Source: Bugulina stolonifera
Lineage: Eukaryota; Bryozoa; Gymnolaemata; Cheilostomatida; Bugulidae
Length of the DNA stretch: 64,000 bases
Direction of reading: 5' to 3'
NCBI GenBank assembly: GCA_935421135.1
Contig: OW285189.1
Span: 1,598,179 to 1,662,178, forward strand
The notes beneath the pieces were generated by a model. That model saw nothing but the letters and a program-made list of their open reading frames with translations. It ran no database searches and was not told the DNA's origin. The translations under genes were made by a program, and so were the position numbers. Positions 1 to 64,000 of the stretch are shown in pieces. Every line of letters begins with the position of its first letter. Positions within the stretch are counted from its first letter, which is position 1.

Positions 1-65
1 AAAGTTAAAATTAGCTCAAGTCAAAAATCTTAATAAAAAATTGTGTTTTACTAAAAAATGGGAGT

Positions 66-1770
66 GTGGGGCAAGTTGGGACGCTGGAAGTGGGGCAAGT
101 TGGGACACCATTTGTAATAATAAATCATGTTTGTGGAATGATATGAATCCAAGATGACACTGTAATTTCACCTTTTCTCTAACTAAAAGTTGTTTGATGA
201 ATCTTGGATAGCATTTGACTTTGGTAAAGAACGCCAATCATGTGCGGGGATGGCATTATAGCTAGTATTGATATTACTCGTAATAGAAACGGGTCAAACC
301 TGACTCATTGCTATAACAGCTTTTGACCTCTGTTCTGTCCTCACTTTACTCATGACCCTGACAGCAGTAGCACCAACACAATGTATGAACTACATCCTTT
401 TCCTACTCATACCTACACTTCGAACACCGTTTCTGCGTCTTTTGACACCCCCACCAGACCAACTAACACCATCAGGCAGCACCAAGCTAATGATCCAACA
501 GATTATTAGGTATAACTTAGTTATAAAGTTTTGGGGATTCACTCTTTGTTGTTCAAACTAGACAAGTAGGCTATATACATGTACACTCAATGTCTCTCCA
601 CACTTATTGTCACCCAACCCCAGTTAAACTACCATCTTCGGTGAGAGTGCCAAGGAATAGTTTAATCACACATCATCGATAATCTATTTACAAAGTTATA
701 GGTTTTCCATCTGTAAATATCCAATTTACCACTGTCCAAAACCCAGGAAAGATAATTAGCACCAAGAGAAAGACACAGGTTGGATCGACTCCATCGCATG
801 AATTAGGCGGATTGACTACTATCGCCGGTGTTATAAATGCTGCCATGAACTCTGGGTTGGGCTGCCAAGTGAAATTAAAATTCAACAATATTTTTTCTGC
901 TCAATGATTTCATTTTATCTAGAGTGTCAGTTGTTCAATTGTACATCAAACTCTAATAATAATTATAGTAAAAATCAACATTTTTGCCTATATTTCCTAG
1001 TATTGGTTTATTTCTGGTGTTTTGGTTTTATATTCTATTTATTTTAAGTGACAAATTTAAAGCTTAAGAAAATTTTGCTGTACCAAAATTAGAAAAATGG
1101 TCACCTACGATGTGCTAGTTTATTTTATAGTTTCAAGTCTAATATGCATAAGTAGACTGGAACTTGGTCACAAAAGAGCGTTATAAATTATTACAGCTAA
1201 CAGAGCTATTATAAATTATTACACCTATAAGGCGCCAAACGAATTAAGGGGTTTTCATGTTCAAGCTGGCATCCACCTATTCTAACAAAGATTTACTTAA
1301 CATTCTCTTTTACATCAAAACAATTTTCATACCTTCCCTAGACTATCTTGTAATAAAAAAAATTAAACACTTCGAGGCCGAACTAAATTAAAGTTCAGCA
1401 GTTTTTTACAGATATGTTTTTTGACATATGTGGCAATAATTTTAAATATATGTGTAATATTATTGTAACATTTCAATTCTATCTGTTCATGATAAAAAAG
1501 GAGACTAATCTAAATCTAAAATCTATATTTTCAATGGTGTCCCAACTTGCCCCACACCTGTCCCAACTTACCCCGTCAGTGGGGTAAGTTGGGACGTTTG
1601 ACATGCGCTGCCAAATCATGGATTACCGCACTATGCTGACTTGTCAATGTGTGTGCTTCAGGCTATAGTTAGACAACATATTAGAGTACTTTCATGCAAA
1701 AAATGATGCTGCTATGACCTCTAGACTCCGTATTATTTCCAAAAAACCAAAAATTGTCCCAACTTACCCC
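66..1770. mobile_element. Candidate decayed DNA transposon with GGGGCAAGTTGGGAC motifs
   Basis: The 17-base motif GTGGGGCAAGTTGGGAC is present at 66-82 and 90-106. Its reverse complement is at 1539-1555. The bases 90-110 and 1535-1555 form a perfect 21-bp inverted pair. The related GGGGTAAGTTGGGAC motif occurs at 1560-1595 (both orientations) and inverted at 1756-1770. Clusters of one motif facing inward at both ends of about 1.4 kb of AT-rich DNA look like terminal and subterminal repeats of a non-autonomous DNA transposon. No transposase frame and no clear target-site duplication were found, so the boundaries and the family are inferred. Confidence 0.45.
1560..1595. repeat. Perfect hairpin, 15-bp arms
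   Basis: GTCCCAACTTACCCC at 1560-1574 faces its exact reverse complement at 1581-1595 across a six-base spacer. It is part of the right-hand motif cluster of the candidate element at 66-1770. Confidence 0.9.
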
Positions 1771-1865
1771 GCTCTCCCCTACACGTACATAAAATAAAAG
1801 CATTAATCAATATAAATCTTAATAAAATATAGAAAGAAAGAAAGGAACACACGGTCCGTAGTACG

Positions 1866-1971
1866 ATATTAAATGATATTTAGTTAATAACTTTAATTAA
1901 TCTTATCTATATTATTTTATATCTAATATAAATAAGATTATTTAAAATTATAACTAAATATCATTTAATAT
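1866..1971. repeat. Long AT-rich imperfect palindrome
   Basis: The bases 1866-1886 are the exact reverse complement of 1951-1971 (21 bp). Pairing continues inward with only a few mismatches (for example TAATCTTAT against ATAAGATTA) to a short loop near 1915-1920, giving arms of about 50 bp. This could be a small foldback element or a cruciform-forming site. No gene overlaps it. Confidence 0.85.
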
Positions 1972-3200
1972 TTAATAACTATAATCATAATAATAATTAT
2001 TACTTGGTATTATCCTCTGATTCCCATTCTTTGTTGTTTTATTTAGATAGGTTATGAATGAGAATCAAAATTAATATTTTATTTTCATTTTGATTTAGAT
2101 TTAGATTTCGTAATAGGCCTATGGGCTATTATAGATCAGCTCAATCCTAATAGTTATTATTATAATATAATTAAAATATTATCATATCATTGTGATAAAT
2201 TTATATTATTATGTATTTTAATTTTTTATTTACTTATCATAATGATAATTGATAACGATAATAATAGGATAATGAATTATATCTACAATTACAATATTTT
2301 GCAAAGAGTCTCTGCGGATCAGAAAGCAAATAACTATAATATGTTATTCATAGTGATTGTGGTGTACCACCCCCAGTTATAGAAGATACTCAGTTGGTAT
2401 ATAGGCCCAACCATGATCATCCTCATAAGCTCAGTGTCTGGCAGCTATTGTACGGAACAGCAACAAAATTAAGTATAATCAATTGATAGTGATAAGTAGG
2501 CTAAGCATAAAGTGAGTACAATACAGAGTGATAGTAGTTAAAACAGAATGAGGATCCATAATGATTATTGGGTAATGCAATATTTATTGAAGAGCAATTA
2601 TTTAATATAAGTATTTAATTATATTTGTAAATTGGTCAGATTTACAATGTTAATATAAATAGGACAAATCTAGAATGGTGCTTCTGATGGCCACTGAATA
2701 GGTCTGTGTAAGAACAGGCAAGCTTCAGCGCTATCAGGTAGCACAGGAGCACATCACGCAGAGATGTAGTCTTGTAGCTAGAATGCTAGCCGCTCAACTC
2801 TGCACTGCCTGTTAAAATATTGACGAATCTAGTTCAGCTAACCATTGACAGTCATACATGTGCATAATATCAGCTTTAGTTGCCATCAAACCATCAAGTC
2901 ATTAATGCTGTTATATCGATTACTGTGAAATACAAATTTAAATGGTACATGTATCTGTTATTTGCAGATAAGAACCATTATGCTAAATGAGATCATTGAA
3001 CCAGTTGTTCACCTGTTTTCCTGGAATTTGCTGTTCTTCATCAGGTACTTGGTCAAGTTGCCTCCAGTCAAGAGCTTTCAATCACACCCCCTGCTGTACG
3101 TTTTTTCTCCTGGGAAATCCAATGACTGTCATACATTGGTAGGTATTAATATCTAAGGTTAGTAGTTGTAGGCCTACTAGGTGTATTGCATTTGTCACAT
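1972..3200. other. AT-rich stretch with no supported gene
   Basis: This stretch is mostly A/T runs with stops in every frame. The only coding-like piece is a 77-base splice-bounded candidate at 2968-3044, which is too short to accept. Confidence 0.6.
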
Positions 3201-3586
3201 GTCAGTCTTTGACTATAGATTATGCTGCGGTGATGTACTGGCATCTATATTACTAACCCAATTGAAGGTCGACTGGTAGGTTAGTTAGTAGCTGTACTTG
3301 GATAGGGCTGGCCAAAGTTCTTTTTGAAGGGGGCCAGATCTAAAATTTGCATGCTTGAGGTGGGCCACTTTATTCTTGTTTCAATCAAATGTTGTAACTT
3401 AGGTACATGTATAAATACTAATGTATGTAGAAGTGTATGTGCATTTGTAAGTGTGCATTATACAGTGTAGGTATGTATAGGTGTAGCTTTGGGTGTAGGT
3501 GTACAGTGTAGATGTAGGTGCAGCCGTATGTGAGGTGTAGGTATACGTGTAGACTGTACATGTAGCTGTAGGCATATATTAGGTGT

Positions 3587-3910
3587 ATGTGTAGGCGTCC
3601 ATGTATGTGTAGGCGTCCATGTATGTGTAGGCATCCATGTATGTGTAGGCATCCATGTAGCTGTAGGCGTCCATGTAGCTGTAGGCGTCCATGTAGCTGT
3701 AGGCGTCCATGTAGCTGTAGGCGTCCATGTAGCTGTAGGCGTCCATGTAGCTGTAGGCGTCCATGTAGCTGTAGGCGTCCATGTAGCTGTAGGCGTCCAT
3801 GTAGCTGTAGGCGTCCATGTAGCTGTAGGCGTCCATGTAGCTGTAGGCGTCCATGTAGCTGTAGGCGTCCATGTAGCTGTAGGCGTCCATGTAGCTGTAG
3901 GCGTCCATGT
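3587..3910 (+). repeat. 18-bp minisatellite, 18 copies
   Basis: The unit is GTAGGCGTCCATGTAGCT. The first four copies end in ATGT instead of AGCT, and two of them carry CATCC for CGTCC. The remaining fourteen are nearly identical. Because 18 is a multiple of three, several frames stay open across the array; these frames are not genes. The matching place in the second duplication copy (about 5100-5335) has only unexpanded, degenerate GTGTAGGTATAC-like sequence. Confidence 0.97.
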
Positions 3911-5563
3911 AGCTGTAGGTGTATGGGACAGACAAGATTCTGCGTTGCTAGTCATTACTGCTTCATAGTTATATGTAGTCAGTAGTTGTACTATGATGTG
4001 GGTCAAAAAGTTCTGAATGATATTGGAATCCAAGCTTGAAGCAGAGTGACTGGCAGAATGAGTGTGCATTCTTGTGGGGGAATGTGGCTTAGCACCTAAC
4101 AGTGACTTACTATAAGTTAGTTCATGATTTTGGCTCTACATGTACATGCCCATTCACAGGGTTTCTGAAACTGCCCCAGGTCACATCGTTTAGCTACATG
4201 TAGTTCAGTCAGTGCTAGTAGGCAGTCTGTGAGCTGGCTAGATGCCAACTGTCTGTACAAGCAAGCAAGCAAGCTATTAATAGCCCATAGCTTAGTGCTA
4301 GTTATTAGTAGAGCTGCATGCTAGTACTAACGATTGTGTGTAGTGTTAAAACAGGCCTCATTGCTGTTTACTGTCTAGGCCTACAGCAATGTTTAACTTC
4401 TTGACTGAAGCAAAATTTAATTGAAACTAATGTTGATGCCATGAAGATAGATTCAGTTGAAGCAATGAGGATAATGATGTTTGAAAAGTGAGTACATGTA
4501 ATTGTACATGTTTTTATCTGTAGCTGGAGTGGAGGTAAGCCAACCTTGCCTAAAGAGACCTCTCCTTTGGGTATTTATGGTGGTGTCACTCAAACTAGAA
4601 CATGACAGCAGTTATTGCCAGCGTTATTAGCAGAGAGAGAATCATCAGGTAGATGGAGAACCGTACAACTACATGTGACAGTGGGTATGTATACGTTTTC
4701 AACCTACTTCAATATATTATACATTGTACATATAGGCTAAATCACACCACATGTAGCCATCAGACTCGTAGCTTACTGGATTTACATAGCTCTGTATGTA
4801 CATGTATATACATTGTGACAGTAGAGCAGTGCTACTTTTACTGGAATCAATGCAGTAGGCCTACAACTAGGAATCGGTGTGTAGTAGGTTATGTCATTAC
4901 ACAACGCTACCTTTAGTTGATGCTTCAATTGTATTAGTTTGACTGGCTGGCAATTATTACACATAGGTGGTACCAAAACAGCTAACACTCTGCTCTTGTT
5001 GATATTATAGTACAGGACTGGCCTAAGTTTTGTTGAAGTGGGCCACATCTAAAATTTCCATATTTGTGGTGGACCACTTATTTTTGTTTCAATTGATGCT
5101 GTAACTTCAAAAGTGTATTGATGCTCTTAGCAGTGTATGTGCATGTGTCTGTCGGTGTACATGTAGATGTACTGTGTAGATGTAGCTCTAGGTAAGGTGT
5201 AGGTATACTTGTAGGTGTGCGCGTAGTTGTAGGTATACTTTTAGGTGTACATGTAGCTGTGGGTATACATTAGGTGTACATGCAGGTGTAGCTGTGAGTG
5301 TGCGTGTATGTGCACGTAGCTGTAGGTGTATGTGACAGATGATATTCTGATTAGGCTACTAGTCATTATGGCCTCATAGTTGGTAGTTGTGCTAGGATGT
5401 GGGTTAATCAGTTGTATTGCATTGATTGTCAGTCAGATTATGCTACTGTGATGAACTGTCTATATTACTAACCTAACTAGAGGTAGACTGGTATGTTAGT
5501 TAGTAGTTAAACTACAGTGTGGGTTGAACAGTTGTGAATGATATTGGAATTCGAGCTTGAAGC

Positions 5564-5732
5564 TGTTAGATGCAGTAGTGGAGAAATTTGGATAGCCTTA
5601 GTTCCTTGTTTGTGGTTGGGGTTTGGGGTAAGGGCGGTCAACCAGCAAAATATAGAGAAGACAACTTCTCCTGCTTCATTTGTGGTGAAGAACAAAGGCT
5701 ATCTCAAATTTCTCCACTTCTGCACCTAACTC
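5564..5732. mobile_element. 169-bp MITE with 9-bp target duplication and paralogous empty site
   Basis: The element is flanked by GCTTGAAGC at 5555-5563 and again at 5733-5741. The left end (TTAGATGCAGTAGTGGAGAA and onward) matches the reverse complement of the right end (TTAGGTGCAGAAGTGGAGAA and onward) over about 37 bases with few mismatches. The other duplication copy has a single uninterrupted GCTTGAAGC at 4034-4042, which is the empty site. A target duplication of 8-9 bp suits hAT or Mutator-like elements; which of the two is not decided. The open frames across it are incidental. Confidence 0.88.
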
Positions 5733-7353
5733 GCTTGAAGCAGAGTGACTGGCAGACTTAGTATGCAGTCTTGTGGGGGAATGTGGCTTAGCACCTACAG
5801 TGACTTGCTATAAGTTAGTTAAGATTTTGGCTCTACATGTACATGCCCATTCACAGGGTTAAGAGTACTCCAGCTCACATAGTTTTGCTAGCTCACTCAG
5901 TGCTTACCATAGATAACGGAATGTTTATATTACATCTAACAGTACATTCATTGATGTACCATTATTAGATCTATAGTAATAATAATAATGCACTCAGCAA
6001 GTAGGCAGTCCATCAGCTGGCTAGATGCCAACTGACTCTACAGGCAAGGAAGCAAGCTATTAATAGCCCATAGCTTAGTGCTAGTTATTAGTAGAGCTGC
6101 ATGCTAGTACTAACGATTGTGTGTAGTGTTAAAACAGGCCTCATTGCTGTTCACTGTCTCGGCCTACAGCAATGTTTAACTTCTTGATTGAAGCAAAATT
6201 TAATTGAAACTAATGTTAATGCCATGAAGATAGTTTCAGTTGGACACAGTGAGGATAACTATGTTTGAAAAGTGAGTACATGTATTGTGCATGTTTTTAT
6301 CTGTAGCTGGAGTGGAGGTAAGCCAACCTTGCCTAAAGAGACCTCTCCTTTGGGTATTTATGGTGGTGCCAATCAAACTAGAACATGAATGCATTCACAG
6401 CAAGTTATTGCCAGCGTTATTAGCAGAGAGAGAACCATCTGGTGGTTGGAGAACCGTACAACTACATGTGACAGTGGGTATGTATAGGTTTGTCAACCTA
6501 CCTCAATATATTATACATTGTACATATAGGCTAAATCACACCACATGTAGCCATAACACTCTTGACTTACTGGCTTTATATCAGCCTATAATTATGTACA
6601 TGTATATACATTGTGACAGAGTAGAGTAGGGCTACTTTTACTGGGATCAAAGCAGTACAACTAGGAATCGGTGTGTAGTAGGTTATGTTATTACACAACG
6701 CTACCTTTAGTTGATGCTTCAATTGTATAGTTTGACTGGCTGGTAATTATTAGGTACAATTAATAGGTTGTACCAAAACAGCTAACACTCTGCTCTTGAT
6801 GATATTATAGTACAGGGCTGGCCAAAGTTTTGTTGAAGTGGGCCACCTCTAAAATTCTCATACTTTAGGTGGGCCATTCAATTAAATGTTGTAACCTAAT
6901 AGTTATTTTCAAGCACATGAACATTAATGCTCATGGAAGTGCATGTGCATGTGTGTATAGGTGTAGGCCTACATGTAGGTGTAGTATGGATGTACAGTAG
7001 GTGTACTTGTAGCTGTTGGTGAGTAGTGTGTGGTTATTGTACTGTATTGTTAGATTACTTTAGTAATAACTGCTGCCAGGTTGAGATGTCTAAATTATTA
7101 AATGGGCTGTCAGAGTGGGGCTATTTTTACTGGAATCAATACAGTACAACTAGAAATCGTTGCGCAGTAGGTTATGTCATAGGTTATGTCATTACGTCAG
7201 TAGTTGATGCTTCAGTTATATTAGTTTAACTGGCTGGTAAAAGTTTCAAGACACTGTGTAGAATACCACGCACAATAAATAACCTCAGAAGCTGTCTAAC
7301 GATTTTGTACTTGGCCATACCTATACAGTTGTAACTGTGCGTTATTTGTTTAC

Positions 7354-7503
7354 CTCTAGCTGGTGTAGAGCTGGAGCTGGAAGTGCCACTACTTGAGGAC
7401 TGTGGGCTGATGCCAGTAAATGCTGCATGATTGATGGGGATAGCCAGAGGACTGTTGTGACAGTTAGTAGAGGGAGTGCCATCAAGTGTGTGTAGATTTG
7501 AAT
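7354..7503 (-). CDS. Candidate orphan Ser-rich exon (minus strand)
   Basis: On the minus strand a 150-base segment is open (both ends phase 1), preceded by CTCACCAAAG as a possible acceptor and followed by GAG|GTAAAC as a possible donor. It would encode about 50 residues with a run of serines and threonines near the end (SSSSGTSSSSSTP). All three + frames have stops here, although the + strand also has plausible splice dinucleotides at almost the same places. No partner exon was found and no family is recognised. Low complexity makes chance openness possible. Confidence 0.25.
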
Positions 7504-8600
7504 CTTTGGTGAGTAAAGTATAGAAATGGTCACACATATGTACATGCATCTACATTGCAAGTACAGCAAATAGAATTATTTTTATCATGCGCAGTGAATA
7601 ACCTTAAGTTGTCCAATAAATAACTTTGCACTTTGCTATAATATGTACACAATTTAAGCAGTTAATGTCGCTGTCTTCTATTTGTTTTGATGCTTCTCCA
7701 GGTGATCTTGAACTTGGTGCATCTGGCTTAGAGTTATGGTGGTGTACACAGCATTGAGTAGCCTACTTACCAATGCAGCCCACAAAAGACCCGTCCACTA
7801 AAGATATGCACTACTTTCTCAGCCTGTATTCTGGAACTGAGGAATATGCAACGAAATAAGTTATGCTGTGCCCATCTCTCTGGCAAACCTCCTTACACAG
7901 TTGACATTACCAGTTTCTCTGCCCTTATAGTTAGTTTGTGAATAAAATTCAAGTAGTTCATGTCGATACCAAATGTTTGATGCAGTAATCGTGTAAGCGT
8001 CCCATTTTTAGTTCTGATTCTGTTTTGATTTTTTAAGACTTCTGGAGAAGATTTTTTCTCAACTCACAGTACATTGTATATTTATATTGCACTAGTATGC
8101 TAGTAGGTAGATAGCTAAAATATAATATGTTATGTATTATCTAGCAGCTACCCTTGCATTTTGTCTAGTTGAAGTCATTTTATGGTTTTATATCTGTTGT
8201 GTATTGTGAAAGAGTTTTCTAATCTGATCTACACAAAAAGTGTATACCAGGGTGTAAACTTGCTATGCAAAGAATTATCATTTGATGTGATGTTAGTGCT
8301 GCTTCAGTGTGAACTTACTCTTACTACTTATTCAAAAATGCTTCCATTAGCCTGGTGTTCCAGGCAGCCTGGATTATGGTGTATATTGTAAATCTGAGAC
8401 AGATTGCATTGGATATACATGTACATCTATCACTGATATACAAAAGATGTAGAATTTCGCACCCAAAAGCGTTGCGCTGCTGTCTGCTTATTTATAGTTT
8501 ATAGTGGCAATGGGGAGAAATCCTTGTGGCTACATTGTTGCGTTGTGCTATCTGCTTCACGTTATGTTATCAGCTGCACGCGTGGTAGCGTCACTGTTTG
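7504..8600. other. No supported gene
   Basis: This holds a short + strand frame ending at 7857 with an AATAAA near 7942, but with no credible acceptor, and a 69-codon frame at 8182-8391 with no recognisable features. Neither is accepted. Confidence 0.5.
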
Positions 8601-8603
8601 GAG

Positions 8604-8813
8604 TCATCGTCTCAATATTGTGAATAGTTTTTCTGTAATAGCTGGTTTATCAAGAAGAATTGTAAGCCCCACAGCAAACAACAGCAACTTCAAACTATAA
8701 AGAACCTTTCTGCCAAATTTCAAAGCTTTTGGTGAAAGCAATCTCTTGTTATCTGCTGAAGAAGTTTTTGTCGAGGCTTGTTTCATCCGCCCTGCCGAAG
8801 CCATGCCCAGCAC
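8604..8813 (-). CDS. Possible small single-pass membrane protein
   Basis: This is a complete minus-strand frame of 69 codons ending in TGA at 8604-8606. The second in-frame ATG (codon 4) sits in GGCATGG, a good Kozak context, so the likely product is 66 residues starting MASAGRMKQAS. The layout is coherent: a polar, Ser/Thr/Lys-rich N-terminus, a basic stretch (KALKFGRK), one hydrophobic segment of about 17 residues (VLYSLKLLLFAVGLTIL), then a short charged tail ending in LRR. This resembles a small integral membrane or mitochondrial-membrane protein, but the family is not recognised. It could instead be one exon of a longer gene or a chance frame. A 32-bp satellite begins about 90 bp upstream of its start. 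Confidence 0.4.
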   Translation of the reverse strand: MLGMASAGRMKQASTKTSSADNKRLLSPKALKFGRKVLYSLKLLLFAVGLTILLDKPAITEKLFTILRR

Positions 8814-8905
8814 GCAGTTGACAGGCTATCGGGCTATAGTGAACCAAGGGCTGATTAGGGACAACTTCAAAAATTGCGATTTCGGCCGTACCTTTGTTGC
8901 ATTGA

Positions 8906-9208
8906 GAATACATTATATACCGACTACCCATGTGCTATAATACATTATATACCGACTATCCATGTGCTATAATACATTATATACCGACTATCCATGTGCT
9001 ATAATACATTATATACCGACTATCCATGTGCTATAATACATTATATACCAACCTCCCATGTGCTATAATACATTATATACCGACCTCCCATGTGCTATAA
9101 TACACTATATACCGACTACCCATGTGCTATAATACACTATATACCGACTACCCATGTGCTATAATACATTATATACCGACCTCCCATGTGCTATAATACA
9201 CTATATAC
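8906..9208 (+). repeat. 32-bp satellite, left block
   Basis: About 9.5 copies of a 32-bp unit containing CCGACTACCCATGTGCTATA. Variants alternate CTACCC, CTATCC and CCTCCC at the same place. The block ends exactly where the element at 9209 begins. Confidence 0.97.
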
Positions 9209-9849
9209 CAGACATGGGCACTCGAGTCATTTTACTCGACTCAAGTTAACTCGAGCAACAGCTTATCATTACTTTTAATTGACTTGTGCTTTTGTATTGT
9301 GTGAAAGCTGGGAATTGACTTTTACTTCTACTCTCCTCCAAAGCATGATGCTTGACTCTTACTTTACTCTAATCTCTCAGCTATCAATTATCATTCTATT
9401 GGTTTGGTGTAATTATGTAATAAGTCTTGTCCACCATAGAGAAGCTGAGAGAATTATAGATAAACAGACCTACCATTATAACAAGTGCAAATTTGAAGTA
9501 GCCTTTGTTCCTCAGAACTACTATAACTGACAGAAAATCGGATCTAACACTAAGTATTACCTATTGTGTGTTGTCACACTTGTATACATCAGAAATTTAT
9601 GTTATACAAAATTCCCATTGGTATTCTCTTTGACATACCGCTGTACTTTTGACTCTACTCTGACTCTAGCATTTTGGCACTAGTTGCTTGACTCTTACTT
9701 TACCTTTCAAAATGGCTGTTTATTTACTCTTACTCTACTTTTGAGTTGCTTCATCCGATGAGTTGACTCTAAATTACTTTTTATCAATTGGGAATATATA
9801 CTCTTACTTGACTCTTGACTTGAGTATTTGTCTGCTTGGCACATGTCTG
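9209..9849. mobile_element. hAT-like non-autonomous transposon inside the satellite
   Basis: The element is 641 bp and starts CAGACATGGGCACTCGAGTC. The reverse complement of its right end starts CAGACATGTGCC. It is flanked by the 8-bp duplication CTATATAC at 9201-9208 and 9850-9857, and removing the element plus one duplication restores a normal 32-bp satellite unit. An 8-bp target duplication and termini beginning CAG are hallmarks of the hAT superfamily. Subterminal ACTCGAGTC/GACTCAAGT motifs repeat near both ends. No transposase is present, so it is non-autonomous. An 83-codon frame inside (9279-9530) has no recognisable features. Confidence 0.9.
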
Positions 9850-11007
9850 CTATATACCGACTACCCATGTGCTATAATACACTATATGCCGACTACCCAT
9901 GTGCTATAATACATTATATGCCGACTACCCATGTGCTATAATACACTATATACCGACTACCCATGTGCTATAATACATTATATACCGACTACCCATGTGC
10001 TATAATACATTATATGCCGACCTCCCATGTGCTATAATACATTATATGCCGACCTCCCATGTGCTATAATACACTATATACCGGCTACCCATGTGCTATA
10101 ATACATTATATACCGACCTCCCATGTGCTATAATACACTATATACCGACTACCCATGTGCTATAATACACTATATGCCGACTACCCATGTGCTATAATAC
10201 ATTATATGCCGACTACCCATGTGCTATAATACACTATATACCGACTATCCATGTGCTATAATACACTATATACCGACTACCCATGTGCTATAATACACTA
10301 TATACCGACTACCCATGTGCTATAATACATTATATGCCGACCTCCCATGTGCTATAATACATTATATGCCGACCTCCCATGTGCTATAATACACTATATA
10401 CCGGCTACCCATGTGCTATAATACATTATATACCGACCTCCCATGTGCTATAATACACTATATACCGACTACCCATGTGCTATAATACACTATATGCCGA
10501 CTACCCATGTGCTATAATACATTATATGCCGACTACCCATGTGCTATAATACACTATATACCGACTATCCATGTGCTATAATACATTATATACCAACCTC
10601 CCATGTGCTATAATACATTATATACCGACCTCCCATGTGCTATAATACACTATATACCGACTACCCATGTGCTATAATACACTATATACCGACTACCCAT
10701 GTGCTATAATACATTATATACCGACCTCCCATGTGCTATAATACACTATATACCGACTACCCATGTGCTATAATACACTATATGCCGACTACCCATGTGC
10801 TATAATACATTATATGCCGACTACCCATGTGCTATAATACACTATATACCGACTACCCATGTGCTATAATACATTATATACCGACTACCCATGTGCTATA
10901 ATACATTATATGCCGACCTCCCATGTGCTATAATACATTATATGCCGACCTCCCATGTGCTATAATACACTATATACCGGCTACCCATGTGCTATAATAC
11001 ATTATAT
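9850..11007 (+). repeat. 32-bp satellite, right block
   Basis: About 36 more copies of the same 32-bp unit. Higher-order structure is visible: the rare CCGG variant occurs at about 10081, 10401 and 10977, spaced exactly 10 and 18 units apart, with matching neighbouring variants. The array ends about 76 bp upstream of an armadillo-gene exon, so it is probably intronic if that gene extends upstream. Confidence 0.97.
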
Positions 11008-11083
11008 CACACATATATGACCTACATACACACACGCACACATTAACTTGGTACAAAGCCCTATATCTTTATATACATTGTAG

Positions 11084-11212
11084 GTGAGTGACAAGCATGC
11101 TGAAGTAATTCCCTCGTGTGTCACCATAATGACAAACCTATGTACAGATGACAGAATACGCAGAGCCATGTCTAGCAGAGATGATATGATATGTGCATGT
11201 GTGGAGTACCTG
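11084..11212 (+). CDS. Armadillo gene exon A
   Basis: 129 bases, phase 0 at both ends. The acceptor is TACATTGTAG and the donor CTG|GTAAAT. It encodes 43 residues from VSDKHAEVIPSCVTIMTNL to ACVEYL, an ARM-like helix pair. It may be the first exon in the window, not of the gene. Confidence 0.85.
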
Positions 11213-14200
11213 GTAAATATATCACACCTTTTATTTGTGTATTTTGACTCAAAAAGCACGAAAAAAAGTTCACATAATTAAGTTTTATGATTTGATTCCT
11301 ATAACGTGATTTTAAAAAGTAGTGGTTGCAAGACCATGTGGAGTTATCTCCTCAACTGATGGTGTTTAAAAAGAAAAACAACTCCAAAGTCACCAATGTC
11401 AGTTAAGTGAAAGTTTTTCAAATCACATTATTCACAGAAACCACACCAGTTTTAAATTCAAAGGTTCTTTCTCTTATTAGTGCATATTATAATATTTCAT
11501 ATGCATGCATGTACTGACAGTTATTTTTTTTATTGCACTATCTGAATCAGTTTTTCATGTTCATTCACAATCACATAAGCTTCCATGTATTTGATCTTAA
11601 CTTTTTTAGCTGCTCTGGCCAAAGTGAGCAATTTTGAGCATTTTTGGGTATCATATGGGTATTATTCGGGTATTATTTGGTGAAATTGCCAACTTTGGCC
11701 TAGAGTAGTTAAAAATGTTAAGATCAAATAAATACATGAAAGATTATGTGATTCTGAATGAGCATAAAGAACTGATTCAGATAGTTCATTAAAAAAGTAA
11801 CTGTCAGTACGTACCCCTTTAAACTTTGTTGTTATATTTCATGTTGCATATCATTTATTGTTTGCCTTATAAAGAATAAGTACCCAGCCTCTTGTCTAGC
11901 CCAATGCCCGGCCTACCACAAAGCTGTCCACGCAGCACTCGGGCTACTCATGAACTTGACGCTAGACAAGACTCAGGCCGTTAGATCTGCTGCCCTTAGC
12001 ATAGCAAACGTCATACTTCCATTCCTAGACAAACAGACAGACATACAGGAACGAGTCACCGGCTGTCTGAGTCATCTTCTGCCGCTGTCACCAGAGGTCA
12101 CTAAACACTTCCTTGAGTCAGACTGCAGGTTAGAGATGAGCTCTACTGTAATCCGTTAGACAATGCTATTCATAAGCTGTGTGAGTTGTCCTCTCTCCAT
12201 CTGCTTCTCATCTATTTTCCAGTGTAAGACATGCTTTCCTTAATTTATGCTAGCCATCTCAAGACTCTTGAAAAACTGTAATTGAAATATATTCCAAAAT
12301 TTTTCCAAAGTCTGAACAGCTCAGAGATGAATATTTCCACCTCTATCTATATTCTATAGTAATGGAGAGTTTGTTTATAATATATTTAGTTTTCACCAAA
12401 GTCTCTGTTTCACGTTGTAAACTTGTAGAAGCTACAGATTTAGTTTACCTGTAAAGCATTTAATACTCTTGTGGGAAATTTATTTTTAAATCAATAACAA
12501 AATCTCTGAAAGGATTTAACTGGAAAAATTATTTGGCTAGCAGAAGTTTTGGGAAATGTAAGTCACCAAAAGAAACGGTCAGAGAGGACAACTCCAGATT
12601 ACCTGTAATTATAGCACACTGCTTGCCTATACAGTAACAGTAATTTATTAGGAGGCAGATAGTACCAGAACATATTCAGTTAAGAGTGGGAAGGTTTTTA
12701 TTCTAAATACCTTTGTATGTACGTACCTGTAGGTGTTAAAGCTTTTCCTAGCTTAGTAGATAATAACACAAACCCAAGATACTACTGGTGGTTACTGTGG
12801 TTATGTACTGTACACAGCCACAGGTAATTCATCTACCACTGTTTATTATGTGAAGTTGTCTTCCCATTAAGTAGAACATTGGAATGAGGTGAAAAGCCAT
12901 TGTTCAGCTTTCCAATGTGTTTACTCAAATGATAGAATAACATAGTTTCACCACCTTAGCCTGTAAAGTTGTCATCTCTGTCCTTTCTTGGCAATACACT
13001 TCCCTTCTTCCTGTTACTGCTTTGACCATCTCAGAGAGGAGGACAAGAGAGGACAACTTTGTGTTGTAGTCAATGAATGCCTGCTGCCTGTCCAGTAGCT
13101 GATGAAAAACTGTATTATATGATTGTATCTCTTTATATATACAGGGTGGACATACTGCTTGGACTGATAGCCACTGGTCAACATACCAAGTATAGTGTTA
13201 AATGCTTAACAGCGTGTACCCAGCTCTCTAAGTCAACATGTGGCAAGGTGGCTGCAAATAAACAGGGTAGGTTTTACTGGTGTAATAAACGTTATGTACA
13301 ACAATTATTGAGTGCACGTGTACCATATAGTCCACATACATGTGGTAGCCTTGGTACTGTGTACCATATAGTCCACATACATGTGGTAGCCTTGTTACTC
13401 TGCACTGTGTACTATATAGTCCACATAAAGTCAATCAGGCTATTGTGTGAAGGTAGAGAGTTATCCCCACATAGCCTCTAACTGATTTTGGCGAATGATT
13501 CTTTATTTCTGCATAGGATGACCAATAGACTCAGTGTATATAAACATCAAAATAAATGTGTCACCTTGTAAATTATCTGTAGTGTAATAAATACATACAA
13601 TATTATAGTGTAACCAAAGGTAGTGGAAGGGAAGATCGGACACTCAATGATAAAAATCCTGTCCCACCAAATACGCCCAATTTGGCGGTCCCGACGTTCC
13701 GCGATCCACTTTCTCGCCTTGAATGTGTTGAGCTTTTAGATGGCTGATAGACTAGTCTTGCAGAACCATGGCTTAACTGTTGCGCTCTTTCTAATAATAT
13801 GTCGTTTGTATAAGTAGACTGTCTATTCGATGCCGCTGTTAGCAATATTATCTAATTGGCTGGCGGAACACCAATAGCAAGAGCGGGTTTGTGTACAGGG
13901 TAGCACAACTCTTTGCTTAATCCAGACCGCCTTAAGAGGCGGGGACGGACAGTTTTTGGCCCAAGTGTCTGATCTTCCCTTCCACTATCTTTGGTGTAGC
14001 CATGTAACTAGGTGGGAGTAGGATTCACTTCCCTACCCTCATATATACAGTATATATTGTTGCTCCCTGCAGTGGTACAGTCTCTCATCAGCCTCCTCTC
14101 TACTAAGGATGAGGTGTTGCTAGGCAACGTGTGCCTCTGCCTGAGTCACTGCGTAGAGCACAAGGAGGTGAATGAATTGTTGGGTATAGAGGACATGAAG

Positions 14201-17200
14201 AGACTCCTGGTTGTGGTCAGGGAGGCTAACAGCTCAGTGGTCAAACAGAACTCGGCTATACTGATAGGAAAGCTGGTCAAGTCAAACCCAAGGTAGGTCA
14301 ATTCAGTCTACAATCGGTATAATTATGTAGTATATGTCAGTATATTATGTAGTGTATATCAGTATATTATGTAGTATATGTCAGTATATTATGTAGTATA
14401 TGTCAGTATATTATGTAGTATATGTCAGTATATTATGTAGTATATGTCAGTATATTATGTAGTATATGTCAGTATATTATGTAGTATATGTCAGTATATT
14501 ATGTAGTATATGTCAGTATATTATGTAGTATATGTCAGTATATTATGTAGTATATGTCAGTATATTATGTAGTATATGTCAGTGTATTATGTAGTGTATG
14601 CCAGTATATTATGTAGTATATGTCAGTATATTATGTAGTGTATGTCAGTGTATTATGTAGTGTATTTCAGTGTATTATGTAGTATATGTCAGTATATTAT
14701 GTAGTGTATATCAATATATTATGTAGTATATGTCAGTATATTATGTAGTATATATCAGTATATTATGTAGTGTATGTCAGTATATTATGTAGTATATATC
14801 AGTATATTATGTAGTATATGCCAGTATATTATGTAGTGTATGTCAGTATATTATGTAGTGTATGTCAGTGTATTATGTAGTGTATGTCAGTGTATTATGT
14901 AGTATATGTCAGTATATTATGTAGTGTATATCAATATATTATGTAGTATATGTCAGTATATTATGTAGTATATATCAGTATATTATGTAGTGTATGTCAG
15001 TATATTATGTAGTATATGTCAGTATATTATGTAGTATATGTCAGTATATTATGTAGTATATGTCAGTATATTATGTAGTATATATCAGTATATTATGTAG
15101 TGTATGTCAGTATATTATGTAGTATATGTCAGTATATTATGTAGTATATGTCAGTATATGATGTAATGTATGTCAGTATATTATGTAGTATATGTCAGTA
15201 TATTATGTAGTATATGTCAGTATATTATGTAGTGTATATCAGTATATTATGTAGTATATGTCAGTACACTATGTAGTATATGTCAGTATATTATGTAGTG
15301 TATGTCAGTATATTATGTAGTATATGTCAGTATATTATGTAGTATATATCAGTATATTATGTAGTATATGTCAGTATATTATGTAGTGTAAATCAGTATA
15401 TTATGTAGTATATGTCAGTATATTATGTAGTGTATATCAGTATATTATGTAGTATATGTCAGTATATTATGTAGTATATGTCAGTATATTATGTAGTATA
15501 TGTCAGTATATTATGTAGTATATGTCAGTATATTATGTAGTATATATCAGTATATTATGTAGTGTATATCAGTATATTATGTAGTATATATCAGTATATT
15601 ATGTAGTATATGTCAGTATATTATGTAGTATATGTCAGTATATTATGTAGTATATGTCAGTATATTATGTAGTATATGTCAGTACATTATGTAGTATATG
15701 TCAGTATATTATGTAGTATATGTCAGTATATTATGTAGTATATATCAGTATATTATGTAGTATATGTCAGTATATTATGTAGTATATGTCAGTACGTTAT
15801 GTAGTATATGTCAGTATACTATGTAGTATATATCAGTATATTATGTAGTATATGTCAGTATATTTTGTAGTATATGTCAGTATATTATGTAGTATATGTC
15901 AGTATACTATGTAGTATATGTCAGTATATTATGTAGTATATGTCAGTATATTATGTAGTATATGTCAGTATATTATGTAGTGTAAATCAGTATATTATGT
16001 AGTATATGTCAGTATATTATGTAGTATATGTCAGTATATTATGTAGTATATGTCAGTATATTATGTAGTATATGTCAGTATATTATGTAGTATATGTCAG
16101 TATATTATGTAGTATATGTCAGTATATTATGTAGTGTATATCAGTATATTATGTAGTATATGTCAGTATATTATGTAGTATATGTCAGTATATTATGTAG
16201 TATATGTCAGTATATTATGTAGTATATGTCAGTATATTATGTAGTGTATATCAGTATATTATGTAGTATATGTCAGTATATTATGTAGTGTAAATCAGTA
16301 TATTATGTAGTATATGTCAGTATATTATGTAGTATATGTCAGTATATTATGTAGTGTATGTCAGTATATTATGTAGTGTATATCAGTATATTATGTAGTA
16401 TATGTTAGTATATTATGTAGTATATGTTAGTATATTATGTAGTATATGTCAGTATATTATGTAGTATATGTCAGTATATTATGTAGTGTATATCAGTATA
16501 TTATGTAGTATATGTCAGTACACTATGTAGTATATGTCAGTATATTATGTAGTATATGTCAGTATATTATGTAGTGTATGTCAGTATATTATGTAGTATA
16601 TGTCAGTATATTATGTAGTATATGTCAGTATATTATGTAGTATATGTCAGTACACTATGTAGTATATGTCAGTATATTATGTAGTGTATGTCAGTATATT
16701 ATGTAGTATATGTCAGTATATTATGTAGTATATGTCAGTATATTATGTAGTATATGTCAGTATACTATGTAGTATATGTCAGTATATTATGTAGTGTATG
16801 TCAGTATATTATGTAGTATGTGTCAGTATATTATGTAGTATATGTCAGTATATTATGTAGTATATGTCAGTATACTATGTAGTATATGTCAGTATATTAT
16901 GTAGTATATGTCAGTATATTATGTAGTATATATCAGTATATTATGTAGTATATGTCAGTATACTATGTAGTATATGTCAGTATATTATGTAGTATATGTC
17001 AGTATATTATGTAGTATATATCAGTATATTATGTAGTATATGTCAGTATATTATGTAGTATATGTCAGTATATTATGTAGTGTAAATCAGTATATTCTGT
17101 AGTATATGTCAGTATATTATGTAGTATATGTCAGTATATTATGTAGTATATGTCAGTATATTATGTAGTATATGTCAGTATATTATGTAGTGTATGTCAG

Positions 17201-17486
17201 TATATTATGTAGTGTATATCAGTATATTATGTAGTATATGTCAGTATATTATGTAGTGTATATCAGTATATTATGTAGTATATGTCAGTATATTATGTAG
17301 TATGTGTCAGTATATGATGTAATGTATATCAGTATATTATGTAGTGTATGTCAGTATATTATGTAGTGTATGTCAGTATAATATTATGTAGTATATGTAT
17401 GATTATCTGACAGGCACCTGGAAGCACTGAGAGAATTAGATGGAATAGGGATACTACACAACAGTACCAAGTACTACAAACTCTGA
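11084..17486 (+). CDS. Armadillo-repeat protein, C-terminal 265 residues (partial gene)
   Basis: Five exons (11084-11212, 11875-12128, 13145-13266, 14073-14292, 17414-17486) join in frame into 265 codons plus a TGA stop. The translation is helical and leucine-rich in the style of ARM repeats: for example AALGLLMNLTLD, SAALSIANVILPFLD and GNVCLCLSHCVEHKEVNELLG, and near the end NSAILIGKLVKSNPRHLEAL. Such repeats form superhelical protein-binding scaffolds. No start codon or signal is visible; the first exon found begins in phase 0 behind an acceptor, so the N-terminus lies upstream and was not located. TTC12-type proteins (TPR plus ARM) are one possibility, but no TPR is seen, so no symbol is given. 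The collagen gene follows on the same strand 2.4 kb downstream. Confidence 0.85.
11511..11810. mobile_element. 300-bp foldback element in armadillo intron
   Basis: GTACTGACAG at 11511-11520 is mirrored by CTGTCAGTAC at 11801-11810. The inverted match runs inward for about 120 bp with modest divergence, through CTATCTGAATCAGTT and TGTATTTGATCTTAAC to GGCCAAAGT. The centre is short and holds GGGTAT repeats (11648-11676). A near full-length inverted repeat without coding capacity is typical of foldback or MITE elements. A target duplication is not clear. Confidence 0.88.
11875..12128 (+). CDS. Armadillo gene exon B
   Basis: 254 bases ending with two bases of a split Arg codon (AG|GTTAGA). The start is chosen after CCTTATAAAG because this keeps phase 0 with exon A. 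Alternatives at TACCCAG and TTGTCTAG (11900) would break the frame. The translation begins NKYPASCLAQCPAYHKAV and runs through two ARM-like helical units to HFLESDCR. Confidence 0.82.
12183..12594. repeat. Inverted 14-bp pair GAGTTGTCCTCTCT
   Basis: GAGTTGTCCTCTCT at 12183-12196 has an exact reverse complement at 12581-12594, and a further AGAGAGGACAACT occurs near 13045. The pair could mark a small transposon remnant inside this intron. No target duplication was recognised and nothing else is supported in the intron. Confidence 0.4.
13145..13266 (+). CDS. Armadillo gene exon C
   Basis: 122 bases. The acceptor is TATATATACAG and the donor CAGG|GTAGGT. It completes the split Arg codon and encodes RVDILLGLIATGQHTKYSV to KVAANKQ, ending with one base of a split codon that exon D completes as Val. 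This is an ARM-like helix with a cysteine-rich second half. Confidence 0.85.
13613..13995. mobile_element. 383-bp MITE with 32-bp terminal inverted repeats
   Basis: The left end 13613-13644 (ACCAAAGGTAGTGGAAGGGA and onward) matches the reverse complement of the right end 13964-13995 with two mismatches over 32 bp. The flanks both carry GTA next to the element, which may be a 3-bp target duplication. A 3-bp duplication would suit a Harbinger- or CACTA-type element, but the family is not assigned. The 80-codon minus-strand frame that covers the left half is not interpreted as a gene. The element ends 77 bp before exon D. Confidence 0.88.
14073..14292 (+). CDS. Armadillo gene exon D
   Basis: 220 bases. 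The acceptor is TGCTCCCTGCAG and the donor AAG|GTAGGT. It encodes VVQSLISLLSTKDEVLLGN through KQNSAILIGKLVKSNPR, about one and a half ARM repeats. It ends in a split Arg codon. Confidence 0.9.
14321..17396 (+). repeat. 22-bp satellite filling the last armadillo intron
   Basis: About 140 copies of a 22-bp unit built around TATATTATGTAGTATATGTC plus AG. Common variants are GTGTA for GTATA and ATATC for ATGTC, with rarer GTACACTATG. It occupies nearly all of the 3121-base intron between exons D and E, stopping about 17 bases from the acceptor. The sense strand carries AG twice per unit, so this array is not depleted in acceptor dinucleotides. Confidence 0.98.
17414..17486 (+). CDS. Armadillo gene terminal exon E
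   Basis: The acceptor is TATCTGACAG. It completes the Arg codon and encodes RHLEALRELDGIGILHNST then KYYKL and TGA at 17484-17486. The short leucine-rich helix continues the last repeat. Confidence 0.88.
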
Positions 17487-17818
17487 GATATTGTGACACA
17501 CTAAATGAGGGATACGATGAGCTCCATTAGGTCAGTTGTACTACTGCTGACTCTAGCTGTCGCTATCCCTCCCTCATTGCTCCCTCTCTCTCTCGCTATA
17601 CATACATGTACAGCAGTATAACATACTCACTACATTCCTACACATCAACTAATCTGTGACTTATCTCCCCTGTCAACATGTTTGATGCGAGAAACAGTGT
17701 CTCTATACTCTGTATATCTCTCTCTTAGACACTTTGGTACTGTGTGCCTACATGTACTGTATATATGAATATGTTCACTAATGAACACTGTATGATGGAA
17801 TATGATGTAACATAATTA

Positions 17819-17824
17819 AATAAA
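17819..17824 (+). terminator. Polyadenylation signal of the armadillo gene
   Basis: AATAAA lies 333 bp after the stop codon, in an AT-rich stretch followed by T-rich sequence. No other canonical hexamer was noticed between the stop and here. Confidence 0.6.
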
Positions 17825-17942
17825 AGCTTTATTATTTATTTATTTACTTATTATATATAAATTTTATTCTGTTCCATGATTATAAAATAAATGGAACATG
17901 TTATACTTAGATTTGGTCATTCTATATTTAATTTTGAATGAG

Positions 17943-18157
17943 ATACAGTACATACAGTGCATACAGTAATACGGTACATACAGTCATACAGTACATACAG
18001 TAATACGGCATATACGGTACATACAGTACATACAGTAATACAGTAATACGGCATATACGGTACATACAGTAATACAGTACATACAGTAATACAGTACATA
18101 CAGTAATACAGTACATACAGTAATACAGTACATACAGTAATACAGTACATACAGTAA
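17943..18157 (+). repeat. 17-bp tandem array
   Basis: Repeats of AGTAATACAGTACATAC (17 bp), regular at the right end and more broken at the left, where GGCATATACGG variants occur. Open minus-strand frames across it are repeat products. Confidence 0.92.
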
Positions 18158-18644
18158 TGCAGTAACTAACTCTCTCATCTTCCTCACCAGTAAATCATAA
18201 CTAAAGGTCTCTGGACCCAAAACAGAGTCCTCAGGCTACTCTCTGTGAGCTATGAAGTTTCCTATGATATTATATAAAGGGAGTTATCTTCTCTGTGTAT
18301 GTGTGACTGGTTGGGTGTATTAGAGAGAGTAGCTGTGTACTCTACTAGTATATCTACATGTACAAGCATTAGCTATACGCCCATCTCAGGACATTGTGAT
18401 AGTATTTAGTACATCAGCTCACAGCTTGTAACTTCAACTCTACGATTTTCAATGTGACAAATAGTTTACACACAAACATACAAGTGTGTAGATTTCTAAC
18501 TGTTTTCACAGTGCAGAATTGTAGCTGATCTTGGTTAGATTTATATACACACCTACATACAATATAGGCATACATTGTACGTTGTAAGTGTATGGTACAT
18601 GCATGGCTAGTATAACAGACTATGTACTACACTACTATTACTAG

Positions 18645-18790
18645 GTTGACTACACCTTGCATAGTACTAGGGTTGTGTACAGTGACTGCTGGTTATACTA
18701 TCAGTTGACAAAGTCAGCAGCTGTTGTGATGCCTCTACAGTCTACATTCAGCAATACCAACACAGCCAGTGCTCACTGGTGGTTGACAAG
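18645..18790 (+). CDS. Candidate orphan exon, unknown protein
   Basis: 146 bases, open from first to last codon. It is preceded by CTACTATTACTAG and followed by ACAAG|GTATAT. It would encode 48 residues starting VDYTLHSTRVVYSDCWLYYQ and ending ASAHWWLTR, with many aromatic residues and a composition more protein-like than the flanks. No joining exon was found on either side and no family is recognised. It lies between the armadillo 3' end and the collagen start, so it may belong to a small separate gene or a decayed element. Confidence 0.3.
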
Positions 18791-19840
18791 GTATATTATA
18801 GTAGATTCAGTGTAGAATATATACCATATGATATTCTGGTACACCACTACATGATACTGTATATTCCAATTAGTATCAACTAGAGTACACTAATGTGTAT
18901 TATACATTGTATATCGAAGTAGGCACATATTGAGGTCTTTGTGCAGATGTATTCAGTTTGTGTATAACTTTCTCTTATTCTGTAAAGATGACAAAAGTGA
19001 AACTATTTAGTTATACCCCCCACTTGTAATTTGGGTAAAACATCCTGGATGTAGATGGTGTGCCCAAACATGCAGCTACCCAAAAGTGCCAAGCAGGGTA
19101 CAGCTGTTTCAGTCAGCATTGTATATTGTAAAGGCATGTAATATATTTGATGCACAATTATATCATATTTCATGATATTATTGTTCATTTATCACATTTC
19201 CCTGGGTGAGTGTTATCACCTTGTAATGTGACATTCCTGGGACCCTGTGAACAAGTGCTGCCTTCCAGTCCTGTCTAATTTTTAAACAAACTGTCTATTA
19301 TGTCAGAGTTAGCTCCTTCCTACACACACAGTTCAATTGATGCTGACATTGGGGCTTTCCCCTAAGTTATCCAAGGGTGGAACAGTTTGCCTGCTACAGC
19401 TTATTATAGCAGAGTACTGATATTTCCATTAAAGTTGATAGCCAGCAAGTTTATAAATTTTAATATTATTTCTATATTGGCATTCTGTACATTTAGTTGA
19501 CATTTCAGTTCAAATCTGAATACAATAATGAAATTATGAATTAATTATTTCTCACCAGCTAGGGGTAGACATGTAAACATATGAATAATTGTAATATCTG
19601 GTTCTCCTATCCACATCTCTGTCCACAATATTGCGTTTTACACGTACGTTATTCAATCAGTTCCCCCACATTACTTGAGCCACTACATAGCAAACACCCC
19701 CACTAAGTGCCCTAGGGAGAATATCACTTTCTATATCTGCTGCTCTGCTAATTTTTTTTGTTGATTAATTAGTTGGGTTTAACTGCTGCCTTTGCCAAGT
19801 CCTAACCTCTCCTACCCTATGGATTAGTGGAATACCTACA
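18791..19840. other. Intergenic, no supported gene
   Basis: AT-rich, with stops in all frames at short intervals. It precedes the collagen start and probably includes its upstream regulatory DNA, but no factor site can be supported. Confidence 0.5.
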
Positions 19841-19846
19841 TGATTA

Positions 19847-19854
19847 TTATATAA
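19847..19854 (+). promoter_or_regulatory. TATA-like element before the collagen start
   Basis: TTATATAA lies 48 bp upstream of the chosen ATG. A start about 30 bp downstream would leave a leader of roughly 20-25 bases. In DNA this AT-rich such octamers are common. Confidence 0.2.
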
Positions 19855-19901
19855 CTTCATCACCAAATATAGTCTAAACTATCACTGGATCTCAACTTGA
19901 A

Positions 19902-19965
19902 ATGGATTTACAATATTACCTGAGTGGAGTATGGCTTCTAGCAATCTTATGTCTGCACGTTGACG
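19902..19965 (+). CDS. Collagen exon 1: signal peptide
   Basis: The ATG at 19902 opens a 21-residue hydrophobic leader. The donor is GACG|GTAAGT (phase 1). It is preferred over the internal codons because it yields a complete signal sequence that joins in frame to exon 2 just before AQSTS. Confidence 0.88.
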
Positions 19966-22900
19966 GTAAGTTACTGTAATATCTAACTTTGTCAGCCTGA
20001 TAGAAAGTGAGGGGAGCGAGATGGACAGAACGACCGTCAGTTTCCTCTATTAGGCCTCAGCTCAGTTTCCAGCAATGTCAAAGGAGCACACAAAACAAAT
20101 GAGACCTATTAGGGGGGGAGGGAGGGGGGAGGGGGTGTTACACAAGCCTGCCTGAGAATGTCTGCAGTGTTTACGCTTTCTTCAAATATTATTGAATGTA
20201 AAACAAAGTACTTAGTACTTAGTACTTAGTATGGTATATAAATAGAACTGGATGTTGTAGACTTCTCTCCTATATTATATCATAGTGTACCCGAGGCACT
20301 GCACGTCAGTAAAGCTGTATTTGGGTCTCTTATTGATGACCTGCCAAGTTCTCATTACCAAAACAAAATTATTCCAACAAATATGGGTTCGGTGTGAATT
20401 TATGAACTTTTGGAGTGAACATATTATTAACTAAGCAACTTTGGAGGGATAAAAACTATGTTTCAGTATATTTAGCTGTAGTTCTCAGCTAAGGCTCTCT
20501 GTTCCGACATACCTTAGATAAACTCCTACAGACATGGCTACAGATGTCAGAGAAATGGGGCATGTGCAGTGCTTTAGATATAAGCGTGGATATGTATTAC
20601 ACACAATTGTATAAATCTTGAGCAGTGAACATACTCAATACTTGTATTATAGGCGTTCTCATTGATATAGTTGATATAGAGTCCTTCATTTTACTGCTGG
20701 CCACATATCACCTCTGTAGATTTACATATCGTATGTACATGTAGCACAGTAGCAGCTGTATTTCCACTGTTCCAGGGTTCAGCTCTATACATAGGCCAAT
20801 GGCTACTCTATATTTATACATTTAATCAATATCTACTATCTATATATAGTTTTGATGTCTTCAGCTTATCTGTTCCAGCTCAATCCACCAGCGTAGAGGG
20901 AGGAGGAAGAAATGACGACGCTTTTCCTGAAAGAGGAGATTTTCCAGACGGTTTTACTTGGCCAGCTGGCTGGACGACCTCCAAACCAACAACCTCTACA
21001 CCCTCTGTTGAAGTACATCATATTGCATAACCAATGACCTCTACACTTTATAGATGCACACTGTGTTGTATATGTAATGTATAGTAATGTACATGGGTGC
21101 TTTACAGTCAACATGCACTAACACTGTACACACACTGTTACATACAGATCTCACTGTGACAGGTTTATTACTTTCCACTCGCTTGGAATCTCAATGATTT
21201 CTATTTATACTCTTGAAACAAGGGTAGGCAATTACTAACAGTTCGGGCCTACTTACAGTACACACACACCGCACGTACATGTGTTATATAAAACATATAT
21301 TTTGTAGAACAGTACAGAGCCCACACTTCCTGTTAACCCACAATGCACCGGAGGATGTAAATGCCTCGGTATGAAGGGTGACCGCGTAAGTGATAAAATA
21401 AGTTACTTGTGGAGTTGGCGGCTTATTTTAGCCTTTACTTAGTTTAGCCCTTACTTAGTTTAGCCCTTACTTAGTTTAGCCTTTACTTAGTTGCTAGTGG
21501 TTCTCACTTTAAACTTAGCTGAGGATTTAAACATAGCGCTGTATTACCAGAATGTGAATGAAGTGGGAGGAGTAATACACGTAATTTCCTCTTGAGCCAT
21601 ATGTTAACAACATAGCATTAGAACCATTTTTATGATTCTATATAGCCTTACAACTCTAAACTGTCAACAGCTCACAGTTAATAAAATTTGTTGAAAGCTG
21701 CAGTCTTTGCTGTTCATAGCAAAAGTTATAGGAGTTTTTGATTGTCCCCCTTGGCAATGTTTCACCATTTATCACCTTCCATTAGCTGAATTGGCAGACA
21801 CATGATTGGCTAGTGAATCTACTAAACAAGGGTGTGTGATTGCATTGCTTCCCTTTTGGTATGCAACAGTGTAGTGTGTAGTGTACGACAGTGTAGTGTA
21901 CGACAGTGTAGTGTGTAGTGTATGACAGTATAGTGTACAGTGTGCGACAGTGTAGTGTATAGTGTACGATAGTGTAGTGTATAATGTACGATAGTGTAGT
22001 GTATAGTGTACGAGAGTGCAGTGTATAATGTTAATGGGCAGAGACTCGTGGGGTCAGCCATTCACCAACTTGCTTGTTGAACTCACCTTTTCTTTGATTA
22101 GGGTGTTCAAGGAAGGCCTGGTAATACGGGCGAGAGAGGGCATTCCGGCAGACCGGGAGAGGAAGGCCGTAGAGGGGAAAAAGGGGAGAAAGGCACTGAA
22201 GGAGTTCCCGGAGAGCCTGGGTTAGACGGTAGACAGGTAACAATGGTTTCACAAATAATCTATAGGAAACTGTCGGTGTTCCAACTCTTGTTTTACGTGT
22301 AGCTTTGTTCTGCTGTGAATCATTTTATGTTGAGAAACATAATAATACAGCGTCTGTTTTCGAATATCTGCTACACTGTCACTATGACATGTATACAGGT
22401 ATATTATATCACACAGAGATGTGATGTACAATAAATGGTTCATGTAATTATAGCTAATGCATACCTTAGTTAGAGACATAGGAAATATCTTAGTGTAGGA
22501 CATGCTACCTGTTATCAACTGATGCATCATCAAATTCAACAGTTGATATATTATAACATTTCACTTGGTTATACATTGTGGTGCATTACATAGTTATAAC
22601 TGTGGCCTCCTGTTTACATGCTATAGTGATGTGTAATAGTTACCTAATCTGTACAGACAGAAAAGTGAAATCTGTAAAATTGAGTTGTTTGGTGATAAAT
22701 TTGGGTCAGTATGTCCACAGCCTGTGCTCCATAAAATTATTTCTCAAACTGAAACCTACTCAGCACCAGGTTGACTTGGTGGGTGTAATAACCATTATAT
22801 ATTGAATTAGATTCCACCATTCTAACTCCACCCAGAGTTTCGATATTCACATCCAGTAGAATAAGGATAACATGTTTATTCTCACACTCTGTGACATAAC

Positions 22901-25900
22901 GTAACATTAGCCCTGACCAGAACCCTGTTCATAAAACTTGCCAAATTATGTAATAGCATTATTATTTATGGTTTCAGGGGATGCAAGGACCTCCAGGGGT
23001 GGCTGGACCTAGAGGTGTACCGGTAAGTATTACCACTAGAGGTATACGGCAGTACCACTAACAGTAAGCTTTGTTCTAACCAGTGTATACAAAGTATAGC
23101 GTACACAAGTAAGGGAATGTTTGTCAACTGAATTCTGAGTCATAAATGGCTGTTGAGCCGCGGAATACTAGAGTGAAGTAATCTCTCTCTTTCATGCAGG
23201 GTGAACTGGGACCAGAGGGAGCTCAGGGACTTCCTGGTGCACTTGGAGTTCCAGGTGAGAGAGGTCGTCAAGGTTTGAAAGGTGACATGGGACTCAAAGG
23301 AGAACGCGGCTCCCAGGGTTTGATGGTATGTTCAGTGATAGTCCAGTAGACGAGTGTGGTCACGTATGTCAGCTTTATTTATAGTGTAGTACACACATTA
23401 TCTGCACGCCCACCAATGTGCTCTAATAGACATGTAGTATACATACTGTACATGTACATGTAAGTACACACTATGTATAAGTATGTATATATTAACAGTA
23501 ATACTAGACATATTCTAAGATTTTATTATTGATTCCTAGTCCTAGTGTCATCATCAGAGGAAAATAAAAAGGAAAAATCAGTAACTCATAAAATCTTACA
23601 TTGCGTCTCGTTCTACAGTTCATTATCAAATTACTAACCTACACAAAAATCTTCCAATGTGTACATGTATATATTGTATGTGTAAGTACAGAGTGTACAG
23701 CTGTTATACAAAAACACACCTTTTATAATATTGAATATACGTGTATATAGACTGACTAGTGATATTCTGTTACATACGTTAGTCATCAGCTGCTAGACTC
23801 CTCAAACCCAATCATCCTATAATCAAACACTCAACCATATAGCGAATTTATCCAGCTATGTACATGCATAATGTCGTGAATGTTAGAAAGAGTTATCCTC
23901 TCTGGTTAATAGCCAATTAATTGAAAACCAGACTTTCAGAAATTTATTGGATGATCGTAATATCCCACATTTGATTGACTAATGATTTAATGAGCGACAC
24001 TAGTGGTCAGTTTAGCTATATGAAGGTACGTCTTTTTAACGCCTTGTAATTTTGTTTCCGCTCATCAGAGATTGTACCACTTTACTCACTGGTCCCGAGG
24101 GCAAAAGTTGATTAATTAAAAAGTGAGAGACAAACTGTAACAGTTGTTTCTGCTCTAATTCTCATTAACCTTATTAAACTGAATGATGTTGGAGGCCAAG
24201 TCTGTTGTAAGATATTATAATATGGGTAAATGATTACATGTATGTAGTTAGTATATAATTACTCTTGTTAGGGCATTCATTAATAGTGTATGAACTTTTT
24301 ATTATATACTCTGCTATTCTGTACTCCTCATTTAAAATGTAAGTCTGTATCTACATGTACATTTGTACTCTCTGGACTTACTCTACTAATTGCATACTTT
24401 AATTTTATACTACTTACATGTACATGTACACTCTACTTGAAGTGCAATTTTATAAAAAATGTGTACTGTACTGGTACATAATGCAACTAAATATGTGTAT
24501 ATCTACATATACATGTACATATGTGTATATCTACATATACATGTACATATGTGTATATCTACATATACATGTACATATGTGTATATCTACATATACATGT
24601 ACATATGTGTATATCTACATATACATGTACATGTACATATGTGTATATCTACATATACATGTACATATGTGTATATCTACATATACCATGTACATATGTG
24701 TATATCTACATACAGTGTACATATGTGTATATCTACACACATGTACCTCAAAACCCTGCAGATAATCTGTTATTTACTGAAACCAGAAAGCTATTTACAA
24801 AATTTTAGTCAGCTTGCCATTCTGTGCAAAGCTTGAAGGAACTCCTCTCATAGTACGACAGACCCATGTGTTACAGCCATTCACCACTGGTCATCCACCA
24901 CTGGTCATCCACCACTGGTCATCCACCACTGGTCATCCACCACTGGTCATCTACCACTGGTCATCCACCACTGGTCATCCACCACTGGTCATCCACCACT
25001 GGTCATCTACCACTGATCATCTACCACTGGTCATCCACCACTGGCGATCGTACTTGCCAAGGAGCAAGTGCAAAATATCTGGGCAAAATCTTTGGACAAG
25101 TACCAGAATCCCTGGACATGTTTAGGTGTATGTTATTTTAATGAAACCTATTTTTGCGAAAAGCACCTAATTATCCATTTTAGTGCTATTTAGTGGCTTT
25201 TAAAATATTTTCTTCAATGTAAATGACTTATTTTAGGCTGTATCTTGTGTTTTATGAGGTTTGGTAACACTTTCACTATAGAAAAATGCCCGGACAAATG
25301 GAAAATTAGTAGGGACAGGAACAAAAGCCAGGGGGTGTCCTGGCAAAATCTGGACACTTGGCATGTATGCTGGCGATCCACCACTGGCCATCCACCACTA
25401 ATAAACCGGCTGCACAGTGAGCCTGCAGTAGCAGAGGCACTAGCTGTGTTACAATACACTAAGTGTACCAGATATAGTCTAGACGGATTGTAAAACAATA
25501 AACTTAGAGCTAGAAATAGCTGCTTGCATTGTTTGTGATATTTTACTTGTTAGGCAGCTGCTGCTGGTGTATTCATATTCATATATACAATCAATTACAT
25601 AATTGTATGACTGTCATAAAGAATAAGGCTTACATTGTGCTGTATTTATAAATCATCTCTGTAGGGTACAGTACAGTGTAGGGTACAGTGTAGGGTACAG
25701 TGTAGGGTACAGTGTAGGGTACAGTACAGTATAGGGTACAGTGTAGGGTACAGTACAGTGTAGGGTACAGTGTAAGGTACAGTACAGTGTAGGGTACAGT
25801 ACAGTGTAGGGTACAGTACAGTGTAGGGTACAGTACAGTGTAGGGTACAGTGTAGGGTCCAGTACAGTGTAGGGTACAGTGTAGGGTACAGTGTAAGGTA

Positions 25901-28900
25901 CAGTGTAGGTACAGTGTAGGGTACAGTACAGTGTAGGGTACAGTGTAGGGTACAGTGTAGGGTACAGTGTAGGTACAGTGTAGGGTACAGTGTAGGGTAC
26001 AGTGTAGGGTACAGTGTAGGGTACAGTGTAGGGTACAGTGTAGGGTACAGTGTAGGGTACAGTGTAGGGTACAGTGTAGGGTACAGTGTAGGGTACAGTG
26101 TAGGGTACAGTGTAAGGTACAGTGTAGGGTACAGTATAGGGTACAGTGTAAGGTACAGTGTAAGGTACAGTGTAGGTACAGTGTAGGGTACAGTGTAGGG
26201 TACAGTGTAGGGTACAGTGTAGGGTACAGTGTAGGGTACAGTATAGGGTACAGTGTAAGGTACAGTGTAAGGTACAGTGTAGGGTACAGTGTAAGGTACA
26301 GTGTAGGTACAGTGTAGGGTACAGTGTAAGGTACAGTGTAGGGTACAGTGTAAGGTACAGTGTAGGGTACAGTGTAGGGTACAGTATAGGGTACAGTGTA
26401 AGGTACAGTGTAAGGTACAGTGTAGGTACAGTGTAGGGTACAGTGTAAGGTACAGTGTAGGGTACAGTGTAGGGTACAGTATAGGGTACAGTGTAAGGTA
26501 CAGTGTAAGGTACAGTGTAGGTACAGTGTAGGGTACAGTGTAAGGTACAGTGTAAGGTACAGTGTAGGGTACAGTGTAGGGTACAGTGTAGGGTACAGTG
26601 TAGGGTACAGTATAGGGTACAGTGTAAGGTACAGTGTAAGGTACAGTGTAGGGTACAGTGTAAGGTACAGTGTAGGTACAGTGTAGGGTACAGTGTAAGG
26701 TACAGTGTAGGGTACAGTGTAAGGTACAGTGTAGGGTACAGTGTAGGGTACAGTATAGGGTACAGTGTAAGGTACAGTGTAAGGTACAGTGTAGGTACAG
26801 TGTAGGGTACAGTGTAAGGTACAGTGTAGGGTACAGTGTAGGGTACAGTATAGGGTACAGTGTAAGGTACAGTGTAAGGTACAGTGTAGGTACAGTGTAG
26901 GGTACAGTGTAAGGTACAGTGTAAGGTACAGTGTAGGGTACAGTGTAGGGTACAGTGTAGGGTACAGTGTAGGGTACAGTGTAGGATACAGTGTAGGGTA
27001 CAGTGTACATGTACATACCTCGCTTCTGACATAATACTTACATGTTTATGTTTTCCTTTTATTTAGGGACGAAGAGGTCACGCAGGTGTTCCCGGTAAAG
27101 ATGGCACGCCGGTTAGTAGAAAATAGTATAAACTAATTGCTGTTTCTACTTCCATCTTATTTAATATAAATTTATACAGTCTACATTCATGTTTGTCTGG
27201 TGATGTAAACAGTTGGTATTATTATATTGATTAGCATATTATTGTATGATAGTAACTACACTTATCTTAGTGAAACCTGACTGTGATTTGATAAAGTTTA
27301 GGGGTATATTATGATGATAGTGTTATGGTAGAACTTCACAGTGAAGATCAGGTAGTTATTCTCTCTTTGATTGACAAATAATGTGAACACGACTCCAAAA
27401 TGTTCAATGTCAATGTTCATGATGTGAGGAGAATGTATTGCTGTTTGATCATTAACAGGGCCATGATGGAAGAGCTGGACCTCCCGGTGTGAATGGATTT
27501 CCAGGCTGTGATGGGGCACCGGTTAGTTTTATGTTGTTACACTTGCTTTAATTACCATTTTCTTATTACCATATTCTGTCTGCAAAAGGCGCTTTCAGAT
27601 CTTTAACATTCATGTGAAATTTTAGAACCAATGGTGAAAATTCTGGTAATTACGGTAGAAAATTTATTAAAATCACTCTCATCCTCAGTGATTGGTCTGG
27701 CTCTGGGTTTCAAATGAGTTTTGCAGCATAGTGACTGACTACAGCATTCACTATCAATAAGTAGTGTCTTCGAGACCTAAATTTCAGGCACAGGCCAACT
27801 TGCTAAAATATTTTCCGTCACACTTCCGTCACAAACACACCAGCCTGGGCTGAAAGCAAAATCCTCGTTTTCATGCGAAAAACTCAGCTGTGCCAATGAG
27901 CTAGGGATGGTTTTCTGCAGCCACGCAAAATACCAGATCAACAGCCTTTTGGGCCTAGGCCGGACGGCCATCTTTGGAATTTTGTTTGCGACCCGGGTTG
28001 GTCCAAGAGGTCGTGAAGACACTAAATAATAATCATGAACCAATTTAAGATGTACAGTGCCATTGCCTCGCTAATTTTATTGATGTTTTGTGCCTATAAT
28101 AAGAAATAATAACTGGATTTCCCACTCAATAGCTGGAAACAATCAGATTAAAACTTAAAAGTTAAAATTTGTTAGTTCTGTTGCTGAATTCAAAGTACCT
28201 GTAGTACTGGTTGACCTTCACTTTTAGCATTTCTTATGGAGAACATAACTCCTAATAAATAGACAAAATTATCAATATTTGAATGATACACATACGTTGG
28301 ATCTTGTTGGGTGTTCCCCTCTCGAGGAAAGACAACTTTAAATGAGTGTTCAAGATCTGAAAGTGTATATTACATGACTTGGAAGGTAATGAACAGCTGT
28401 GATTTAACTATAGAATTTGCTCACAACTTTATCTGACAATAGAGGCAGCAAGGATACTGACTTATAATCTCAAAATAAAATACTGATAAATATTGTTGTT
28501 GTATGTTTAGATAGCCATGAATTTAACGTTGATATTAACGTGGGATTTATTTTAGGGCAAATCTGGATTAGTAGGAAGTAAGGGAGCTAAGGTATGTATC
28601 ATACAATGTATAGCACAGTAATATACATGATTGTACATGCACCTAAGGCTGTGCTGTGCACAAGTGCATATTAGTATAACTCTTTGGGTAGCAGGGTGGT
28701 ATATTGGTTGTAGACCTTAAGTCCCGCACACTCCTGTCTTAGAAGGTAAGCTCTTCTACTCAGAGCCTAGCTACTGTCACTCATATAAACTACAGCCTTC
28801 GAACTTTTGGATGGCTAAATGCATAATGGTAACATATAGCACAAATACAAAACTAGAAGTACAACAGTCTGTTTATATACAGTATGTTTATCATCATATG

Positions 28901-31900
28901 AACTACTGTGATCACAGTGACAGGCACTGTACATGTAGGTCAAGGTCATGTACCTGGTAGGTGTAGCTAGTAGGTGTGTAGCTGGTAGGTGTACCTGGTA
29001 GGTGTGTAGCTGGTAGGTTTAGCTAGTAGGTGTGTACCTGGTAGGTGTAGCTGGTAGGTGTACCTGGTAGGTGTGTAGCTGGTAGGTGTGTACCTGGTAG
29101 GTGTGTACCTGGTAGGTGTGTAGCTGGTAGGTGTAGCTAGTAGGTGTACCTGGTAGGTGTGTAGCTGGTAGGTGTGTACCTGGTAGGTGTGTACCTGGTA
29201 GGTGTAGCTGGTAGGCGTATAGCTGGTAGGTGTGTACCTGGTAGGTGTACCTGTTAGGTGTAGCTGGTAGGTGTGTAGCTGGTAGGTGTAGCTAGTAGGT
29301 GTACCTGTTAGGTGTACCTGGTAGGCGTAGCTAGTAGGCTTACCTGGGATAGAATTATACTTGTAATTTTATTTTGCAGGGAGAAATTGGAGAGTGTACA
29401 TGCAGTGGTCCTACAGGTAGGTAACATCAAAGTGGTGGTGGGGGTGGTCTACAGACAGCATATACATATATGTACATGTAGACTATACAGGTAGTATATA
29501 TGTATATGTAGACTATACAGGTAGTATATATATGTACATGTAGACTATACAGGTAGTATATATATGTACATGTAGACTATACAGGTAGTATATACATGTA
29601 TGTACATGTAGACTATACAGGTAGTATACATATGTATGTACATGTAGACTATACAGGTAGTATACATATGTATGTACATGTAGACTATACAGGTAGTATA
29701 CATATGTATGTACATGTAGACTATACAGGTAGTATACATATGTATATAGACTATACAGGTAGTACATGTACATGTATATGTATATAATATGATGTACTAA
29801 TAATAATTGACATACATATGCATTTATTCATGTACATGCAATGTATTCTTTTTATTTTTCAGGCAATGTTACTACTGGGAACAAAGGGCAAAAGGTAACA
29901 CAATCCATAATTATGTAGAACAGGTTCGGCCATTTTGTACAAGAGAATAGGTAGTAATAGACAAGGTCTTATTTTAGTGCTCGGGTACCCACAGTGATAC
30001 CATCATCTACTGTTATTTAGTTGTACATGTAGGCCTACATTGTATGTATTAAATACTGTAATACATGCTGTGGGAAAATTGCCTCTAAATATATTAAACC
30101 AATATCTTGCCCTGAGCAATCTCATGCAGTATAGTCTAAGTAGGGAGCTGATGTGGAGTATTTGGGGAGGGGGGGGGAGTAACCGTTCCTATTCCTCATG
30201 GGCCCTGTTGCTCATCTTAAGAAGTTGTCCTCTCTCAGTTTGAAAGGAGACTGGTTGGGTAGAAAGCTGCTACTAATTACTATCAACTACCTATGGGTGC
30301 TCATGATGTGTGTAGATTATTTTTATCACTAAACAATGCAAGGTTGGAGATTGCTTTTAGGTATAGTAGTGAATTCTGACAGATTTGGATCGCTGTCTGT
30401 GATCAGGGCAATTCGGTTGAGACGGGTCATTTACATTGTATATGTAGATTATAGACTAATCAATTTGTTTTTGCTTTATAGTGAAGGACCAAGGTTAGAT
30501 CAAAACTTTTTTCTATATATACGGTTATATGGAGGCATGTCCTGATATTTATCTTTAGGGAGATGATGGCGTTCAAGGGATTCCTGGTGAAATGGGGAAA
30601 CCTGGGGAATCGATAAAGGGTGAACCTGGAGAAGTTGGTGTCAAAGGGGAGCCTGTAAGTATAGTCATCGTAAAATAGTTGTGGGTTGTATTGGGGTTTT
30701 AGAGAGCTGGTACATGATGGGTAGGTTTTAGAGAGCTGGTACATGATGGGTAGGTTTATTTCACTTTTAAATGTGTTTACTGTGATTTTCTATGACAGCT
30801 GTGTATGACATGTCAATATTATTGCATCATATCGGTAGTCATGCTGACCTCTTCTTACACAATCAACAGGGCGAATCAGTTGAGGGAGAGAAGGGGAGTA
30901 TCGGACCACCAGGTGTTGGTGAGAAGGGAGAGAAGGGAGATCTCGGAGTGGCAGGGATACCAGGTGTTGATGGTGAATCTGGAGAGAAGGGAGAGCCAGG
31001 CCTTCCTGGCAGTAAGTACTCGCATGTTACGTCATATATGCTGGGTGTACACCTACGTTTACACTGCACATGTATATTATAAATACATGCTGTACATGTA
31101 TGCTGTATTGTAAGCATTATGTTTGTATAGAAACACTCTATTGTTTCAGAGGACGGTGCTGACGGTGCAAATGGAGAACCTGGTAAAGATGGAAATCCAG
31201 GCTTAGATGGTATTGATGGCAAACATGGTGAGAAAGGAGAAAGAGGAATAAATGGAGAGAAGGGAGACCAAGGTTAGTCTGTGAATGGGTCAGTTAGCGG
31301 GTCAGTCAGTGGGTCAGTCACTGGGGGGTCAAACAGTTGGTCAGTAAATTAGTCAGCCTACCAGCCTATCTCTCTACTAAGTACATACTTATTCTATTAC
31401 TTGTTTTGTTGGCTGCAGGTGATGTTGGAGAGCCCGGTGCTCCTGGTGTTGGAGAGACCGGTCCCAAAGGAGAGCCTGGACAGCAGGGTGAAACCCTAGA
31501 AGGTTCAAAGGGTGCCACGGGCGAGCCAGGAGCTCAAGGACCTCCCGGTGAATCCATCAAGGTTAGCAGATGTAGTTGACTAGCGAGAAGATGAAATGTG
31601 TTAGTAAACAGCAGATAAGGTGGTTCTATTGCTACATGCATTGTGTGTGTATATATGGAGTATAGAATCTAGATTACTCTAACATGCAGTGTTATAGTTC
31701 ACTTGTACAGTTATCTTGGCATTGCTAAGTAGGTATTGTGAACCCACTAACATTAAGAGGTTTATCTTGCCCTATGATATACTAGTTTGCTCAAGCATGG
31801 AGTACACGTGAATATCAATGGCGTTGTCTAGTAGGTTCACAATGAGTACATTGTAATGTCAAGTACATGATGCAATGGGAACTAACCCTACTCCTGTGTG

Positions 31901-32747
31901 GTGTATACATGCTTCTGTTAACCAGATATCACTTTACAGGGAGAGAAAGGAGAGCCTGGTCTGTCCACTCAGTCAGATAACCCTGAGAAGGGGGAAACTG
32001 GCGCCAAAGGTGAACCGGGTGCTGCAGGAGAGGACGGAACACCTGGCTCTAAGGGAGAGACAGGTACAGCTTTATATATATACACATATGCATGTATGGG
32101 CATGCATTAGTTATGTCTCACGAGCAGTAGTACATATACATGTATGTATACAGCATGTTCACCTGCATCATTTCCTATAACCTTCAACAATTTTGGTGAG
32201 AGATTTATAGCATAGACATAAATATTGTACATGTATATGCACAGCTATCGCTGGCATCAATAGAAAATAATTGTCTTTGAGTGAATACAGTTACAAGTTG
32301 TGTGTGTAACTGTAAGACCTATACTCTGGTTTAAAGATGTCATCACATGTGACCTAAAAGTCTTTGATGTTGAACCGACTACCCTCTCTAGCGATAGGCC
32401 CAACTGGAGGTCTAAACTACATGCTGGCCGTCGCCATGACACCAACTGCAACCTGAAAAAGCTAGAAGAGAAACGCCTAAGGAGTCACCGATGAAAGTTA
32501 AGAAGCCAAGCATTGTCACCTGTGACAGACGCATGCCAATGATGTGTGTGCACAGTGTATGACGGCGTAGATATCATTGTTTTGTTTATCTTAGGGGATG
32601 CAGGTGAAAGGGGGGAACCTGGAGAGCCTGGTAAGGACGGTCAGAAGGGAGATGTAGGAGAGCCTGGCATTAAAGGTGAACCTGGCCTTAAGGGAGATTC
32701 TGGAGAGGGCGGTTTACCGGGCACTGATGGAGCGGACGGAGTTAGAG
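19902..32747 (+). CDS. Secreted type IV/spongin-like collagen, N-terminal 525 codons (partial gene)
   Basis: Seventeen exons join in frame. Residues 1-21 are a signal peptide ([20 protein letters not shown]). Residues 22-78 are a non-collagenous head with RGD at 40-42, a Thr/Ser/Pro-rich linker and an NST glycosylation site at 67. Cys 79, 83 and 85 ([15 protein letters not shown]) sit at the start of the triple helix, with further Cys at 226, 248 and 250. The rest is Gly-X-Y with frequent interruptions, rich in GEKGEPG and KGD. A Cys-x-Cys entry to the helix, imperfect triplets and glycine codons split across exons are all known from type IV collagens, whose 7S region crosslinks basement-membrane networks; sponge short-chain collagens are related. 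The C-terminal domain that would decide the class lies beyond the window. The chain would be secreted to the extracellular matrix. Confidence 0.93.
20112..20135 (+). other. G-quadruplex-type G run in collagen intron 1
   Basis: Four G tracts of 7, 3, 6 and 5 bases are separated by single A residues. This meets the usual G-quadruplex pattern on the sense strand, about 150 bp after the first donor. Confidence 0.8.
20879..21012 (+). CDS. Collagen exon 2: non-collagenous head with RGD
   Basis: 134 bases, residues 22-66. The acceptor is TATCTGTTCCAG and the donor GAA|GTACAT, which is weak at +5 but is the only one that keeps phase. It includes a Gly-rich segment, [11 protein letters not shown] and the linker [11 protein letters not shown]. 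Confidence 0.82.
21308..21385 (+). CDS. Collagen exon 3: Cys cluster and first triplets
   Basis: 78 bases, residues 67-92, phase 0 at both ends. The acceptor is ATTTTGTAG and the donor CGC|GTAAGT. It encodes [19 protein letters not shown] then LGMKGDR. The three cysteines directly precede the helix. Confidence 0.9.
21866..22030 (+). repeat. Irregular GTGTAGTGTACGACA array in collagen intron 3
   Basis: About ten diverged copies of CAGTGTAGTGTACGA-like units of roughly 15-22 bp, just upstream of exon 4. Confidence 0.85.
22102..22236 (+). CDS. Collagen exon 4
   Basis: 135 bases (15 triplets), residues 93-137, phase 0. The acceptor is CTTTGATTAG and the donor CAG|GTAACA. It is perfect Gly-X-Y, starting [13 protein letters not shown] and ending GEPGLDGRQ. 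Confidence 0.93.
22978..23022 (+). CDS. Collagen exon 5
   Basis: 45 bases (five triplets), residues 138-152: [15 protein letters not shown]. The acceptor is ATGGTTTCAG and the donor CCG|GTAAGT. An exon of 45 bp starting with a whole Gly codon is a typical collagen exon size. Confidence 0.92.
23200..23325 (+). CDS. Collagen exon 6
   Basis: 126 bases (14 triplets), residues 153-194, from [13 protein letters not shown] to GERGSQGLM. The acceptor is TTTCATGCAG and the donor ATG|GTATGT. Confidence 0.93.
24490..24745 (+). repeat. 28-bp tandem array in collagen intron 6
   Basis: About nine copies of a 28-bp unit containing GTGTATATCTACATATACAT plus GTACATAT. One copy has an extra ATGTAC, and the last copies are diverged. 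Frames across it are repeat products. Confidence 0.95.
24878..25049 (+). repeat. 14-bp tandem array, left part
   Basis: About twelve copies of CATCCACCACTGGT. It resumes at 25371-25403 after the inserted element. Confidence 0.95.
25050..25370. mobile_element. 321-bp MITE inside the 14-bp array
   Basis: It is flanked by the 8-bp duplication TGGCGATC at 25042-25049 and 25371-25378. Deleting the element and one duplication restores a continuous array. The left end has GTACTTGCCAAG, and the reverse complement of the right end has ATACATGCCAAG, a weak inverted pair. The internal GGCAAAATCT motif occurs near both ends (25082 and 25342) in the same orientation. The 8-bp duplication suggests a hAT-like origin. 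The short frames overlapping it are not genes. Confidence 0.75.
25371..25403 (+). repeat. 14-bp tandem array, right remnant
   Basis: About two further CATCCACCACTGG-type copies follow the inserted element, one reading GCGATCC and one GCCATCC. Confidence 0.85.
25661..27008 (+). repeat. 12-bp satellite in collagen intron 6
   Basis: About 110 copies of GGGTACAGTGTA with variants GTAAGGTAC, GTATAGGGTAC and the shortened GTAGGTAC. The order of variants repeats in blocks of roughly 370 bp (compare 26301 onward with 26670 onward). It stops 58 bp before exon 7. Minus-strand frames of more than 450 codons across it arise because the unit is a multiple of three and lacks stops on that strand. Confidence 0.97.
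27067..27111 (+). CDS. Collagen exon 7
   Basis: 45 bases, residues 195-209: [15 protein letters not shown]. The acceptor is CCTTTTATTTAG and the donor CCG|GTTAGT. Intron 6 before it is 3.7 kb and largely tandem repeats. Confidence 0.92.
27459..27521 (+). CDS. Collagen exon 8 with helix Cys
   Basis: 63 bases (seven triplets), residues 210-230, ending GFPGCDGAP. The acceptor is ATCATTAACAG and the donor CCG|GTTAGT. Cys 226 lies within a triplet, as seen in the N-terminal region of type IV chains. Confidence 0.92.
27585..28370. other. Possible repeat element in collagen intron 8
   Basis: CGCTTTCAGATCTTTAACAT at 27590 resembles the reverse complement of sequence near 28343-28365 (CACTTTCAGATCTTGAACAC). 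Between them, 27830-28020 is distinctly more GC-rich than the surrounding intron and holds an 88-codon minus-strand frame (27777-28043) with no recognisable domain. It may be an old transposon. The evidence is weak. Confidence 0.3.
28556..28591 (+). CDS. Collagen exon 9
   Basis: 36 bases (four triplets), residues 231-242: [12 protein letters not shown]. The acceptor is GATTTATTTTAG and the donor AAG|GTATGT. Confidence 0.9.
28951..29335 (+). repeat. CTGGTAGGTGTGTAG-type array in collagen intron 9
   Basis: About 27 tandem copies alternate between roughly 13 bp (CTGGTAGGTGTAC) and 15 bp (CTGGTAGGTGTGTAG), with AGCTAGTAGG variants. The array ends 44 bp before exon 10. Confidence 0.95.
29380..29416 (+). 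CDS. Collagen exon 10 with Cys-x-Cys
   Basis: 37 bases, residues 243-254 plus the first base of a split Gly codon. The acceptor is ATTTTGCAG and the donor ACAG|GTAGGT. It encodes [12 protein letters not shown]; Cys 248 and 250 interrupt the regular helix. Confidence 0.9.
29459..29780 (+). repeat. 30-36-bp array in collagen intron 10
   Basis: About nine copies built around TAGACTATACAGGTAGTATA plus a TATGTACATG spacer. The later copies are regular at 36 bp; the earlier ones are shorter. Frames in both strands are repeat products. Confidence 0.95.
29863..29894 (+). CDS. Collagen exon 11
   Basis: 32 bases completing the split Gly codon, residues 255-265: [11 protein letters not shown]. The acceptor is TTTATTTTTCAG and the donor AAG|GTAACA. 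It contains an N-glycosylation sequon (NVT) in a helix interruption. Confidence 0.88.
30559..30654 (+). CDS. Collagen exon 12
   Basis: 96 bases, residues 266-297, phase 0. The acceptor is ATTTATCTTTAG and the donor CCT|GTAAGT. Triplets run from [10 protein letters not shown] to GVKGEP, with a four-residue interruption GESIKG at 281-286. Confidence 0.92.
30870..31011 (+). CDS. Collagen exon 13
   Basis: 142 bases, residues 298-344 plus the first base of a Lys codon. The acceptor is AATCAACAG and the donor GGCA|GTAAGT. It opens with the interruption GESVEG and has a Gly-x-Gly break at PGVGEKG. Confidence 0.9.
31150..31272 (+). CDS. Collagen exon 14
   Basis: 123 bases, residues 345-385 plus the first base of a split Gly codon. 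The acceptor is TATTGTTTCAG and the donor CAAG|GTTAGT. It is perfect triplets from [12 protein letters not shown] to GINGEKGDQ. Confidence 0.92.
31419..31561 (+). CDS. Collagen exon 15
   Basis: 143 bases, residues 386-433, ending in phase 0. The acceptor is TTGGCTGCAG and the donor AAG|GTTAGC. It contains PGVGETG, GETLEG (409-414) and a final GESIK (429-433). Confidence 0.92.
31940..32063 (+). CDS. Collagen exon 16
   Basis: 124 bases, residues 434-474 plus the first base of a split Gly codon. The acceptor is CACTTTACAG and the donor ACAG|GTACAG. An 11-residue interruption reads [12 protein letters not shown], a flexible point in the helix. Confidence 0.92.
32320..32545 (+). pseudogene. 3' remnant of a LINE reverse-transcriptase ORF in collagen intron 16
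   Basis: A frame ending in TGA at 32492-32494 reads [17 protein letters not shown], then [13 protein letters not shown] and finally EEKRLRSHR. The pattern of a basic DLK, a two-residue spacing to EP, then DR-x-x-WR and a basic Glu/Lys-rich tail is one I recognise from the C-terminal end of non-LTR retrotransposon ORF2 proteins. After the stop, IVTCDRRMP in another frame may be a trace of the terminal cysteine motif. No reverse-transcriptase domain is present, so this is a strongly 5'-truncated dead copy. Confidence 0.65.
32595..32747 (+). CDS. Collagen exon 17, last exon in window
   Basis: 153 bases, residues 475-525 plus the first base of a split Gly codon. The acceptor is TTTATCTTAG and the donor AGAG|GTAATA. 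It is uninterrupted triplets from [13 protein letters not shown] to GADGVR. The next exon must begin with the last two bases of a Gly codon and lies beyond 64000, since no acceptor plus Gly-X-Y sequence follows in the window. Confidence 0.92.
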
Positions 32748-32756
32748 GTAATAGAA

Positions 32757-32808
32757 TATGTGCTATATACTATTTTACATGTCTATGTACTACTATACGT
32801 GTCTATGT
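32757..32808 (+). repeat. Stub of the 20-bp satellite before the hAT insertion
   Basis: About 2.5 diverged copies of the 20-bp unit (GCTATATACTATTTTACATG and following) begin within ten bases of the exon 17 donor and stop at the transposon. Confidence 0.85.
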
Positions 32809-33751
32809 CAGGGCTCTCAACTTGATAAAGTGAAAAATCCTAACAAAATGCTGAATTGAGGAAAAAGATGCCACTGCGGGGCCAGAGGCCCTGCCAGCCT
32901 GTGAAGCGGGCTGCACGGGAGGGGCGGCGGAGCGCTTGAAAATTTTTTAACCGTGCCATCTAAAATGGCACCAGTTCATGCAATTCTAGTCATATTTTAC
33001 TTAAAATGTGCTGTGCTTGGTAGAGGTTGGAACATGCAACTTGTGTGTATTTATTTGGTAGAACAAACAAAGATGCAAATAGGGCATACAGTATATACAT
33101 GTACAGAGGAGACGTAGGTGGTGGAGGTAGTGGAAAATATTGTGTATATATACAATAACAGATAACTATACGACACCATAATACAGATACATAATACATA
33201 CATACATAATACAGATTTAAACAAACTACAGATATAGCCTATATCTGTATGGCTCCAAGTGGAAGTGGAACAAATGACGTGGGTACACAGTGCATGCAAA
33301 ATGTTTGAAATGTTTTGACTTGTCCCCCTTGTTTTCTTGTCAATATCTAAAATGTTATATATTTGTGGGTAAAATAACAGTAGTACTTGGGACTTTGTAA
33401 CACAAAAATATTTGCAACATATACAATTACATATCTATTATGTGTTTGTAAAACCTATTAATATCAGATGGAAAAATACTTTAGGCATCCATTTGATTTA
33501 AATATTAAATTGACTAGGTTAGCAACCTCTCAACACCCTATTGATTCCATTGGACAGACTTTGTTTGTGTATGGCTTTGGTGCTAGTTAGCCTACTAGCA
33601 AAGGGAGTACTCTCTTTGCTACTAGTAGCAAATCCTATCACAATAGCAAAATCCGAACAGTGAGTGGAAAATATGGAAATCCGTCCGAATGCCCAAAAGG
33701 GAAGGACAAATCCGAACAATTTGGATTTAATCCGAGTAGTTGAGAGCCCTG
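32809..33751. mobile_element. 943-bp hAT-like element with CAGGGCTCTCAACT ends
   Basis: The left end is CAGGGCTCTCAACT and the right end is its exact reverse complement (14 bp). CTATGT at 32803-32808 recurs at 33752-33757, a 6-bp direct repeat that is either a shortened target duplication or an 8-bp one altered by satellite change. Removing the element joins satellite to satellite. CAGGG-type ends are typical of hAT transposons. No transposase is visible. The interior has GC-rich (32870-32940) and AT-rich parts with no genes. Confidence 0.85.
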
Positions 33752-36700
33752 CTATGTACTACTACACATGTCTATATACTACTATACATGTCTATGTGCT
33801 ACTATACATGTCTATATTCTACTCTACATGTCTATATTCTACTATACATATCTATATACTACTATACATGTCTATGTACTACTATACGTGTCTATGTACT
33901 ACTATACATGTCTATATACTACTATACATGTCTATATACTACTATACATGTCTATGTACTACTATACATGTCTATGTACTACTATACATGTCTATATACT
34001 ACTCTACATGTCTATATACTACTATACATGTCTATGTACTACTATACATGTCTATATACTACTATACATGTCTATATACTACTATACATGTCTATGTACT
34101 ACTATACATGTCTATGTACTACTATACATGTCTATATACTACTATACATGTCTATATACTACTATACATGTCTATGTACTACTATACATGTCTATATACT
34201 ACTATACATGTCTATATTCTACTCTACATGTCTATATACTACTATACATGTCTATGTACTACTCTACATGTCTATATACTACTATACATGTCTATATACT
34301 ACTATACATGTCTATGTACTACTATACATGTCTATATACTACTATACATGTCTATGTACTACTATACATGTCTATATACTACTATACATGTCTATATACT
34401 ACTATACATGTCTATATTCTACTCTACATGTCTATATACTACTATACATGTCTATGTACTACTATACATGTCTATATACTACTATACATGTCTATATACT
34501 ACTATACATGTCTATGTACTACTATACATGTCTATGTACTACTATACATGTCTATGTACTACTATACATGTCTATGTACTACTATACATGTCTATGTACT
34601 ACTATACATGTCTATATTCTACTCTACATGTCTATGTACTACTCTACATGTCTATATACTACTATACATATCTATATTCTACTCTACATGTCTATGTACT
34701 ACTATACATGTCTATATACTACTATACATGTCTATATACTACTATACATGTCTATGTACTACTATACATATCTATGTACTACTCTACATGTCTATATACT
34801 ACTATACATGTCTATATACTACTATACATGTCTATGTACTACTATACATGTCTATATACTACTATACATGTCTATATACTACTATACATGTCTATATACT
34901 ACTATACATGTCTATGTACTACTATACATGTCTATATACTACTATACATGTCTATATTCTACTCTACATGTCTATGTACTACTATACATGTCTATATACT
35001 ACTATACATGTCTATGTACTACTATACATGTCTATATACTACTATACATGTCTATATACTACTCTACATGTCTATATACTACTATACATGTCTATGTACT
35101 ACTATACATGTCTATGTACTACTATACATGTCTATATACTACTATACATGTCTATGTACTACTATACATGTCTATGTACTACTATACATGTCTATGTACT
35201 ACTATACATATCTATATACTACTATACATGTCTATGTACTACTATACATGTCTATATACTACTATACATGTCTATATACTACTCTACATGTCTATATACT
35301 ACTATACATGTCTATATTCTACTCTACATGTCTATGTACTACTATACATGTCTATATACTACTATACATGTCTATATACTACTATACATGTCTATGTACT
35401 ACTATACATGTCTATATACTACTATACATGTCTATATACTACTATACATGTCTATGTACTACTATACATGTCTATATACTACTATACATGTCTATGTACT
35501 ACTATACATGTCTATATACTACTATACATGTCTATGTACTACTATACATGCCTATGTACTACTATACATGTCTATATACTACTATACATGTCTATGTACT
35601 ACTATACATGTCTATGTGCTACTATACATGTCTATATACTACTATACATGTCTATATACTACTATACATGTCTATATACTACTATACATGTCTATATACT
35701 ACTATACATGTCTATGTACTACTCTACATGTCTATATACTACTATACATGTCTATATACTACTATACATGTCTATATACTACTATACATGTCTATGTACT
35801 ACTATACATGTCTATGTGCTACTATACATGTCTATATACTACTATACATGTCTATGTACTACTATACATGTCTATATACTACTATACATGTCTATGTACT
35901 ACTATACATGTCTATATACTACTATACATGTCTATATACTACTATACATGTCTATGTGCTACTATACATGTCTATGTACTACTATACATGTCTATATACT
36001 ACTATACATGTCTATATACTACTATACATGTCTATGTACTACTCTACATGTCTATATACTACTATACATGTCTATGTACTACTATACATGTCTATGTACT
36101 ACTATACATGTCTATATTCTACTATACATGTCTATATACTACTATACATGTCTATATACTACTATACATGTCTATGTACTACTATACATGTCTATGTACT
36201 ACTATACATATCTATATTCTACTCTACATGTCTATGTGCTACTATACATGTCTATGTGCTACTCTACATGTCTATATACTACTATACATGTCTATATACT
36301 ACTATACATGTCTATGTACTACTATACATGTCTATATACTACTATACATGTCTATATACTACTATACATGTCTATGTGCTACTATACATGTCTATGTGCT
36401 ACTCTACATGTCTATATACTACTATACATGTCTATATACTACTATACATGTCTATATACTACTATACATGTCTATATACTACTATACATGTCTATGTACT
36501 ACTATACATGTCTATGTACTACTATACATATCTGTATACTACTCTACATGTCTATGTACTACTATACATGTCTATGTACTACTATACATGTCTATGTACT
36601 ACTATACATATCTATGTGCTACTATACATGTCTATGTGCTACTCTACATGTCTATATACTACTATACATGTCTATATACTACTATACATGTCTATATACT

Positions 36701-39700
36701 ACTATACATGTCTATGTACTACTATACATATCTATGTGCTACTATACATGTCTATGTGCTACTCTACATGTCTATATACTACTATACATGTCTATATACT
36801 ACTATACATGTCTATGTACTACTATACATGTCTATGTGCTACTCTACATGTCTATATACTACTATACATGTCTATATACTACTATACATGTCTATATACT
36901 ACTATACATGTCTATGTACTACTATACATATCTATGTGCTACTATACATGTCTATGTGCTACTCTACATGTCTATATACTACTATACATGTCTATATACT
37001 ACTATACATGTCTATGTACTACTATACATGTCTATGTGCTACTCTACATGTCTATATACTACTATACATGTCTATATACTACTATACATGTCTATATACT
37101 ACTATACATGTCTATGTACTACTATACATATCTATGTGCTACTATACATGTCTGTATACTACTATACATGTCTATATACTACTATACATGTCTATGTACT
37201 ACTATACATGTCTATGTACTACTATACATATCTATGTGCTACTATACATGTCTATGTGCTACTCTACATGTCTATATACTACTATACATGTCTATGTACT
37301 ACTATACATGTCTATATTCTACTATACATGTCTATATACTACTATACATGTCTATATACTACTATACATGTCTATGTACTACTATACATGTCTATGTACT
37401 ACTATACATATCTATATTCTACTCTACATGTCTATGTGCTACTATACATGTCTATGTGCTACTCTACATGTCTATATACTACTATACATGTCTATATACT
37501 ACTATACATGTCTATGTACTACTATACATGTCTATATACTACTATACATGTCTATATACTACTATACATGTCTATGTGCTACTATACATGTCTATGTGCT
37601 ACTCTACATGTCTATATACTACTATACATGTCTATATACTACTATACATGTCTATATACTACTATACATGTCTATATACTACTATACATGTCTATGTACT
37701 ACTATACATATCTATGTGCTACTATACATGTCTATGTGCTACTCTACATGTCTATATACTACTATACATGTCTATATACTACTATACATGTCTATGTACT
37801 ACTATACATGTCTATATACTACTATACATGTCTATATACTACTATACATGTCTATGTGCTACTATACATGTCTATGTGCTACTCTACATGTCTATATACT
37901 ACTATACATGTCTATATACTACTATACATGTCTATATACTACTATACATGTCTATATACTACTATACATGTCTATGTACTACTATACATGTCTATGTACT
38001 ACTATACATATCTGTATACTACTCTACATGTCTATGTACTACTCTACATGTCTATATACTACTATACATGTCTATATACTACTATACATGTCTATATACT
38101 ACTATACATGTCTATGTACTACTATACATGTCTATGTACTACTATACATATCTGTATACTACTATACATGTCTATGTACTACTATACATGTCTATGTACT
38201 ACTATACATATCTGTATACTACTCTACATGTCTATGTGCTACTATACATGTCTATATACTACTATACATGTCTATGTGCTACTATACATGTCTATGTACT
38301 ACTATACATGTCTGTATACTACTATACATGTCTATATACTACTATACATGTCTATATACTACTATACATGTCTATATACTACTATACATGTCTATGTACT
38401 ACTCTACATGTCTATATACTACTATACATGTCTATGTACTACTCTACATGTCTATATACTACTATACATGTCTATATACTACTATACATGTCTATATACT
38501 ACTATACATGTCTATATACTACTATACATGTCTATGTGCTACTCTACATGTCTATATACTACTATACATGTCTATGTACTACTCTACATGTCTATATACT
38601 ACTATACATGTCTATGTGCTACTATACATGTCTATGTACTACTATACATGTCTGTATACTACTATACATGTCTATATACTACTATACATGTCTATATACT
38701 ACTATACATGTCTATATACTACTATACATGTCTATGTACTACTCTACATGTCTATATACTACTATACATGTCTATGTACTACTCTACATGTCTATATACT
38801 ACTATACATGTCTATGTGCTACTCTACATGTCTATATACTACTATACATGTCTATGTACTACTCTACATGTCTATATACTACTATACATGTCTATGTGCT
38901 ACTATACATGTCTATGTACTACTATACATGTCTGTATACTACTATACATGTCTATATACTACTATACATGTCTATATACTACTATACATGTCTATATACT
39001 ACTATACATGTCTATGTACTACTCTACATGTCTATATACTACTATACATGTCTATGTGCTACTCTACATGTCTATATACTACTATACATGTCTATATACT
39101 ACTATACATGTCTATATACTACTATACATGTCTATATACTACTATACATGTCTATGTACTACTATACATGTCTATATACTACTATACATGTCTATGTACT
39201 ACTATACATGTCTATATACTACTATACATGTCTATGTACTACTATACATGTCTATATACTACTATACATGTCTATATACTACTATACATGTCTATATACT
39301 ACTATACATGTCTATGTGCTACTATACATGTCTATGTACTACTATACATGTCTATATACTACTATACATGTCTATATACTACTATACATGTCTATGTACT
39401 ACTATACATGTCTATGTACTACTATACATGTCTATATACTACTATACATGTCTATATACTACTATACATGTCTATGTACTACTATACATGTCTATATACT
39501 ACTATACATGTCTATATTCTACTCTACATGTCTATATACTACTATACATGTCTATGTACTACTCTACATGTCTATATACTACTATACATGTCTATATACT
39601 ACTATACATGTCTATGTACTACTATACATGTCTATATACTACTATACATGTCTATGTACTACTATACATGTCTATATACTACTATACATGTCTATATACT

Positions 39701-42700
39701 ACTATACATGTCTATATTCTACTCTACATGTCTATATACTACTATACATGTCTATGTACTACTATACATGTCTATATACTACTATACATGTCTATGTACT
39801 ACTATACATGTCTATGTACTACTATACATGTCTATGTACTACTATACATGTCTATGTACTACTATACATGTCTATGTACTACTATACATGTCTATGTACT
39901 ACTATACATGTCTATATTCTACTCTACATGTCTATGTACTACTCTACATGTCTATATACTACTATACATGTCTATATTCTACTCTACATGTCTATGTACT
40001 ACTATACATGTCTATATACTACTATACATGTCTATGTACTACTATACATGTCTATATACTACTATACATGTCTATATACTACTCTACATGTCTATATACT
40101 ACTATACATGTCTATGTACTACTATACATGTCTATGTACTACTATACATGTCTATATACTACTATACATGTCTATGTACTACTATACATGTCTATGTACT
40201 ACTATACATGTCTATGTACTACTATACATATCTATATACTACTATACATGTCTATGTACTACTATACATGTCTATATACTACTATACATGTCTATATACT
40301 ACTCTACATGTCTATATACTACTATACATGTCTATATTCTACTCTACATGTCTATGTACTACTATACATGTCTATATACTACTATACATGTCTATATACT
40401 ACTATACATGTCTATGTACTACTATACATGTCTATATACTACTATACATGTCTATATACTACTATACATGTCTATGTACTACTATACATGTCTATATACT
40501 ACTATACATGTCTATGTACTACTATACATGTCTATATACTACTATACATGTCTATGTACTACTATACATGCCTATGTACTACTATACATGTCTATATACT
40601 ACTATACATGTCTATGTACTACTATACATGTCTATGTGCTACTATACATGTCTATATACTACTATACATGTCTATATACTACTATACATGTCTATATACT
40701 ACTATACATGTCTATATACTACTATACATGTCTATATACTACTATACATGTCTATATACTACTATACATGTCTATGTACTACTATACATATCTATGTACT
40801 ACTCTACATGTCTATATACTACTATACATGTCTATATACTACTATACATGTCTATGTACTACTATACATGTCTATATACTACTATACATGTCTATATACT
40901 ACTATACATGTCTATATACTACTATACATGTCTATGTACTACTATACATGTCTATATACTACTATACATGTCTATATTCTACTCTACATGTCTATGTACT
41001 ACTATACATGTCTATATACTACTATACATGTCTATGTACTACTATACATGTCTATATACTACTATACATGTCTATATACTACTCTACATGTCTATATACT
41101 ACTATACATGTCTATGTACTACTATACATGTCTATGTACTACTATACATGTCTATATACTACTATACATGTCTATGTACTACTATACATGTCTATGTACT
41201 ACTATACATGTCTATGTACTACTATACATATCTATATACTACTATACATGTCTATGTACTACTATACATGTCTATATACTACTATACATGTCTATATACT
41301 ACTCTACATGTCTATATACTACTATACATGTCTATATTCTACTCTACATGTCTATGTACTACTATACATGTCTATATACTACTATACATGTCTATATACT
41401 ACTATACATGTCTATGTACTACTATACATGTCTATATACTACTATACATGTCTATATACTACTATACATGTCTATGTACTACTATACATGTCTATATACT
41501 ACTATACATGTCTATGTACTACTATACATGTCTATATACTACTATACATGTCTATGTACTACTATACATGCCTATGTACTACTATACATGTCTATATACT
41601 ACTATACATGTCTATGTACTACTATACATGTCTATGTGCTACTATACATGTCTATATACTACTATACATGTCTATATACTACTATACATGTCTATATACT
41701 ACTATACATGTCTATATACTACTATACATGTCTATGTACTACTCTACATGTCTATATACTACTATACATGTCTATATACTACTATACATGTCTATATACT
41801 ACTATACATGTCTATGTACTACTATACATGTCTATGTGCTACTATACATGTCTATATACTACTATACATGTCTATGTACTACTATACATGTCTATATACT
41901 ACTATACATGTCTATGTACTACTATACATGTCTATATACTACTATACATGTCTATATACTACTATACATGTCTATGTGCTACTATACATGTCTATGTACT
42001 ACTATACATGTCTATATACTACTATACATGTCTATATACTACTATACATGTCTATGTACTACTCTACATGTCTATATACTACTATACATGTCTATGTACT
42101 ACTATACATGTCTATGTACTACTATACATGTCTATATTCTACTATACATGTCTATATACTACTATACATGTCTATATACTACTATACATGTCTATGTACT
42201 ACTATACATGTCTATGTACTACTATACATATCTATATTCTACTCTACATGTCTATGTGCTACTATACATGTCTATGTGCTACTCTACATGTCTATATACT
42301 ACTATACATGTCTATATACTACTATACATGTCTATGTACTACTATACATGTCTATATACTACTATACATGTCTATATACTACTATACATGTCTATGTGCT
42401 ACTATACATGTCTATGTGCTACTCTACATGTCTATATACTACTATACATGTCTATATACTACTATACATGTCTATATACTACTATACATGTCTATATACT
42501 ACTATACATGTCTATGTACTACTATACATGTCTATGTACTACTATACATATCTGTATACTACTCTACATGTCTATGTACTACTATACATGTCTATGTACT
42601 ACTATACATGTCTATGTACTACTATACATATCTATGTGCTACTATACATGTCTATGTGCTACTCTACATGTCTATATACTACTATACATGTCTATATACT

Positions 42701-44053
42701 ACTATACATGTCTATGTACTACTATACATATCTATGTGCTACTATACATGTCTATGTGCTACTCTACATGTCTATATACTACTATACATGTCTATATACT
42801 ACTATACATGTCTATGTACTACTATACATGTCTATGTGCTACTCTACATGTCTATATACTACTATACATGTCTATATACTACTATACATGTCTATATACT
42901 ACTATACATGTCTATGTACTACTATACATATCTATGTGCTACTATACATGTCTATGTGCTACTCTACATGTCTATATACTACTATACATGTCTATATACT
43001 ACTATACATGTCTATGTACTACTATACATGTCTATGTGCTACTCTACATGTCTATATACTACTATACATGTCTATATACTACTATACATGTCTATATACT
43101 ACTATACATGTCTATGTACTACTATACATATCTATGTGCTACTATACATGTCTGTATACTACTATACATGTCTATATACTACTATACATGTCTATATACT
43201 ACTATACATGTCTATGTACTACTATACATATCTATGTGCTACTATACATGTCTATGTGCTTACTCTACATGTCTATATACTACTATACATGTCTATGTAC
43301 TACTATACATGTCTATATTCTACTATACATGTCTATATACTACTATACATGTCTATATACTACTATACATGTCTATGTACTACTATACATGTCTATGTAC
43401 TACTATACATATCTATATTCTACTCTACATGTCTATGTGCTACTATACATGTCTATGTGCTACTCTACATGTCTATATACTACTATACATGTCTATATAC
43501 TACTATACATGTCTATGTACTACTATACATGTCTATATACTACTATACATGTCTATATACTACTATACATGTCTATGTGCTACTATACATGTCTATGTGC
43601 TACTCTACATGTCTATATACTACTATACAGTCTATATACTACTATACATGTCTATATACTACTATACATGTCTATATACTACTATACATGTCTATGTACT
43701 ACTATACATATCTATGTGCTACTATACATGTCTATGTGCTACTCTATGTCTATATACTACTATACATGTCTATATACTACTATACATGTCTATGTACTAC
43801 TATACATGTCTATATACTACTATACATGTCTATATACTACTATACATGTCTATGTGCTACTATACATGTCTATGTGCTACTCTACATGTCTATATACTAC
43901 TATACATGTCTATATACTACTATACATGTCTATATACTACTATACATGTCTATATACTACTATACATGTCTATGTACTACTATACATGTCTATGTACTAC
44001 TATACATATCTGTATACTAACTCTACATGTCTATGTACTACTCTACATGTCTA

Positions 44054-44253
44054 NNNNNNNNNNNNNNNNNNNNNNNNNNNNNNNNNNNNNNNNNNNNNNN
44101 NNNNNNNNNNNNNNNNNNNNNNNNNNNNNNNNNNNNNNNNNNNNNNNNNNNNNNNNNNNNNNNNNNNNNNNNNNNNNNNNNNNNNNNNNNNNNNNNNNNN
44201 NNNNNNNNNNNNNNNNNNNNNNNNNNNNNNNNNNNNNNNNNNNNNNNNNNNNN
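44054..44253. other. Assembly gap, 200 N
   Basis: Exactly 200 N bases, with satellite on both sides. A round length suggests a placeholder, so the true satellite length is unknown. Confidence 0.99.
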
Positions 44254-47200
44254 ACATGTCTATGTGCTACTCTACATATCTATATACTACTATACATGTC
44301 TATATACTACTACACATGTCTATATACTACTATACATGTCTATATTCTACTATACATGTCTATATACTACTATACATGTCTATGTACTACTATACATGTC
44401 TATGTACTACTATACATGTCTATGTACTACTACACATGTCTATATACTACTATACATGTCTATATACTACTATACATGTCTATATTCTACTCTACATGTC
44501 TATATACTACTATACATGTCTATATACTACTACACATGTCTATATACTACTATACATGTCTATATTCTACTATACATGTCTATATACTACTATACATGTC
44601 TATGTACTACTATACATGTCTATGTACTACTATACATGTCTATGTACTACTATACATGTCTATGTACTACTATACATGTCTATATACTACTATACATGTC
44701 TATATACTACTATACATGTCTATGTACTACTATACATGTCTATATACTACTATACATGTCTATATACTACTATACATGTCTATATACTACTATACATGTC
44801 TATGTACTACTATACATGTCTATATTCTACTCTACATGTCTATATTCTACTCTACATGTCTATATACTACTATACATGTCTATATACTACTACACATGTC
44901 TATATACTACTATACATGTCTATATTCTACTATACATGTCTATATACTACTATACATGTCTATGTACTACTATACATGTCTATGTACTACTATACATGTC
45001 TATGTACTACTACACATGTCTATATACTACTATACATGTCTATGTACTACTATACATGTCTATGTACTACTATACATGTCTATATACTACTATACATGTC
45101 TATGTACTACTATACATGTCTATGTACTACTATACATGTCTATATATTACTATACATGTCTATATACTACTATACATGTCTATGTACTACTATACATGTC
45201 TATGTACTACTATACATATCTATATACTACTATACATGTCTATATACTACTCTACATGTCTATGTACTACTATACATGTCTATATACTACTATACATGTC
45301 TATGTACTACTATACATGTCTATATACTACTATACATGTCTATATACTACTATACATGTCTATATACTACTATACATGTCTATATACTACTATACATGTC
45401 TATGTACTACTCTACATGTCTATATACTACTATACATGTCTATATTCTACTATACATGTCTATATACTACTATACATGTCTATGTACTACTATACATGTC
45501 TATGTACTACTATACATATCTATATACTACTATACATGTCTATATACTACTCTACATGTCTATGTACTACTATACATGTCTATATACTACTATACATGTC
45601 TATGTACTACTATACATGTCTATATACTACTATACATGTCTATGTACTACTATACATGTCTATGTACTACTATACATGTCTATATACTACTATACATGTC
45701 TATATACTACTATACATGTCTATATACTACTATACATGTCTATATACTACTATACATGTCTATGTACTACTATACATGTCTATATACTACTATACATGTC
45801 TATGTGCTACTATACATGTCTATGTACTACTCTACATGTCTATATACTACTATACATATCTATATACTACTATACATATCTATGTACTACTATACATGTC
45901 TATATACTACTATACATGTCTATGTACTACTATACATGTCTATATACTACTATACATGTCTATGTACTACTATACATGTCTATGTACTACTATACATGTC
46001 TATGTGCTACTATACATGTCTATGTACTACTCTACATGTCTATATACTACTATACATGTCTATGTACTACTATACATGTCTATATACTACTATACATGTC
46101 TATATACTACTATACATGTCTATATACTACTATACATGTCTATGTACTACTACACATGTCTATATACTACTATACATGTCTATGTACTACTATACATGTC
46201 TATATACTACTCTACATGTCTATGTACTACTATACATATCTATGTACTACTATACATGTCTATATACTACTATACATGTCTTTGTGCTACTATACATGTC
46301 TATATACTACTATACATGTCTATGTACTACTATACATGTCTATGTACTACTCTACATGTCTATATACTACTATACATGTCTATATACTACTATACATGTC
46401 TATATACTACTATACATGTCTATGTACTACTATACATATCTATGTACTACTCTACATGTCTATATACTACTATACATGTCTATATACTACTATACATGTC
46501 TATGTACTACTATACATGTCTATGTACTACTATACATGTCTATGTACTACTATACATGTCTATGTACTACTATACATGTCTATGTACTACTATACATGTC
46601 TATATACTACTATACATGTCTATATACTACTATACATGTCTATATACTACTATACATGTCTATGTGCTACTATACATGTCTATATACTACTATACATGTC
46701 TATATACTACTCTACATGTCTATGTACTACTATACATGTCTATGTACTACTATACATGTCTATATACTACTATACATGTCTATGTGCTACTATACATGTC
46801 TATATACTACTATACATGTCTATGTACTACTATACATGTCTATGTACTACTATACATGTCTATGTACTACTATACATGTCTATATTCTACTCTACATGTC
46901 TATATACTACTATACATGTCTATGTACTACTATACATGTCTATGTACTACTATACATGTCTATGTACTACTATACATGTCTATGTACTACTATACATGTC
47001 TATATACTACTATACATGTCTATGTACTACTATACATGTCTATGTACTACTATACATGTCTATATACTACTATACATGTCTATGTACTACTATACATGTC
47101 TATATACTACTATACATGTCTATGTACTACTATACATATCTATATACTACTATACATGTCTATATACTACTATACATGTCTATGTACTACTATACATGTC

Positions 47201-50200
47201 TATGTACTACTATACATATCTATATACTACTATACATGTCTATATACTACTCTACATGTCTATGTACTACTATACATGTCTATATACTACTATACATGTC
47301 TATGTACTACTATACATGTCTATATACTACTATACATGTCTATATACTACTATACATGTCTATATACTACTATACATGTCTATGTACTACTATACATGTC
47401 TATATTCTACTCTACATGTCTATATACTACTATACATGTCTATGTACTACTATACATGTCTATATACTACTATACATGTCTATGTACTACTATACATGTC
47501 TATGTACTACTATACATGTCTATATACTACTATACATGTCTATATACTACTATACATGTCTATATACTACTATACATGTCTATATACTACTATACATGTC
47601 TATGTACTACTATACATGTCTATATACTACTATACATGTCTATGTACTACTATACATGTCTATGTGCTACTATACATGTCTATATACTACTATACATATC
47701 TATATACTACTATACATGTCTATGTGCTACTATACATGTCTATATACTACTATACATATCTATATACTACTATACATGTCTATGTACTACTATACATGTC
47801 TATATACTACTATACATGTCTATGTGCTACTATACATGTCTATATACTACTATACATGTCTATGTACTACTATACATGTCTATGTACTACTATACATGTC
47901 TATGTACTACTATACATGTCTATATTCTACTCTACATGTCTATATACTACTATACATGTCTATGTACTACTATACATGTCTATGTACTACTATACATGTC
48001 TATGTACTACTATACATGTCTATGTACTACTATACATGTCTATATACTACTATACATGTCTATGTACTACTATACATGTCTATGTACTACTATACATGTC
48101 TATATACTACTATACATGTCTATGTACTACTATACATGTCTATATACTACTATACATGTCTATGTACTACTATACATATCTATATACTACTATACATGTC
48201 TATATACTACTATACATGTCTATGTACTACTATACATGTCTATGTACTACTATACATATCTATATACTACTATACATGTCTATATACTACTCTACATGTC
48301 TATGTACTACTATACATGTCTATATACTACTATACATGTCTATGTACTACTATACATGTCTATATACTACTATACATGTCTATATACTACTATACATGTC
48401 TATATACTACTATACATGTCTATGTACTACTATACATGTCTATATTCTACTCTACATGTCTATATACTACTATACATGTCTATGTACTACTATACATGTC
48501 TATATACTACTATACATGTCTATGTACTACTATACATGTCTATGTACTACTATACATGTCTATATACTACTATACATGTCTATATACTACTATACATGTC
48601 TATATACTACTATACATGTCTATATACTACTATACATGTCTATGTACTACTATACATGTCTATATACTACTATACATGTCTATGTACTACTATACATGTC
48701 TATGTACTACTATACATGTCTATATACTACTATACATGTCTATATTCTACTCTACATGTCTATATTCTACTATACATGTCTATGTACTACTATACATGTC
48801 TATATACTACTATACATGTCTATATACTACTATACATGTCTATATACTACTATACATGTCTATGTACTACTATACATGTCTATGTACTACTATACATGTC
48901 TATATACTACTATACATGTCTATATACTACTATACATGTCTATATACTACTATACATGTCTATATACTACTATACATGTCTATGTACTACTATACATGTC
49001 TATATACTACTATACATGTCTATGTACTACTATACATATCTATGTACTACTATACATGTCTATATACTACTATACATGTCTATATACTACTATACATGTC
49101 TATGTACTACTATACATGTCTATGTACTACTATACATGTCTATATACTACTATACATGTCTATATTCTACTCTACATGTCTATGTACTACTATACATGTC
49201 TATATACTACTATACATGTCTATGTACTACTATACATGTCTATATACTACTATACATGTCTATGTACTACTATACATGTCTATGTACTACTATACATGTC
49301 TATGTACTACTATACATGTCCATGTACTACTATACATGTCTATATACTACTATACATGTCCATGTACTACTATACATGTCTATATACTACTATACATGTC
49401 TATATACTACTATACATGTCTATATACTACTATACATGTCTATGTACTACTACACATGTCTATATACTACTATACATGTCTATGTACTACTATACATGTC
49501 TATATACTACTCTACATGTCTATGTACTACTATACATATCTATGTACTACTATACATGTCTATATACTACTATACATGTCTTTGTGCTACTATACATGTC
49601 TATATACTACTATACATGTCTATGTACTACTATACATGTCTATGTACTACTCTACATGTCTATATACTACTATACATGTCTATATACTACTATACATGTC
49701 TATGTACTACTACACATGTCTATATACTACTATACATGTCTATGTACTACTATACATGTCTATATACTACTCTACATGTCTATGTACTACTATACATATC
49801 TATGTACTACTATACATATCTATGTACTACTCTACATGTCTATATACTACTATACATGTCTATATACTACTATACATGTCTATGTACTACTATACATGTC
49901 TATGTACTACTATACATGTCTATGTACTACTATACATGTCTATGTACTACTATACATGTCTATGTACTACTATACATGTCTATGTACTACTATACATGTC
50001 TATATACTACTATACATGTCTATATACTACTATACATGTCTATATACTACTATACATGTCTATGTGCTACTATACATGTCTATATGCTACTATACATGTC
50101 TATATACTACTCTACATGTCTATGTACTACTATACATGTCTATGTACTACTATACATGTCTATATACTACTATACATGTCTATGTGCTACTATACATGTC

Positions 50201-52670
50201 TATATACTACTATACATGTCTATGTACTACTATACATGTCTATGTACTACTATACATGTCTATGTACTACTATACATGTCTATATTCTACTCTACATGTC
50301 TATATACTACTATACATGTCTATGTACTACTATACATGTCTATGTACTACTATACATGTCTATGTACTACTATACATGTCTATGTACTACTATACATGTC
50401 TATATACTACTATACATGTCTATGTACTACTATACATGTCTATGTACTACTATACATGTCTATATACTACTATACATGTCTATGTACTACTATACATGTC
50501 TATATACTACTATACATGTCTATGTACTACTATACATATCTATATACTACTATACATGTCTATATACTACTATACATGTCTATGTACTACTATACATGTC
50601 TATGTACTACTATACATATCTATATACTACTATACATGTCTATATACTACTCTACATGTCTATGTACTACTATACATGTCTATATACTACTATACATGTC
50701 TATGTACTACTATACATGTCTATATACTACTATACATGTCTATATACTACTATACATGTCTATATACTACTATACATGTCTATGTACTACTATACATGTC
50801 TATATTCTACTCTACATGTCTATATACTACTATACATGTCTATGTACTACTATACATGTCTATATACTACTATACATGTCTATGTACTACTATACATGTC
50901 TATGTACTACTATACATGTCTATATACTACTATACATGTCTATATACTACTATACATGTCTATATACTACTCTACATGTCTATATACTACTATACATGTC
51001 TATATACTACTATACATGTCTATATACTACTATACATGTCTATATACTACTATACATGTCTATATACTACTATACATGTCTATGTACTACTATACATGTC
51101 TATGTACTACTATACATGTCTATATACTACTATACATGTCTATGTACTACTATACATGTCTATATACTACTATACATGTCTATGTACTACTATACATATC
51201 TATATACTACTATACATGTCTATGTACTACTATACATGTCTATATACTACTATACATGTCTATATACTACTATACATGTCTATATACTACTATACATGTC
51301 TATATACTACTATACATGTCTATGTACTACTATACATGTCTATATACTACTATACATGTCTATGTACTACTATACATGTCTATGTACTACTATACATGTC
51401 TATATACTACTATACATGTCTATGTACTACTATACATGTCTATATACTACTATACATGTCTATGTACTACTATACATATCTATATACTACTATACATGTC
51501 TATGTACTACTATACATGTCTATATACTACTATACATGTCTATATACTACTATACATGTCTATGTACTACTATACATATCTATATACTACTATACATGTC
51601 TATATACTACTATACATGTCTATGTACTACTATACATGTCTATGTACTACTATACATATCTATATACTACTATACATGTCTATATACTACTCTACATGTC
51701 TATGTACTACTATACATGTCTATATACTACTATACATGTCTATGTACTACTATACATGTCTATATACTACTATACATGTCTATATACTACTATACATGTC
51801 TATATACTACTATACATGTCTATGTACTACTATACATGTCTATATTCTACTCTACATGTCTATATACTACTATACATGTCTATGTACTACTATACATGTC
51901 TATATACTACTATACATGTCTATGTACTACTATACATGTCTATGTACTACTATACATGTCTATATACTACTATACATGTCTATATACTACTATACATGTC
52001 TATATACTACTCTACATGTCTATATACTACTATACATGTCTATGTACTACTATACATATCTATATACTACTATACATGTCTATGTACTACTATACATGTC
52101 TATATACTACTATACATGTCTATGTGCTACTCTACATGTCTACATACTACTATACATGTCTATGTACTACTATACATGTCTATGTACTACTACACATGTC
52201 TATATACTACTATACATGTCTATGTGCTACTATACATGTCTATATACTACTATACATGTCTATGTACTACTATACATATCTATATACTACTATACATGTC
52301 TATGTACTACTATACATGTCTATATACTACTATACATGTCTATATACTACTATACATGTCTATGTACTACTATACATATCTATGTACTACTATACATGTC
52401 TATGTGCTACTATACATGTCTATATACTACTATACATGTCTATGTACTACTATACATATCTATATACTACTATACATGTCTATATACTACTATACATGTC
52501 TATGTGCTACTATACATATCTATATACTACTATACATGTCTATGTACTACTATACATGTCTATATTCTACTCTACATGTCTATGTACTACTATACATGTC
52601 TATGTACTACTATACATGTCTATGTACTACTATACATGTCTATGTACTACTATACATGTCTATGTACTAC

Positions 52671-53386
52671 TAAATACATGTCTATATACTACTATACATG
52701 TCTATATACTACTATACATGTCTATATACTACTATACATGTCTATATACTACTATACATGTCTATGTACTACTATACATGTCTATGTACTACTATACATG
52801 TCTATGTACTACTATACATGTCTATGTACTACTATACATGTCTATGTACTACTAAATACATGTCTATATACTACTATACATGTCTATATACTACTATACA
52901 TGTCTATATACTACTATACATATCTATATACTACTATACATATCTATGTACTACTATACATGTCTATATACTACTATACATGTCTATGTACTACTATACA
53001 TGTCTATATTCTACTCTACATGTCTATATACTACTATACATGTCTATGTACTACTATACATGTCTATGTACTACTATACATGTCTATGTACTACTATACA
53101 TGTCTATGTACTACTAAATACATGTCTATATACTACTATACATGTCTATATACTACTATACATGTCTATATACTACTATACATATCTATATACTACTATA
53201 CATATCTATGTACTACTATACATGTCTATATACTACTATACATGTCTATGTACTACTATACATGTCTATATTCTACTCTACATGTCTATATACTACTATA
53301 CATGTCTATGTACTACTATACATGTCTATGTACTACTATACATGTCTATGTACTACTATACATGTCTATGTACTACTAAATACATG
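52671..53386 (+). repeat. Higher-order repeat marked by ACTAAATACATG
   Basis: The rare two-base insertion variant TAAATACATG starts at 52671, 52853, 53115 and 53377. The last two intervals are both 262 bp (13 units plus 2), and the first is 182 bp (9 units plus 2). The neighbouring variants also repeat, so this is a young block duplication. Confidence 0.9.
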
Positions 53387-56300
53387 TCTATATACTACTA
53401 TACATGTCTATATACTACTATACATGTCTATATACTACTATACATGTCTATGTACTACTATACATGTCTATATTCTACTCTACATGTCTATATACTACTA
53501 TACATGTCTATATACTACTATACATGTCTATATACTACTATACATGTCTATATACTACTATACATGTCTATATACTACTATACATGTCTATATACTACTA
53601 TACATGTCTATATACTACTCTACATGTCTATATACTACTATACATGTCTATGTACTACTATACATGTCTATATACTACTATACATGTCTATGTACTACTA
53701 TACATGTCTATGTACTACTATACATGTCTATGTACTACTATACATGTCTATATACTACTATACATGTCTATGTGCTACTATACATGTCTATATTCTACTC
53801 TACATGTCTATATACTACTATACATGTCTATATACTACTATACATGTCTATGTACTACTATACATGTCTATGTACTACTATACATGTCTATGTACTACTA
53901 TACATGTCTATGTACTACTATACATGTCTATGTACTACTATACATGTCTATGTACTACTATACATGTCTATATACTACTATACATGTCTATATACTACTA
54001 TACATGTCTATGTACTACTATACATGTCTATGTACTACTATACATGTCTATATACTACTATACATGCCTATGTACTACTACACATGTCTATATACTACTA
54101 TACATGTCTATGTACTACTCTACATGTCTATATACTACTATACATGTCTATGTACTACTATACATGTCTATATACTACTATACATGTCTATATACTACTA
54201 TACATGTCTATGTACTACTATACATGTCTATATTCTACTCTACATGTCTATATACTACTATACATGTCTATATACTACTATACATGTCTATATACTACTC
54301 TACATGTCTGTATACTACTATACATGTCTATGTACTACTACACATGTCTATATACTACTATACATGTCTATGTACTACTCTACATGTCTATATACTACTA
54401 TACATGTCTATATACTACTATACATGTCTATGTACTACTATACATGTCTATGTACTACTATACATGTCTATGTACTACTCTACATGTCTATATACTACTA
54501 TACATGTCTATATACTACTATACATGTCTATGTACTACTATACATGTCTATGTACTACTATACATGTCTATGTACTACTATACATGTCTATATACTACTA
54601 TACATGTCTATATTCTACTATACATGTCTATGTACTACTATACATGTCTATGTACTACTATACATGTCTATATACTACTATACATGTCTATGTACTACTA
54701 TACATGTCTATGTACTACTATACATGTCTATGTACTACTATACATGTCTATGTACTACTATACATGTCTATATACTACTATACATGTCTATATTCTACTA
54801 TACATGTCTATGTACTACTATACATGTCTATGTACTACTATACATGTCTATATACTACTATACATGTCTATATACTACTATACATGTCTATATACTACTA
54901 TACATGTCTATGTACTACTATACATATCTATATACTACTATACATGTCTATATTCTACTATACATGTCTATATACTACTATACATGTCTATGTACTACTA
55001 TACATGTCTGTATACTACTCTACATGTCTATATACTACTATACATGTCTATATACTACTATACATGTCTATATACTACTATACATGTCTATATACTACTA
55101 TACATGTCTATATACTACTATACATGTCTATATACTACTATACATGTCTATGTACTACTATACATGTCTATGTACTACTATACATGTCTATGTACTACTA
55201 TACATGTCTATGTACTACTATACATGTCTATATACTACTCTACATGTCTATATTCTACTCTACATGTCTATATACTACTATACATGTCTATGTACTACTA
55301 TACATGTCTATATACTACTATACATGTCTATATACTACTATACATGTCTATATACTACTATACATGTCTATATACTACTATACATGTCTATGTACTACTA
55401 TACATGTCTATGTACTACTATACATGTCTATGTACTACTATACATGTCTATGTACTACTATACATATCTATATTCTACTCTACATGTCTATATACTACTA
55501 TACATGTCTATGTACTACTATACATGTCTATATACTACTATACATGTCTATATACTACTCTACATGTCTATATTCTACTCTACATGTCTATATACTACTA
55601 TACATGTCTATATACTACTATACATGTCTATATACTACTATACATGTCTATGTGCTACTATACATGTCTATATACTACTATACATGTCTATATACTACTA
55701 TACATGTCTATGTACTACTATACATGTCTATGTACTACTATACATGTCTATGTACTACTATACATGTCTATGTACTACTATACATGTCTATATACTACTC
55801 TACATGTCTATATTCTACTCTACATGTCTATATACTACTATACATGTCTATATACTACTATACATGTCTATATACTACTATACATATCTATATACTACTA
55901 TACATGTCTATGTACTACTATACATGTCTATGTACTACTATACATGTCTATGTACTACTATACATGTCTATATACTACTATACATGTCTATGTACTACTA
56001 TACATGTCTATATACTACTATACATGTCTATGTACTACTATACATATCTATGTACTACTATACATGTCTATGTACTACTCTACATGTCTATGTACTACTA
56101 TACATGTCTATATACTACTATACATGTCTATATACTACTATACATGTCTATATACTACTATACATGTCTATGTACTACTATACATATCTATATACTACTA
56201 TACATGTCTATATTCTACTATACATGTCTATGTACTACTATACATGTCTATGTACTACTATACATGTCTATGTACTACTATACATGTCTATATACTACTA

Positions 56301-59300
56301 TACATGTCTATATTCTACTATACATGTCTATGTACTACTATACATGTCTATATACTACTATACATGTCTATATACTACTATACATGTCTATGTACTACTA
56401 TACATGTCTATATACTACTATACATGTCTATGTACTACTATACATGTCTATATACTACTATACATGTCTATGTACTACTATACATATCTATGTACTACTA
56501 TACATGTCTATGTACTACTCTACATGTCTATGTGCTACTATACATGTCTATGTACTACTATACATGTCTATGTGCTACTCTACATATCTATATACTACTA
56601 TACATGTCTATATACTACTACACATGTCTATATACTACTATACATGTCTATATTCTACTATACATGTCTATATACTACTATACATGTCTATGTACTACTA
56701 TACATGTCTATGTACTACTATACATGTCTATGTACTACTATACATGTCTATGTACTACTATACATGTCTATGTACTACTATACATGTCTATATACTACTA
56801 TACATGTCTATGTACTACTATACATGTCTATGTACTACTATACATGTCTATATACTACTATACATGTCTATATACTACTATACATGTCTATGTACTACTA
56901 TACATGTCTATGTACTACTATACATGTCTATATACTACTATACATGTCTATGTACTACTATACATGTCTATATACTACTCTACATGTCTATGTACTACTA
57001 TACATATCTATATACTACTATACATGTCTATATTCTACTATACATGTCTATATACTACTATACATGTCTATATACTACTATACATGTCTATATACTACTA
57101 TACATGTCTATATTCTACTATACATGTCTATATACTACTATACATGTCTATGTACTACTATACATGTCTATATACTACTATACATGTCTATATACTACTC
57201 TACATGTCTATGTACTACTATACATATCTATATACTACTATACATGTCTATATTCTACTCTACATGTCTATATACTACTATACATGTCTATATACTACTA
57301 TACATGTCTATGTACTACTACACATGTCTATATACTACTATACATGTCTATGTACTACTATACATGTCTATGTACTACTATACATGTCTATATACTACTA
57401 TACATGTCTATGTACTACTATACATGTCTATATACTACTCTACATGTCTATATACTACTATACATGTCTATGTACTACTATACATGTCTATATACTACTA
57501 TACATGTCTATGTACTACTATACATGTCTATATACTACTATACATGTCTATGTACTACTATACATGTCTATGTACTACTATACATGTCTATATTCTACTC
57601 TACATGTCTATATACTACTATACATGTCTATATACTACTATACATGCCTATGTACTACTACACATGTCTATATACTACTATACATGTCTATGTACTACTA
57701 TACATGTCTATATACTACTATACATGTCTATGTACTACTATACATGTCTATGTGCTACTATACATGTCTATATACTACTATACATGTCTATGTACTACTA
57801 CACATGTCTATATACTACTCTACATGTCTATATACTACTATACATGTCTATGTACTACTATACATGTCTATATACTACTATACATGTCTATATTCTACTC
57901 TACATGTCTATATACTACTGTACATGTCTATATACTACTATACATGTCTATGTACTACTACACATGTCTATATACTACTATACATGTCTATGTACTACTA
58001 TACATGTCTATGTACTACTATACATGTCTATATACTACTATACATGTCTATGTACTACTATACATGTCTATATACTACTCTACATGTCTATATACTACTA
58101 TACATGTCTATGTACTACTATACATGTCTATATACTACTATACATGTCTATGTACTACTATACATGTCTATATACTACTATACATGTCTATGTACTACTA
58201 TACATGTCTATGTACTACTATACATGTCTATATTCTACTCTACATGTCTATATACTACTATACATGTCTATATACTACTATACATGCCTATGTACTACTA
58301 CACATGTCTATATACTACTATACATGTCTATGTACTACTATACATGTCTATATACTACTATACATGTCTATGTACTACTATACATGTCTATGTGCTACTA
58401 TACATGTCTATATACTACTATACATGTCTATGTACTACTACACATGTCTATATACTACTCTACATGTCTATATACTACTATACATGTCTATATTCTACTC
58501 TACATGTCTATATACTACTATACATATCTATGTACTACTCTACATGTCTATGTACTACTATACATGTCTATGTACTACTATACATGTCTATGTACTACTA
58601 TACATGTCTATATACTACTATACATGTCTATATACTACTATACATGTCTATGTACTACTATACATGTCTATATACTACTATACATGTCTATATACTACTA
58701 CACATGTCTATATTCTACTCTACATGTCTATATACTACTATACATGTCTATGTACTACTATACATGTCTATGTACTACTATACATGTCTATGTACTACTA
58801 TACATGTCTATATACTACTATACATGTCTATGTACTACTATACATGTCTATATACTACTATACATGTCTATGTACTACTATACATGTCTATATACTACTA
58901 TACATGTCTGTGTACTACTACATGTCTGTATACTACTATACATATCTATATACTACTATACATGTCTATGTGCTACTATACATGTCTATGTACTACTATA
59001 CATGTCTATGTACTACTATACATGTCTATGTACTACTATACATGTCTATATACTACTATACATGTCTATATTCTACTATACATGTCTATGTACTACTATA
59101 CATGTCTATATACTACTATACATATCTATATACTACTATACATGTCTATGTGCTACTATACATGTCTATATTCTACTCTACATGTCTATATACTACTATA
59201 CATGTCTATATACTACTATACATGTCTATATACTACTATACATGTCTATATACTACTATACATGTCTATGTACTACTATACATGTCTATGTACTACTATA

Positions 59301-62300
59301 CATGTCTATATACTACTATACATGTCTATGTACTACTATACATGTCTATATACTACTCTACATGTCTATATACTACTATACATGTCTATGTACTACTATA
59401 CATGTCTATATACTACTATACATGTCTATGTACTACTATACATGTCTATATTCTACTCTACATGTCTATATACTACTATACATGTCTATATTCTACTCTA
59501 CATGTCTATGTACTACTATACATGTCTATATTCTACTCTACATGTCTATATACTACTATACATGTCTATATACTACTATACATGCCTATGTACTACTACA
59601 CATGTCTATATACTACTATACATGTCTATGTACTACTATACATGTCTATGTACTACTATACATGTCTATATACTACTATACATGTCTATGTACTACTATA
59701 CATGTCTATGTACTACTATACATGTCTATATATTACTATACATGTCTATATACTACTATACATGTCTATGTACTACTATACATGTCTATATTCTACTCTA
59801 CATGTCTATGTACTACTATACATGTCTATATTCTACTCTACATGTCTATATACTACTATACATGTCTATGTACTACTATACATGTCTATATACTACTATA
59901 CATGTCTATGTACTACTATACATGTCTATGTACTACTATACATGTCTATGTACTACTATACATGTCTATGTACTACTATACATGTCTATGTACTACTATA
60001 CATGTCTATGTGCTACTATACATGTCTATGTACTACTATACATGTCTATATACTACTCTACATGTCTATATACTACTATACATGTCTATGTACTACTATA
60101 CATGTCTATATACTACTCTACATGTCTATATACTACTATACATGTCTATGTGCTACTATACATGTCTATATTCTACTCTACATGTCTATATACTACTATA
60201 CATGTCTATATACTACTATACATGTCTATATACTACTATACATGTCTATATACTACTATACATGTCTATGTACTACTATACATGTCTATGTACTACTATA
60301 CATGTCTATATACTACTATACATGTCTATGTACTACTATACATGTCTATATACTACTCTACATGTCTATATACTACTATACATGTCTATGTACTACTATA
60401 CATGTCTATATACTACTATACATGTCTATGTACTACTATACATGTCTATATACTACTATACATGTCTATGTACTACTATACATGTCTATATTCTACTCTA
60501 CATGTCTATATACTACTATACATGTCTATATTCTACTCTACATGTCTATGTACTACTATACATGTCTATATTCTACTCTACATGTCTATATACTACTATA
60601 CATGTCTATATACTACTATACATGCCTATGTACTACTACACATGTCTATATACTACTATACATGTCTATGTACTACTATACATGTCTATGTACTACTATA
60701 CATGTCTATATACTACTATACATGTCTATGTACTACTATACATGTCTATGTACTACTATACATGTCTATATATTACTATACATGTCTATATACTACTATA
60801 CATGTCTATGTACTACTATACATGTCTATATTCTACTCTACATGTCTATGTACTACTATACATGTCTATATTCTACTCTACATGTCTATATACTACTATA
60901 CATGTCTATGTACTACTATACATGTCTATATACTACTATACATGTCTATGTACTACTATACATGTCTATGTACTACTATACATGTCTATGTACTACTATA
61001 CATGTCTATGTACTACTATACATGTCTATGTACTACTATACATGTCTATGTGCTACTATACATGTCTATGTACTACTATACATGTCTATATACTACTCTA
61101 CATGTCTATATACTACTATACATGTCTATGTACTACTATACATGTCTATATACTACTCTACATGTCTATATACTACTATACATGTCTATATACTACTATA
61201 CATGTCTATATACTACTATACATGTCTATATACTACTATACATGTCTATATACTACTATACATGTCTATGTACTACTATACATGTCTATATACTACTATA
61301 CATGTCTGTATACTACTATACATGTCTATATACTACTATACATGTCTATATTCTACTCTACATGTCTATGTACTACTATACATGTCTATGTACTACTATA
61401 CATGTCTATATTCTACTATACATGTCTATGTACTACTATACATGTCTATATACTACTATACATGTCTATATACTACTATACATGTCTATATACTACTATA
61501 CATGTCTATGTACTACTATACATATCTATGTACTACTATACATGTCTATGTACTACTATACATGTCTATATTCTACTCTACATGTCTATGTACTACTATA
61601 CATGTCTATGTACTACTATACATTTCTATGTACTACTATACATGTCTATATACTACTATACATATCTATATACTACTATACATGTCTATATTCTACTCTA
61701 CATGTCTATGTACTACTATACATGTCTATGTACTACTATACATGTCTATATACTACTATACATGTCTATGTACTACTATACATGTCTATATACTACTATA
61801 CATGTCTATATACTACTATACATGTCTATATACTACTACACATGTCTATATACTACTATACATGTCTATGTACTACTCTACATGTCTATATACTACTATA
61901 CATGTCTATGTACTACTATACATGTCTATATACTACTATACATGTCTATGTACTACTATACATGTCTATATACTACTATACATATCTATGTACTACTATA
62001 CATGTCTATATACTACTATACATGTCTATATACTACTATACATGTCTATATACTACTATACATGTCTATATACTACTATACATGTCTATATACTACTCTA
62101 CATGTCTATGTACTACTATACATGTCTATGTACTACTATACATGTCTATATACTACTATACATATCTATATACTACTATACATGTCTATGTACTACTATA
62201 CATATCTATATACTACTATACATATCTATGTACTACTATACATGTCTATATACTACTATACATGTCTATATACTACTATACATGTCTATATACTACTATA

Positions 62301-64000
62301 CATGTCTATATACTACTATACATGTCTATATACTACTATACATGTCTATATACTACTATACATGTCTATGTACTACTATACATGTCTATATACTACTCTA
62401 CATGTCTATATACTACTATACATGTCTATATACTACTATACATGTCTATATACTACTATACATGTCTATGTACTACTATACATGTCTATATACTACTCTA
62501 CATGTCTATATACTACTATACATGTCTATATACTACTATACATGTCTATGTACTACTATACATGTCTATATACTACTATACATGTCTATATACTACTATA
62601 CATGTCTATATACTACTATACATGTCTATGTACTACTATACATGTCTATATACTACTCTACATGTCTATATACTACTATACATGTCTATGTACTACTATA
62701 CATGTCTATGTGCTACTATACATGTCTATGTACTACTATACATGTCTATGTACTACTATACATGTCTATGTACTACTATACATGTCTATATACTACTATA
62801 CATGTCTATGTACTACTATACATGTCTATGTACTACTATACATGTCTATATACTACTATACATGTCTATATACTACTCTACATGTCTATATACTACTATA
62901 CATGTCTATATACTACTATACATGTCTATATTCTACTATACATGTCTATGTACTACTATACATGTCTATATACTACTATACATGTCTATGTACTACTATA
63001 CATGTCTATGTACTACTATACATGTCTATATACTACTCTACATGTCTATATACTACTATACATGTCTATGTACTACTATACATGTCTATGTGCTACTATA
63101 CATGTCTATGTACTACTATACATGTCTATGTACTACTATACATGTCTATATACTACTATACATGTCTATGTACTACTATACATGTCTATATACTACTCTA
63201 CATGTCTATATACTACTATACATGTCTATGTACTACTATACATGTCTATGTGCTACTATACATGTCTATGTACTACTATACATGTCTATGTACTACTATA
63301 CATGTCTATATACTACTCTACATGTCTATATACTACTATACATGTCTATGTACTACTATACATGTCTATGTGCTACTATACATGTCTATGTACTACTATA
63401 CATGTCTATGTACTACTATACATGTCTATGTACTACTATACATGTCTATGTACTACTATACATGTCTATGTACTACTATACATGTCTATGTACTACTATA
63501 CATGTCTATATACTACTCTACATGTCTATATACTACTATACATGTCTATGTACTACTATACATGTCTATGTACTACTATACATGTCTATATACTACTATA
63601 CATGTCTATGTACTACTATACATGTCTATGTACTACTATACATGTCTATATACTACTATACATGTCTATGTACTACTATACATGTCTATGTACTACTATA
63701 CATGTCTATATACTACTATACATGTCTATGTACTACTATACATGTCTATGTACTACTATACATGTCTATGTACTACTATACATGTCTATATTCTACTCTA
63801 CATGTCTATGTACTACTATACATGTCTATGTACTACTATACATGTCTATATACTACTATACATGTCTATATACTACTATACATGTCTATGTACTACTATA
63901 CATGTCTATATACTACTATACATGTCTATATACTACTATACATGTCTATATACTACTATACATGTCTATATACTACTATACATGTCTATGTACTACTATA

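Follow-up and report, generated by a model that had tools for sequence, protein, structure and literature searches.

The question raised by this locus is whether a collagen gene of the bryozoan Bugulina stolonifera can be intact when one of its introns is occupied by more than 30 kb of a single short tandem repeat and, if so, how such an intron might be tolerated. The window, that is, the whole stretch of DNA analysed, comprises 64,000 nucleotides of chromosome 3 (contig C3; OW285189.1, positions 1,598,179 to 1,662,178), and the flanking sequence was read to a total of 164 kb around the locus. Although type IV collagen had first suggested a sponge or another early animal, the mitochondrial COX1 on contig C27 shows a bryozoan: it is 93% identical to that of Bugula neritina, and the nine of its ten best matches that carry organism names all belong to bryozoan genera. 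Positions follow the window numbering and are carried on past 64000 as extended positions, extended 68351 being C3:1666529. The reading best explaining the observations is that a minisatellite has very probably expanded in place within an intact gene and has been tolerated because it carries few RNA processing signals.

The gene model (Table 1) was drawn by hand; its boundaries were chosen with regard to GT-AG ends and phase, among other criteria. An earlier automatic chain had 24 exons, with several exons missed or shortened and exon 18 among those missed. The hand-drawn model extends over 19902-77586 with 32 exons and encodes 1,309 residues with no inner stop codon; GT-AG ends are present in 31 of 31 introns, which was also a criterion in the drawing. 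Exon 18 is followed by 14 further exons, the NC1 domain and a stop codon ending at 77586, all within a single open frame. The Gly-X-Y domain contains 17 Pfam Collagen stretches, with interruptions in the translation. The NC1 domain, which is confined to the 3' half of the gene, comprises two Pfam C4 stretches (E 1.1e-72) and matches solved type IV collagen NC1 structures in the PDB (1m3d_C, E 2.6e-81). The NC1 domain of type IV collagen has 12 cysteines, and 12 were counted by eye in the translation. The presence of this domain places the gene with the type IV collagen genes, and judged from its sequence it is apparently an intact gene for a basement-membrane type IV collagen.

Table 1. Coordinates of the collagen gene model and of the repeat features in intron 17 (window numbering; values above 64000 are extended positions)
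Feature	Position	Strand	Remarks
Exon 1	19902-19965	+	Gene model; start codon, likely signal peptide (judged by eye)
Exons 2-5	20879-21012, 21308-21385, 22102-22236, 22978-23022	+	Hand-drawn model
Exons 6-9	23200-23325, 27067-27111, 27459-27521, 28556-28591	+	Hand-drawn model
Exons 10-13	29380-29416, 29863-29894, 30559-30654, 30870-31011	+	Hand-drawn model
Exons 14-15	31150-31272, 31419-31561	+	Hand-drawn model
Exon 16	31940-32063	+	Hand-drawn model
Exon 17	32595-32747	+	Ends after base 1 of a split Gly codon; donor GTAATA
Intron 17	32748-64000 in the window, on to 68351 (C3:1666529)	+	Model
5' array piece	32758-32808	+	51 bp, severed from the main array by the inserted element
Dispersed element copy	32809-33751	+	943 bp; terminal inverted repeats CAGGGCTCTCAACT...AGTTGAGAGCCCTG
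20-bp minisatellite array	33752-64000, on to 68319 (C3:1666497)	+	Consensus CTAT(A/G)TACTACTATACATGT
Scaffold gap	44054-44253		200 N inside the array; size likely a placeholder

The integrity of the gene depends above all on the joint between exons 17 and 18. An earlier note on this DNA had described exon 17 as ending with a proper donor and an incomplete Gly codon, and had proposed that the contig be extended past the array in search of an exon that begins with the rest of the codon. Both points were borne out: the exon ends with one base of the codon before a GT, and the extension has located exon 18 at 68352, 32 bp past the end of the array. The acceptor reads ...CTCCTAACAG up to the joint and GTGCTGATGGAGAG after it, and the first two bases of exon 18 are the two missing ones that finish the Gly codon. 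Hence the exons flanking intron 17 are phase-matched with GT-AG ends. The proposition that the transcript of an intact gene must cross more than 30 kb of repeat is likewise supported, as intron 17 has a length of 35,604 bp (the 200 N included) and holds an array of 34.4 kb. Intron lengths in the model have a median of 378 bp and a range of 92-35,604 bp, the next longest being 3,741 and 2,386 bp, so that intron 17 is about 94 times as long as the median intron of the gene.

Searches of a protein collection were made with two queries. With the full-length query, the NC1 region matched seven proteins (best identity 54%), of which five carried organism names, with no bryozoan among those five. With a query of 300 residues across the joint, for which the best 7,982 candidates by common words were scored, 75 collagen-like proteins were matched with E up to 1e-20, none of them above 58% identity. 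A transcript or protein record spanning exons 17 and 18 was not found in this collection. For the same specimen, poly(A) RNA-seq is available as ERR10123683, according to the genome report (PMC10213821). Among the titles listed for intronic satellites, minisatellites or bryozoan repeats, none refers to the locus, and in the consulted excerpt of a Bugulina transcriptome paper the collagen passage amounts to one GO term only (PMC7534450).

From the gene model we infer that intron 17 is spliced out. The alternative is that the gene is split, its transcripts ending in or before the array and its 3' exons being unused or under another promoter. Such a split would agree with the lack of a spanning record in the protein collection and with the length of the intron relative to the median, and the function could be covered by other genes. 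C6 carries three groups of NC1 matches, two of them plus-strand and one minus-strand, with a smallest separation of about 56 kb, so that at least two and perhaps three further type IV collagen genes are present. On the other hand, each half has its open frame and splice sites, the joint is in the correct phase, the sense strand of the array is devoid of AATAAA and ATTAAA, and neither half alone is a complete type IV collagen, as the NC1 domain lies in the 3' half only. A split gene is therefore considered very unlikely.

The array itself is larger than its visible part. In the window it contains 1,512 copies of the 20-bp unit with 94% matches, in accordance with the earlier estimate of at least 30 kb and about 1500 units, and beyond the window end it runs for another 4,319 bp. 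The whole main array, as delimited by TRF with the N counted, comes to 34,568 bp and 1,728 copies (about 34.4 kb without N), and a single tandem repeat thus makes up about 97% of intron 17. The units vary chiefly at positions 5 (A/G), 7, 13, 14 and 19. The repeat had been described as running from about ten bases past the exon to the window end; its two limits stand, with the 51-bp piece at the start and the main array reaching the end, but it is not continuous, as a 943-bp element lies between the two.

A satellite DNA family consists of arrays at many loci or at centromeres, while a minisatellite occupies a single locus and has tandem units of about 10-60 bp. The unit was searched as a 34-base pattern with up to three mismatches in the assembly (235 Mb, 27 contigs). 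All 1,697 matches in the assembled genome fell within the extended locus (1,697/1,697), with none on the other strand. The control pattern, read backwards, gave no match in the genome against 1,697, so that chance plays no part in the result. Likewise, of the 258 exact copies of the 40-bp dimer in the assembled genome, all 258 lie in the extended locus. The array, with its 20-bp tandem units at a single locus of the assembled genome, is hence a giant single-locus minisatellite and no dispersed satellite family. The word satellite in the earlier note holds for a 20-bp tandem array in a loose sense, and minisatellite is the more accurate term. Because the unit is private to the locus, the repeat seems to have arisen and grown in place.

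The gap reported earlier inside the array is one run of 200 N, the only N in the 164 kb read, and its length is probably a placeholder. The genome report, in the sections consulted, describes Hi-C scaffolding with YaHS from fragments of 12-20 kb and gives 60 contigs in 30 scaffolds (PMC10213821), which implies about 30 gaps, and the locus marks one of the few breaks in the assembly. The scaffold join inside the array, its probable placeholder size and the mode of scaffolding would all suit an assembly artefact, either a misjoin of two satellite-ended contigs or a wrong array length. A misjoin is unlikely because the unit is found nowhere else in the assembly and both arms lie on the same strand, with no other partner visible for either contig. 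Moreover, exons of one gene in one frame stand on both sides of the join, and the arms, whose longest common exact stretch is 201 bp, are no simple copies of each other. Taken together, an artefact of either kind is most improbable, and it is more likely that the true array length is underestimated.

The same limit of 201 exact bases led to the rejection of overlapping contig ends at the gap, and accordingly some sequence is probably missing at the gap. Over 500 bp, the best ungapped identity to the right arm was 0.73 for the left-arm end, and the start of the right arm reached 0.96 to the left arm. This second value is shared by random pieces of the right arm, five of six of which also gave at least 0.96 to the left arm, with the sixth at 0.69. 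The left arm contains an exact repeat of 1,999 bp at a spacing of 6,020 bp and the right arm one of 941 bp at a spacing of 1,040 bp. A repeated block of 2 kb may be the reason why the assembler stopped. These repeats internal to each arm, together with the small share of exact sequence common to both, suggest that large blocks were duplicated in addition to slippage at the level of the unit. The 20-bp unit would thus have arisen and expanded in intron 17 of a functional B. stolonifera gene for type IV collagen, presumably growing by slippage and, at a later stage, by internal duplications of blocks one to several kb long.

The element that interrupts the 5' end of the repeat offers an indication of relative age. 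Its copy in the window is flanked by a 6-bp direct repeat, CTATGT, which is part of the satellite unit. In the genome at least 43 stretches match it at 88-100% identity, its own copy included, a count that is a lower bound, since scoring covered 40 out of 606 first-look candidates. All 12 copies whose flanks were read have direct repeats of 5-7 bp on either side. Since the element lies within the array between direct repeats, at least part of the array predates the insertion, and the element most likely jumped into a pre-existing array.

If the gene is expressed, RNA polymerase would transcribe the array as part of the pre-mRNA, and intron 17 would be removed in one step from the donor of exon 17 to the acceptor of exon 18. 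Little in the array could mislead the spliceosome. On the sense strand, its 34.4 kb contain five AG, no GTRAG, no AATAAA or ATTAAA, and two yUnAy, compared with densities of 58.5 AG and 24 yUnAy per kb in a 48-kb genome reference taken from six places. The end of the array carries a branch-like motif whose A lies 30 nt upstream of exon 18, the A of a second one lies 4 nt upstream of this exon, and between the array end and exon 18 the acceptor is the sole AG. The branch-like motif at about 30 nt and the AG after it would thus meet little competition. The donor GTAATA of exon 17 is not the strongest form. The array may then have been tolerated since donor, branch-point and poly(A) motifs are nearly absent from it, as is AG on its sense strand.

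The antisense strand carries 5,333 AG and 5,144 YAG, and a pyrimidine-rich stretch backs five of five YAG on the sense strand against none of 5,144 on the antisense strand. The proposal that silence is limited to the sense strand, which holds for AG, was rejected for donor, branch and poly(A) motifs, as these are equally rare on the antisense strand (one GTRAG, four yUnAy and no poly(A) motif). Among tiled random 20-mers, about 30% are free of AG, and about 15% have neither AG nor any branch-like or donor-like motif. Signal poverty is therefore weak as evidence, because about 15% of random units are as silent; it is a possible mechanism of tolerance and no proof of selection. In addition, the sense strand of the array in intron 6 of the same gene holds 168 AG per kb, and such AG-rich arrays in other introns mean that poverty in AG is unneeded for arrays of up to 1.3 kb.

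A function of the long intron, which might for example delay transcription or serve as a spacer that selection keeps free of splice signals, would be in line with the strand difference of five AG against 5,333 and with the substitutions in the unit, where seven pyrimidine sites after an A show 12 changes to A and one to G (which makes an AG). Roles have also been proposed for gigantic satellite introns in Drosophila, as far as the consulted portion of that study goes (PMC6508621). The control pyrimidine sites show four changes to A and two to G, a difference too small to weigh, and out-of-register units are among the counts. With such small counts and about 30% of random units free of AG, selection against AG was discarded as an explanation. 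A random unit would be as silent about 15% of the time, the antisense strand is equally poor in donor and branch motifs, and the parts read of the C6 genes contain no intron like intron 17. That reading covered 40 kb in two parts, separated by some 16 kb and short of the 3' ends; the largest array in it is 477 bp, and the distance from one Gly-X-Y block to the next is never more than about 2.1 kb. A functional intron is thus regarded as highly improbable.

An open frame of 5,228 codons begins at 52856, passes the array end and continues in the frame of exon 18; within the array it holds 361 ATG codons. The frame stays open because the unit has no stop codon, and about 25% of tiled random 20-mers are stop-free in every frame. 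It is taken as a by-product. It is extremely unlikely, though conceivable, that the array was selected as a silent spacer which delays or tunes one type IV collagen and that the frame could be translated from rare retained or internally started transcripts. The folding of the sense array was no better than that of shuffles in two stretches (z 1.64 and 0.95), and the antisense gave z 0.11.

Repeat-filled introns of excessive size are already known, and intron 17 is a striking case among them. For example, the Y-linked fertility genes kl-3, kl-5 and ks-1 of Drosophila have giant introns filled with satellites which are transcribed, according to the portions consulted of two studies (PMC6508621, PMC11207136). 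The likeness is that simple tandem repeats fill an intron of a protein-coding gene. The difference is that the Drosophila introns reach megabase size (PMC6508621, PMC11207136), belong to Y-linked spermatogenesis genes and contain satellites such as (AATAT)n, whereas the Bugulina intron measures 35.6 kb, is part of a chromosome 3 gene for a basement-membrane collagen and has a unit found at one locus only. At 35,604 bp, a gap of placeholder size included, it is far from a megabase. In the consulted part of one of these studies, genes with introns of 50-100 kb, unlike the Y genes, showed no consistent downregulation after knock-down of splicing factors (PMC11207136), so that a size of 35.6 kb need not call for special machinery. 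A further likeness is with intronic minisatellites or VNTRs, which share the 20-bp unit, the single locus, the block duplications and the position in an intron, and many short intronic arrays are also present in the same collagen gene. The Bugulina case stands out by its size in proportion to the gene. It suggests that an intron of about 97% repeat can be carried by a collagen gene whose other introns are short (median 378 bp) and which lies on an ordinary chromosome, not on a Y. The complete gene model and the RNA-seq of the same specimen make for an easy test of whether the lack of signals lets an intronic repeat grow.

The surroundings of the array are themselves rich in minisatellites. TRF coverage is 4.2% in 48 kb of arbitrarily placed sequence (six stretches of 8 kb) and 4.7% in 43.5 kb from 11 loci that surround element copies, these copies included. 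It rises to 28% in the 19.9 kb that precede the gene, and reaches 17% in the gene without intron 17 and 15% in the 86 kb downstream. Of the 10 intronic arrays of at least 100 bp in the gene, seven end at most 100 bp from the acceptor (introns 3, 6, 9, 10, 17, 18 and 20). The idea that arrays are anchored at 3' splice sites was dropped, as those of the C6 genes show no clear pattern. The type IV collagen gene of the window stands alone on C3, unlike the C6 loci. The array in intron 17, at 34.4 kb, differs from the other intronic arrays of the gene, the largest of which is 1,337 bp, and elsewhere in the 164 kb read the largest reaches 3,082 bp.

Through part of the 20-bp minisatellite array in intron 17 of the type IV collagen gene, a reading frame 5,228 codons long runs without a stop; it holds 361 in-frame ATG codons and enters exon 18 in frame. 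This long frame is probably a by-product of a 20-bp unit that lacks stop codons. Among the intronic arrays of at least 100 bp in this gene, 7 of 10 (introns 3, 6, 9, 10, 17, 18, and 20) stop at most 100 bp short of the acceptor; no clear recurrence of such closeness was found in the type IV collagen genes of contig C6. Minisatellites are abundant around the gene (window 1-19900 and the stretches L009-L018 beyond the window end), making up 15-28% of the sequence versus 4-5% in the sampled genome.

The window also carries one copy of a dispersed element family, other copies of which lie at loci L027-L038. The elements are ~0.93-1.0 kb each with terminal inverted repeats CAGGGCTCTCAACT, and are accompanied by direct repeats of 5-7 bp in all 12 copies read; the family numbers at least 43 stretches in the genome.

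At least two more type IV collagen genes are present on C6 (read in part as L047-L050), on opposite strands with their heads facing, an arrangement also known from vertebrate COL4 genes. Their nearest NC1 matches are ~56 kb apart, and those on the plus strand form two groups. Further COX1-like matches occur in the assembly, of which that on C26 looks different from the animal's own COX1 on C27; these matches possibly represent mitochondria of an epibiont or contaminant.

Positions of the features in the window and in the assembled genome (G000)
Feature	Position	Detail
Open frame	window 52856 to extended 68539 (L009:4539)	
Dispersed element, window copy	32809-33751	
Largest other array in surroundings	14317-17398	22-bp unit, 3,082 bp
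Further type IV collagen genes	G000:C6:17860968-17925485	
COX1-like match	G000:C12:7199-8926	
COX1-like match	G000:C26:34375-36051	
COX1-like match	G000:C16:2-181
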